NCBI RefSeq assembly: GCF_004210375.1
Contig: NC_134828.1
Location: 20,824,400 to 20,888,399, forward strand
Source: Tachypleus tridentatus
Lineage: Eukaryota; Arthropoda; Merostomata; Xiphosura; Limulidae
Length of the DNA: 64,000 nt
Direction of reading: 5' to 3'
The translations under genes and the position numbers were made by a program. Shown here piece after piece: positions 1-64,000 of the stretch. How positions within the stretch are numbered: the stretch's first letter is position 1; every line of letters begins with the position of its first letter. The notes below the pieces were generated by a model. The model was not told the DNA's origin. It searched no databases and saw only the letters and a program-made list of their open reading frames with translations.

Positions 1-265
1 ATACATGTAAATCTTGATTCATTCATATGTTGTTTTATTGAGACTTTATATAAATGAAAATGTGCAAATTTGCCCGTTTCTACATAGAAAATGGGTTAAT
101 TTCTAAATTTCATTATCAAGGTCTAAAAGCAAAGTTTGAAGGGAATAATGGCCATTTTCTGTACTTTTACAACATAAGCAATTAAGAACTAACACTATCC
201 AGGAAAAATTTATGTTACATAGTATTATTAATACGAAACGGACACGACAGAGACGATTTTCGAAA
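1..265 (+). repeat. Left arm of ~265 bp inverted repeat (3' flank of a repeated gene family)
   Basis: This segment is nearly the reverse complement of 2121-2391 and resembles 3735-3895 in the same orientation. The copy at 2121-2391 lies just downstream of a - strand gene relic, so this arm is probably the 3' flank of a second copy whose coding part lies left of the window. It runs directly into the N gap. Confidence 0.85.
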
Positions 266-765
266 NNNNNNNNNNNNNNNNNNNNNNNNNNNNNNNNNNN
301 NNNNNNNNNNNNNNNNNNNNNNNNNNNNNNNNNNNNNNNNNNNNNNNNNNNNNNNNNNNNNNNNNNNNNNNNNNNNNNNNNNNNNNNNNNNNNNNNNNNN
401 NNNNNNNNNNNNNNNNNNNNNNNNNNNNNNNNNNNNNNNNNNNNNNNNNNNNNNNNNNNNNNNNNNNNNNNNNNNNNNNNNNNNNNNNNNNNNNNNNNNN
501 NNNNNNNNNNNNNNNNNNNNNNNNNNNNNNNNNNNNNNNNNNNNNNNNNNNNNNNNNNNNNNNNNNNNNNNNNNNNNNNNNNNNNNNNNNNNNNNNNNNN
601 NNNNNNNNNNNNNNNNNNNNNNNNNNNNNNNNNNNNNNNNNNNNNNNNNNNNNNNNNNNNNNNNNNNNNNNNNNNNNNNNNNNNNNNNNNNNNNNNNNNN
701 NNNNNNNNNNNNNNNNNNNNNNNNNNNNNNNNNNNNNNNNNNNNNNNNNNNNNNNNNNNNNNNNN
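266..765. other. Assembly gap (500 N)
   Basis: Exactly 500 N, which suggests a placeholder of unknown true size. It starts at the TTTCGAAA point where the inverted repeat homology with 2121-2391 ends. Any open frame across it is meaningless. Confidence 0.99.
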
Positions 766-1415
766 GGAACTGAAACTAAAGTGCAGTGATTTTACATCTC
801 TGTACTGTTCTTAGCCAAAGTTATGATCAAATTAGCCATTTCTCCTGAACTGATAAAAAGCTCAATGTAAATATAAATGTAGGCCCACTGTACATATTTA
901 ACTGCACATTCTTCACTGGTGCAGTGCTATCTACTGGCAAATATAAAAATTAAACACTGATTCCGTAAAACTGAATTCTCGGAGTCAGTCTCTGGTATTG
1001 CTAAGAAAATAAATATAAATAGAAGTTTCAAGTAAACATTTGATGTCAGTAATGTGCTACCAAACGTTAAATATTTGTAAAAAACTATTATTTTCAATTC
1101 AAATAATTTATGATTAAAAAAGTAAAGAAAATATATTACGCCTTATTTTGTGCTAATGAGCTCGATGTTCGTATTACATCAAAAGCTTGAAACTTTATAA
1201 AGTCGTCGCTAGATGGAAGCAAAGTACCTTTTTATGCGTTAAATATACGTCATGTTTACTTTTTAAAATTAATATTATACTTATTTTTACATCACGTTTT
1301 GTATGTCAAAACCTTAAAATGTGTTGCAATTGAAATAATGCTGTTATTTGTTTAAATGATGAAAAACGCCTTGTTTTTCTACACTTATACATGCCTCATC
1401 TAACCGAAATCCAGT
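766..1415. other. AT-rich spacer, nothing recognised
   Basis: No supported gene or repeat family was seen here. Confidence 0.6.
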
Positions 1416-1684
1416 GTTTGTTTGTTTTTGAATTTCGCGCAAAGCTACACGAGAGCTATCTGCGCTAGCCGTCCCTAATTTAACAGTGTAAGACTAGAGG
1501 AAAGGCAGCTAGTCATCGTCACCCACCGTCATCTCTTGGGCTACTCTTTTACCAAAGAATAGTGGGATTGACCGTCACATTGTAAAGCCCCCACGGCTGA
1601 AAGGGCGAGCATGTTTGGTGCGACAGGGATTCGAACCCGCGACCCTCAGATTACGGGTCGAACGCCTTAACCCACCTGGCCAAC
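1416..1684 (-). mobile_element. tRNA-derived SINE, family 1
   Basis: Read on the - strand it has a tRNA-like head with a box-B-like GGTTCGAATCC motif, a middle part with 'gtgacggtcaatcccac', the core 'gagttggcggtgggtgg' and a tail ending in 'gcgcgaaattc'. Fourteen copies or parts of this family occur in the window. The anticodon position of the head reads CGT in the better copies, which suggests tRNA-Thr ancestry (inference). Confidence 0.9.
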
Positions 1685-2120
1685 GTTTTACTGATGACAA
1701 CGTTAGGTAATAATACTGTTTAACTGAATATATACTCATTTATTACCATGATTACAACAGTCATAGAATTAGAAACATTTTGTTTGAAGAGCGAGCCATG
1801 TGTAAAAGCTTGTATTTAAATGTTTAGTGACTGGATATATACATATATATATATGCATTTTACTTTAAATAACCGTTTTCGAGTGAATGCTTTTTAGATG
1901 CTGACCTACCGTCAGTGTAATCGGGTGACGACACACGTTTATAATATTCCATGAAAACCTGGTAACGCCGACAATCCCTAACTGTTGAGTGTGGTTTTGG
2001 TTAAGAAAGAATTTTCAACTGTTTATATAAAGGGGAAAGAGAAAACAGAGATATTGAGAAGACTGTGGAAAATTCATTGTTACAATCTGGAATTGTTTGG
2101 ATGCCCCAAGGTTGATAAAT
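1685..2120. other. Spacer, nothing recognised
   Basis: AT-rich sequence between a SINE and the inverted repeat arm, with a short TA run near 1840. Confidence 0.55.
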
Positions 2121-2391
2121 TTCGAAAATCGTCTCTGTCGTGTCCGTTTCGTATTAATAATACTATGTAACATAAATTTTGTTCCTGGATAGTGTGTGTT
2201 AGTTCTTAATTGCTTATGTTGTAAAAGTACAGAAACTGGCCATTATTCCCTTCAAACTTTGCTTTTGTGACCTTGATAATGAAATTTAGAAATTAACCCA
2301 TTTTCTATGTAGAAACGGGCAAATTTGCACATTTTCATTTATATAAAGTCTCAATAAAACAACATATGAATGAATCAAGATTTACATGTAT
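2121..2391 (-). repeat. Right arm of inverted repeat; 3' flank of gene relic 2417-3534
   Basis: Reverse complement of 1-265 with only scattered differences. It follows the stop codon of the - strand relic by about 25 bases. Together with 3735-3895 it also brackets that relic as an inverted pair. Confidence 0.85.
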
Positions 2392-2416
2392 TTATACTAA
2401 AGTTATACAAAAATGT

Positions 2417-3534
2417 TTAGAAGTGAGTAGGTTTTCGAGATTTGCAATTGTAATGTAAATCACTTTCACGTATCAGCCCCCAAATATAGTCTCCCATCAT
2501 GTTTTTGTTATACGCTCCTTGATAGCGGCGTTCAAAATCCAGTGTATCTTGGTGGAAGCGCTCGCCTTGCTCCTCTGAGTATGCTCCCATGTTCTCCTTG
2601 AAATTATCAAAATGAGCGTCAAGGATATGGACCTTCGGGGACATCCTGCATTCCATTTTGCCGTAGTTCTTCATCAGAACCTCATCCAGTTCCATGTAAC
2701 TTTCGGCCTTGTAATTGCCCAAGAATCCCCTAACCACTGCGACAAAGCTGTCTCAAGCCTTTCTTTCCTTCCTATTGAGTTTCTTGGGGAACTCTGTGCA
2801 CTCAAGAATCTTCTTTATTTGTGGTCCAACGAAGACACCAGCTTTGACCTTTGCCTCAAACAGCTTAGGGAAGAAGTCTCGAAGGTACTTGAAGGCTGCA
2901 AACACCTTATCAAGAGCTGTGACAAATTGTTTCATAAGACCCAATTTTATGCGTAATGGTGGGAACAACACCTTCTGGAGGTCAATTAGTGGCTCACACT
3001 TGACATTGTGCCTCCCCACAGAGAACACGGTCCGTTGTGGCCAGCGCTTCCTGTTGTAGTGTGCTGCAGTGTCCCTGTTGTCCCAAAGGCAAGGATAATA
3101 GAGAAACTTGGTAAAGCCTCCTTGGAGACTCATCAGGAATGCCACCATTTTGAAGTCTCCGATAACCTCCCAGCTATACTCATCAAACTTCAAGGTTTCT
3201 AGCAAGGTCTTGATGCTGTTGTATTCCTCTTTGAGGTGCACCAAAAGATATTTACATTTTAAAAGGTCTAAAATTTGTATAATATAAAATCTTACTATTC
3301 AAGCAAGCAAAAATAACCCGTCTTACCTTCTAGATTGTTTTTGCAATGCTCGCAGGTAAAATGAGGTGCCCAAGGTTTGACTTGATCCCCGATAGGCATG
3401 CCGAAATATGCCTTATAGGCTTCACACATTTAAGCAGGTGCTGTCACAGAGTACGTTTTCCCTCTTGTCTTGATAAATTGGCCACATACATAGCAGAATG
3501 CATCTGGAGGATGCTTGCAGCTTCTTGATGGCAT
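2417..3534 (-). pseudogene. Broken copy of a multicopy arthropod gene family (unknown function)
   Basis: On the - strand, an exon-like block at 3534-3327 starts with ATG, carries Cys/His pairs resembling a zinc-binding module and ends at a donor-like GAAG|GTAAGA. A second block at 3244-2417 encodes a conserved family C-terminus including 'GAYSEEQGERFHQDTLDFER' and ends in THF-stop. The first block has an in-frame TAA. The second has a TGA at 2753-2755 where the family I recall has Trp. The middle of the protein is missing between the blocks. I recognise the family from many unnamed arthropod and cnidarian predictions but know of no function. It may be a transposon passenger or transposase-like gene. 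Confidence 0.75.
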
Positions 3535-3734
3535 CTCTGATAAAATCAGATAGGTCTATGTGTTCAGTTAGGCAGCTGCAACTAAACTGAAGTGGTGAGT
3601 GGTGAGACCCTGTATACATATTACTACGGATACTTCTAGAAAATTCTCGTAAGTTCTACAACATTCTAGAAAGTTGGAGAAAATTCTCTATCAACTACTC
3701 AGCACTGAATCTACTTGAAATGTTCTGGAAAATG

Positions 3735-3895
3735 GGTAAATTTGAAAATTTCATTACCCAGGTCACAAAAGCAAAGTTTGAAGAGAAAAATAGGTCTTTT
3801 CTATTTACTTTAGGCATAAGCAATTGGGAAGTAACACTTTCTCCCCAGGAATAAGAAAAAGTAAAAAAAAAAATTCTTACGTAGTGTAATTGTCG
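3735..3895 (+). repeat. Third copy of the flank repeat, opposite orientation to 2121-2391
   Basis: It shares 'aaagcaaagtttgaag' and 'cataagcaatt' blocks with positions 1-265. It sits on the 5' side of the gene relic, so the relic is enclosed by a divergent inverted pair, as expected for a DNA transposon (inference). Confidence 0.65.
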
Positions 3896-4207
3896 TCACT
3901 GTAGTGTGAAAAAAAGTTGATGTTACCTTCAAACGGATGTATCAATAAATTGTTTTTATATGTTGTATTCACAGTCTCTTGTCATTTATTCATCACGACA
4001 CTAAGAATTAAAAAATATCAGAAGTCGCTCCATGCAATACCTAAAATTACAGATAAACAGACTGACGGAGCCAAAAATGATTGTATGTTGAGTATTTGTG
4101 AATGTGTTTTAAACGTTCTAAAGAGTAACGTTCCCATGACGAACAAACAGAAACTTAGACAATAGACATCATTTTGTGAGAGTTGGCTGACAAGAAAACA
4201 TCAGTTA

Positions 4208-4481
4208 TTTTGTTATTTTTAATTTCGCGCAAAGCTACTCGAGAGCTATCTGCGCTAGCCGTCCCTAATTTAGCAGTGTAAAACTAGAGGGAAGGCAGTT
4301 AGTCATCACCATTCACCGCCAACTCTTGGGCTACTCTTTTACCAATGAATAGTGAGACTGACCGTCACATTATAACGCCCCCACGGTTGAAAGGGCGGGT
4401 GTGTTTGGTGCGACTGGGATTCGAACCCGCGACCCTCCGATCACGAGTCGAACGCCTTAATCCCCATGGCCATGCCCAGCC
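4208..4481 (-). mobile_element. tRNA-derived SINE, family 1
   Basis: Near full-length copy of the family described at 1416-1684, with head, core and 'aatttcgcgc' tail all present. Confidence 0.9.
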
Positions 4482-4643
4482 ATCACCAGTTAAATATAAA
4501 ATAAACTTATTGATACAGAAAGGAGGGTTTTTAACGTTATTTGTGACACCAATATTTTCAATATCTAGTTGTTTGGCAGGACGGGTTACCGGTAGAGCTG
4601 CTGGAATCTAAAAAAAAAAAAAAGAAAAAAGTGGGAGACGTAA

Positions 4644-5585
4644 AAATAATGTATAATAAAACCCTACAATCTATCTATCGTAACCCTACACATCATGAAG
4701 TACAGTCTTTATTTATATCTATAAAGGTACTAGGCAAACCTGTAACTCTAAATCAGGTTAAAAACTGGTTAAGTCGACAGGATACATACACTCTTCACAA
4801 ACCAGTAAAATACAAGTTTTCGAGAAACCGAGATATTATTTCAGTGATCGATGCACCAGTTTAAATATTTACTTACGTCTATCGACGTGTTTTCTAAATA
4901 TTCATAGGTCGTTCAACTCAAGGATAAGAAATCTTTCAAACAAATTTAAAATAGGGTAGAAAACCTTGTAAATTTCAACCCGATGCTGAGACAAAGCTTA
5001 CTAATGTCTTTTTCAACGATGTATCAAGAAACAACAGATTTACTTCTGTGCTACATATAATAAAACAAAAGCAAAGCATCCATAGTAGAAAGATTTAACC
5101 ACGCTCTTAAATTTGGAAGGTGACGCTATGTTACTCCTTGTAGAAGTTATAAATATGTTACTGTATTGAAATATCTGGCCAATGTCTACAATTAATCAAT
5201 CGTACCACCGCAGCATTAAAACGAGACTGATTATTCTAATCAGTCTGATGGAAAACACTATAAATTACACATCAGGTTCGTCAGCGATTAAGTACGTTCG
5301 AGTACACTGAAGCACCAGTTTAAGAAAGGTTATAAGTCTGGATGGACAGACGAAATATTTACGATTTACCAGAGAGTAGAGACATCTACCAGTGTGTAAA
5401 CCGTAAGACTATCTTGGAGAAAAAAAATAAATGGAACATTTTATGAAACTGAACTACAAAGAGTTAAAAGGTCTCTCGATGACGTCTATGCTGTTGAAGA
5501 AATATTACATGAACGAGGAAAGAATAAAAAACAATAACAATATTTTGCAAAATGGAAAGAATATCTTAATAAATTTAATAGCTGG
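4644..5585 (+). pseudogene. Polinton/Maverick-type integrase relic with C-terminal chromodomain
   Basis: An open stretch to 4864 matches the N-terminal region of Polinton-type integrases ('NWLSRQDTYTLHKPV'). After stops and frame changes, 'KASIVERFNHALK' near 5070-5110 is the integrase region that carries the catalytic Glu. 'DDVYAVEEILHERGKNKK' near 5475-5530 is chromodomain-like. Much of the catalytic core is deleted. In Polintons this enzyme inserts the element DNA. The assignment rests on recognised motifs and was not searched. The gene is clearly dead. Confidence 0.75.
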
Positions 5586-5629
5586 ATCCCTAAACCAGAT
5601 CTGACTCACCTCCCATCGTGAAATATTAT

Positions 5630-6180
5630 GTATAATTCTATCTATTTCTCAGTATCAAATATGGATCAGTTGCATGTGTCGCCACCTAGTAACGGTAATA
5701 GTACTCAAACAAAGTATATTACTCGTCTACCGAGATTTATCAACCTTGAAGGTTCGTAGGAAGTGATATGGATCGAACTGCAATACCCTAAGTTGTCATA
5801 ACGTGCCTGATCTTACACGATGAATATTACACTTTCCCGGCTTTCACTTTGATACCATAATACATTATATTAGACCATGTCGTTACAGAGAACCTGAAGT
5901 TTTAATTAGAACCTTAAACTAATTAGAAGACACATTTCTTAACCCTGACAACGAACTGATATTTACTTGTGATTCGTTTACACCAAAAGTAAGCATGATT
6001 GTAAATGATGGATCTTCTATAACATGCAATCCTGTACTACCAGTTATACTTGGATGTAATAATAATCGCATGATGACAGAATGTACCACAGCTATACATA
6101 CTGTTAATGGACAGGACGTACCACAGCTCCACATACTGTTAATATGCATGGTAGATTTTTTTTTTTTTTTGTATTTACTC
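5630..6180 (+). pseudogene. Polinton penton/minor-capsid-like relic
   Basis: Broken frames encode a fragment resembling the minor capsid (penton-like) protein of Polintons: 'YITRLPRFINLEGS' near 5718, then 'NDGSSITCNPVLPVILG' near 6005-6055. Several stops and frame changes occur, and the end runs into a T-rich stretch. It lies in the expected integrase-to-capsid neighbourhood. The identification is moderate and the relic is non-functional. Confidence 0.6.
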
Positions 6181-6590
6181 GGATACTGTGGAAGACAATC
6201 GTATCCTCGTCTAAAGGCAAAGATTGGCAGGCCTGATGGAACTGACATAAAGGATGAAGGTACCTCTGCACGTATCAACTTCTCACTTCATTTTCTGTTT
6301 TCTCAAGTTGTTGTATACCTGAATGATAAATTAATTTCTTCGTCTCACAACCTTTATGTATATAAGGCCTACGCAGAAACTTTAGTGCATTATGATGGAG
6401 AAGCTAAGAGAAGTCATTTGACATGTGAATAAAAGACACAGCTGGTAATTTGGGCAGTCTAGATTTTAACAATGCTGAAAACTATGGAATCGAAGACCAA
6501 CAGATAGATACACGTGGTAGTCAAATAGTTGGACTGATCGATCGTCTATATTCGGATATCTTTTTTACAGGACAAGTTCTTGCCTAATGG
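6181..6590 (+). pseudogene. Polinton major-capsid-like relic (N-terminal part)
   Basis: The frame encodes 'SYPRLKAKIGRPDGTD' and 'KLISSSHNLYVYKAYAETL', which resemble the capsid protein family represented by C. elegans F54H12.2 (recalled, not searched). A TAA near 6430 and a frame change interrupt it; similarity resumes to about 6575. A 5'-truncated SINE follows, so the rest of the capsid gene is absent. Confidence 0.65.
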
Positions 6591-6610
6591 AGTAAGCTTA
6601 ACACGATTTA

Positions 6611-6831
6611 GTCGAATCCCCATTATACCAAACATGCTCTTCCTTTCAGCCGTGGGGGGCGTTACAATGTGACAGTCAATCCCACTACTCGCTAGTAAAA
6701 GAGTAGTCCAAGAGTTGGCGGTGGGTGGTGATGACTAGCCTCCTTCTCTCTAGTCTTATACTGTTAAACTAGGAACGGCTAGCGCAGATAGCCCCCGTAT
6801 AGCTTTGCGCGAAATTCAGAAAACAAACAAA
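6611..6831 (+). mobile_element. tRNA-derived SINE, family 1, 5' truncated
   Basis: Begins within the tRNA-like head at 'tcgaatccc' and continues through the core to 'gcgcgaaattcag'. It abuts the end of the Polinton relic. Confidence 0.85.
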
Positions 6832-6888
6832 TCTGTCTTTATTGCTTAACACACATATGCTTCAGTCCTTTAGTTTAAGCCTTAGCTT

Positions 6889-7015
6889 CCAGGTAGCCCC
6901 CCGCTAGTACACCGGTAAGTCTACGGCCTTACAACGCTAAAAGCAGGGATTCGATTCCCTTCGGTGGGCTCAGCAGGTAGCCCGATGTGGCTTTGCTATA
7001 AGATAATACACACAC
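6889..7015 (+). mobile_element. tRNA-derived SINE, family 3
   Basis: The head has box-B-like 'ggattcgattccc', then 'gtagcccgatgtggctttgc' and a CA-rich tail. The same family occurs at 8685 and 9560. It is short and lacks the family 1 core. Confidence 0.8.
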
Positions 7016-7613
7016 ATAACTTCCAGGTAACAGTTTAAATAAACCATGTAATCATTTTTGTTGGTTCCTCAATCGAAATGATACTTCTTGGTAATGTTCT
7101 CATTTATAACTTAACAAGATATATTAAAAAACATATTTTGTGCAATATAGACCTGTTCAAATAACAATTTAAAATAAAATATTTTTTCTGCCGTATTTTC
7201 ATAAAGTGTTAATTATCCCTCCATGTATTTCCTTTTAAACGTTGAAATTGTACTTAATCTCGATATGTGTATACGTATACACAAAATTCATTTCAGTTGT
7301 TTTTATACATAATACTACAGAATGGACAATTTTCGCACTGACCACCTCGGATTTTGAACCCTGAATTTCGGCGTTAAAAGTCCTCAAGCTTACTGCTGAG
7401 CCAATAAAGAGCGTGACAAACTGTTTTCTTTTATTCTAGTAAACAATAAATAACCAAAAATGTTATCTCATGGGTGTGCACAAACTGATTGAGAAGATGA
7501 TTTGTGTTATTAATTGTATTAATACAAGCTGGTTGAAGCATTTAAAAAGAATAAACTATAATTTTAAAAAACTTAACGACAGGTGGCGTAAAAAGTCTAC
7601 ATTTTGTAGTTGT

Positions 7614-7877
7614 ATTTGAAATTCGCGCAAAGCTACACGAAGGTTATCTGCGCTAGCCATCCCTAATTTAGCTGCGTAAGAGTAAAGGGAAAACAGCTCG
7701 TCATCACTACCCACCGCCAACTCTTGGGCCACTCTTTTACTAATGAATAGTGGGATTGACCGTCACTATATAACGTTCCCACGGTTAAGAGGGCGAGCAT
7801 GTTTGGTGTGACTCAGATTCGAATCCGCGACCCTTACGTTACAAGTCGAGCTCCTTAACCACCTGGCCATGCCGGGC
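7614..7877 (-). mobile_element. tRNA-derived SINE, family 1
   Basis: Full-length but diverged copy, ending at the '...ccatgccgggc' head on the + strand display. Confidence 0.88.
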
Positions 7878-8205
7878 TCAGGATTTCATATAAAACAAAT
7901 CGAATATTTTTCGGCACTAAAAATAGGAATATTTAGATTATGTTTGATATGTTTCTATAACAGCAAACGCCAGTGCTTTGTAATGTTATTGATTTGTTCC
8001 CTACGCATTTAAAGCTTTCTTTTTTTTATCTTCTACAGCTACTTGCAAAAAAAAAAGTTACTGAATACATAACAACCAACAAACAAATTTTACACTTTAT
8101 TGTTATTGTTTTTAGTTTGTAAAGTATACTGAAGGAATTTAGACGTTTTTACAACAAAGTTAAAACTACCTTAACCTTCCACATAACAATAAAAGAAAAT
8201 TTATA

Positions 8206-8245
8206 TTTCAGCCAACGTTTTGCTGTTGCAATTTCATCAGGGATA
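8206..8245 (-). other. Decayed hammerhead-like motif (Penelope-like 3' end)
   Basis: Read on the - strand there is CTGATGA, a TTGC/GCAA stem and AAAACG. This is the order of hammerhead ribozyme core elements, but the G of GAAA is lost. It is followed by 'gttggctgaaatataaa', a tail I associate with Penelope-like elements. Probably inactive. Confidence 0.45.
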
Positions 8246-8684
8246 ACAAGAACTGTTCTCAATCCTGATGTTGTCACAATGACGAAATATCGTATGAAAT
8301 ATTGTTTTCCATTATTATCTAGAAACAAAATGTGTTCTTTTTTTCTAAACAACTATGTTTTCAGAGTTTCACACTTACAAATATAGAATAGTTATTAATT
8401 TCCCCAAAAGGGGGCCGAATTTCGCCTGGAGGGTTCACCTGTTTTAACCATTCGCACTCCTACATACTGTCAGGAAGTCAGTAGACACTAAAATAATGCC
8501 ATATAAGGAATGCTAACGTTGCATTTTGTATTATTAGTAAAAGGTGAACATGCCAAGAAACACGAAAAGAATTATGCCCTCTATAGGGTAAAACAGAGCA
8601 TGACATATGAACTTCAAAAGCAAGAAATAAAAATATTTGTTTCTCTTAATTGTGGTTGTATTTACTCTTGAAATAAAATAATTT

Positions 8685-8822
8685 CGGAGACCATATGGAA
8701 GTACATCTAGTGACTAGAAAGTCATGTTTGTTTCACAGTAGACACCAGGTTTTCGATTCCCCTCGGTGGACTCAGGAGATAGCCCGATGTGGCTTTGCTA
8801 TGAGAAAACACACACACACAGA
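8685..8822 (+). mobile_element. tRNA-derived SINE, family 3
   Basis: Contains 'gattcccctcggtgg', 'gatagcccgatgtggc' and a (CA)n tail. The head is diverged. Confidence 0.7.
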
Positions 8823-9164
8823 ATAGAAACAACGCCCCCTACTGGATATGTATATAACCTACAACCATTAGAGGATCACAAACGAATGAGAGTCCCAAGA
8901 AATACAAACCTAGAACTTATTTTTGGTATAAAAATAAAAAAAAATATTTCAATTAAACCTTTATGAGAACTGAAAATGGTTAAATTATTATTACAACAGA
9001 TAAATAGATTTGTTATGTTTTATTTTAACGCAAAGCTTTGCACTAAGAAAACATGAAACTTCATGAAGATTCGAAATATTTTATATTAGTGAGAGAAACT
9101 TTAGCATTAGAATTAGAAAAAAAACCCCAACTAAAACCGATATTTATTGTGCACATAATAATAA

Positions 9165-9212
9165 TATTTTATTTCCGCCAACATTCAGCCGTTGCGGCTT
9201 CACCAGCGCTAG
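9165..9212 (-). other. Decayed hammerhead-like motif (Penelope-like 3' end)
   Basis: On the - strand: CTGGTGA, a perfect AGCCG-CAA-CGGCT hairpin, GAAT, then 'gttggcggaaataaa'. Hammerhead cores need CTGANGA and GAAA, so each block has one change. The stem is intact. It is a sister of the motif at 8206-8245. Confidence 0.5.
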
Positions 9213-9559
9213 TGGTACAAGAGGCAAATATGGGTGTCCACAGAAGGGTCAAGAGGGGTGTACTTGACCACTTTGAGAAATGAGAAACATAATTATTTAT
9301 TTATTCATTCTTCATATATACATAATTTTTAAAATTTAGTTCACGATCTCACACTTCCTTGCCCCTTGCGCCCCCCCCCCCTGAGTATTTTCTGCTGACG
9401 CTCATGGAACGAAAATGTTTAAATTCCACCAATGTGTAAAACAAATCCTCTACCACCACCAAAAAAAAAAAACAAGAACAAAACAACACAGAACAGCTTG
9501 AAGTGGGTCTCTGTGGTGGACAACACATGAAATAAAATGGATAAATTGCTGAAACATTC

Positions 9560-9660
9560 TTATATTACAACGCTAAAATCAGGGGTTCGATTCTTCTCGG
9601 TGGGCTGGGCAGATAGCCCGATGTGGCTTTGCTATAAGAAAACACACTCAAACACACATT
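9560..9660 (+). mobile_element. tRNA-derived SINE, family 3
   Basis: 'caggggttcgattcttc' plus 'gatagcccgatgtggcttt' and a CA-rich tail. The 5' end is indistinct. Confidence 0.75.
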
Positions 9661-10396
9661 CTTACAGGGCACTAAAATAACTATGTTTGTGTTCTTTAAT
9701 AATATCGATTACAGAAACTTATGAATATATGCGAAGAAACAGAAATTTCTCGGAGCAGCTTTCACAAAAATGCAAAGCAGGTGTTTATAAAAGTGACGTG
9801 CACAGGGGGAGTGGGGTTAAGTGGCTGTGTAATTTGAGCCCCTTTTTTCCTGATGTTTTGCCTAAAAAATGTCATTTTTTCTCCCTGTCATAAAAACTGT
9901 CAAGTTCAAAAAGTTACGTCTGCTTTCATACTCTGCTTGCTACGAGTTATTAGGCACGTAGAAAAGGTTATTAAACACGCCTTCTACACTACAAACAAGT
10001 AAAATAACATTCTAATAAATTACTTACTGAAATTCCTATTAATTTTTGTACTGAAATAAACGTTCTTATGTACTTAACAGGAGTCTAAAGGTCGTTCTTT
10101 AATAGGCTTATTATAAAAATAGAAAAAGGATTTCAGTTTTAAGATGAATGAAACACAGGTATTTTTAGCTTTTTACAATGCAAAAAAAATAATTATGATA
10201 CGCTATTAAGTGTTAACATGTAAATTTTAACTGTTCAGTTTTAGGTATTAAAAGTGTTTTGTAAGAGTAACTAAACAAGGAATAAAAAATGGCCTGTTTG
10301 CTTCTTATGGATTTTTACTCTGTGTTTACTGTAGTATCATAGTTACTATGACTACTACCGTTTTAAACTGACTGTGATTACTACTGTTTGTTATGT
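9661..10396. other. Spacer, nothing firm
   Basis: AT-rich. The last ~80 bases contain weak 'actactaccgttttaaa' units like the array at 13690-14465. Confidence 0.5.
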
Positions 10397-10493
10397 TTTT
10401 ATAGGGCCGGATTCTTCACACTAGATGTCTGTGATTTATTGGCGATAAATTTCAAAAACAAACGGACAGCACACAATCCACTTGTTTTGAAAT
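10397..10493 (-). repeat. Left arm of ~95 bp inverted repeat around a gypsy relic
   Basis: Its reverse complement matches 13583-13680 ('acaagtggatt', 'gaaatttatcgc', 'cacagaca'). LTRs would be direct repeats, so this pair is not an LTR pair. Confidence 0.7.
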
Positions 10494-10935
10494 GATATTT
10501 TTTAAAGAAGTCAAACATACATACCAAGCTTCGTTATACTGTTGGTTATCACAATTGTATCCAGAGCTATAAACAGTTGTCTCTTTTTCGTCAGAGTCTA
10601 CATAGGCGAGTTCAGTTACTTCAGAACACCCTGTAACAATACAAATTGTTCTCACCTACTCTGTTATTACAATTATAAGCTGTGGAACTCACTTTAGAAA
10701 TCACTACTATACGCTTTTTTATAGCTAAACGCACTGTCACGCAGTATGAATTCACTTGTTTTTTCCACTTTTACGTTCACACAATATAAACTAAATAATA
10801 CCCTCGTATTAAACTTAAAATGAACAGTTGTACAGATCTAACAATAAGCTCCTCTTCAAGAAAAATATTTACAATATTTTTTACACTATAAATAAAGACT
10901 GTTCTCAATTCATACTCAAAATCTACTCATATAGT
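10494..10935 (-). repeat. Probable 3' LTR remnant of gypsy relic
   Basis: Part of this ('aataagctcctcttcaag' and the following A/T-rich block) resembles the LTR at 43015-43450 ('aataagctcttcttcaaat'). It directly follows the RNase H relic on the - strand. The boundaries are uncertain. Confidence 0.5.
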
Positions 10936-10939
10936 CTGC

Positions 10940-11700
10940 ACCACTGTTTGCAGTCCCTTAATGGCTTCAATTTTCCTTGCACTGTTGGTTTTGTAATTTA
11001 AGATGTATGCAAGGGGCTGATGATCCATATGGATCATGAACTCCTATCCATTGAGGCAGTTCTATAAGGTCTGGAAGGCAAATAAGATGGCCAGACATAT
11101 TCGTTCAATCACAGAGTAGTTCTTTATCCTACTCAATAGATTTTTACTTATATACATTACTGGAAATAGTCCATCTTTATGTTTATTGTAGGAGTACTGC
11201 CCTAATTCCAATGTCTGAAGAATCGGCCTGAATGATGAACGGTTTGTTGAAGTCTGGCATTCCAAGGATTGGCAAACTTATTAACACGTTCTTTAACTTC
11301 TGGAAAGGTATTTGGTTTGGTTGTTCCCACTTGACCCTGTTAGTTTGACCTTTTTTGGTAGTACCATGACTTGTTTCTCGGTTGTTGGAACTGGTGCATC
11401 ATGAATGTGAACTAACTTTTTAATGTTGAATGTGGTTGAAGGTTGCTACAGAGCTGAGCAAATCAAATGGAATTCTCTTGAACTAGTGACACCCATCTGT
11501 ATTACAAATGCTATATTTTCTTTAGAAGCTGTCTCCATCGGAACCTACCAATAACCTTTTCCGAAATTGATCTTGAACAAAAACTTGGCTCCATCTAGTT
11601 TCATCATGATAACCCTTAGTTGTTCATAGGTTCGGAGTTGAATTTCGTCACGAGATTCAGCTTATGGAAGTCTATGCAGAAGTGGTTTCTCGGTAAGCAA
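10940..11700 (-). pseudogene. Gypsy reverse transcriptase and RNase H relic
   Basis: On the - strand, 'CIDFHKLNLVTKFNSEP' near 11690-11640 is the start of a Ty3/gypsy reverse transcriptase. It lacks most of the palm. RNase H-like sequence follows ('FPVMYISKNLLS', 'NYSVIERICLAILFA') near 11170-11080. There are several stops and frame changes. It abuts integrase sequence on its 5' side, which is not the usual gypsy order. Confidence 0.75.
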
Positions 11701-12171
11701 ATAATACTGCTTGCATGCATTTGTACCAGTCTCTCTTTGCACGTCTTTAACATGCTCTTTAAGACTCTATTGACATTTTCATGTCATCTAGGGTTATACA
11801 GATTGGTAAAAAGTTGCCTAGTGCTGATGAGTCTGCATACCTCTAGCATCAGTTCTGAAGTAAAATGGATCATTTTCTCACTCAGAAATTTTCAGAAAGC
11901 ATATCTCACTGAACAATTCCAGGATGGCTCCTGCTACTCTTTCCATCTGTATCTTCGTCAGTTCAATGTATTCTGAATAACGTGTGGAATAATCGACTAC
12001 TGCCAGTACATACCAGTTGCTCTTGTCAGATACAGGTGTTAATGGCCCCATCAAATTCACAGCTACTCTGCTGAATGGCTCTTCTGTGAGAGGCATCTTA
12101 TCCAGTGGCACATTGATTACCTTCCCTTTAGGTACTGTCCTTTGATGGATGTCACTACATAATCTAGTCAC
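11700..12171 (-). pseudogene. Gypsy integrase relic
   Basis: 'MPLTEEPFSRVAVNLMGPL' and 'YVLAVVDYSTRYSE' are the catalytic-core region of a Ty3/gypsy integrase; the first catalytic Asp position is replaced (VNLMG rather than the usual VDLxG). Downstream, an out-of-frame remnant of the region ending 'LFAYRE' runs straight into reverse transcriptase sequence. Dead copy. Confidence 0.8.
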
Positions 12172-13264
12172 ATCTCCAATCTCCCCTGACCAATGGAAGA
12201 GTTAACCTGTTTGGTATTTTCTTTGCTCCAAGGTGTCCTCTCACAATCGACTCATGAGCCATTTTCATCATTTGAGTCCACTAGTCTGTTGGTACTATGA
12301 ACTGTTTAACTTTCCCAGTATAAATGTTTTAGTAGAACTGGTGCAGCACTCTCTCACGGTCCTCTATTGTGTAAGTACCCTTCCCTCTGTCTTATGCTCG
12401 ACTTTCGACTAGGCACTTTCCTGAAGTTTCTGCATTGAAAGGTCTTTCTTCTGTGCTTCCTTCAGTTCCTGTATATTTACATTCAGAATCTCACCTTTCG
12501 AGGCTTACAGGGGCTTCATGTCTTGCTTGCTTTTCTTTTCATGTGCTCTAGTGGTGACTGCAGATGCTTCATCTTTTTGTTTGGTTTCTCCAGTCACCAA
12601 GTCATAAATGCATGCTTCATACACATTGACTCACTTCCTTCATGTGGTGAATCTAACGGGTTGTCTCTGTTTTGCTCCTTCTGGCAAGAGCATCTTTGGC
12701 AATAGTCACTCTTTTCTTGTTTCTCTCCAACATCATACATTTGTAGGTAATTTCAGCAGTTTTATGTTAAAATATTTTACTGTTACATGTTGGTGGCAGA
12801 CTTGCACCCATTCATAATGTGTCCCATTTTATAACAAGTGTAGCACCCCACTTCCTTCTTCTCTGTTAAGTTCTTATCACGTTTATTACTATCCTGGTTA
12901 TTCTTGGACTTGCCAGTTATACTCCCTCCAGGGACTTCCATCTACTGTTCTGCCAGCTGCATCATCTTATCCATCTATTTTGATGATCTCTACTTTAGAA
13001 ATAGACACATTGCAGTTGAGCACGTGATCAAAAAATTTTCACGTTTTGGAAGAATTGCCAGTCGTTCAAAACTATTTTGAAACCTTGCCATGTTTTTCAA
13101 CTTTGTGAGTATCGACGTAGACATGCCACTAACTGGAATACTGATTTTCCAATGCCAGGTTTAACATCTATAAATTTACGGAGATAAGTTTGTCACTTTT
13201 CAGCAACAGCATTTTCAACTTGTGATAGTTCATGTCATCTTTGACGTTATGCCGACATATACTT
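12172..13264 (-). pseudogene. Gypsy gag C-terminal part with zinc knuckle
   Basis: At 12846-12804 the - strand encodes 'CYTCYKMGHIMNGC', a good CX2CX4HX4C zinc knuckle typical of gag nucleocapsid. Flanking sequence resembles the internal region of the second gypsy relic (43450-45760). Frames are broken. Protease could not be placed. Confidence 0.65.
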
Positions 13265-13504
13265 CTAGGCCTTTTTCTCTGAGAAGAGGGCTGGAACACA
13301 ATGCCCAGTTACCTTTGTCCCAAATCTGACTTTGAGTGAAATTTTATACATCTCCAAGTAAATATCTATGTCGTCCTTCTGTTCATTAAACATAAATAGT
13401 TTGGGTATATTGAACCTCACCCAACTGTCATTCTCAGATCCTTCACTTTTCTGTTGGGTGAGCTTAAAAATTTCAGATTGTGCTATTATTCTCTCTATTT
13501 CCAT
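13265..13504 (-). pseudogene. Gypsy gag N-terminal fragment
   Basis: A 79-residue open fragment with 'NIPKLFMFNEQKDDIDIYL', which resembles chelicerate gypsy gag ('...FDEKKDDIDSYL...'). A related block lies at 45600-45760 in the other relic. No 5' LTR is seen upstream. Confidence 0.6.
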
Positions 13505-13582
13505 TCTTTCACCTCTCTCCTTTTCATCGTTCTAATTTTCTGCTCTTGTTCGCTCTTCCTTTAGATTGACTTGTTCTGAATA

Positions 13583-13680
13583 CATTATTTTAAACAAGTG
13601 GATTCTGAGCTATCTGTTTATTGTTGAAATTTATCGCTAGCAAGTCACAGACACCTACTGTAAAAACCTGGCCATATAAA
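13583..13680 (+). repeat. Right arm of ~95 bp inverted repeat around a gypsy relic
   Basis: Inverted partner of 10397-10493, lying between the gag relic and a minisatellite. Confidence 0.7.
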
Positions 13681-13689
13681 AAGCTGACA

Positions 13690-14465
13690 CCTAGTTAAAG
13701 TGACTTATGTATATTAGTGTTTTAAAATCATTCTGACTACTACCATTTTAAAATCATCATGATTAACGTTTAAAAATGACTATAACCACTGCAGTTTTAA
13801 AGTAACTACAACTTCTACAATTTTAAAGTAACTACACTACAATTGTTCTAAAATGACTATGACTACTACAGTTTTAAAGTAACTACAACTACAACCGTTT
13901 TAAAATGACTATGACTACTACAGTTTTAAAATCACTACGACTACTGCAGTTTTAAAGTAACTATAACTACAACCGTTTTAAAATGACTACGACTACTGCA
14001 GTTTGAAAGTAATTATAACTACAACCGTTTTAAAATGACTATTACTACTGCAGTTTTAAAGTAACTATAACTGCAACCGTTTTAAAATGACTATAACTAC
14101 TACAGTTTTAAAGTAACTATAACTACAACCGTTTTAAAATGACTATAATTACTTCAGTTTTAAAGTAACTATAACTACTACAATTTTAAAGTGAGTATAA
14201 ATACTACTGTTTTAAAATCATTATAACTACTACAATTTTAAAGTAACTATCACTACAACTGTTTTAAATTGACTATAACTACTACAGTTTTAAAGTAACT
14301 ATCACTACAACTGTTTTAAAATGACTATAACTACTACAGTTTTAAAGTAACTATAACTACAATCGTTTTAAATTGACTATAACTACTACAGTTTGAAAGT
14401 AACTTTAACTACAACCGATTTATAATGACTATAACTACTACAGTTTCAAAGTAACTGTAGCTGCT
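13690..14465. repeat. Minisatellite, ~26 bp unit with 52-bp dimer
   Basis: Alternating half-units 'tgactataactactacag' and 'taactataactacaaccg', each followed by TTTTAAA. About 15 dimers, diverged at the edges. Confidence 0.9.
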
Positions 14466-15300
14466 ATCAACTTATAGTCACTATGGCTACTGTTTCTGAG
14501 CTTCACTCTCTACCGTGAGGTGACATCTCTCTCAGACCGCAGCATGTTCCAGTAAAAATGTCACAGAAACAAACGGTAAAATGAAAATGTTCGGTCAGGA
14601 AATTCATTAATTAATGTTTAGTTTTTATATGAAGCTCTAAATGAAGTAGCAACATGTATGAAAGTCTACAAAGAGTTTGTGAAATTATCTGAACATTATT
14701 TTGTCCTTGTAAAAATGTTTAGTCTTAAATAATTTATGAAGCCTCGAGAAATAACCGATAAGTAAATCAACTAACCCTTGATGTAAAACATCTTTAGAAA
14801 TGACCATCGCCATTCAACAATACTGAAATCCATATACCTCATATCTACCTACAATAATCAGATTTCAAAATTTTTTAGAATATTTCGATAATGTTTTCGA
14901 TGTTTGGAGAAATATCAAAAATCAATGAGATTCTGCACGTGGAGATCAGCTTATTTTTGTGTTTCCTTCATCCATGGGGTTCCAATCCTACAGCAGCACC
15001 ATAGTGGTTTTCATTCATACCTTTTTGAGTTATATGCTCTGTAATTATTCTAAATTTAAACATACATAATTAGGCACGTTTTGAATCGTACAAATACAGT
15101 CCAGTAGGTGGGCCAAGAGTTAAAGATGGAACAAGGAGGTTTGAAACGGCTTCAGTTATGAAACTTCTGCTGAGAGATGGGTTGGACAATGCGGTACAAA
15201 TGAGCTCACTCGTACGATATCTTGTACATCTAACCACTTTTGTCCCTTTTATTTCCAAAAGAACCACAATTTTCTCAGCGTGGTGTACATCGTCACCTTT
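14466..15300. other. Upstream region of ITP gene A
   Basis: No repeat family recognised. Short open frames at 15070-15415 overlap the promoter and first exon on both strands and show no family similarity. Confidence 0.5.
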
Positions 15301-15301
15301 C

Positions 15302-15333
15302 CACGTGGATGGTGGAAAGAGAGAGTATTTAAA
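15302..15333 (+). promoter_or_regulatory. Candidate promoter of ITP gene A (E-box and TATA)
   Basis: TATTTAAA at 15326-15333 lies about 90 bases before a strong splice donor. A palindromic CACGTG E-box is at 15302-15307. Transcription would start near 15357 if the usual ~30 base spacing holds (inference). Confidence 0.55.
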
Positions 15334-15356
15334 CCAGAAGATCTCTAGGAAACTAG

Positions 15357-15424
15357 ACCTTGGAAACAACCTTTCTTCCTGTCTTCACAAAGTCTTGGTT
15401 TGCTTTCCAGCTTAACTCTTCAAG
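15357..15424 (+). other. Candidate 5' UTR exon 1 of ITP gene A
   Basis: Ends with CTTCAAG|GTAAGG, a near-ideal donor. The next acceptor on this strand with a strong polypyrimidine tract is the one just before the gene A start codon at 17101. The start position is only estimated from the TATA box. Confidence 0.55.
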
Positions 15425-15548
15425 GTAAGGTTTCAACTTTCTTATACTGTAAAGTGTTTCACTAAAAGTCTTACAAGAATAAATGGCTAAATGAAAATGT
15501 TTCGCCTCGAAATTGTTTTCAAATCATGCTTGTCTTAAATATGGGTTA

Positions 15549-15606
15549 TATACTATACTATACTATACTACACTATACTATACTATACTATACTATATTA
15601 TACTAT
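15549..15606. repeat. TATAC pentanucleotide microsatellite
   Basis: About eleven tandem units with one TACAC variant, in the presumed first intron of gene A. Confidence 0.95.
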
Positions 15607-15689
15607 AACCTTTTAGTTCTAACAGAAAAGTAAGGTGAAATCACAAGATCTGTTTTACAACAACAGTTATTAGATACGATATATTTAAA

Positions 15690-16045
15690 AACAAAGCTAT
15701 TTACAAAAGATACATTTAACAACGAAGTTGTTTAGAGAACATCTGTTTAAAAACAAGTTATTGAGGTAAGACCTGCTTAACAATAAAGTTGTTTATGTAA
15801 TATCTGTTTAATAACAAAGTTGTTTAAATAATATGTGTTTAATAACAATGGTTATTTAGCTAAGACCTGTTTAACAATAAAGTTGTTTATGTAATATCTG
15901 TTTAATAACAATATTGTTTAAATAATATGTGTTTAACAACAATGGTTATTTAGGTAAAACCTGTTTAACAATAAAGTTGTTTAAATAATATGTGTTTAAC
16001 AACAATGGTTATTTAGGTAAGACCTGTTTAACAATATAGCTGTTT
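15690..16045. repeat. Imperfect tandem repeat, ~30 bp subunits
   Basis: Repeats of 'acctgtttaacaataaagtt' and 'gtgtttaacaacaatggtta' types, forming a higher-order unit of about 90 bases. Confidence 0.8.
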
Positions 16046-16340
16046 AGAAACTTATCTAAATCTTGAAAACAAGTTGTATCTTTTCAATTCAAAAGACATG
16101 GAATATATGGTAAACAGGAGAGCTAATGGTAATTCATTCATCAGCAGCCGTTAAACATCTGTTTTTATAACTTAACCATTTATATGTTTTGCAAATAATG
16201 TTTGTTTATATCTCACCCTAAATTTACGATATATTAAATACTTTATAAAACAGAACTTATGTGTTTTTTTAATGTGGCGGATAATTTTAACTCACCACGA
16301 TGGAAAGAAGTAATGAGGTGAAGCAAACTGTACAGAAAAC

Positions 16341-16790
16341 ACACCGTATTTACTTTAACGTCACCAGTATTGTAGTAAATTTATCAATTGTTTCACTTAA
16401 CGTTACCAGTATTGTAGTAAATTTATCAATTGTTTCACTTAACGTTACCAGTATTGTAGTAAATTTATCAATTGTTTCACTTAACGTTACCGGTATTGTA
16501 GTAAATTTATCAATTGTTTCACTTAACGTTACCGGTATTGTAGTAAATTTATCAATTGTTTCACTTAACGTTACCGGTATTGTAAATTTATCAATTTTTT
16601 TACTTAACGTCAGCGGTATTGTAAATATATCAATTGTTTTACTTAACGTTACCGGTACTGTAGTCAAGTTAACAATCTTTTATTTAACGTCGCCGGTATT
16701 GTAGTCAAGTTAACAATCTTTTATTTAACGTCACCGGTAGTGCAGTAAATTTAACAATATTTTACTTAACGTCACAATATTGTGATACAT
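16341..16790. repeat. Minisatellite, 42-bp unit
   Basis: Core 'aacgttaccagtattgtag' then 'taaatttatcaattgtttc'. The unit length is a multiple of three, so frames stay open on both strands (16300-16704 + and 16350-16667 -). Those frames are not genes. Confidence 0.95.
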
Positions 16791-17100
16791 CAGCTATATT
16801 GTTTCTGTGTTGTTATAGTTTCGTAAATATGCCAGTTTTAACATACAGTGTTGAAGTTTATGAGCTTTGTTGTACAAATAAACAAATAATTTTATATTTA
16901 ACCCACGAAATTCCCAAGAGGATGCTATATGTGAGCAAAAACATTCTAAGATAACGTCTTGTCATCAGGAAACGTTACATGTTTATAAAACTCACACCAA
17001 CTGATCTGATATAAATAACGTCCTAAATTTTCATATTTATAAAATAAAACAGCCTGAGATTTCGTTTTTGTAACGTAACTTTTTTTTTTTTTTTTCACAG

Positions 17101-20100
17101 ATGATTCACGGATGGAACAGCGTGTTTGCTCTGGTCGTTGTCACGCTACTAGCAATTTTCGCTTCTGGGATGGCTCAAACGAGGTCCATCCAATTGAAAC
17201 CTTTCCGGGACATTGGCTGTAAAGGAGAATACAACAAGTCTAAATTTGCTCGTCTGAACAGAGTCTGTGAAGAATGCTACAACCTGTATGTAGCACCGGA
17301 AGTCGTACTTAAGTGTCGGTGAGGACTAAGTCTTGTTCATAAGAGATATTTACAGTTACACCTCTACAGATGTTACAACGTTTTCCCCCAGTGGCACAGC
17401 GGCATGTTCGCGGACTCACAACGCTAGAAATCGGGTTTCGATACCCGTGGTAGGCAGAGAACAGATAGCCCATTCTATAGCTTTGTGCTTAATTCCAAAC
17501 AAATTGTTACTACGAACAAAAACAATTTATTGGATACGTAACAAACACACACAAAAATTTCATTCTTTTAAAGTTTCATAGAAGATTCCAACAGAAGGGT
17601 CCGGCATGGCCAGGTGATTAAGGCACTCGACTTGTAATCTGAGAGTAGCGAGTTCGTATCCCCGTCATACCAAACATGCTCGCCCTTTCAGCCGTGGGGG
17701 CGTTATAACGTCACGGTCAATCCCACTATTCGTTGGTAAAAGAGTAGCCCAAGAGTTGGCGGTGGGTAGTGATGACTAGCTGATTTTCCTCTAGTATTAC
17801 ACTACTAAATTAGGGACGATTAGCGCAGATAGTTTTCGTGTAGCTTTGCGCGAAATTCAAAACAAGCCAAACCCAACAAAAGAACAGATTATTACAAAAA
17901 TATGCAAGCAGGTTGTTTTACTTAAACTGCGAAATCAGTGCATTTACAGTTGTTTCTGTTACAATGGGTTAAACAGACGGACAAACAAATAGATACGTAG
18001 ATCAAATAACAGTAAACTAACAAAAAAGCAAAACCATAATTACTTGTAAAAGTATTAATTAATAGTTTTGATTAATATTTATCTCATGAACATTAGTAGC
18101 GGACTTCTCCGCTAGGTGTACAAAGTTTACTTCTTGGATGTTCGTAATGAGCTCAATTGGCGTTATTTGTTTGTTTACTTTTAACCAGAACAACAGCTGA
18201 GCTATTTTGATGAAGGAAGCGACAAAGTGAACCAGTTGGTTATGATAAAGTTATCTTTCGTACTGGGTTTTAACCGAATTTTCTATGTTGATAACTGAAA
18301 TAGATAGTTACAAAGGAAGAAACTGTTCGTGTCAAAATCCTGATTTTGTACCGGAATTTTTGCCGAATTTTCTATGTTGATAATTAAAATAGATAATTAC
18401 TGGAGGAGCAACTGTTTATATCAGTATAATAAGTTGTGTTGGGTTCCTTTGTGTTAACACTTGGCACATAAAAAATATTTTACAATATGGCCGTTAAACG
18501 TAAAAGTGACTTTCTGTAATACATGATCGAGGTTGGCTTACGATCTGTTGTCAGGACAGTATATCTAACTTAGATTGTCCCAAAGATCTAGCTATTATTG
18601 TGAGAACGCGTTTTTTCTTTGTTAGACTGTCTCCAAGATCTAGCTGTTGTTGTGAGAACGCGTTTTTTCTTTGTTACACTGTCTCCAAGATCTAGCTGTT
18701 GTTGTGAGAACGCGTTTTGTCTTTGTTACACTGTCTCCAAGATCTAGCTATTGTTGTGATAACGCGTTTTTTCTTTGTTAGACTGTCTCCAAGATCTAGC
18801 TATTGTTATAAGAACGCGTTTTCTCATTGTTACACTGTCTCCAAGATCTAGCTATTGTTGTGAGAACGCGTTTTTTCTTTGTTACACTGTCTCCAAGATC
18901 TAGCTATTGTTGTGAGAACGCATTTTTTCTTTGTTACACTGTCTCCAAGATCTAGCTATTGTTGTGAGAACGCGTTTTTTCTTTGTTACACTGTCTCCAA
19001 GATCTAGCTATTGTTGTGAGAACGCGTTTTTTCTTTGTTACACTGTCTCCAAGATCTAGCTATTGTTGTGAGAACGCATTTTTTCTTTGTTACACTGTCT
19101 CCAAGATCTAGCTATTGTTGTGAGAACGCGTTTTTTCTTTGTTGCACTGTCTCCAAGATCTAGCTGTTGTTGTGAGAACGCGTTTTTTCTTTGTTACACT
19201 GTCTCCAAGATCTAGCTATTGTTGTGAGAACGCGTTTTTTCTTTGTTACACTGTCTCCAAGATCTAGCTATTGTTGTGAGAACGCGTTTTTTCTTTGTTA
19301 CACTGTCTCCAAGATCTAGCTGTTGTTGTGAGAACGCGTTTTTTCTTTGTTACACTGTCTCCAAGATCTAGCTATTGTTGTGAAAACGCGTTTTTTCTTT
19401 GTTACACTGTCTCCAAGATCTAGCTGTTGTTGTGAGAACGCGTTTTTTCTTTCTTACACTGTCTCCAAGATCTAGCTATTGTTGTGAGAACGCGTTTTTT
19501 CTTTGTTACACTGTCTCCAAGATCTAGCTATCGTTGTGAGAACGCGTTTTTTCTTTCTTACACTGTCTCCAAGATCTAGCTGTTGTTGTGAGAACGCGTT
19601 TTTTCTTTGTTACACTGTCTCCAAGATCTAGCTATTGTTGTGAAAACGCGTTTTTTCTTTGTTACACTGTCTCCAAGATCTAGCTGTTGTTGTGAGAACG
19701 CGTTTTTCTTTGTTAGACTGTCTCCAAGATCTAGCTGTTGTTGTGAGAACGCGTTTTTTCTTTGTTACACTGTCTCCAAGATCTAGCTATTGTTGTGAGA
19801 ACGCGTTTTTTCTTTCTTACACTGTCTCCAAGATCTAGCTGTTGTTGTGAGAACGCGTTTTTTCTTTGTTAGACTGTCTCCAAGATCTAGCTGTTGTTGT
19901 GAGAACGCGTTTTTTCTTTGTTAGACTGTCTCCAAGATCTAGCTATTGTTGTGAGAACGCGTTTTTTCTTTGTTACACTGTCTCCAAGATCTAGTTATTT
20001 TTGTGAGAACATGTTTTCTTTGTTAGATTGTCTCCAAAATCATTGTTTTTCTTTGTTTTTTACTGTCTCCAAGATATGGCTATCCACGACGCCTACTGGT

Positions 20101-21123
20101 GTGAACACGATTCTTTGTCACAGAAAACAGTTTTCAACATTATTGAAATACATAAGACTTTTAACGATTTCTTACCAACAAAAGACGGCGCTACAAGCTC
20201 ACATCTCTTTAATCTTTCATTTCTTACTTTCAATTGAGCTACAAAACTTGCTCACCCTTAAAGTTCTTATTGATAGTCTTATATAGTTCGTTGTTGCTTA
20301 TAAATTTTCAATGTCACCTACTCAAGTAACATTATTCACTGTCCTTTATTTCCCATGAACTATTATTACGCTACAATTATCAGTTTCTTCTAATTAAACT
20401 AAAAAAAGTGAGATTTTTACTTGTGTGTATGTATGGTGGGGGCACAATAACTTGAGAGTTAAATCCACTATTTGGTTATTTTAAGAGTAGCTGAACGAAC
20501 CACTTGACACATGTGTCGCATAAAGTGTAGTTCATGTTGAAAATTACAACGTATAAAATATTATTCATATTACACTACATTTTTTTACAGACTTGGCCCG
20601 GCACGGTAAGGTGGTTAAGGCGCTCGACTCGTAATCTGAGAGTCGAGGGTTCTAATTCCAGTCACATCAAACATGCTCGCCCTTTCAGTCGTGTGGGCGT
20701 CATAATGTGACGATCAATCCTACTATTCGTTGTTTAAAAAGTAGTCCAAGAGTTGACGGTGGGTGGTGATGACTAGCTGCCTTCCCTCTAATCTTACACT
20801 GCTAAATTAGGGACGGCTAGTGCAGGTAGCCCTCGTGTAGCTTTGCACAAAATTCAAACCAATTTACAGGCTATTTGCAAATTTATATATTTCTAATTTT
20901 TACATCATTTTTTAAATTAATTATCTTACCACATTTCACGAAACATATTTTACTTTTTTTTTTATCAAATTAATATACTGCTAAATGTTCATATTATTAT
21001 AGGGCCAACTGTTTCAAGAACGACATGTTTACCGCCTGTGTTGACGTTCTGTTGCTTGAAAAGGAAAAGTCAAAGTTTGAAAGCTTTGTTAACATCTTAA
21101 TGGGAGACAGTGAAAGACCGTGA
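17101..21123 (+). CDS. ITP/CHH-family neuropeptide precursor, paralogue A
   Basis: Two coding exons, 17101-17318 and 21003-21123, join in phase 2 inside the Arg codon after the fourth cysteine, the usual intron site of this family. The 112-residue product has a hydrophobic signal peptide (about 1-25) and cysteines at 40, 56, 59, 72, 76 and 85. Those spacings (16, 3, 13, 4, 9) fit the ITP/CHH three-disulphide fold. Such hormones are secreted and act on ion transport, glucose or moulting. The ATG follows the acceptor (T-rich tract, CAG) directly. Unlike gene B there is no KR before the mature part. The C-terminus keeps the Gly that normally donates the amide (ILM-G) but follows it with DSERP-stop, not basic residues. 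A poly(A) signal lies at 21411. ITP-like is the safest name. Confidence 0.93.
17385..17505 (+). mobile_element. tRNA-derived SINE, family 2
   Basis: 'cccccagtggcacagcgg' head, 'ggtttcgatacccgtgg', then 'agatagcccattctatagc' and 'ctttgtgcttaattccaaac'. It sits in the gene A intron. Confidence 0.9.
17598..17880 (+). mobile_element. tRNA-derived SINE, family 1
   Basis: Full-length copy in the gene A intron, sense to the gene. It starts 'ggtccggcatggccaggtg' and ends with an A/C-rich tail. Confidence 0.92.
18240..18416. repeat. Diverged ~85 bp tandem duplication
   Basis: 'ccgaattttctatgttgat' occurs near 18274 and 18363 with similar flanks. The rest of 17881-18540 shows nothing recognisable. 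Confidence 0.65.
18555..20030. repeat. Minisatellite, 52-bp unit, about 28 copies
   Basis: Unit blocks 'agctattgttgtgagaacgc', 'gttttttctttgttacactg' and 'tctccaagatct'. Units are highly alike, and each normally holds AGATCT and ACGCGT. It fills about 40% of the gene A intron. Confidence 0.98.
20595..20860 (+). mobile_element. tRNA-derived SINE, family 1
   Basis: Full-length copy in the gene A intron, about 140 bases before the second coding exon. The 'tttttttacag' before it is acceptor-like but leads only to a short frame. Confidence 0.92.
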
Positions 21124-21410
21124 TTCGCCCACACCAATTAAGTATCCAATCCATTACTCCAGTGATTATTATGGCTATTGTTTTTAGTTGAACAAACTAT
21201 TTTTATTCTTAAAATCAATACGCAAAAGTTAATTTGAAGTTATAATTGTTATGATAACCATATTCTTGCATTAACTAATTAGAAAGCTAGCTTTAAGAAT
21301 AAGTTGAGATGTCTTTCTGCAACTTACTATTATTGCTAAGCCTAAATCGTACTTTTCTGTATGTGTGGACTGTAATGTTCAACTGGCTTCTTTTCTAGTC
21401 ACAATGTTAA

Positions 21411-21416
21411 AATAAA
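21411..21416 (+). terminator. Poly(A) signal of ITP gene A
   Basis: AATAAA about 290 bases after the gene A stop codon, the first good one on this strand. Confidence 0.65.
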
Positions 21417-21961
21417 AGATGCATTTTATAATCTACAAACGAAGCAGTGGATCTCTTTTTTTTTTATGGGAATAACATGGCATAACAATAACAAATTACG
21501 TTTCTACAAACCTACAAGCCACGTTTACACTACCCGAGTTACCCGACACAAACATAGAAAGCTAATAAACGTGCATTTAAAAAGTAACTCAATATGCATG
21601 ATAGGTAACACAGATCCAGACACTTCTAAAAACAAAACTATGACTGAAACGAAAATACATTGATTGATTTGTGATATCTGCTAGAAACAGCTATGTCTTC
21701 TTCACTACTTTTTAGTGGTTCACTGAACCCCATACATTTAATCTACCTTCGAATTTACTACAATCTTTAACGTCACATTTCTAAAAATTTTCTAAGCCTA
21801 TTTTATTAAACCTTTTGATCTTAACGCCATCATTACAATCTAAAACTTCTAGTTTACAACTAACTTACCACATTAAAATATAGTTTATAACAGTATGTAG
21901 CTTGACCAAATACGAAACCTTGGGTAACATGCTTGAAAATATTAAGAATCACCTCCGCATA

Positions 21962-22196
21962 TACAGGGTGGCCCGTAAGTCCCTGCCCGTCCATATGATA
22001 TTATGTTATATTCAGTTACGCATGTATTATAAATGTTTTGTTTTTTTATTAGAGGAATATGGCAGATGTAAGCCCATGTTGAGGAAAATGTCTCACAGAA
22101 CATGGCGTCGCATAATAATATGCAGCGTAGAATGAGGGACAGCACACTGGATACATAAGATATATGGATGGGTAGGGACGTACGAGCCACCTTGTA
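21962..22196. mobile_element. Mariner-type MITE, 235 bp
   Basis: Starts 'tacagggtggcccgtaagtc' and ends with a close inverted match ('gggacgtacgagccacc', 'ttgta'). Such termini are typical of mariner elements with TA targets. No transposase coding is recognisable. Just outside lies a second inverted pair, 'cacctccgcatat' (from 21952) and 'atatgcggaggtg' (to 22218). Confidence 0.8.
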
Positions 22197-22219
22197 CAAC
22201 AAAATATATGCGGAGGTGA

Positions 22220-22960
22220 AATAAACTTTTAAACGTTTCCACGTAGTTTAACTACACGATTTTGTAAGCACATGTTTAAATGAGACACAGTTTTGTAAAT
22301 ATACGATTATGAACACTATTTATTGTGTCATACAGACAATTTGAGCACTGAATCAATGTGTTACGCGGCTAAATATGTCACATTGTTCTAAGCATTTGAT
22401 TAAAGAGATCGCATGGCTGTAAACACAGGATTTAAAATTCTTGATTAAATGTGTTACGTGATTATAAACACACAATTACATGTGCCACGTGACTGTGCAC
22501 ACATGTGAAATGACAACTCTAGAACAATTTCTGTTGACTTTCTTCAGAATACACGATAAACTGTTTCAAATCTTGTTTTTTTTATAAACAGGAAAACTCA
22601 TGAATCTTCTGAAACGTTAGCTGACAGAAAGTAAGTCACTGTCGGATGTTCATTATTAAACACAACGCCTGTAGTTTGTGATTCGCGCAGCATTCTTCTG
22701 TGTTAACGTTGCCTCGGTCATTAGGGTTAATATCTATTATAGAGTAATCGAGCGAGATTAGTTAGTATGTTAAGACGAACGCATAAAGTTACAGCCGACT
22801 CATCCTCAAAGTACCTAATATCCGATGTCAAGTCAAACATTCGTTAATACTAATTTCGAATAGCTAGTACTGCTTTCAACTTTCACTTCTTTGCAGACAA
22901 GCCCTTACACTCGGGATTTAAAATTCACTATAAATGGGCGCCATTAAACGCTGATACTTT
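22220..22960. other. Intergenic spacer
   Basis: Weak 'atgtgttacgtgattataaa'-like reiterations near 22350-22510. No gene seen. Confidence 0.5.
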
Positions 22961-22964
22961 CTGC

Positions 22965-22973
22965 TATATATAA
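22965..22973 (+). promoter_or_regulatory. Candidate TATA box (upstream promoter of ITP gene B?)
   Basis: TATATATAA followed 67 bases later by a splice donor (CTGAG|GTTAGT at 23040/23041). The layout is like the gene A promoter. Gene B is the next coding gene downstream on this strand. Confidence 0.4.
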
Positions 22974-22995
22974 GCTGAACTTTATATCTTACCAA

Positions 22996-23040
22996 TCCTA
23001 AACTCCTCGTCTCCAAGTGTTCTCTGCACTCACAACTGAG
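22996..23040 (+). other. Candidate non-coding first exon
   Basis: C/T-rich leader-like sequence ending at a donor. It could serve gene B over a 12.5 kb intron, or an unrelated transcript. The start is estimated from the TATA box. Confidence 0.35.
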
Positions 23041-23439
23041 GTTAGTACAGCACTAAATAATTCTCTTTAATAAATCTTGGATTTGATACAAAATTAAATA
23101 TATATATTTGTGGGTATTAGTTCATAGTATTTACAGTTATTCTGGGTGAGGGGGGGGGGTATTTTTCTTTTCTCTGTAAAACGTTAAATGTATCGAGTTA
23201 GTTTTTCATATATATTTTTACTCAAATTTCGTTTCTCACATTCTATCCTAGCTTCTGATTTTTCGCTTACACTCAATTTTGTAGAAAATATCCGGTCAAA
23301 ACATGAAAAGAAAAATGAAACCTACTCATTACAGACTTGTCTAATAACTTAAATACAGCATAAGATAAATAAAAAATGGTATGTTAATTACAAACTTTAC
23401 TTTTCTCTACTGATATATGCAAAATATGCTATAGTTCAT

Positions 23440-23900
23440 TTTTCAAATGAATGTGTCAGGTTAGTCATTGTAAAACATTGTGTCAGATTAGTTATTGTAA
23501 AACAATGTATCAGACTAGTCATTGTACAACAATGTGTCAGATTAGTTATTGAAAACAATTTGTCAGGTTAGTTTTTGTAAAACATTGTATCAGGTTAATT
23601 ATTGTAAAACATTGTGCCAAGTTAGTTATTGTAAAACAATATATTAGGCTAGTCATTGTACAACAATGTGTCAGGTTAGTTTCTGTAAAACATTGTATGT
23701 GATTAGTTATTGTAAAACTGTGTCAGGTTAGTTATTGTAAAACAGTGTATCAGATCAACTATTGTTAAACACTGTGTTGAGTTTGTTATTGTACAGCAAT
23801 GTATCAGATCAGCTACTGTAAAACAAATGGATCAGGTTAATTACTGTACAACAATATATGAGATCAGGTTAATTACTGTGCAATAATATACTAGGTTAGT
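23440..23900. repeat. Imperfect tandem repeat, ~26 bp unit
   Basis: Units of 'cagattagttattgtaaaac' with frequent small changes. Confidence 0.85.
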
Positions 23901-24440
23901 AGATTTGGTGATATAAAAGAAGTTTGTGAACTTGTAAGCAGATACAAGTTATGAATATATTTTCAGCTAACATCGTTTGAGAATGCTACCCACAGTCCCC
24001 ACCCTTGGTCTTTTAACACTTGTTTTATGTTTAGGTTAGTGTTTTAGCGTGATATGGCGACATCTGTCTGATCACTCTTGTTATAAATTTGGACCTACCA
24101 ACATTAAAGTGCTTCATCGCAGTACACCGCACTTAAATCCAACTTATTTCTGTCAGGAATACATCTATCGATCAAGCAACGATAGTAGATTTTTTTCATT
24201 TTGAAAACTAAAAGATGGCATACTTTATCACTTGGCCTTTTCGTTTCGTATCTCATTGTTCAGAACTTGTTAAACTTGTTCGTTACGAATTACACATTAT
24301 TTTCCAAGGTTAAGTCTTGTAAAACGAGTAATACGTATCAGTTCAGACATGATGTTTCTTTATCAAAATGAAGGCTTTTTGTTTCTTTCAATAACAATTA
24401 TTTTATGACAGCTGTATCCGACCTTACAACACTGAGTTTG

Positions 24441-24520
24441 ATTTGTTTGTTGTTAAGCGCAAACCTACGGGTATCGAAACTCTTATTTTAACGTTATAAG
24501 CCACAGCCATACCATTCAAT
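24441..24520 (-). mobile_element. tRNA-derived SINE, family 2, fragment
   Basis: 'gtttgttgttaagcgcaaa' tail and 'gggtatcgaaactc' box-B-like part on the + strand display. The middle is shortened. Confidence 0.65.
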
Positions 24521-24645
24521 CACGTTGAAGAATCCCAATGAAAACATGGAAGTAACAAGTTTTGGCCCTTTACTGTTTCTATCTTCTGTAGACCAGCCCT
24601 ACACTAGCGATTACCTGATTCTCTCTCTTAATGTAATGTCAGCTT

Positions 24646-24821
24646 CCATATCCTATGAGGAGGAAGAGTAAAGGAGTTACTATGTTAGCCATGCTACTCT
24701 GAACACAACGTATAGTAATACACTGTTCACTAACCATACCCTATGAGGAGGAAGAGTAAAGGAGTTACTATGTTAGCCATGCTACTCTGAACACAACGTA
24801 TAGTAATACACTGTTCACTAA
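24646..24821. repeat. Near-perfect 88-bp tandem duplication
   Basis: Two copies beginning 'ccatatcctatgaggagg' and 'ccataccctatgaggagg' differ at about one position, so the event is recent. Confidence 0.95.
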
Positions 24822-27800
24822 AACAGTGCTTTTCAAATGTTTTTAGGAAGCGCTTCCTTTTTTCTTCTTTATAATACACTCTTCCAAAAAAAACAAAACA
24901 ACACAAATCCAGTAATGACAACGATGAACTTAGCGCTAAGAAAACGAAAATTTTCCTTGGCGCTTCTCACGCCTCACTCCAAAATAAGATCGTCCCTCAA
25001 CTTGTCACTGTTTGGGAACCACTATACTAAAGAATTAATTACTTTATTACTAATAATTAATCTCATGAAAAGTAATCTATAAAAAGTTCAATCAGCCCAC
25101 GGTATTTTAAATTTTGTTTTACAGTTTTTCGTACTGTTATGACCGCTAATCATAAAAAAATGCAAACAATTACATCTTTGGATACATAAACTTTAGGATT
25201 TGTTTTGTATACTATCTACTAGAGCTATAGGTGTGTTCATAAGATTTTAACATTAATATAATATAATATTCTGAATATGAAATTCAGATATCACAACAAA
25301 ACAACAACCGATGTAAAGTCACGATGGAACGGTATGTATCAAAACTAAATTTTGACATTGCTTACCGTTACGTACGTAGTTTAAAATCACTAAAAATTCA
25401 CCATCTTTGGAACGGATGCGTAACAGCCTTTTCAATCGCTAAATATTCAAATACTCGATCATAAAGATGTGTTCAGATGAGGACTCTATAATTTCTGAGA
25501 CGAAGATATCCCTTTTACATAATAACATTGGAAAACATCAACTTGAATCACCACGACTGTCAATAAAGGGATCTTCAACAAGTCGTATCCTTACTGTGGT
25601 AAGCAAAGAGCAGCATCTTGTAACAGGTGAGAATTCATGAATGCAAAGGCCAGAGGCAAAAGTCTTGTTCACGTGTACCAGACAATAGTTCGCAATATAA
25701 TAATAATAAATCTCTGCCTGGAAATAGGGCCAATACGTTATTGGCCACCAAAATAAGTCTTCCAGTCAAACTCTCTCTTTGAGCCGTCTCATACTTCAAG
25801 CAGTTGGGGAATGAAATAGGTATTTATATTATTCCAAGTTGCTGGTCTCAGCTCCATTGGATTTCTGCACGATAATGTTGTTAAAATAGGCGCTGGTAAA
25901 CCACTGCCATTGTTTACAAGACGGATAGAGAAAAACATGCGGGGAGGTATTGTGCACTTTGGACATGACAGTCTTATAACGGAGTCATTTTCAATAAAAT
26001 GCATAGCGTCAGACATAACATGATCGTACATGGCAGCATGAACTATAACGACATAATGAGGCTCGAAAATTATTTTAATATAACGTACTCAATTTTTGTG
26101 TTGCTTTATAGAAATATGGGTCTCTTAATAAAAATTTGATATTTGTCTCACATACTATATGTAGAATCCTGGTATGTGTTTTGTTTTATAATGTACAAGT
26201 TCTTGGTAAGAGCTTCGTCTTAAAGCATAAACATCCTTGGGAAATGCTTCGTTTTAATTTAAGTGTAAAATATCTCGGTCAATATTACTCTGAAAATGAA
26301 AAAAAAAATCATTCAGATAAATTTGTAACTTTGTAGAAAATATTTTACAAATTACACTCTTATTCGATGCAACGACATCGGTACTGACTGACTTCATTAA
26401 GCTTTCATAATTTTTGTATTTAATAAATATTATTTGACAAATTAAATTATTATTTTTAAATAGATTTTAAAAGTGTATAATGCCACCCTCTGTAACTTAA
26501 ATTGCCATGTAGTACGAGGCTTAGCTTTGTGGTGTAACTAAGGCATTATTTTCCCTTTGACATAACTTAAGAGTTCGTATTTAAAAAAAAAAGATAAAGA
26601 AAAAACAGAATTCCGACAAATGAAATTTCTGTTATTTCGTTTGTGTATACTTCCCTGAATTCTGTCTGATCGCTTCTGTATTTTTTATTCTCATTTTCTA
26701 GAATAATAATAAAAAACCGATTACTTGTAGCCCTCGTGCGTAGTGTTATAGTTGTACAAAGAAATCTTTATGTAGAATCTGTTTCCTAAGACACTGAAAA
26801 TGCAAGTGGGTGATTACTGGATTTAACAGGAAAAAAAAAAAGTGAAATCATACCTGCAGTTACTACAGTTTGACGTCACTAGCAGCCAAACTGAGAAATA
26901 CAAAACTTAGTTTTCCTGATAAAGCTTTTAGAGCAGTTGAGCAGCGTACTGTTTAAACTTCAATTCCACGAATGTAGACCCCTACACCGATTAAATTAAC
27001 ACAGCTTGAGAGCACGTTTCGTAACGTCTATTTGACTCCACACATACACACGCACGCTGAGCACTTTAATTTAGCGCCACCTATTGTCACTTCTCATTGT
27101 TAAAGGAACGGACACTTAGCTGGAAACAGTTTTGAGTTATTATATAAAATGTTCTTTGAGGGTCACTGACCGTTAGATACATTTCAATTTCAAAACTTTA
27201 AAAGCAAGTTCAGAAAACGAACCTTAGGGGGAAATTCACGCTTTATTTTAACCTATCGAATAGTACAAATGGCCTGGACTGATCTTTCTAGTCAACCTCA
27301 GCACCAAAATAATGTTCAGATAAAGTTTTATCTTTTTGTATTGTTTTATGATATCTGAAAGAAAACGTTATTTAAACAAACAAAAACTTATACGTAATGA
27401 CGTTAGTTCCTTGACGGAATGGTTGTTTTGGTTACAATATTACGTTGTTTCATTTGATTCTTGTATCTCCCCAGTGGCTGGCGGTAAGTCAGAAAGTGTA
27501 TATCCCTAAAAACCAGATTTCGGAAACCACTAGTGGACGTAGTATAGATTTCCTATTGTGTAGTCGTTTTATTGTGTAAGCTTAAGCAATTGTATATTGA
27601 TTAAAATATATAACAAGTGAGTTAGTTTGGTGCTTAACAATAATAAATAAATGTGAACACAACAAAACTTCTATTAAATTTTTGTCATATTGTGACAAAA
27701 CATTCAGTGGATTTTTTGTATGTTTGTTACCTTATCAGAAACAAGTAAAAACCTTTAACACACATCAGTACACAGAAGTAATTTAAAAAACTTGAGGTAT

Positions 27801-28104
27801 TTTTAACCACATTTTACTCCTTTGTCACTGATAAATACGATGTTTTTTACAATCCTGTTTTGAAAATTCAACAGATAGACGTTGATACGTAGTGTTTTAT
27901 TAGTCTATTTGATAACCATAAGATTGGGTGAACTGTAAAATTAGATAATCTTTAGAGTGGATAAGCTGTGAGATTAGATAATCTTAAGATTAGATAAATT
28001 ATGAGATTAAATAATCTTAATATTGGATAAACTGTGAGATTGATAATTTGTGAGAAAATTGGTAAGAAAGTTACAATACTTTTTTAATAAGTTAATGATT
28101 TAGT
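24822..28104. other. Long intergenic stretch, little recognised
   Basis: No gene, LTR or SINE seen. Weak 'gagattagataatctta' reiterations occur at about 27930-28050. A short - strand frame at 25789-26031 has no recognised family. Confidence 0.5.
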
Positions 28105-28117
28105 GTTTCAAAATTGG

Positions 28118-28390
28118 GGGGGCCCGGCATGGCCTAGCGCGTTAAGGCGTGCACTTCGTAATCTGAGGGTCGCGGGTTCGCGCCCGAGTCGCGCCAAACA
28201 TACTCGCCCTCCCAGCCGTGGGGGCGTTATAATGTGACGGTCAATCCCACTCTTCGTTGGTAAAAGAGTAGCCCAAGAGTTGGCGGTGGGTGGTGATGAC
28301 TAGCTGCCTTCCCTCTAGTCTTACACTACTAAATTAGGGACGGCTAGCACAGATAGCCCTCGAGTAGCTTTGTGCGAAATTCCAAAAACA
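28118..28390 (+). mobile_element. tRNA-derived SINE, family 1, GC-rich-head subfamily, with TSD
   Basis: The head reads 'ggcccggcatggcctagcgc' and 'gggtcgcgggttcgcgccc', as in the copy at 46301. A perfect 13-bp target duplication GTTTCAAAATTGG flanks it (28105-28117 and 28391-28403). The insertion looks young. Confidence 0.95.
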
Positions 28391-28403
28391 GTTTCAAAAT
28401 TGG

Positions 28404-28911
28404 CAATGAGTGTGACCGCTTTCAACGAGTCCCGATCTATTATTAACTTCGTGTTAATCTGCTGTAAATTACGAGCCAGACAATGAGTAGGCCTAGCTTG
28501 TAACTGAATATTTTCTAAGAGATTATCTTAGAACGTAGGAGATTAAGACTCCGAGAATGTAGGAGATTAAACCTAACACTTATATATAGAAGTACGTGAT
28601 CAAAGCAACGTAATAGCGGAACGTTAGTCTCGCTTCTCGATTTGTCAGCCAACGAAACAACTACATACAAGAGTCGAAAAATGTGTTTTTGAGAAATGGC
28701 GGTTAATCTTGCGGCATCGTTTGTGAAAGACAACTTTTACTAAGAAAATCCAAACATACGTGAAATCTGATAACAGATATTCTTAATTCTTTTTGGTGAA
28801 CTTTTTAGTAATTACATTAATAACAGCGATCATTGTTTCGTGTAAATAGTAATAATTTGTACAGAACACAGATGCTAATTAACTTCATGATCATAATGAC
28901 TCTTTAAATGC
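28404..28911. other. Spacer, nothing recognised
   Basis: No similarity to the repeat families found elsewhere in this window. Confidence 0.5.
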
Positions 28912-29028
28912 TCCCAGTGTATTAGCGGTGAGCATGAAAGTTTATAGCGTTAAAATTCAAGATTCGATACCCATGGTGGGCGCAACATAGATAGCCCATT
29001 GTTTTAGGTCTTTGTTTAATGACAAACA
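28912..29028 (+). mobile_element. tRNA-derived SINE, family 2
   Basis: Diverged head with 'gattcgatacccatggtggg', then 'gatagcccattg' and a short CAAA tail. Confidence 0.8.
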
Positions 29029-29261
29029 AACAAAGTATTATTTAAGTACATAGCAATACATGAAACTTACAAGAGCTGTAACCACTTCTGCGCTACCATT
29101 CAGGTCAATATCACATGCATCATTACTAATGAGCTCTTTAAAGGCCTTTTGCTGTTAGCGTCACGTGAGTGACATAATAAGCTCATTCGTTAATTTATTT
29201 AGTGAAAAAACAAACAAACCGTTATACAAAGCTTATGTATCTCAAAATAATTACTTAGACA

Positions 29262-29640
29262 GCCGAGCGCAGCTTAGTGGTTAACGTATCGACCTATAAT
29301 TCGAAGGGTCTATGGCTCGAGACGCAATGTTGGTTAATATACCACGTATGTCCAGCTGAGTTGCATTATAAAGGTAACAGTCAATTCTGTTATTCTCTTT
29401 AAACAGTTGAACAAAGCAGTTGTGGAGGCGTGTGATACTAGTTGGCTGGTCAGTAACTTAAAAATTGGGACATTTATATTTGAAACCTGAAAACCTGATT
29501 TGGCCGTTTAGAATAGCCCAAGAGTTGGCAGTGGGTGGTGTTTACTTGCTGTCTTCTCTCTAGTTTATAATTTCAAAATTAGGGACGGCTAGCGTTGATA
29601 GTCATCGAGGGCTTTATGTAAAATTTAAAAAACAAACAGA
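29262..29640 (+). mobile_element. SINE with a different head and the family 1 core
   Basis: The head 'gcgcagcttagtggttaacg' and 'ggctcgagacgc' is tRNA-like but unlike families 1-3. From about 29512 it carries 'agcccaagagttggcagtgg' and the 'ttagggacggctagcg' tail shared with family 1. A middle part of about 120 bases is unique here. Confidence 0.75.
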
Positions 29641-29810
29641 TATCATTCAAAACACCTGAAGATTTCTAATAATTTTCAATTTTTTTGATTTCTAACAGTA
29701 TATTAACGCTCAAGAGAAATTATTCAGAATTTAAATATAAGAATGCGAAATTACAGTTTCTTGTTCGTCAATAATTCTTTGAATTATTCCGTATGTTCAA
29801 TGTAGAATCA

Positions 29811-30143
29811 AACCTATATCCCCACTGTAAACTTGTAGTATCGTACATATTCTACCAACACAAGAACCTATTTTTAGCCCTATATCCCCACTGTAAACCT
29901 ATAGTATCGTACATATTCTACCAACACAATAACCTATTTTTAGCCCTATATCCCCACTGTAAACTTGTAGTATCGTACATATTCTACCAACACAAGAACC
30001 TATTTTTAGCCCTATATCCCCACTGTAAACCTATAGTATCGTATCTATTCTACCAACACAAGAACCTATTTTTAGCCCTATATCCCCACTGTAAACCTAT
30101 AGTATCGTATCTATTCTACCAATACAAAAAAACTATTTTTAGA
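29811..30143. repeat. Tandem repeat, 66-bp unit, five copies
   Basis: Unit includes 'cctatatccccactgtaaac' and 'ttctaccaacacaagaacc'. The length is a multiple of three, so the frame at 29793-30176 is an artefact of the repeat. Confidence 0.95.
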
Positions 30144-30707
30144 AAACTTAGTTTCGCACTATTATTTTATCATTAGGAAAACAACCAGAATTGATCTCTC
30201 TATCTTTTTCACTCTGTGAATGAAAAAATACGAAGTTGACGACAGGTGGCTTTCATTTCCACAGTGAAAATCTGAACATTTCGTGAATACACTAACTTTA
30301 AACGCAGTAAATTAATTATAGCCTGATAAAGTGTTTTGGGTACAGCTGTATTTATCATTGTTATTTTCCTATCTACTGTACATATCATCAGAATCCACAA
30401 AGGTCAGACATAAGAGTGATATCACTGGATTGATCTTCCGACATGTGGGACTGAGGTGTTGGATCGTGTTTTTTAAGACGACCACTTTGGGTTAAAATAG
30501 AGTATTAATACTTAAGCCTGAACTAAAATTCAGACGTTTTTCCTTGAGTTCTTTCTGGGTTTGTTTAGTAAATATTTGAAACTATAAATCTGACTAAAGT
30601 AATTGATTTTAGTTTTTTCATCTCTCCTTAAACCAAAGTCCAAGATAATGAAATAGAAAGTCCACTTTTTCTGTGAAAGCAAAAAAGTTATCCGTTTCTT
30701 ACTACTT
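30144..30707. other. Spacer, nothing recognised
   Basis: No gene or repeat family identified. Confidence 0.5.
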
Positions 30708-31190
30708 GGATCGGCATAGCTAGGTGTTAGGTTGCTTGACTCGTAATCTAAGGATCACGGGTTTGAATCCCCGTCACACCAAAAATGCAAGCCCTTTCAA
30801 CCGTAGGGGCATTACAATGTTTAGTCAATCCCACTATTCATTGATAAAAGAGTAGCCCAAGAATTGGAGATGAGTGATGATGACTAGATGCCTTCCCTCT
30901 AGTTTGTTTTGAATTTCGCGAGAGCTATCTGTGCTAGCCATCTCTAATTTAGCAGCGTAAGAATAGAGGAAAGGCAGCTAGTCATCACCACCCACCGCCA
31001 ACTATTGGGCTACTTTTTTTACCAACGAATAGTGGGATTGATTGAAACATTATAACGCCCCTGCTGCTAAAAGGGCGAGCATGTTTTGCGTTACGGGGAT
31101 CCGAACCCCTTCCCTTCCCTCTTAAACTGTTAGATTAGGGGCGGTTAATGCAGATAGCCCTCGTGTAGCTTTTCACAAAACTGAAAGAAA
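30708..31190 (+). mobile_element. tRNA-derived SINE, family 1, split by another SINE
   Basis: Head and core at 30708-30900; 3' end ('agattaggggcggttaatgc', 'agatagccctcgtgtagc') resumes at about 31113. The break holds an opposite-strand SINE. Confidence 0.9.
30901..31112 (-). mobile_element. tRNA-derived SINE, family 1, nested in the host SINE
   Basis: Inverted copy truncated within its head. It is flanked by a 10-bp duplication of host SINE sequence, CCTTCCCTCT, at 30891-30900 and 31113-31122, which proves insertion by target duplication. Confidence 0.92.
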
Positions 31191-31214
31191 ATAAAACAAA
31201 AATTCTTGTTACTA

Positions 31215-31328
31215 CATAGTTCAGATGTAAGTCTGCAGGTTTACGACGCTATAAACCGGGTTTCCATACTTGTGGTGAGCAGCGAAGAAATAGCGTATTG
31301 TAAGCTTTGCGCTTAGAAACAATCAAAC
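31215..31328 (+). mobile_element. tRNA-derived SINE, family 2, 5' part diverged
   Basis: 'gtctgcaggtttacgacgc', 'ccgggtttccatacttgtgg' and 'gctttgcgcttagaaacaa'. Confidence 0.75.
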
Positions 31329-31469
31329 ATTATTACTATAATCAGCGTTTCAAAATCAAAAATAATAATCATTTTTTTACCAAATCAACGTTTATGTGTA
31401 TGATTTCAAAGACCCGCCTTCCAGTGACGTGACAATCAAGTTTTTCACGCGCAAACACTTACACACTCA

Positions 31470-31475
31470 TATATA
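31470..31475 (+). promoter_or_regulatory. Candidate TATA box (proximal promoter of ITP gene B)
   Basis: TATATA with a CTTATAAA close behind, about 115 bases before a strong donor at 31589/31590. Spacing and layout resemble the gene A promoter. Gene B coding begins 4.0 kb downstream. Confidence 0.5.
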
Positions 31476-31499
31476 GCTTATAAACTGGAGGTTCGGTAA

Positions 31500-31589
31500 C
31501 AGTTAGTAGTTTGGTCAATAAAGCAATACGTTAGTGTGTGCTGTGGTTGGTTGCCAGTCCTGCTATTCGGTCTTTGAAAGTTTAATGAG
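31500..31589 (+). other. Candidate 5' UTR exon of ITP gene B
   Basis: Ends AATGAG|GTAAGT, a full-consensus donor. The start is estimated from the TATA box. Confidence 0.5.
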
Positions 31590-31879
31590 GTAAGTAAGAC
31601 CCTGATTTAAACAATATTTTATTCATATAGAAGACTTATGTCTGTGTTGTTGTTTTTAAAGCTGAGAGCAGTGTTGGATTTGAAGACTTGTGTTATCAAG
31701 TATGTTACTGGTTTTATACATTCTAGAACAGAAGTTCTCAGTCTCTGGTCTTTCGACAGATTGCATAATTATGGAAAGGAAACGTCAGCACAGTCTATAA
31801 TCCCATTGTGATCCACCGAGATAAAGAAAAAAACAGATGGTCTGTGATGAAAACAATATCTGAGATCCACAATTTCAGA

Positions 31880-32066
31880 GATTTCATCAGATTCTATGGA
31901 TTAGTTTAGGGGATTTATCTCTGGTTTTCGTCAGTGAAATAGCCTCCTATATTCTATAGATTTCTTTAAATCGTATGAATTAGTTTAGTGGATTTATCCC
32001 TTCTTTCCGTCAGTGAAATACACCCTATATTCTATAGATTTCATTAAATCGTGTGGATTAGTTCTC
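31880..32066. repeat. ~83 bp tandem repeat, about 2.3 copies
   Basis: 'gattagtttag(t/g)ggattta' and 'cgtcagtgaaata' recur with small changes. Confidence 0.85.
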
Positions 32067-32477
32067 TTGCAACCATCAAATAAAACGTTAAACGTTATCC
32101 ACATTTGCATGTTTTACGTTTTACTAATGCTTTATTGAACAAATCCCGAGCTTATTAGACTAAAAACAAAGTTAACGATCTCTGGACTTCACTTTTTTCT
32201 TTTTAAAATAATCACACGTAGTTGGTCTTCCATCATTACAAGCTTTCAATGATGGAAAGACCCACATAAGAAATATTCATTTTCATTGTTTTCACCTCTA
32301 GTGAGAAACTTTAGTGAATCGACTTTACAAGTTAAAACAAAAACAAAACACAAACACCTTCAAATCTTTAAAGGAAATATCGCGAAAGATAATTTTGATT
32401 TGGATGTAAGAAGGAAATGGCACTACTTTATCCAGGAAATGTCCACTTTTAGATCTTAAATATATCAGTTTAATATT

Positions 32478-32575
32478 TTGTTTGTTTGTTTTAGATCAAA
32501 GCTACACTGAGCTATCTATTATGTTCACCACTGGAAGTAGAACACCTTGATTGTAGCGTTTCAACTCTCACTTGA
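32478..32575 (-). mobile_element. tRNA-derived SINE, family 2, decayed
   Basis: 'tttgtttgttttagatcaaa' tail followed by 'gagctatctattatgttcac', matching the family 2 3' half on the - strand. Confidence 0.65.
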
Positions 32576-32924
32576 AACAAAAAAAAAGCATTTACGCTAG
32601 ATTGTCAATGTCAAAAACACATACGAAAAGTAACCAATTATGTACTTAATGTCTTCCTATTATGAGGGTGCTTTGAAAGACATTGTGATATCCTTTCCCT
32701 ACTAACTTCAAACTATTCACCCAAACTAGGGAACTTACTAGCAGTGTCTGTTACAGCAAAGAAATGTTTTCAATTATCGTTTTAGGACATGTCAAGTAAT
32801 ACATAACAAATAATTAATTGCTATTTTAAGTCAGTATTTCTGATTCATACATATCGAAAGATGTTATGTCTATTGGTAGCTACATAACGTGAATATGACG
32901 TATTACATCTAATACTACAAATAT

Positions 32925-33195
32925 TTTAAGTCTTAAAGAAACTTTAATTTTAACAAATGGAACCAAAACTTCATAAATCTTAAAGAAACTTTAACAAATG
33001 GAACCACAATTTCACAAGACTCCAAGGAATTTACCAAATAAAACCACATCTGCCCAAGTCTCCAAGAATCTTTAACAAACAGAACTACAACTTCACAAGT
33101 CTCCAAGAATCTTTGACAAATATAATCACAACTGCTCAAATCTTCAAGAAAGCTAACAAATGGACCCACAACTTCACAAGTCTCTAAGAAAGTTT
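32925..33195. repeat. Diverged tandem repeat, ~41-45 bp unit
   Basis: Units like 'cacaagtctccaagaatctt' and 'taacaaatggaaccacaact'. The - strand frame at 32933-33169 is a product of the repeat. Confidence 0.85.
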
Positions 33196-33296
33196 ACCCA
33201 TTCTCTAGGTACGATTGTGATTTGTTTATTCGTCAATGAAATCATTATTATCTTGCTTTTGAAAACGAATTTTAATAAATATCACATTAATAGTGA

Positions 33297-33435
33297 AGGA
33301 TTTGTTTGTTTGTTTGAAGTCCAGCACAAAGCTGTCACAATAGGCTACCTATGCTCTGCGCATCACGGGTGTTGAAACTCGGTTTGTAACGGTGTGAGTC
33401 TGCAGACATATCGCTGTGCCATTGGGGGGGGGGCA
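33297..33435 (-). mobile_element. tRNA-derived SINE, family 2
   Basis: 'gtttgtttgaagtccagcac', 'cacgggtgttgaaactcgg' and a 'ccattgggggg' head end. Confidence 0.82.
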
Positions 33436-35243
33436 ATTTTGAAGGGAAACAACTAATAATTTACATGTATTACATTACTACATTTGTTCAATAAATCGAC
33501 AATAGCGCAATACATTTAAATATAAGTTATTGATACTTCTTGAAAATACATGTATATAACTATCACATCGTAGGTTGTGTGACAGCTAATTATACATAAA
33601 ACTTACCTTTCATATGATACGCAGTCATTATGCAAGTGTTATTGCACTGTAATATCAAGGAACAGGAAAACACCGTCTTTTGATTTTCAACACCATTCTG
33701 GACAACATTTTTCACCTTTAACTTCACTTTTATCAGTTTTTTTAACTGCATTGTCGACGAAAGTTTTCCTTAAACTGCATTGCTAGCATTTTTTTAAACT
33801 GCATTATTAAGTGTTTTTCCTCCCTTAACTGCATTGTTGGTGTTCATAGTCTATATAAGATTTTTGTTTTTTTAATTTGTTCAGTTTGTGGCTAGTTTTA
33901 TTGAATGAACATAGGATAATTTTCTATACAAGAAATAATTATCTTCCCTTATCGGCGGCTTGTCAGGGAGGTACCTTGTGCAACTTGCTTATTCAAACTA
34001 TCTCGGAACTGGATTTCACTTGTACAAACTAGATGATCAAAAAATCGAGAGTTTTCTTTTTTCCAGGTTTGCAGTTTTTAGTTCTTTTCAGACATTTTTT
34101 CTCTCAACACATAATAAATTAATTGTAATAAAAAAAGAAATTTTTAAATTATAGAATTGGACTAATTTTTACCAGCAGTATGCTGATAAATTCATTTTAG
34201 TTTATAACACACTAAATTCTAAGAGAAACATAATACACATATTCTTATTAATAAGGCAATCAGTGGTTCCCATGGTTCATATTAAAAATTTTGCAGAACA
34301 CCACTATCAAAGCCATTTTTACTTTAAAACATATTGTATGGGAGTACTGCTGAGATATGCTAATATCGTGTTCCGAAAAACTGTATGTGTCGCCTGCTGA
34401 GACTGGCTCTGAGCAGTGTTTTAATATAAAAGTTCCGCTGACAGTAAAAGTGGTTCATGCTGTTCCTAGCCAACTACAACTTTATTTTTCAATGGGAAGA
34501 CACACTTAGGTCTTTAGCCAAACGCCGAGAAGACAGAAAGCAACATTTCTCAATTGCACGTTTCAGTCTATTAGAATTAGTTGAGATGGGATGAACTGCA
34601 AAATCATTTAAGAGAGATTTTTAAAATTATTTGAATGGTTCAAATTCGAGGTTTAGGTTTTAATTCGGGTCTCTGTTCATGGTTTTAAGGCCCTAAACAT
34701 TGAGCTAATATTAGATGTACTTCCGCAGTTTCCCCCCAATTGTTCTGCTTCAACAGTAAATAAAACACAAAATTTAAAAAATAATAAATATTTTTATTTC
34801 TTGCTTTTTAAGTTCATATGTCATGATCTTACAGAGTGTATAATTATTATAGCGAATTATGAATTGCGAGAACTTGAACTGTAACTTTTATCACAACCAT
34901 ATACTTTTTATCTTATTTTATTTTATAATGTACAAATCACATTTTTACCACAATACTGTCGTCCTAGTGTTTCGTTTCAACTCCTGGTCGTTGTGCACTT
35001 CTTGGTGTTCATATGACCACTATGGCTCTGTGTTGGACACATCATATAATTATCACTTTTTGTCGTCATTAAAAATTCGCCTCATATCCGAGCCCCAGTT
35101 CCTTATTTTATTTTAGCATGCGCTACAATTTTATTCACTTCCGGTTGTATTGTAACTGAAAGTGTACATGTGGTTTGGCCTTTGAACAACTGATACTCAT
35201 GTCTTGAAGTAAAATGTTTAACATCGAACAATAAGAAATGATA
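33436..35243. other. Intergenic / presumed gene B intron
   Basis: Weak 'aactgcattgttggtgtt' reiterations at 33740-33840. Otherwise AT-rich with no recognised gene. Confidence 0.5.
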
Positions 35244-35515
35244 GGCCCGGCATAGCCAGGTGGGTTAAGGCATTCGACTTGTAACCTGAGGGTCGCGGGT
35301 TCAAATCCCGTCATACCAAACATTTTTGCCCTTTCAACCGTGGGGGCGTTATAATGTTACGATCAATCCAACTATTCGTTGGTAAAAGAATAGCCTAAGA
35401 GTTGGCGGTAGGTGGTGATGGCTAGCTGTCTTCTCTCTAGTCTTACACTGGTAAATTAGGGACGGCTAGCGCAGATAGCCCTCGTATAGCTTCGTGCGAA
35501 ATTCAAACAAAACAA
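35244..35515 (+). mobile_element. tRNA-derived SINE, family 1
   Basis: Full-length copy about 70 bases upstream of the gene B coding exon. Similar A-rich sequence on both sides (aataagaaatgat / aataaaagatgat) is a probable target duplication. Confidence 0.92.
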
Positions 35516-35584
35516 ATAAAAGATGATTTTAAAATAGTTAACATTAACGTAAGATAGTTTATCTACATATTTCTTATTGTTTAG

Positions 35585-38500
35585 ATGGCAGCAAAGTATT
35601 TCCGTTTCGTCCTGATGATACTGTTGCTTTCCACAACGGTGGCCAAGAAGAAGATTTTACAGAAGCGAAGTTTTTCTGTATTGGGTTGTATGGGAACTTA
35701 TGACAAGGCCAAGTTTGCTCGACTGAATCGAGTATGTGAAGAATGTTACAACCTATACAGAATTCCAAGTGTGCAGGAAGATTGCAGGTATGCTAGACTC
35801 CCGAATTTTTGGATTTAGGCCTAATTTTCAGTATTCAAAGAAAATTAAATACAGGTTTTACACCAGTAATGTAAGATACCACTATCTGTTGCTTCTTTTA
35901 CACCGAAAACCACACCACACAGGTAGTAAAAAATCCCACCATCGATTACTTCTTATTTTTACGCTGAAAAATTTCATATAAGGTTTATTACATTTACATT
36001 AGGTATCTAAACAAGTAATACAAAATTACTAGTCTCAAAGACTAGTGTAATCTGATGGTTACCGTGCCAGACTGTCAATATTGAAGACTCGTGATTCGAA
36101 TATCTTTGCCGTACCTTAGGAGCTTGGTCGTGTTATGAGAGCGACAGTAAAATCTTAATATTCGATTTGAGTAGTCTAAGACTTGGCGATGGTTGCTGTT
36201 GACTAGCTGCCTTCCCATTGGTCTTTCCCAACGTTAAGGGTTTGTGTTCAACTAGACATGGTATACATATCAGATAACAGCATATGATACACAGATAGAT
36301 TTAGCGTCCACTAGGCCAACGTTCAGGTCTAATAGTCATGGTATTATATATAATGCATAGACCAATCTAATGATTATTAACCATGACGAATTTGAAAACG
36401 GTGTAATAATTCAAATTATTTTGGATAATAAAAGTTTATTAATTCTCAGTGAAACCTGTTCTTACATTATGATAAATCTATAGGTATGTAATTATTTTAT
36501 TTTTTTTCTATTCCAGCAGAATGTCTCATCTTGTTGAAGGATGTTTTATGTTCTCTTCAAATCACATATATTAGTTAAAATATTAAAAAATTTGGCTTTT
36601 TTTTCAATTAATAAAAAAAGAGTAATATAAGTTATCATACTGTGTGGGCTAACTGTAAACTTAGAATTATCAAACTGATCGGAAATGAATAACCTTATTT
36701 TTAATTTATTAAGTTAATTTAAAACTAATAATATTGGTTTTGATACATTAAATTAACTTAAGATAGTAATACTGGGTTTGAATTATGAATTGATTTAAGA
36801 ACAATAGTATGGGTTTTGGTTTTGTTGTAAGCTGTAAAACTTCACGCTGAGCCACCATGGAGCCCCAATGAGTTGGCAGTAAATTTACTGGCTTCCAACA
36901 CTACATTCTGTGGTTGATTCCTCGCAGTGGATAAAGCTCACTTAGCCAATTGTGTGGCTTTCACTTGAAAACTTTTTTTTTTCACAAACAAACATAAAGC
37001 TTTCAGTAATAGAGGTTTAAGTGGCAACTCTTTCAATAGGCTGCTGACAGTACTAGACGTTAAACTTGTGTAGCAGCCACAATTTAGTGAAGCAACAGAG
37101 ATTTGTTTATTGTGTCCAAGATGGGGTAGTTTCCTAAAATCTTCTAAATAAACACTTTCTGAGATTTTCCTAATATATCAGGACACAGCTTATAGGAAGC
37201 AAGGAAAAATGTAACCGTGTTGTTGTTGTTTTTTTTCATCATGAACCATATCATAGGTTTATAATATGGATCACAATAAACTACACAAAACCTTAACATT
37301 ACGTTTGGGCGAAACTCATCTCAAACAGTAAAGATTTGGTTCAACAACGATTTAAAACCTTTAATACTGTCTGCTGGACACACGTATAAAAATGCACAAA
37401 TGTTATACTTACAAAGAACAGAAAATCCGTTCAAAATGTCCTGTTTGTAATTTTTCTCATAATTAATATTTATCAGCTAACAACAAAAACAGATCGATAA
37501 ACCTTTTGTAGAATACTAAATAAGGTACTACGAAGGTCGTAGGGGTATTAAAAATTCGATTTGTTTCTTTCATATTTTATATAAACTACAAACATCATAA
37601 TGCCAATGTAAACGGTGTTATCATTATCCCTTGAAGTTAGCTTTCTTACAAGTGTTCTTAAAGAAAGCTGAGTGGCGTGTGAATTGAGGAATAACAGCTA
37701 ATAATAGACGAACATTAGTTGACTGTAACATGTAGATACTCAATGCTTTGTACACTATAAAATCGGTGTCTTCAAGAAGCGACCTCTATATTACGTACGA
37801 AATAAAGGAGTAAAAACGTCAGTTTACATAATATTAAATTTTACTACACATATTGATAGAATAATTACTTGAAAAAGAAACGAATTTTTAGTAAAAAGAG
37901 ATGTTTGTTTTAGAATTAAGCACAAAGCTACACAATGGGCTATCTGTGTTCCGCTCACCACAGGTATCGAAACTCGATTTTAACGATGCGAGTCCGCAAA
38001 CATACCTTTGTGCCACTAGGGGGCGAAAAGAGATGTTTTAGACGTATATGCTTTACTTGGAAACGCTGCTTTTCTATACAGGTAAAATTTTATACGTGAT
38101 TAGTGGTGGTTATGACTTTAGCCTAAAGACGTATTTGCCCAATGCTATGCAATATACGAGGTCTGTTAAAAAAATACGCGGACTGTTTGAATTGCGCGGC
38201 TCCAGTTGGTTCCAGGGGAATCCGCTTGGTGTCGCTAGGTTCGCACAGATAAGCTGATTACGACGCCATTTCCCGATTGCAGATATCTTTATTTGTGTAT
38301 TAGCTACGCGGTTTTAAGTGAAGTGCGATTTTTTCGTTTGGCGGATTTCAGAATGAATGACCTGAAGAAGCAACGACTTGCTGTGAAATTTTGTGTTAAA
38401 CTTGGAAAATCTGCGACTGAAACTTTTGCTATGCTTAACACGGCTTACGGTGATGTTGCTATGAAGCGTACGGCATGTTTCAAGTGGCATGAACGTTTTA

Positions 38501-39694
38501 AGGATGGTCGACAGTCCATTGAAGATGATGAGCGTCCTGGACGTCCTTCCACGTCAACTGACGACCCACACGTCGACAAAATCAACACCCTGGTGCGGGC
38601 AAATCGACGTCTGACTGTCAGGGAGTTTGCTGAAGAGTGTGGGATATCAGTTGGATCTTGTTACGAGATTTTGACCGAAAAATTGAAGATGCACCGCGTT
38701 GCTGCGAAATTTGTGCCTCAGAACTCGTGAGTTTTTTGGCCAAACACTCGATCACTGTTCTCCCCCCCCCCTACTCACCTGAAGCTTGCTCCTTGCGATT
38801 TTTTTCTTGTTCCCCAAACTCAAAAGACCCTTAAAAGGAAGAAGATTTGAGACGATTCCCGAGATTAAGGCAAATGCGACGAAGGAGCTGGAGGACATTA
38901 CAAAAGAAGCGTACCAGGACTGTTTCAACAAGTGGAAACACCGTTGGGATAAGTGTGTGCGTTGGGGAGGAGAGTACTTTGAAGGGGTCCCAGACCTGTA
39001 ACTTCTAAATAAAGTACATTTTGTTTTATGACGTCAGTCCGCGTATTTTTTGAACAGCCCTCGTATGTACATTTATAGAATTTAATTACACAGAAACCAT
39101 AAAACAAATCTTCAGCAACGGCTTAAAGTTTTGCATCTTGAAATAATGCGATCAAATAGTCAATAGCTACAGTGAATCATCATGAACTGTATCAACTAGC
39201 AAGCATGTTCGTTATCATTACAATATATAAAATTAGCTACCATATCAAGTAAAAATAGGGATCCTAAAAAAAGTTAGGAAACAAGGTTAGAGATTCTGTA
39301 AACATTATTGAACCAAACGACAAACCCATATTTCGATCTCACCAAAAGTAGTTCTAGGTAGCAACATGGGGCCAAAATAGGGGGTTTGTAATTTGAGTAA
39401 ATAACGTCAAAATTATCCCCAGCTTTGTTTTCTTACTTCATTTACAATCTCTATTTGCAGATTTTTTAACTATTAACCTTGTGCCATTATATTTAGATTA
39501 GGCTATCCCGTTAAAATGTTCTACAAAGAGAAATTCATACAGGTTAATACAAATAATTCTGTTGTTACTGTTTTTTTAGGTTCAACTGCTTTAATAACGA
39601 CATGTTTCCAGATTGTGTCTCTGCCTTGTTGCTGGATCCTGAACAGCAAAAGCTCGACTCTTTTGTAGATTACTTGTATGGAAAGAAGAAATAA
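35585..39694 (+). CDS. ITP/CHH-family neuropeptide precursor, paralogue B (canonical)
   Basis: Coding exons 35585-35787 and 39580-39694 join in phase 2 in the Arg codon after the fourth cysteine. The 105-residue product has a signal peptide (about 1-20), a short KKKILQKR spacer ending in a dibasic site, and a mature part at 29-101. Mature cysteines fall at 7, 23, 26, 39, 43 and 52, exactly the ITP/CHH positions. The end DYLY-GKKK-stop is a textbook amidation site, giving a 73-residue amidated hormone. The ATG follows the acceptor TTTAG directly, as in gene A. Residues 'KFARLNRVCEECYNLY' are identical to A. The intron holds SINE parts and a mariner. A poly(A) signal is at 40055. By family knowledge it is secreted from neurosecretory cells and acts through a receptor; the exact role is unknown. 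Confidence 0.96.
36040..36245 (+). mobile_element. Decayed SINE with another head and part of the family 1 core
   Basis: tRNA-like 'gatggttaccgtgccagac' and 'cgtgattcgaata' head. Then 'gtagtctaagacttggcgat' and 'gactagctgccttcc', as in family 1. It lies in the gene B intron. Confidence 0.6.
36867..36980 (+). mobile_element. Decayed tRNA-derived SINE (family 2/3-like)
   Basis: 'ccccaatgagttggcagtaa', 'ggttgattcctcgcagtgg' and 'agccaattgtgtggctttc' follow the order of family 2 but are diverged. Confidence 0.55.
37040..37893. other. Gene B intron, nothing recognised
   Basis: AT-rich intron sequence. Confidence 0.5.
37907..38025 (-). mobile_element. tRNA-derived SINE, family 2, with TSD
   Basis: Complete from tail to 'gtgccactaggggg' head. 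A perfect 13-bp duplication AAAAGAGATGTTT flanks it (37894-37906 and 38026-38038). Confidence 0.95.
38353..38730 (+). pseudogene. Mariner transposase, N-terminal DNA-binding part
   Basis: Starts ATGAATGACC and encodes 125 residues of the paired helix-turn-helix region ('LNTAYGDVAMKRTACFKWHE', 'RPGRPSTSTDD', 'MHRVAAKFVP'). It ends at a stop just after the second helix-turn-helix because the catalytic centre is deleted. Confidence 0.9.
38731..39001 (+). pseudogene. Mariner transposase, C-terminal remnant
   Basis: Encodes the end of the catalytic domain, through a one-base frame change around 38780, to 'KWKHRWDKCVRWGGEYFEG'. The first two catalytic Asp regions are missing between this and the N-terminal part, so no active enzyme can come from this copy. 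Confidence 0.88.
39067..39570. other. Gene B intron, nothing recognised
   Basis: AT-rich intron sequence before the second coding exon. Confidence 0.5.
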
Positions 39695-40054
39695 CTACAA
39701 TACCTCGAGAACAGCCCGCTCTATCTTCTAAATCGATGTTCGTCTTTATTTAAGCCACGACCATTATCACTTATTTCATTGCGTTGTTGTTGTTTTAGAA
39801 TTACATTTAGAGTAATTCTAGTGGCGATGTTGTAATGTGTCGATACTTTTATTTATTTATTTATTTATTTGAAACCTTGGACACTAAGTATCTGCTAACA
39901 ACACAGGATAAGAATGGAAGCGTTTAAACAGTGTGTGTAACAGATATTGAAGAAAACATACAAGAAGTATCCATATTAAGTTATTAACACGTTTGTGCCT
40001 CATTCTTCTTTCTTACTGTACAGTGGTATACCAGTCCATGACGGGTTGAGAGAA

Positions 40055-40060
40055 AATAAA
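40055..40060 (+). terminator. Poly(A) signal of ITP gene B
   Basis: AATAAA about 360 bases after the stop codon, just before a SINE insertion. Confidence 0.6.
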
Positions 40061-40095
40061 AATTAATTGTAATTAAAACGTTTCTGTTTGTGTGT

Positions 40096-40369
40096 TCTTT
40101 TGAATTTCGCACTAGGTTACACGAAGGCTATCTACACTGCTGTCCTTAATTTAACAATGTATGAATATAGACGGAAGGCAGCTAGCTAGTCATCACCATC
40201 CACAGCTAGTTCTCGGGCTACGCTTGAGCCAACGAACAGTGGAGCTGACCGTGATATTATAACGCTCCCACGGCTGAAAGGACTAGCATGTTTGGTGTGA
40301 CGGGGATTCGAACCCACGAACCTCAGATTACGAGTTGAGCGCCTTGACCACCTTGTCTATGCCAGGCCC
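40096..40369 (-). mobile_element. tRNA-derived SINE, family 1, with TSD
   Basis: Full-length. Flanked by AAAACGTTTCTGT (40076-40088) and AAAACGCTTCTGT (40370-40382), a 13-bp duplication with one change. Confidence 0.93.
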
Positions 40370-40768
40370 AAAACGCTTCTGTACCAATGCGTCAAAAAAT
40401 ACGAATCTTCATTAACATGAAGATTAACAAATCAAACAGGGAAAATAGAATATTATATGAATAAAATGAATAGAGAGAAACGTCATTCTAGCTACTGGTA
40501 GTGGAGGTTTGTGATACATTTTTCACCATAGTGTCGTCAAATAGCTAACAATTTACAACAAGTAACAAGCTTATTTCTGGAAAGTTCGTTTGTTATTTCA
40601 AACACATTTTAACAATTAAAAAAAAAATTCAATGTTAAATTTCTAGAATTTCACAGGTGGGCGGTGGAGATTTGAATGTTACTGAGACTTTATTTCGAGT
40701 GGCGCTGTAGTTCAGTAATGTAGTTGAGTACGTTATTCCAATATCAATTCGCAATGCAACCAAAGTAT

Positions 40769-40920
40769 TTGTTTTTGAATTTCGCGCAAAGCTCCACGAG
40801 GGCTATCTGCACTAGCTGTCCCTAATTTAGCAGTGCAAGACTAGAGAAAAGATAGTTAGTCATCACCACTCGCCACCAGCATTTGGACTGTTTTATCAAC
40901 AAATAGTGGGATTGTCACAT
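40769..40920 (-). mobile_element. tRNA-derived SINE, family 1, head missing
   Basis: Tail and core present; it stops within the middle part where Penelope-like sequence begins. Confidence 0.85.
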
Positions 40921-40924
40921 TGTA

Positions 40925-41565
40925 TCTCAGAACGGCTGGTGTGGGTATTAACACTTTAATTGATAAGGACAGAACAGCGTTTCGACCTTCCTAGGTCATC
41001 TTCAGGTCAAAAAAAGAGAGTTTGAAAGTGATCGTTGCTGGACAAATGTCTTAGGGACGAGAGTATAAATGGGTACGGGATTATAAGGGGCGTTGCAGGT
41101 GGATGTTAGGTTATTAATTAGTATAGGTATAAACGTGTTCTTTTATACGAGATTAATTTTGGTTTTATTTGCTGTATAAGTAGGGATTCTTTGATTTTGC
41201 GTTTGTTTATATTTGTTTCCCTACTTAATATCTGGGTGTTTTCTATGGTTATGTTGTGTTTATTTGATTTGCAATGTTGAAAAACGTGTGACTTTTTTGT
41301 TGTTGTTCTTTGAATCTAGTTTCCATTTTTCTGCTTGTTTCTCCAATATAGAAGTGGTGGCAGTTATTGCATTGTATTTTATAAATTATGTTGCTGTTGT
41401 GTTTGTCAGCGTAGTTTCTACATAGTTTTTACTGGAAGGTTGTGTTTTATTATAAGTTTTTTTTCCAAATGTTGGTTAATTTTTCGCTGATGCCGGGAAC
41501 ATATGGTATGCAGCAGTAAAAGGTTTTCTAGTTTGTTGTATCTTGGGATTTATTGTTGTAGACAG
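40925..41565 (-). pseudogene. Penelope-like retroelement relic (RT end, GIY-YIG nuclease, 3' tail)
   Basis: On the - strand, 'FYCCIPYVPGISEKLTNIWK' near 41520-41450 fits the segment after the reverse transcriptase. 'IYKIQCNNCHHFYIGETSRK' near 41395-41330 is a GIY-YIG endonuclease with its Cys/His cluster. 'NKHNITIENTQILSRE' follows after a frame change. The non-coding tail to about 40925 contains a hammerhead-like motif. Penelope-like elements use this nuclease for target-primed insertion. The RT core is absent and frames are broken. Confidence 0.88.
40967..41008 (-). ncRNA. Hammerhead-ribozyme-like motif in the Penelope-like tail
   Basis: On the - strand: CTGAAGA (fits CUGANGA), a GACCT/AGGTC stem with a four-base loop, GAAACG, then a short ACG/TGT stem and GTC. 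All invariant core blocks are present in order, including the GUC cleavage triplet. The first stem I pair would be C:C, so activity is uncertain. Hammerheads are an established feature of Penelope-like elements. Confidence 0.55.
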
Positions 41566-41569
41566 TCTA

Positions 41570-42030
41570 ATTCAAACAGACTAAAACCGCCCTTTTTGAA
41601 GACATACATTGACTGTGAAATCATCAACATTACGACTTCACCTTCGTTTACTCTAAGTACGAAATAAAGAAGAAAAACCAAACAAGCTTTGAAACACCTT
41701 AATCCAGTGTACGTTTTTTTCCCAATAAATTATATTGTAAGTATGTTGTACGTGCTTCAATAACTATAAATGTGTTGTACAGTTTCAACAAGTGGGTCTT
41801 ATTGTTTCTGCTATCATATAAATATCACAGAATTAAAGTTTTTATTAATCTCTCTTTGAAGAAACATTTAAAAACATTCAAATTCAATCAAAGGTTTACC
41901 TAAATGTTACAATTTGCTACCTTGTCAGTTGTTGGAGATGAATCCCCCAATTTATCCTTGATACTTCAAGAATCAACTTTTAAATATATTTAAATACAAT
42001 CAAATGTTAAAACACGTAATACAATTCGTT
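41570..42030. other. Spacer, nothing firm
   Basis: AT-rich. It may include more of the decayed Penelope-like element at its left end. Confidence 0.45.
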
Positions 42031-42470
42031 TATTCAGTTAGCCAGTAGTAATGACATGAAAATCGACGGATTTCGCAAATAACACAGTTCCGTTTATTCA
42101 CTTAGCCAGTACTAATGATATGAAAATCAACCACGTGTAACACAATTCGTTTATTCACCTAGCTAGTACCATGGACACAGATATTGACGAATTTCTCAAA
42201 TAATACAGTTCGTTTATTCACCTAGCTAGTACCATGGACACAGATATTGACGAATTTCTCAAATAATACAGTTCGTTTATTCACCTAGCTAGTACCATGG
42301 ACACAGATATTGACGAATTTCTCAAATAATACAGTTCGTTTATTCACCTAGCTAGTACCATGGACACAGATATTGACGAATTTCTCAAATAATACAGTTC
42401 GTTTATTCACCTAGCTAGTACCACAGACACAGATATTGACGAATTTCTCAAATAATACAGTTCGTCTATC
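42030..42470. repeat. Minisatellite, 63-bp unit
   Basis: Blocks 'gtaccatggacacagatatt', 'gacgaatttctcaaataata' and 'cagttcgtttattcacctag'. Four units are virtually identical and the left ones are diverged. Confidence 0.95.
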
Positions 42471-42694
42471 TAATTGACAAAACGAATTATTTTTTCCTAC
42501 TCTTATCATAATAATGTCAATTAATAAGTCACTTGCGTTATCCCATGGGTTACCACAGTTGTATACTGGACGTTAAATAATGGTCTACTTTTCGTTAAAG
42601 TCCACATGTAAGGGTTAAATTACTTCAGATCACCCTTTAATAATACAAAATATTTTCCTTATCTCTATTAAACTGTGAAACTCATTTTAAAAGT

Positions 42695-42960
42695 GGCCTG
42701 GCATGGCCAGGTGGTTAAGGCACTCATCTCGTAATCTTAGGGTCACGAGTTCGAATCCCGTCATACCAAACATGCTCGTCCTTTCAGCTGTAGAGGCGTT
42801 ATAATGTGATGGCCAATCCACTATTCATTGGTAAAAAAGTAGCCCAAGAGTTGGCAGTAGGTGGTGATGACTAATTGATTTCCCTATAGTCTTACACTGC
42901 TAAATCAGGGATGGCTAGCGAAGATAGTCTTCGGGTAACTTTGCGCGAAATAAAAAAAAA
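42695..42960 (+). mobile_element. tRNA-derived SINE, family 1
   Basis: Full-length, starting 'ggcctggcatggccaggtgg' and ending with an A-rich tail. Confidence 0.92.
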
Positions 42961-43014
42961 CACACCTTAATATGTTTAAAAAACACGCTGGCTAAATTCA
43001 AATATTCTTGTGAC

Positions 43015-43450
43015 TGAACTTTCCTTTCACTTTACTTAAGTTATACTTGATTGGTCGCCTATTTCTATATGTCGTTTATTGGTGCCTCGAACTTTCTCTA
43101 ATATACACGAGCCGCAATATAACGTAACAATACTAAATTCTGATAACGAGGAAAATGACTGAAGACTAGAGTAACTTCAAGTCAACAACTGAATCACACA
43201 CATAACGTAAGGCTCTTACCAAATTACGCAAATATGCCTATCATAACTATCACTTTCAAAATGATTAACTTTCAACACTCTTGTTACTAAGAGTAAACCC
43301 TTTTTAAATATCAACATACAAAGTAAAATAAACGCCTCCACTTAAGCTTGTATATCCAAGAATAAGCTCTTCTTCAAATAAAAAAATACAATACTTATTA
43401 CACAAAGATTACTTTTACTTCATATACTAAATGTTCTCGTACAATATACA
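43015..43450 (-). repeat. 3' LTR of gypsy relic
   Basis: Direct-repeat partner of 45760-46085 ('cctcgaac', 'cacgag', 'aatataac', 'gagtaactt'), with many differences. It is the 3' copy because internal coding runs on the - strand. Confidence 0.72.
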
Positions 43451-43734
43451 CCAACATTTATAGTTCCTGTCTCTCCTAGCATAGTGTCTCCAGTAGCGCA
43501 TCACCTGAACAGGATCCCTTGTCATCATCTTCATATGGCCTGAGGTCTGTCTTACCTAATCTATCTGTATACTAGCACAATACATCTTGTCCCTCCAGTC
43601 ATTTCCTCACTTACATTGACGTTTCTACTTTTCATCTCCACCCAATCGTTTTACGTCTACTGTGTTTTTATCTTCTAAAATGAAGTCATCGTATTCAGGT
43701 TATGTTTTTATGAAAGCCACATCTGTAACTCAAT

Positions 43735-44180
43735 AGCTACACCCACAAGGTCATCTTCTGTCTTCAACAGATTGGAGTGAGCTACACCACAAGGTCTTCT
43801 TCCGTCTTCAACAGATTGGAGTGAGCTACACCCACAAGGTCTTCTTCCGTCTTCAACAGATTGGAGTGAGCTACACCCACAAGGTCTTCTTCCGTCTTCA
43901 ACAGATTGGAGTGAGCTGCACCACAAGGTCTTCTTCCGTCTTCAACAGATTGGAGTGAGCTACACCACAAGGTCATCTTCCCTCTTCAACAGATTGGAGT
44001 GAGCTACACCCACAAGGTCATCTTCCCTCTTCAACAGATTGGAGTGAGCTACACCCACAAGGTCTTCTTCCGTCTTCAACAGATTGGAGTGAGCTACACC
44101 ACAAGGTCTTCTTCCGTCTTCAACAGATTGGAGTGAGCTACACCACAAGGTCTTCTTCCGTCTTCAACAAATTGGAGTGG
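43735..44180 (-). repeat. Minisatellite, 43-45 bp unit, derived from gypsy integrase end
   Basis: About ten units of 'aaggtcttcttccgtcttca' and 'acagattggagtgagctaca'. The 45-base units encode a 15-residue repeat, GVAHSNLLKTEEDLV, on the - strand. Units one base shorter break the frame. Confidence 0.93.
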
Positions 44181-44591
44181 TAGATCTTTGTCATTGCGTC
44201 CACGTTCACATTATACTGCATTCTGTTGACTACTTCCTGAACTACACAGCATCATTTCCATTACCATGTGAATCTATTGTTAGCTGTAGGTAGCAGAACT
44301 AAGACCTTCTGTCCGACCTTTAAACGTCGACCCATAACATTCTTGTTATAGAAATGATTCTGACTGTCTTTAATAGGTTTAACCACTTTTATAGGCCTGA
44401 CCCATTACTTCTTTACAATCCTCTATTTTGTTTTTAATCTAATTTCTCTCGGAAACTGCCCCTAAGTTTCTTTTTTCTGCTCTCGTGAACCCACATTTGG
44501 GATTCCACTTTTTGAAACTTTAAGAGGCTCGATATCTTGCTTGTTCTTTTTCTCGATTTCTTTTTGTCTTGTTTCTCCAAATTCTTACTAC

Positions 44592-44723
44592 TCCCCAATG
44601 GCATAGTGGTATATCTGCAGCCTCATACCAATAAAAACTGGGTTTCAATACTAGTGGTGGGCAGAGCACAGACAGCTCATTGTGTAGCTTCGTACTTAAT
44701 TATAAACAAACAAACAAACAAAC
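44592..44723 (+). mobile_element. tRNA-derived SINE, family 2, inside gypsy relic
   Basis: 'ccccaatggcatagtggtat' head, 'ctgggtttcaatactagtgg' and (CAAA)n tail. It lies between the protease and integrase-end remnants. Confidence 0.9.
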
Positions 44724-45759
44724 CAAGCATCTTAGTATCTGGTATGTTTTTAATCTCGTCTATTGGTGCTTTCACACATTTTGTCTCAAGATCTCCTACA
44801 TAGTAAAGACTATCCACCTTTATTTCTGCTATGGGAAATTTTCTCACTGTCTCATAAAATAACACACACATAGATGCCGGTCATCTGGTCATCAGATACT
44901 AGGCTGGCTTTCACTGCTGCATCCAATGTATTATAGGACTTTCACTTTCTTGGCCCCTGACATATCTTCCATTTACTGGCACACTGTAATTTTTAGGTAC
45001 CTCTCGATAGTTGTAACATGATCCATTGGCTAACTTCGACTGACCATTAGTTGTACATTGACCAATCATGGAAATGGCACTTTCTTCTTGCGATGAATCT
45101 GATGAGTTGTCTTGATTCGGTTTTTTCTGGCACCAGTATCCACAGTGATAGCGACTTTTTCTTGTTTCTTGCCAGCATCTTTGTGAGTAGCTTCAGATGT
45201 TTGAAGTTATGATAGACTTCTTTGAAATGTGTCATATTTTATAACAAATATGTAGCATACTATCTTCAATTTGCTATTGGTAGACTCCTGTTCCTGGTCA
45301 GCCAGCACTGTTTTTGACTCTAGCTTGGTATTCTTGGGCTTGTCCATTATCCTCCCTTCATTTCCTCCAAATCTTTTGGTGTTATCTTCTTTAAGAACAG
45401 TGACATGTCAATTGAACACATGCTTATGAACCATTCTTCAAAACTATTTTCACACTTGACCATGTTAGTTCATCTGGTGAAGTGTTGACGTAGACATACT
45501 ACAAGCTTAAATACAGTTCCTCCAGAGTTAGGATTGACTTCTCTCAACTTTCGAATGAAAACCTTCTTTTATATGTTTATATCATTTCAGCAAGGCTTCT
45601 TTTAATTCTTCATAGTCAATGGCATCTTCTAACACCATGCCTGCATATCATTGTAGACATTTTCCTATAAGAAGTGGGCTGAGACAGACTGCTCAGTTAC
45701 CTTTGCCCCAGTTCTGACTTTGGGTGAATCTTTCATATCTTCCCAGGAAAGGATGTGAC

Positions 45760-46085
45760 TAAACTTTTATTTTGCTTCACTTGAACTCGCTTGATCACGT
45801 ATATTTATAGATTACCGATTGAGGCCTCGAACGTTTTCTAAACAACACGAGGGTCACTATAATATAACAATACTCACTTCAGATAACAAGAAATATAACC
45901 AAGGATTCGAGTAACTTGGAGTCAACAATACCACAATAAATGAGCTACACAAATAACGTATGACTCTTCCCGCTTTTAAAATGATTATCATTTAACATTC
46001 TTATTATGAAAACTAAATCTTTAAGTATTAACTCACAAAATGAATTAAATAGTAATGCCTACACAAAACAGTTTTGTATATCAAA
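45760..46085 (-). repeat. 5' LTR of gypsy relic (truncated)
   Basis: Direct-repeat partner of 43015-43450. Similarity fades before the MITE at 46131. Confidence 0.7.
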
Positions 46086-46130
46086 CAGACTGATTTATTT
46101 CGTGCAAAAATGGTCATGTCATCATAGCAT

Positions 46131-46185
46131 TTAACACTCCTACGAAAAGACGTTTCTTGTCCTGATTTCTCCAAGCCCGTTCCCC

Positions 46186-46220
<35 letters not shown>

Positions 46221-46645
46221 TGGGAATCTCGTTAATCCATTCATTAATGGATTTAAATGGCAATTTCATTTAAATACAAAATTATTAGCCTAATATTAAT
46301 TTTGTTTGTTTGTTTGGAAATTTCGCACAAAGCTACTCGAGGGCTATCTGTGCTAGCCGTCCCTAATTTAGCAGTGTAAGACTAGAGGAAAGGCAGCTAG
46401 TCATCACCACCCACCGCCAACTCTTGGGCTACTCTTTACCAACGAATAGTGGGATTGACCGTCACATTATACACCCCCACGGCTGGGAGGGTGAGCATGT
46501 TTAGCGCGACGCGGGCGCGAACCCGCGACCCTCGGATTACGAGTCGCACGCCTTACGCGCTAGGCCATGCCGGGCCGACCTAATATTAATAACCTTTCAA
46601 GTTGATCTGGGGCCTATTAGGCCCCACTTTTCGTAGGAGTGTTAA
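46131..46645. mobile_element. piggyBac-type MITE carrying a SINE
   Basis: Terminal inverted repeats TTAACACTCCTACGAAAAG and its complement end in TTAA (46131-46134 and 46642-46645). TTAA duplication is the hallmark of piggyBac. Without the SINE and its duplication the MITE is 225 bp. It contains the palindrome GGGGCCTATTAGGCCCC. A second copy lies at 60797. Confidence 0.9.
46301..46578 (-). mobile_element. tRNA-derived SINE, family 1, GC-rich-head subfamily, with TSD
   Basis: Inserted in the MITE and flanked by a perfect 12-bp duplication CCTAATATTAAT (46289-46300 and 46579-46590). The head has the same GC-rich form as the copy at 28118. Confidence 0.97.
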
Positions 46646-46649
46646 ACAA

Positions 46650-47204
46650 ATATCTCTCGTTATAATGAAAACAAAAATAAGGCAAATGATCATTTAGAAA
46701 TGTCTTTTTATTATTGAAAACGGAGTAGCAACAAACATACAGTATTTGTAGAAAACGTTAACGAAATAATTAAAAGCTGGCACATCAATACACGCAAACG
46801 AAGTTTTATTTACATAGAATTTTGTCGTACATATTTCTTAGATGTGTTATAGGATGACTGAAGGTGAAATGTTATGTATCACCTACCACTCTGTGTTCTT
46901 ACACTTAAGTAATGAATGTATTACAGATTTCTGTTCTTACACTCACTACAAATTTTAATGAGTTCTATTTCCAGATTCAGGCGAACCAAATTATTTTGTA
47001 ACTGTAAAATGTAAAACTTCTCCTACAGAAGGAAATGATGCTTACACGTAGTTATTAATTAGAGTGACAAAATAATTAAAGTTGTAACTTAAGAAATGTT
47101 ATTTAAACAACGCTACATACAACTTGGTTACAAAAAATCAAGAAAAACAAAGGGATTAATATAAAATATAAGTTTTTGCAACGTCCACATCACAAAGATG
47201 GAAT
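46650..47204. other. 3' flank of the DOCK gene, nothing coding
   Basis: AT-rich. A - strand AATAAA lies at 46707-46712, but assignment to the DOCK gene would need a very long 3' UTR. Confidence 0.4.
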
Positions 47205-47670
47205 AGAGATATGCAAGGTGAGTTTTGAGTTCTAACTGATGGAGATATGCAAGGTGAGTTTTGAGTTCTAACTGATGGAGATATGCAAGGTGAGTTTTGA
47301 GTTCTAACTGATGGAGATATGCAAGGTGAGTTTTGAGTTCTAACTGATGGAGATATGCAAGGTGAGTTTTGAGTTCTAACTGATAGAGATATGCAAGGTG
47401 AGTTTTGAGTTCTAACTGATAGAGATATGCAAGGTGAGTTTTGAGTTCTAACTAATAGAGATATGCAAGGTGAGTTTTGAGTTCTAACTGATAGAGATAT
47501 GCAAGGTGAGTTTTGAGTTCTAACTGATAGAGATATGCAAGGTGAGTTTTGAGTTCTAACTGATAGAGATATGCAAGGTGAGTTTTGAGTTCTAACTGAT
47601 AGAGATATGCAAGGTGAGTTTTGAGTTCTAACTGATAGAGATATGCAAGGTGAGTTTTGAGTTCTAACCG
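47205..47670. repeat. Minisatellite, 36-bp unit, about 13 copies
   Basis: Units 'gatagagatatgcaaggtga' plus 'gttttgagttctaact', almost identical. The AAGGTGAGT inside each unit is a splice-donor consensus on the + strand. Confidence 0.97.
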
Positions 47671-49580
47671 GTTAGCTTCATAAAAGTAATACTAATATTA
47701 AAACCTTTAACTTGGGTGGAATATAAGAAAAAAATACCTAATATATAACACTAATTTTAAACAGAAACTACACGATAAAATGGCATTATGTTACAACATG
47801 TATTAAAACTCACACCAACTTTAGACTCACTACAGCAATCCATGTTATTTTTTCAGTGAATAAAACTTACTTAGAAATTACACATTTTTTTTTACCAAAT
47901 TTTTTTCCTGTGTCAAGTTTAAGTGCAGTAATAAAATGCTCTAATTTAGTTTCTCTTTCATTATTTAGAAACACAGGGTAGTAGTAATTCTTCAATATTT
48001 TAGAGATATGTAATAGGTTTTACTAATACTAAGATGGCACATTATCACAAAAGGCATGCTTTTTTATTGGCTAATACAATCTACATCTGCAAGTTATCTT
48101 GAAGGTAAACTATAGGAACTTGACAAAATGCATTAATCTACATGGTTCCCACACCTTATATAGAATGAAGTTCTTTGACTTTAACCACACCATTCCCTTA
48201 TCAAAATATGTTATTCCTTGACCACATGTTTTATTCTTGTAATATATCATTACCTACAATAATGTACAAAATTTTAAACATTGTTTCTCTATTGTTTTAC
48301 AAATACAAAAGTTTTATGTAAAGAGCCACAGTTTGTTGAAATACCACTTTGCAAAGTTACAATATGATCAATTGTGACATTCTTGAATTATTCATACTTT
48401 GAGTATAGAGAACAAGGGCCGTTTATCCATTTGTTTATCATATTAAATACTAACTACACTTTCTAATTTTAAGTCACAAAATATTAGAAAGTAAACAACC
48501 CTACAGCTTTTAACAATGTGACTATTACATTTCAACTTTATATAAGTGGAAGGAATGTTTATAACTGTAGTAAAATGGAATATTCTTCAGCAAGCACATT
48601 CCTCATATGGCAAACATTCATGAAAGCAATATTTACTGATGTGTTTACACATGCACATAACTCACATTTGCTGACCTCACATTGAGGTAAACTCATATTT
48701 TCAATATTTCATAAAACAACTACACATGTTAATAAAATTATTCACTGACACAGAGGACATTGTATTATTTTTGCATGTGCTTATCAAATTCATCTATCTC
48801 AAAAGTACTGACTATACATTTATCAATCAATCTTAATATCACACTTATTATTAAGTTCATGAATGTTTTATCTGTTCACAAGATCACCAAATAACTAAGT
48901 TGCAAATTCTAATCATAGAGTTAGGACACTTCATACACAGAATCAGACCTCTTGCTAAAACATTCAAAATATTTATAATTACATTAGAAACTTAACACCA
49001 TCATGACATACAATCATATTTGTAAAGGTTACAGTAACTGACACAGGTACAGGTCTTACTGTACACAGACGTGTTCATAACTGACAGTGGTATAGTGTCC
49101 CGTCACTCAAGTATCAAGTTTTTAATTTTCTTCTTATGTGATGATACTTTACATTAACTGCCACTAAGCAAGACTTGTACAATAAACACTCGTGTTACTT
49201 ATATTTAAACACAGTGACAAAGACTAACATCTCACTCCTACTCAACCACCCTAAATCTCCATAATAACCACACCTCACAAACATACCAAGATCTGGAAGC
49301 CCATAGCTTCAAAACAATACCAAAACTATCAGTCCAGTTCTGTCAGGTTGTGCCTACTCATATTTACACCCAGTCTTGTATCTTTCTTCCTAGCATCTTG
49401 TTTAACAGTAACATTTCCTGATATATTCTCAAGTATCAGATGCATTTAATTACAGATTAATATGAAAACAGAATGTATCCATTAAGATATAGATTATTAA
49501 ATAAACATGACACATTTGTTACTAATGTACATTAAGTAAGTAGAATGTATTCATTAAAATGCAGATTAAGTAAACGTTAC
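47671..49580. other. AT-rich sequence, no gene seen
   Basis: No mobile element recognised. It could be DOCK 3' UTR or flank on the - strand. Confidence 0.45.
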
Positions 49581-50310
49581 ATATTTGTTAAAAACACAGC
49601 TTATTAAGTAAACATTAAAACGTAGATTATAAAGTAAACATTAAAACGTAGATTATAAAGTAAACAGGACGTATTCATTATAAAGTAAACAGGACGTATT
49701 CATTATAAAGTAAACAGGACGTATTCATTATAAAGTAAACAGAACGTATTCATTATAAAGTAAACAGGACGTATTCATTATAAAGTAAACAGGACGTATT
49801 CATTATAAAGTAAACAGGACGTATTCATTATAAAGTAAACAGGACGTATTCATTATAAAGTAAACAGGACGTATTCATTATAAAGTAAACAGGACGTATT
49901 CATTATAAAGTAAACAGGGTGTATTCATTATAAAGTAAACAGGACATATTCATTATAAAGTAAACAGGACATATTCATTATAAAGAAACAGGACATATTC
50001 ATTATAAAGTAAACAGGACATATTCATTATAAAGTAAACAGGACATATTCATTATAAAGTAAACAGGACGTATTCATTATAAAGTAAACAGGACATATTT
50101 ATTATAAAGTAAACAGGACATATTTATTATAAAGTAAACAGGACATATTTATTATAAAGTAAACAGGGTGTATTCATTATAAAGTAAACAGGACGTATTC
50201 ATTATAAAGTAAACAGGACATATTTATTATAAAGTAAACAGGACATATTTATTATAAAGTAAACAGGACATATTTATTATAAAGTAAACAGGGTGTATTC
50301 ATTACATTAT
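49581..50310. repeat. Minisatellite, 25-bp unit, about 27 copies
   Basis: Unit 'ggacgtattcattataaagt' plus 'aaaca', with blocks of ggacat and gggtgt variants arranged in runs. Confidence 0.97.
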
Positions 50311-52538
50311 AGATTATTAAGTAAACACAATCTAGTTAGGTACTCTACACAGGTTAAGCTCTTTCTACAAAGATTCATGGATAATAGTTTGTGCTACGTT
50401 CTCTAAAACCCTAACGTGTGGCATATTAAATACAGCCCATGAAATGTTCTATAGTTTACTATTTTGTAATTACACTTTTTTTCCAAACCTTATCTTTAAG
50501 TAACTAATATTACGCCTTGCCACTCATATTTTTCTTTATACAGGATTTCCTTAACTGTACTGGTGATATTCTACGGACTCTCGGAGTTATCGTCTATCAA
50601 CAGCCCATTCCCTATATTGTACTACTTATCATGAGGTTGTGTGCTCTAGGCATTGCTTAGTGATGTATATTTTCTCTGATAAAGAATTAGAACAAACTAC
50701 TATCATATATAATTTTTACAGCTACTTCTGATGACTAAATGAATAAATATAAGTACATGTATCAAAGAAAAACTCACCAAAATTGTGTACATTTGTTCTA
50801 TCTTTGAAGTTTAAAACTCACCTAAATAACCAAACTGCTTGCTTTTGTTTAGACATCTATTAACTTTCTCCGAAACAAGTTTGTTAATGAAATAGTACAG
50901 CCAGGGTATCACTTCTTTTTGTAAGACTACTGACATGGGATGTGGCTGTTTTATGACTGCACTGTCTTTGAATGATCAAAATAATTTATTTAATGGAAAC
51001 AGTCTATTCCTAAGTATATATTTATGAAGGGTTCTCGGGCTGTAGTAAAATGCTCCTTTATAATGTTTAGGGATACGAGACAAAGCCTTGTTCAGAATCT
51101 TCATACTCTGTTTAGGCAGGAACATACTCTATTACCACTATCTTTGTACTCCAAGACAACAAACGATAAATGAAAAGACTGATCTAACCAAAAGAGTTTC
51201 TGAATACAATACATACACTGATGTACTACGTGTCCTAGAATTAACTTGTAAGCAATTGTTTCAAGTTAATGATAATTAATAATTTTGTGATCTGTGTCTG
51301 AGAAGTATCACCATATCACATGAAATTACTGGGTTTCATCTGTGAGGTGAAATTTCTCGATGTTTTCCATACCAGGACCACAATGTATCAAATTAACCAC
51401 CTTTTCCTAGTTTCTCTGTTCCATGGGAAACATGTACTTGGAACTATTTACAGGCCAGCCCTGAACAATTTCTCGAACATATCAATATAAAGGATGACAA
51501 TAACAAAATAGACGATTACACTTCTTTTCTCACAGTCAAGATGCACGAAAGTTTAAATATCTTTACCTTCTGTTGTTAAAAGAAATCAGTAACAATATGA
51601 TTATTTTTAAAGGACATTAATTACATTTTATTTTAGTGAATACGCTTCAAACAAGTTCTCACTGCATTTTCATCAACACCAATGAAACGAAAACAATAAA
51701 TACACAGAACACCAAAACTTTTTAAATACATCATAACATCTATGATTAAAAACCTTCTTCTAAGGTAATATTAAATAACCAAAACCATTCTTCTTGAATT
51801 TGTGTGCCACACAAGGTGTGCTACCAAGTCAAACCGTTTTGTAAAACCAAACACCTTTGTAAACATCATGAGACTTGGAAGTCACATCAAACATCATTAT
51901 AAACACACGCAGAGAAAGAAAAAGAATAGATGAGTAGATGTTAAAATGTTCGTGTCTCTTGTTCCATCAAAACCTTAACATACAATAAATGTTAAATGAA
52001 AAAATCAAACTATGTTGTTTTACAGGAAGACATCGAATCATATTACATTTTGTCACAATCATAGTTTAAAGGAAGGTTTCATGTTGACTATTTAGGATGA
52101 ATTCTGTGAGGTCCTTTTCCATACCTCATGAAATAGAGTATGTATTCTTCCAACAGTTAATTTTCATTACGCCATCACAAAAGAACTTAGGTATGTATCT
52201 GTTGGAGCTTTCTACACCAGTAAGAAACTACAATAATGGGTAAAACTATCACAATTAATAACTTAATTACAAAGTATCATTTACATGTAAAAATAAAGCA
52301 ACTGGTGGGAACTGTTTCAAGAACTAACAAATAATACTAGTTTTCTTGTGGATGACTACATTAAAAAGAAAGTCATATATATGATCCATCCATTCTCATC
52401 CTGGTTTCAGTATTTATAGAGAAACTGAAAGAGATGTTCAAGTGCTAATGCAAACAAATTATACTCTCCACACAACAACAAATAATAATTTGATCTTTAA
52501 CGTAGGCAGCATTTCACAGATGAGTATTCTATCTTCTC
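50311..52538. other. AT-rich sequence, no gene seen
   Basis: Short open frames only (for example 51088-51279) without recognised family. Possible DOCK 3' UTR. Confidence 0.4.
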
Positions 52539-52578
52539 TCACACCATGGGGCTTGTCTTCTGTCGAGGATCTACCTGA
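52539..52578 (-). other. Possible alternative last exon of the DOCK gene
   Basis: After an acceptor-like AGATAG, the phase that follows the donor at 53575 gives 13 codons, SQVDPRQKTSPMV-stop. No conservation can be judged here. Confidence 0.3.
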
Positions 52579-52789
52579 CTATCTCTACTAATCAAAACAA
52601 ATGACAGAGTTTAACAACAGCTGAAAGAAATACAACTGCCACTAAACAGCTGAAACTAAAGCACAGAATGTTTTCTAAAATGCACTAAAATTCAGTTTAG
52701 TTAACTTTATTAACAAGAAATGAATAATTCATGACTTTTTTTTGCAAGTGGCTAACACCAAATCAAGTCATGAATATAAATGTGTTTTA

Positions 52790-53320
52790 AAACTACGAAA
52801 CTGTTGACATATATAAAACATACATCAGAACATGAGTATTAAAACTATAATGTCACACAACATAAATCAAATATGTATGTTAAAACTATAAGTTATGACA
52901 CAACATAAATCAGAACAGGTGTATTAAAACTACAAAAATAATGACAAACACAATACAAATTAGAATATGTATATTGAAACTATGAAAGTGGTGACATGCA
53001 TGTAATATAAAATGTGTATTGAAACTGATGACAGAACAAGTGTATTGAAACTAGAAATGATGGCACATACAACACAAATCAGAATATGCGTATCAAAACT
53101 AGAAATAATGGGACACAGTGCAAATCAGAATACGTGTATTAAAACTAGAAATGATGGCACATGCAACACAAATCAGAATATACGTATCAAAACTAGAAAT
53201 GATGGCACATGCAACACAAATCAGAATATACGTATCAAAACTAGAAATGATGGCACACACTGTACAAATCAGAATATGTGTATTACAATTATGAAAAAAG
53301 GGATCTATATACTATAAATC
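52790..53320. repeat. Minisatellite, ~48-bp unit, diverged
   Basis: Units with 'actagaaatgatggcacatg' and 'caacacaaatcagaatatac'. The frame at 53012-53317 is a by-product. Confidence 0.88.
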
Positions 53321-53570
53321 AGGACTTAAGACTATGTGTACTGAAATTATAAAGCCAATAACAAAAAATATATAAAAAAAAACTGCTATTTTAAAGGTTC
53401 ACAAGAAGATTTGAAACCTATGTAACTGTAAGAGTAATAAACAGGAAATCTCACAACTACGTAAATCACAGGAAACAACAGTAATGTAGCTCTTCCACAT
53501 GTTCAGATTTTAAATATATTTAACTTTCACTACACATTACACTCATGTTATAATGAACAATTTCACACCT

Positions 53571-56500
53571 TTACCTTCCAGCTCTAAGTACAGCCGTTCC
53601 ATTGTTTCTTAACATTGGTGCTAGATGGTCAGTGAAACGTTGATAGTTACGCTCGAGTTCTTTTTGGTAGTCTCGCTGGTCAGGGCCAATAAGATTTCTA
53701 TTTTTTCTTAAGGCATCGCTACATCTGAACCAAAGAAAGGTTAACATAATCTAACTCTAATCTACTTTAGATTCTCAATAAACTTAAACTGTTTTAACAA
53801 ATATCATTGATGCTGTTAGGTAAATAAAGCACAAAAGTAAAAGGAAGTTTCATTCACTTTAACAAAGAAATTAAAAACACAAGAGAAACCTGATATTCTA
53901 CTGTTGAGATATGCCAATAGTGAAATTTCTTGAAAACATATAGAGAAAAAACAATCTACAAAGTGATTAGTTAATCTTATTATTTGACAGAGGTAAACAA
54001 ATAATGTGCATGTATTCTTCAATTTAAAATTGTCTCATTCGGATGTCTGATTGGGTAATTAGAATAACTTCCAAAGTTGTTTCAACCATCTTTAACACTC
54101 AGACTGGACAATGTGAACAGTTGCTAAGTCAAATCATCAGACACAAAATTATCTGCAACCAAAGTGAACTTTAAGCTTTATAGGTGATGTGGTTGAGATA
54201 GAATAACAGAATTTATCAGAACCAATAACACGAAATGAGCTCAGTACAACTGCTGAAAAATATTATTCTTGGATTACAGTATTTTGTTTGTGTCTGGAAG
54301 ATCAAATGAAGATAAAGCAACATTACACCTAGAACGCACCACTTACTTTTTTTTTTGAAAAGTCCTTGAAACATAACCTAAGCTTGTTTTGTAATGGTGT
54401 CGGTGTTTTGGCACCATCGACAAGATCGGACAAAAATACAACAGCAACTTCCATTGGACCCTAAACAACAAAAATAAACCAGTAATAAATACATCAACAC
54501 AGATATTACATACGTTTATTTATCTGTTGTGTAGCAACAGTATACTAAACAACAATCTCTCTTTCTCTCTCTAGGTGCCAGTTTGAACAATGGAAGTCAT
54601 GGTTCTCCACAGGTTCATGTCTTCTGTATATTTCAAATATCACTTACACTGACATTCATCAGTTTGCTTATGGCACTGATGTAGTTTAACCTTAGCCTTT
54701 ATCATTTATGTATTATCATACATATAATTTCTCAAGTTCTATGATTATCATATAACTGTCTCAAGTCCTTTGCTAATTATACATACACGTGTTACACGTT
54801 TCAATCATTAAACACAAGTGTCAAGCCTTTTGAGCATTATGGTCTTTTAGGTACAGATTACTCACACAATTCAGATAAACATAGAACATTATGTCTTTGC
54901 TCTTGCAAAATATTTATCACCAGACAATAACAAACTTCTGTCTGTTAATTATAAACATAAATAACTTCTTTTTGTTGTTGTTTTTTACCTGGTTTACCGT
55001 AGTTCCAATACATCCTTGTAAAACCATCTGTAAGATCTTTGGGTCAGCTGGTTCTTGCCAAGTTGCAATGGCCAATTCTTTGGTCTTCTTCCTAATATCA
55101 TCTATTGCTACTTCTATGGGTGTAAGGACAACCTTTAAAGAAATAATTAACGAACATTACACATATAAACTAAAACAATCACATCTAAACAGTGTTTTAT
55201 GTGACATGTGGGCTAAAAGGTGTGGTCAGACAAAAGAATCATGATAATTTTAAGATGCTGGATAGATGGAGGGAAATCAGTCATCAAACAAACACATCTT
55301 TCTGCAACCTATATAGACAATCTATACTGACATTTAACCATACCAGCCAATGTTTTACAACATGTTGTGACTACAACTTAAGTATACTTGTACACGTTTT
55401 ATAATGCTCTGTAACTACAAAATAAACACACTGGTTTATATTTTATAATGCTTTGTAACTACAACCTAAATACACTGGTTTATGTTTTAAAATGCTTTGT
55501 AACTACAACCTAAATACACTAGTTTATATTTTATAATGCTTTGTAACTACAACCTAAATACACTAGTTTATATTTTATAATGCTTTGTAACTACAACCTA
55601 AATACACTAGTTTATATTTTATAATGCTTTGTAACTACAACCTAAATACACTGGTTAATATTTTATAATGCTTTCTAACTACAACCTAAATACACTGGTT
55701 AATATTTTATAATGCTTTCTAACTACAACCTAAATACACTGGTTAATATTTTATAATGCTTTGTAACTACATCCTAATAACACTGGTTAATATTTTATAA
55801 TGCTTTGTAACTACAACCTAAATACACTAGTTTATATTTTATAATGCTTTGTAACTACAACCTAAATACACTAGTTTATATTTTATAATGCTTTGTAACT
55901 ACAACCTAAATACACTGGTTTAAATTTTATAATGCTGTGTAACTACAACCTAAATACACTGGTTTATGTTTTAGAATGCTTTGTAACTATAATCTAGGTA
56001 CACTGGTTTATATTTTATAATGCCTTGTAACTACAACCTAAATACACTGGTTAATATTTTATAATGCTTTGTAACTACAACCTAAATACACTAGTTTATA
56101 TTTTATAATGCTTTGTAACTACAACCTAAATACACTAGTTTATATTTTATAATGCTTTGTAACTACAACCTAAATACACTGGTTTAAATTTTATAATGCT
56201 GTGTAACTACAACCTAAATACACTGGTTTATGTTTTGGAATGCTTTGTAACTATAATCTAGGTACACTGGTTTATATTTTATAATGCCTTGTAACTACAA
56301 CCTAAATACACCGGTTTATATTTTATAATGCTTTGTAACTACAACTAAATGCACTGGTTTATATTTTATAATGCTCTGTAACTACAACCTAAATACAGTG
56401 GTTTATGTTTTATAATGATTTGTAACTACAACCTAAATACAGTGGTTTATGTTTTATAATAATTTGTAACTACAACCTAAATACACTGGTTTATGTTTTA

Positions 56501-59500
56501 TAATGCTTTGTATTTTTGTAACATTTCTGGATATATAGATATTTAATTGCAATTTTAACAATACTGAGAGATTATAGGAATATAACTAAGCAATTAAAAC
56601 TGAAGAAAAGACTTTTCAAGATTTTCTGTGAAATGTCATTTAACAAAAATGCATATTCTAACTGAGGGAAAAGTTAGGACACCCCCACATTTAACCCATA
56701 TAAAATGGCTCAACTCCCACACAGGTGTATCACACCAGATGCATGTGATTAGAAGATCATTACTCAGCATTGTGAATGAGGTGTGCCCTATTTAAACCTC
56801 AGACATTTAGTTTGGTGCGCCCCTGACTGTTGAAGTGAGAGTGAGCACCATGGTGAGAGCAAAAGAGCTGTCTGAGGCCTTCAGAAAGAAAAAACTGTAG
56901 CAGCTTATGAGTCTGGTAAGGGATTTAAAAAGATCCCAAAAGATTTTGAAATCAGCCATTCCACTGTCCGGAAAATAGTCAACAAGTGGAGGGCTTTCAA
57001 AATAATTGCCAACATGCCCAGGTCTGGTCGTCCAAGCAGGTTCACCCCGAGAGCAGACCGCAAGATGCTAAAAGAGGTCTCCAAACACCCTAACATGTCA
57101 TTACAGGACCTACAGCAAACTCTGGCAACTGTTGATGTGAAAGTGCATGCCTCTACAATCAGAAAGAGACTGCACAAGTTTAACTTGCATGGGAGGTGTG
57201 CAAGGAGGAAACCTTTGCTCTCTAAGAGAAACATCAAGGCCAGACTGAAGTTTGCCAGAGAGAATGTAGACAAAGACCAGGACTTCTGGAATAATGTTCT
57301 TTGGACGGATGAGTCCAAAATTGAATTATTTGGACACCAGGATAGAGGACGTATTTGGCGTAAACCAAATACAGCATTCCAGGAAAAGAACCTCATACCA
57401 ACTGTGAAGCATGGAGGTGGAAGTGTCATGGTTTGGGGCTCCTTTGCTGCAGCAGGACCTGGACAGCTCACAATCACAGAACCCACTATGAATTCTACTG
57501 TGTATCAGAGGGTGCTTGAGGATCATGCGAGACCATCTGTACGAAAATTAAAGCTGAAGCGGAACTGGACCCTGCAATACGACAATGACCCAAAACATAC
57601 CAGTAAATTCACCAAGGACTGGCTGAAAACTAAGAAATGGAGAGTCCTGGAATGACCAAGTCAAAGCCCAGATCTTAATCCCATTGAGATGCTGTGGGGT
57701 GACTTGAAACTGGTTGTACATGCAAGAAACACCTCAAACATCTCACAGCTGACAGAATTCTGCATTGAGGAGTGGGGGCAAACTTTCTTCAGACCAATGT
57801 CAGAGACTGGTAGATGACTACAAGAAGTGTCTCACTGCAGTTATTTCAGCCAAAGGGGGTAACACTAATAATTAGGGGGTAGGGTGTCCTAACTTTTTCC
57901 TCAGTTACAATATGCAGTTGTGTAGAATTACATTTACAGAAGATCTTGAAAAGTCTTTTCTTCAGTTTTAATTGTTTAGTTATATTCCTATAATCTCTCA
58001 GTATTGTTAAAATTGAGATTAAATATCTATATATCCAAAAATGTTACAAAAATACACAGGCTTTCATAGGATGTCCTAATTTTTTCACATGACTGTAGGT
58101 ACACTGGTTTATGTTTTATAATGATTTGTAACTACAACCTAAATACACTGGTTTATGTTTTATAATGCTTTGTAACTACAACCTAAATACACTGGCTTAT
58201 GTTTTATAATGCTCTGTAAGTACAACCTATGTATACTTGTTTTGTAATGCTCTGTGAATGCAATCCAAGTATACTGATTTATGTTTTGTAATACTCTGTG
58301 AATGCAATCCAAGTATACTCATTTATGTTTTATAATGTCTACAGTCTAATTATACTAGTTTTTATTTTATAAATTTTTAGACACGTTTAGAGTACTCCTA
58401 AATTACAATAAAGGTGATAAAATGTTTTAGTAATTGACATTTTCCAAATAATACTCCAACAAATATTCAGTCAGTAATATATACGATTTGAAACTTTCTA
58501 AAATTAAAACCAAAATTGACTTTTTCTACTTTGAAAGACACAGTTTTCACACACCCAGCTTGAAAGAAACTGAAGATGGCACACCCTACTTTGAAAGAGA
58601 GTAAATTTAACTCTTACTACCTTGAGAGAGACTGAAGTTGACTTATTATTTTAAAGAAACTAAAATTGACTCATCACACCTTAAAAGAGAGTGAAGTTGA
58701 TTCTTACTAGCTTGAGAAACACCAAAGTTGATTCTTGATAGCTTGAAAGAGACTGAAATTGCTGTTTATTGGTTTGAAAGAGATAAAAGTTGGCTCTTTA
58801 TTCTTTAAAGAGGTGAAGTTGACTCATGTTAACTTGAAATAGATGTAAACTGATTATTATTCTGAAAGAACCTTCTCACCTGTTTTCTCTTAGTAACCTG
58901 AACCCTTGTCTTTACATAAGGAAAGCTGTTTTCTGTAGTTAGAATGGTTCTTCTCTTAAACTGTTCATGCAAATCTCCATGAGCCCTACCATCCGGAGTG
59001 AAGGGCGTGGCATACACAAAACAGTCTGTGAAACAGTCAATCTGTTAATTAATGCTATGTCAAGATCATTATTAAGATACCCAAGTTATTCTTGTCTGAC
59101 TAAATACTATTCAACATTTTTCTGTTAAATTTGTTCGTAACTGTACATTAAATGGTTCAAAAAATAATCCTAAACTTTAAATAAATAAATAAATACAAAG
59201 TAGTAGAAATGACATTAAATCTCTCAACAGGGATTTGGTCAATTTGACCCACCTTGTGACCTTTTTGTACTCATTTCAAAGTCTTTATACAATTTTATAC
59301 TAATAATTTTTAATAGTGTGTACATTTTCATGAAATTTAGCAGTCTTTCAGTAACCATTATAATTATTTCACATACAAAAATCATATTTGTGAAGTATTT
59401 TCAATAAACTAAAAAAAGATTTGTACTTGAACATGCGAGTACAGTAGAACCCCTCTAAGTGGCCACCCCTCAGATTCAGTCACCCCTTAAAAGCAGTCAT

Positions 59501-60931
59501 TCAATCACAGTCCCTTTTTGTTTACATAATCCCTAATTATGTACAATGGAACCCCTCTAATCAGGCCAATTTGTCTCAGTGACAAAGATGGCTGTTTTAG
59601 ACAGGTTCCACTGTATTTGTTTTGAATAGTCAATGTGCAAAGTGATTTTCATGTTATGATTAAAAATACTTTTCTTCGTCTTAAAAATCTCTAATTTAAT
59701 TTGTAGAATCTCTAAAACCACCTAAATAGACTTCAAATGTTTTATATTTTATCTGTTATTTTCTGAATCCTAACTCCACACATGGTTGATCAATTTGACT
59801 AACCTCATAACCACCAGAAGAAAATAAATTGAAATGCATCTAAATCACTCTCTTTTTCTTTCTAGAATAACTTCAAATGTAGTTTGAAACTACAGTTGTT
59901 TATCCTAAGTAACCTTAAACTTGGTATGGTAAACTTCTATTTATAATTAAATTATATTGTTTTATAACTTTTTGAACCATGTCCACCTACCATTTGTGCC
60001 ATTATAAGCTGTAAATCACTTGAGGAATATGCAGCTCATGCACTATCAAATTACATCATTCACAAGCTATTCCAAACTTCATGCTTGCATGCATGCCTTG
60101 TGAAATATTTTTATTATATTAGCATTATTATATATTTTATAACCTTAAAGAACCTAAAACGACCCCTACTGTTACATTTTAGCTCCTTTTGTAATTATTA
60201 ATAAAGAATAAACATGAAAATTAAAAAATAAAGTACTTACTCAATCTTCTGTTTTCTTACTGTAAATTGTCCATCACATTCAACCCTACTTTTTTATACT
60301 AATGGCAGTGATGCACTAAATTTTTATTTAATTAAATAATGCACCAAATAAAACAGACTAATAGCAAGTCAAAAGTAGACAATTTCCCCTAACTCTAAAA
60401 CATTTTTAAGCTTTCTAGCTGAGTGACAAGAACTTACAAATTCATCATAGCTACTTCTTAGCCTTCCCATGTTGGTCCTGAGTAAAATTGGCAATTATCT
60501 GTTTAGAACACAATGTTATACAATACATCATTTGATACATGAAAATCTTGTCTTTCTATTGGTAATAGATGATAAAAAGTTAAACATAAGAGAGAACTAT
60601 TAAAAAATCCTGAAAAAGAGAATGAAAGAGGTAAGTGTGATTCTGTTTGATAGCTCTGTAACCAAACAAAATTGAAGGATATAAAAATTATAGTTTGTCT
60701 GAACAATGACAAATTAATTTTCTACATTTTGGAGAGGTTGTAGATAAAATAGAGAAGAAAAATGTGTCACATGTCACAAGGAAAATTCAGGATTTTTTAA
60801 CACTCCTTTAAAAGTGGGGCCTAATAGGCCCCAGAGCAACTTGAAAGGTTATTAATATTAGGCTAATAATTTTGTATTTAAATGAAATTGCCATTTAAAT
60901 CCATTAATGAATGGATTAACGAGATTCCAAT

Positions 60932-60965
<34 letters not shown>

Positions 60966-63517
60966 GGGGAACGGGCTTGGAGAAATCAGGACTAGAAACG
61001 TCTTTTCATAGGAGTGTTAAAAATACTGTCTTTTAGAATTAAGAAATTAAAACTTATATACTGTTAAAATGTGGATTATTAGCCAAGATTTTATGCTATA
61101 ATAATTGATATAACTTAAATGAAAAGTAGTTTAATAATAATTGGAATGTAAGAGATCTAAAACCTTGTGTTGTGTGCCGTAAAGGTGACAGTGTTAATGT
61201 ATAAAACAAGTACACTATGAAACTTTCTACACAACAATCTAATATACAAATACGCATTTTAAACTTAATTGAGTTTTTAAAAAACCATATTAACATTATA
61301 ATAATACAACATACAACACTGTAGTGTATTTCACTATGAAAACTGAGTTCACCAATGCCTTTTTGGTAATACTTACTAAGTTGTGACTATTTTGCAAAGC
61401 ATGGCATTTGAAAAACAGAAAGGAAACTTACTGATATTATAGTTCTTTTCAAAATATGTCACTCTGTTTCTTTCTTCATACATTTCAAAATAAGGTTCCA
61501 CATAGGTTATCTGAATGTAAGCCTATATCAAAAGGATAAAAATCAGACATCGGCACATATTGTGAAGGTTATTAATAATCTAATATTTTAGAAGAAACAA
61601 CAATCATTCAACTTTTTTTTTTGTTAGTACAATGATAATAAATATCAGACAGTTCATCATGTCTTGCTAATTAATTATTTATTTGTAGTTTTCAAGAAGT
61701 TATTCTCTTTCCTTAATAAATGGATAACTTTGTTTTGGCATCTTTGTAAGTATAGCAAAGCTGCTAAGGCAATCTGCAGTCATTTTGTCTTTTTTTAACT
61801 ACTGACCAACAAATGAAAATTTGTCAATAGCACTCCACTACCCACACTAAGGGATTGATTCTCACTCTTATAACACACCTACAGTTTAAAAGTCCAAGGT
61901 AATAATATTTTGTGGTATTGCAGATTTTTAAACCATGTTCACCATCTATAAAGCTTGGAGTTCTTTCAGAGGAGCCGCACATTGGCTCAGCAATAAATCT
62001 GAAGGCATTTAACACTACAAATCAGATTTCAATATTGTGGTTGGCATAACACATAGCCTGTTGTGTAGCTTTGTGCTTAGCAACAAACAAATCTACCATA
62101 AGGCTAACCCATACTCCCATATTAAACTCATTGTATATGCATCCAAACAAGGTAAACTTTTAAATAAAGATATCTTTAAAGACACATATCCAAAGACCTA
62201 TACAACTTAAAAGGAAAAACTCAATTTATCATCCATTACTTTTTCTTGGTTCAGCTTTGATGAGTCAACAGTGTTGGAGTCCTTGATGACCTCTGTACAT
62301 TCAGCTCCAAATCTTTCTGAATAAAAATTCTGAAATACAAAATGAAACTTTTTAACAACATACACAATATATTTCATTTAGAGACAAATATTATTGTATA
62401 ACTACTTGATAGTGCAAAAGCTATGCAGAATTGTGCAAAAAAGAAAGAAAAAAACAACTGACAAACTCCAAAATCTGTCACTGGTGGACATGTTAAAAGT
62501 AGAAATCTGTTATGATTATATAGTTACAATCTCATCTTATTATAAGAAATTTGGCTATCTCACGTTGCTCAATAATAGTTTCATAAAGTCTTTTTACCTC
62601 TAAGCGATGAGATATCTCTGGTAGCTTGGTCAGGGTTGGTTCCTTGTAAATGAATTCTTTTTCATCCAAGTCTCCAAATTTGTAGCCATAGAACCCCACT
62701 CTAAAGTAGGTTCCAAAAACACGCTTTCCAGTCTTGAGAAAAGTAAACAAAACTACAAATGTTAAATTTGGTGCTAAAGACGTGCTTCCTAATCCTACAA
62801 AAATTACAACAAACTACAAATTTAAACTTTTTTTAATGTATACTTTACAATAAATTTTTTCCCATAGTTATCCAAACAAATTTCTTAAAATAGTAGTAGT
62901 TTTGGATGCACAAAAAAAACAACTTATTCAATAATCATGGTTAACACCTGTTGATCTATTTTGGTGAAAGCCTCATGAAGTTTGTTGTGAATATTAGCCA
63001 ATTTCTTGTAATCACGATGAGCTTCGGCAATGGGGATCAGTATTTTGTAGACTTCATTCATTGCTTCATACGTTCCTGCCTACAAAATGAGGTATTTAAA
63101 AGAATCATAATGAAACATGAGTTTAAATATTAACTTTTACTTGACATTTGCAAAAATTAATTTGACAATAATAAACATGCATATCTACTTCTTTATAACT
63201 CTCTTCAAAAAGGAAAATATAATTGAAACATTTTCAGCAATAGAAAAAAATAACTATCCCTTGACTATAGTCTAAGCATCATTACAAAGGGTTTTTATTA
63301 AATTTATTAATGTGTAATCCCTTTCTAAATCTAAGATATGTTTGAACAAAATGCAGGTTACTAAGATGCTTACCAAAGAGAAAGAACTAGCAGCTTGTTC
63401 CAACAAACCAGTAAGACCGTTCTCTGTGAAGTACTTTCCAGTACAAATTCCTTCTTCATCGGGGGATAAAATGTCATCTGATACAGCACTTTCCTCAAGA
63501 ATGTTGTATGATAGGGA
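53571..63517 (-). CDS. DOCK-C (DOCK6/7/8-like) guanine-nucleotide exchange factor, 3' part, DHR2 domain
   Basis: Exons in order: 63517-63374, 63079-62948, 62732-62598, 62329-62240, 61522-61432, 59025-58880, 55132-54989, 54460-54347, 53724-53571. All have AG/GT borders. The product matches DOCK7-class DHR2: '[18 protein letters not shown]', '[20 protein letters not shown]', '[16 protein letters not shown]', '[15 protein letters not shown]' (nucleotide-sensor helix region) and '[18 protein letters not shown]'. By family knowledge DHR2 exchanges GDP on Rac/Cdc42 at the membrane. The last exon reads ...VLRAGR-stop (TAA 53573-53571), but AG|GTAAAG there is also a possible donor. Exon 54460-54347 ends in ten A's and is one base out of phase with the next. 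The remainder lies beyond 64000. Confidence 0.95.
55390..56508. repeat. Minisatellite, 44-bp unit, left part
   Basis: Unit 'cctaaatacactggtttata' plus 'ttttataatgctttgtaact' plus acaa, about 25 copies, in a DOCK intron. A block of several units is itself duplicated (about 55800-55980 against 56050-56230). Confidence 0.97.
56509..58097 (+). mobile_element. Tc1-type transposon inside the 44-bp minisatellite
   Basis: Inverted ends of about 200 bp share 'aatactgagagattatagga' and 'gaagaaaagacttttcaaga'. The right end is complete (...CACATGACTG|TA) with outer and inner direct-repeat motifs (attaggacatcct and gttaggacaccct), an IR/DR layout. The outer ~40 bp of the left end are missing. Minisatellite resumes directly after it. 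Confidence 0.95.
56850..57870 (+). pseudogene. Tc1-like transposase (DD34E), inactivated
   Basis: ATG at 56850 begins [14 protein letters not shown], then a frame change near 56890 disrupts the paired helix-turn-helix. The long open part to 57655 has '[15 protein letters not shown]', '[15 protein letters not shown]' (first Asp) and 'YDNDPKHTS' (second Asp). A TGA at 57653-57655 stands where the family has Trp; '[17 protein letters not shown]' (the Glu) follows it in frame, and a further indel near 57775 breaks the end. It closely resembles Tc1 transposases I recall from fish and other animals. The antisense frame 57486-56905 is a shadow. Confidence 0.93.
58098..58360. repeat. Minisatellite, 44-bp unit, right part
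   Basis: The same unit as 55390-56508 continues, increasingly diverged, after the Tc1 element. Confidence 0.93.
58500..58850. repeat. Diverged tandem repeat, ~40 bp unit
   Basis: Reiterated 'cttgaaagagactgaagttg' with variants, in a DOCK intron. Confidence 0.75.
59215..59830. repeat. Dispersed repeat of unknown class, holding a Tigger-like MITE
   Basis: Parts near 59640-59780 ('attttcatgttatga', 'tacttttcttc', 'acctaaatagacttcaaatg') resemble 63760-63925 in the same orientation. Class and ends are unknown. Confidence 0.5.
59440..59615. mobile_element. pogo/Tigger-like MITE, 176 bp
   Basis: Ends 'tacagtagaacccctctaag' and 'gacaggttccactgta' are inverted and TA-bounded. CAGTRGAACC termini are typical of the pogo/Tigger group. 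An internal 'tggaacccctctaatcaggc' repeats the terminal motif. Confidence 0.7.
60797..61020. mobile_element. piggyBac-type MITE, empty copy
   Basis: 224 bp with TTAA at both ends, inverted relative to 46131-46645 and lacking the SINE. It lies in the DOCK intron between exons 61432 and 59025. Confidence 0.92.
62010..62093 (+). mobile_element. tRNA-derived SINE, family 2, 5' truncated
   Basis: 'cagatttcaatattgtggtt', 'cacatagcctgttgtgtagc' and 'tttgtgcttagcaacaaaca', in a DOCK intron. Confidence 0.8.
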
Positions 63518-64000
63518 CTGTGACAAACAAACAGATGTTACATACACAGTTTAAACTCTCACTTTAACCCTATGTGCTTGGAATTGGTCCAATAGAACAG
63601 TGCCATATTAGGAAATTATAATTTATCATAATTTTGAATTAATTCTACACATTTTTGTAAAATTTCACAAAATTTTGTTAACTGTACAATTCAATTGTAC
63701 ACACATATACTAAATTTTTACTAAAGATTTGTTTGTGAATTTACTAAGTCAGTCTGACTCAGACTGAGTGAAAAGTCATTTTCATTTTATGAATTGAAAT
63801 ACTTTTCTTCCTCTAACCAGTTTTTGTGTTTCATTTCCATAACCTCTAGAGCCTCCTAAATGAATGTCAATTTTTTTGGGTAGAACTGTATATTTTATTT
63901 GTCATTTTGTCTACTCTAACACTAACTGTAGTAAAATCCCAAATTGTGTGCAGTGTACAGTAAAATAAAAGATTGAAAAATATAAAATAAATGGAACAAC
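63518..64000. other. DOCK intron and second copy of the dispersed repeat
   Basis: No further exon seen to the edge. 63550-63960 resembles 59215-59830 in parts. Confidence 0.5.

Follow-up and report, generated by a model that had tools for sequence, protein, structure and literature searches.

A CHH/ITP-superfamily gene of a horseshoe crab whose product is predicted to be secreted without neuropeptide maturation

Genes and features of the locus

The window, that is, the whole 64-kb stretch of horseshoe-crab DNA analyzed here, contains two genes of the CHH family, termed gene A and gene B (Table 1). Coagulogen is present in the genome, in keeping with its horseshoe-crab origin. Gene A encodes a protein of 112 residues (MIHGWNSVFALVVVTLLAIFASGMAQTRSIQLKPFRDIGCKGEYNKSKFARLNRVCEECYNLYVAPEVVLKCR^ANCFKNDMFTACVDVLLLEKEKSKFESFVNILMGDSERP), of which approximately 87 would remain after removal of the predicted signal peptide, called from hydropathy and a listing of -3,-1 positions. 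The gene is a member of the CHH/ITP/MIH superfamily by domain score, cysteine spacing and intron phase. It matches the Pfam profile PF01147 with E=1.8e-25 (89 bits, against a curated cut-off of 25) over profile positions 1-66 of 67. All six cysteines, whose retention had been noted in the preliminary description of the locus, are present, at mature-peptide positions 14, 30, 33, 46, 50, and 59 (numbering from 0), and the gaps between the aligned cysteines (15, 2, 12, 3, 8) follow the canonical spacing. The single intron lies in phase 2 in the codon after Cys4, which is the ancestral position, a phase-2 intron after Cys4 being described as a superfamily trait (PMC2841656, PMC5314461). Among PDB sequences, gene A matched CHH-L (5xs1, E=2.5e-13) and MIH (1j0t), the latter over residues 35-106 of A, with the C-terminal helix region included.

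Table 1. Coordinates of the features of genes A and B in the window (a slash marks a splice junction or a signal peptide cleavage position).
Feature	Position	Strand	Description
Gene A exon 1	17101-17318	+	TTTCACAG/ATG ... TGTCG/GTGAGG; signal peptide, N-terminal extension, CHH domain up to Cys4; donor CG/GTGAGG (phase 2)
Gene A signal peptide, predicted	17101..17175	+	Residues 1-25; GMA/QTR by the -3,-1 rule and hydropathy; alternative ASG/MAQ
Gene A QTRSIQLK	17176..17199	+	Aligns with B spacer KKKILQKR; L32-K33 at the KR site, then Pro34
Gene A intron, phase 2	17319..21002	+	Within the codon after Cys4: TGT CG/gtgagg ... ag/G
Minisatellite	18576..20041		52-bp unit, 28 copies; inside the gene A intron
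Gene A exon 2	21003-21123	+	TTATTATAG/GGCC ... TGA; Cys5-Cys6, C-terminal helix region, Gly107, tail DSERP, stop TGA 21121-21123
Gene A GDSERP tail	21103..21120	+	Gly retained, then no basic residue; GKKK in B
AATAAA, possible polyadenylation signal	21411..21416	+	288 bases 3' of the gene A stop codon
Gene B exon 1	35585..35787	+	Signal peptide, KKKILQKR spacer, CHH domain up to Cys4
Gene B exon 2	39580..39694	+	Ends GKKK-stop

The splice sites of gene A and the AATAAA signal are in place. The start codon abuts an acceptor (AG/ATG), and hence a 5' untranslated exon probably lies upstream; the same layout is common to most intact family models. The product of gene A is basic, with a pI of 8.4 for the domain and 8.6 for the mature peptide. 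The charge of the domain is +1.9 vs. -4.6 in B, and two of the 17 other rows compared are slightly positive.

Maturation sites across the family

The comparison covered 68 CHH-family models from the assembly, 45 of them intact (A and B counted in) and 23 failing one or more criteria; of the latter, L030 at least failed through truncation of the excised locus. The preliminary description held that A had lost both prohormone processing sites but kept the Gly, and this extends to the comparison with all intact models, in which A stands alone. Gene B reads ...ILQKR/SFSVLGC...YLYGKKK-stop. Where B has KR-S, A reads LK-P, and at the aligned site KR is found in 44 of the 45 intact models and LK in A only. 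The Pro that follows LK would also hinder cleavage by proprotein convertase. No [KR][KR] pair occurs anywhere in A, as against at least one in every other intact model. At the C-terminus, A has GDSERP in place of GKKK. Of the 44 other intact models, 41 have a tail that opens with G-[KR]; the three exceptions (L027, L029, and L070) are without the Gly but retain KR. Both signals are missing only from A. The precursor-related peptide with a dibasic site that is a feature of Types I and III is thus absent from A (LK-P), as is the C-terminal amidation signal of these types, a Gly with basic residues (GDSERP-stop). For gene A, neither convertase cleavage nor amidation is predicted. A keeps 20 of the 23 columns that are invariant in the 44 other models, with changes only at K32L, R33K, and M41K, and the core motif ARLNRVCEECYNLY is identical in A and B.

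These losses could in principle reflect a gene-model artefact, if an exon overlooked at the 5' or 3' end were to supply the convertase and amidation sites. The model of A was built from genomic DNA, and the probable 5' untranslated exon would be in line with an artefact. However, a scan for acceptors that covered the A intron and a further 2.9 kb downstream gave, besides exon 2, minisatellite reads and short stubs, so that an alternative 3' exon was rejected for this region; alternative exons restoring the sites had been named in the preliminary description as one of the observations that would speak against its claim. Run over the whole window, the profiles of exon 2 and exon 1 picked out no exons other than those already assigned to A and B (next matches, E 0.7 and 0.37, respectively), and the position of the start codon at an acceptor is that of most family models. 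In addition, the survey of PMC2841656 assigns to pancrustaceans the genes of four exons that include an alternative one, and describes the Ixodes gene as yielding a single mature peptide. We regard an artefact as extremely improbable.

As a separate observation, more striking than gene A itself, another contig carries a CHH array with 78 exon-1 matches across 2.3 Mb and 36 intact genes among the 60 loci extracted. Among the matches listed from the open-access literature, none described a KR-less ITP gene, or a large array of CHH genes, from a horseshoe crab.

Ancestry and selection

Gene A had been introduced as a paralogue of B, a pairing that the comparison does not bear out. A is roughly equally close to B (60.8%) and to the C2 gene (62.2%), and in a tree with outgroups it falls outside all other genes, weakly (53/79; long branches flagged). 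A recent copy of B is unsupported by these values, and A may represent an old lineage instead. A carries CKG, as does crab CHH-L (5xs1), the other two outgroups having CTG and CRG, whereas all 44 other intact models have Met. We tentatively propose, as a possibility that we consider doubtful, that an old ITP lineage of chelicerates survives in A as its remaining copy, freed from the convertase and amidation machinery, and that A would thereby correspond, through either descent or convergence, to the crustacean Type IV ITP-like peptides. If A is independent of this machinery, then non-neuroendocrine cells (e.g., haemocytes or digestive gland) could produce it.

Gene A was matched at three places in the assembly, one copy being frameshifted. 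To the left of the window lies an inverted arm, which aligns with window positions 16355-40767 in three blocks (98.2-99.2%) and with positions 2392-16775 in two (94.0% and 95.9%), and a 500-N gap at 266-765 separates the two arms. Compared over 9 kb with the intact copy at C4:26.14 Mb, the intron of which is 478 bp shorter than in the window, the inverted arm shows 44 gap openings as against 5 mismatches, which suggests indel errors in the frameshifted copy. The coding sequence of A is identical in the intact second copy. From the arm and C4:26.14 Mb alignments, we set aside three separate A genes and read the copies as two haplotypes and a redundant contig; the inverted arms may instead be a true inverted duplication. 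Since the A intron differs by only ~0.2% between alleles, a comparison of alleles (no coding differences) is powerless as a test of selection.

The A branch has a dN/dS of ~0.24 vs. a background of 0.11, and the estimate is below 1 in all six codon analyses. A value of 1 was rejected in three of these: with ten genes (P=0.03), with three genes (P=0.017), and with A and B as sisters (P=0.001), the fit of this last topology being poorer by 5.4 log units. The other three analyses, of four genes (P=0.16), of Cys1-Cys6 alone (P=0.16), and of the C-terminal part alone (P=0.21), gave no rejection. The codon analyses gave no sign of positive selection on A. The fold of gene A is probably under purifying selection, significantly so in half of the analyses. 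The end branch of A is the longest in the family (0.53 vs. a median of 0.094), which, together with the positive charge of the domain, fits a changed role equally as well as a kept one.

These data bear on the view that constraint on A is relaxed or the gene is dying, such that after duplication it lost its maturation sites and today sees little use or no transcription. Both sites are gone, the branch is long, neutrality was not rejected in three of the six analyses, broken members occur among the family models (the 23 noted above), and one of the three assembled copies is frameshifted. Against this, the open frame, the splice sites, the six cysteines, and most family-invariant columns are retained, omega is consistently below 1, and the frameshift looks like an assembly error. 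We consider a decaying gene quite unlikely.

Function of the gene A product

The interpretation that we favor, with a probability of roughly 0.53, is that A is a functional CHH/ITP-superfamily gene, the product of which is secreted without neuropeptide maturation and is most likely an extracellular ITP/CHH-like hormone or local signal. Signal peptidase would release the basic peptide, and three disulphides formed by the six canonical cysteines would fold it into the CHH helix bundle. Proprotein convertase and the amidating enzyme would not act on it because the sequences that they require are missing. The peptide would then act outside the cell, like the crustacean Type II and Type IV members, and its N-terminal extension and free tail may alter receptor preference or stability. 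The preliminary description of A as a secreted, non-amidated, unprocessed ITP-fold protein is borne out as a prediction from sequence. The step from an unprocessed product to a non-hormonal role does not follow, since Type II and Type IV peptides (PMC7560641) and tick ITP-like peptides (PMC2841656) are described with similar absences.

That A has abandoned hormone signalling and is now a secreted ITP-fold protein of a non-hormonal kind, whether in haemolymph, in glands or in defence, appears unlikely. The loss of both maturation signals in A alone, its positive charge and its long branch would suit such a protein, but the dN/dS of 0.24 and the absence of any sign of positive selection would not. 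To our knowledge, horseshoe crabs have no venom gland, which we also count against it. In its favor, the CHH superfamily is reported to have been recruited into venoms several times (PMC7560641). The CHH domains of house-spider venom members have 51-61 aa and those of hormone-type members 69-74 aa (PMC5314461), and the domain of A is not truncated in this way; however, venom members with long domains, a velvet-spider transcript (PMC5314461) and remipede xibalbin 6 (PMC5577568), indicate that truncation is not obligatory for a venom role. The house-spider venom clade also has a pI below 6, in contrast to the hormone type (PMC5314461). A lacks this low pI, a weak test that barely counts against a non-hormonal role, as the pI also falls below 6 in 15 of the 17 other horseshoe-crab rows that have sites of the hormone type, and the contrast is therefore uninformative in this family.

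Alternatively, A could serve as a decoy or modulator: as an ITP-like ligand that is not amidated, it would take up the receptor or binding partner used by B-type peptides but fall short of full agonism. The shared core motif is consistent with this, as is the greater potency reported for amidated over non-amidated CHH/ITP peptides (PMC7560641), while the charge of A, strongly unlike that of B, is not. We hold this to be very unlikely.

Horseshoe crabs being a deep chelicerate branch, an ITP-fold gene that escapes neuropeptide processing in them would mean that the Type II/IV route, in which secretion needs neither convertase nor amidase, also originated beyond crustaceans, or is older than thought. 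Because this genome carries dozens of copies of the same hormone family, it is possible to ask directly which of the constraints on a neurohormone can be dispensed with.

Comparison with known systems

Among the closest systems for comparison are gene B and the 43 other intact models, which share with A the gene layout, cysteine pattern, and core motif and differ from it by the presence of KR (44/44) and Gly-Lys/Arg (41/44). The dibasic site is assigned to the arthropod ancestor in PMC2841656. The latrodectin and HAND toxins found in spiders and centipedes derive from the same superfamily as A, and the latrodectin genes, which arose as tandem duplicates, have a phase-2 intron as in A; however, their domain is shortened with loss of the terminal helix, whereas A is of full length including the C-terminal helix region (PMC7560641, PMC5314461). 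The latrodectin parallel of the preliminary description fails on this point, with 66 of the 67 profile positions covered in A vs. venom domains of 51-61 aa (PMC5314461), and membership of A in the latrodectin/HAND group was rejected, as the MIH alignment also reaches A106. For xibalbin 6, an ITP/CHH member, the cysteine scaffold as printed in PMC5577568 equals the gaps of A.

The ITP-like peptides of the ticks Ixodes and Dermacentor are, like A, chelicerate and not amidated, but have 74-75 residues (PMC2841656; the comparison covers the peptides). The Type II hormones (MIH/GIH/VIH), defined in PMC7560641 by a missing precursor-related peptide, which implies a missing dibasic site, resemble A, which has only an 8-residue extension, and are infrequently amidated; in contrast, the Type II Gly at position 5 after Cys1 is missing in A, which has Asn and no inserted residue in the 1j0t alignment. 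The crustacean Type IV "ITP-like" peptides are described explicitly as without a precursor-related peptide and dibasic site, and CHH-L/ITP-L as never amidated (PMC7560641). With Type IV, A shares six cysteines, the absence of a precursor-related peptide, of a dibasic site and of the MIH-type Gly, and a length of more than 80 residues (a predicted 87 in A), while A is chelicerate and has an 8-residue stretch replacing the spacer, the two being compared by description only (PMC7560641). On this comparison by description, we file A as Type IV-like in its predicted architecture.

Structure and maturation sites of gene A

Gene A, a two-exon gene of the CHH/ITP superfamily, matched PF01147 in a profile search (E=1.8e-25), and the translation in the preliminary description was borne out: two exons and six cysteines, with LK-PF at the upstream site where the neighbouring gene B has KR-SF, and GDSERP-stop at the C-terminal end vs. 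GKKK-stop in B. The whole A protein contains no pair of basic residues. Its cysteines are spaced by 15, 2, 12, 3, and 8 residues, and its phase 2 intron lies within the codon after Cys4. As surveyed in PMC2841656, this intron was common to all CHH-family genes then known, bar a few nematode genes, and was inferred for the ancestral gene; the same intron is reported in house-spider members (PMC5314461). No alternative exon restoring the sites, which the preliminary description had named as evidence against its reading, was found for A in a profile and acceptor scan.

The intron of A contains a minisatellite. The A copy at 26.14 Mb on contig C4 has an intron 478 bp shorter than that of the window copy, making this repeat a candidate length-variable marker.

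Genes and repeat elements located in the window
Feature	Position	Strand	Remark
Assembly gap	266-765		500 N
A, first coding exon	17101-17318	+	
Minisatellite	18576-20041		52-bp unit, 28 copies; inside A intron
A, second coding exon	21003-21123	+	
Long tandem-repeat reading frame	29775-30176	+	unit ALYPHCKLVVSYIFYQHKNLFL; probably minisatellite, not gene
B, first coding exon	35585-35787	+	
Reading frame with Mos1-type transposase HTH domain	38239-38730		HTH_48, E=8.5e-10; inside B intron
B, second coding exon	39580-39694	+	
Long tandem-repeat reading frame	47156-47671	-	unit VRTQNSPCISLS; probably minisatellite, not gene
Tc1-like transposase reading frame	56876-57655		HTH_Tnp_Tc3_2, E=8e-24

Assembled copies of A

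To the left of the window lies a head-to-head near-copy of window positions 2392-40767 (G000:C4:20783000-20824399), with an identity of 98.2-99.2% in three blocks over 16355-40767. In the part closer to the gap, 2392-16775, identity is 94.0% and 95.9% across two blocks. Over 9 kb, 5 mismatches and 44 gap openings separate this left arm from the C4:26.14 Mb copy of A. The coding sequence of the latter is identical to that in the window, and the reading frame of the left-arm copy is broken by a one-base difference in the length of exon 1. From these alignments we take the three places as two haplotypes and a redundant contig, the haplotypes probably being joined in inverted orientation across the gap. 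Elsewhere, among the 150 of 241 candidates scored, no match to A exceeded 55% identity for exon 1 or 61% for exon 2.

The CHH/ITP family in the genome

The 2.17-Gb assembly contains at least 147 PF01147 exon matches, a lower bound obtained from 150 scored candidates out of 318. It also carries coagulogen, a horseshoe-crab protein, one exon of which matches the PDB chain 1aoc (coagulogen of Tachypleus tridentatus) except for the first few residues of that chain; the source is accordingly taken to be a horseshoe crab, with Tachypleus likely. Gene models were sought for A, B, 60 loci of the C1 array, and 14 further loci outside contig C1, 76 places in all; the assembled duplicates of A and B were excluded. 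Models were obtained at 68 of these places, leaving 8 without one. Models were considered intact if they had an ATG, an open frame, an AG acceptor, at least 100 aa, and at least six Cys. Forty-five of the 68 were intact, representing 38 distinct proteins; the other 23 failed a criterion, at least one of them (L030) through the boundary of the excised region. At the upstream site, 44 intact models carry KR and only A has LK. Only three columns invariant in the 44 are altered in A, namely the K and R of this site and M41K. Of these 44 models, 41 have a tail starting with G-[KR], and the remaining loci L027, L029, and L070 have KR without the amidation Gly (FRK...), showing that members of this family can lose one maturation signal and keep the other. 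KR was also present in exon 1 of all three further loci, one of which has in-frame stops and one Ile for Met after the first Cys.

A very large CHH/ITP array occupies 12.83-15.11 Mb of the chromosome-size contig C1 (G000:C1; loci L029-L048 and L050-L089), with 78 exon-1 matches over about 2.3 Mb in the PF01147 search. Among the 60 of these loci examined, 36 are intact; they are mutually very similar, and all carry KR, with a GKRK end in 33. Some of these copies may stem from duplication in the assembly. In decapods, the number of chh genes reported in PMC7560641 reaches nine, and insects are described there as having a single itp gene.

Relationships and selection

In a 74-column alignment, A shares 60.8% identity with B and 62.2% with a family gene on contig C2; B and the C2 gene share 81.1%. 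In the unrooted tree, A falls on the B/C2 side (94/89) with the longest end branch. With three partial crustacean outgroups it falls outside all other genes with weak support (53/79), at a position where the tree program flags long branches meeting; an A+B+C2 clade was not rejected in the outgroup-rooted test (p-AU 0.389). The outgroup placement and the identities suggest that the lineage of A may be an old one. The simpler reading is that A lost KR, since KR is present in all 44 other intact models and dibasic sites are inferred in PMC2841656 to have arisen in the arthropod ancestor; that A lacked KR ancestrally is a less simple but conceivable alternative.

In a codon model over 74 codons, omega was 0.24 on the A branch and 0.11 elsewhere. 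On the A branch, omega=1 was rejected with ten genes (P=0.03), with three genes (P=0.017), and with A placed beside B (P=0.001, on a tree 5.4 log units worse in fit). It stood with four genes (P=0.16), with Cys1-Cys6 only (P=0.16), and with the C-terminal part only (P=0.21), and the A branch did not differ from background with ten genes (P=0.26). The allele comparison has no power as a selection test, because A-intron divergence is only about 0.2%. The results speak for constraint on A without proving it; that A is a relaxed gene ranks third among its readings and appears improbable.

Probable nature of A

The preliminary description had reasoned from absent processing to a non-hormonal protein. 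This does not follow, since hormones and ITP-like peptides without a precursor peptide, dibasic site, or amidation exist. Two contrasts are published for house-spider venom members, a shortened domain and a low pI (PMC5314461), whereas in A the domain is not shortened and the pI is not low. The pI contrast fails in the horseshoe-crab family, since 15 of 17 other family rows with hormone-type sites lie below pI 6, and this weakness of the test shifts slight weight from the signalling reading toward a non-hormonal one. The latter ranks second and is unlikely, the venom-type shortening being absent from A.

Based on crustacean and tick precedents and the unshortened domain, we favor A as a putative secreted, non-amidated ITP-like signalling peptide of Type IV-like architecture (probability roughly 0.53). 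In PMC7560641, Type II hormones are described as having no precursor-related peptide, and long splice forms as never amidated; tick ITP-like peptides without amidation are reported in PMC2841656. A crab CHH-MIH-like neuropeptide with a CNS transcript has a 26-aa signal, a 102-aa mature part, and six Cys (PMC6158917). Type IV ITP-like peptides are described as having six Cys and more than 80 residues, without a precursor-related peptide, dibasic site, or MIH-type Gly (PMC7560641); compared with this description of the class, A, with 87 residues after its predicted signal peptide, matches every feature.
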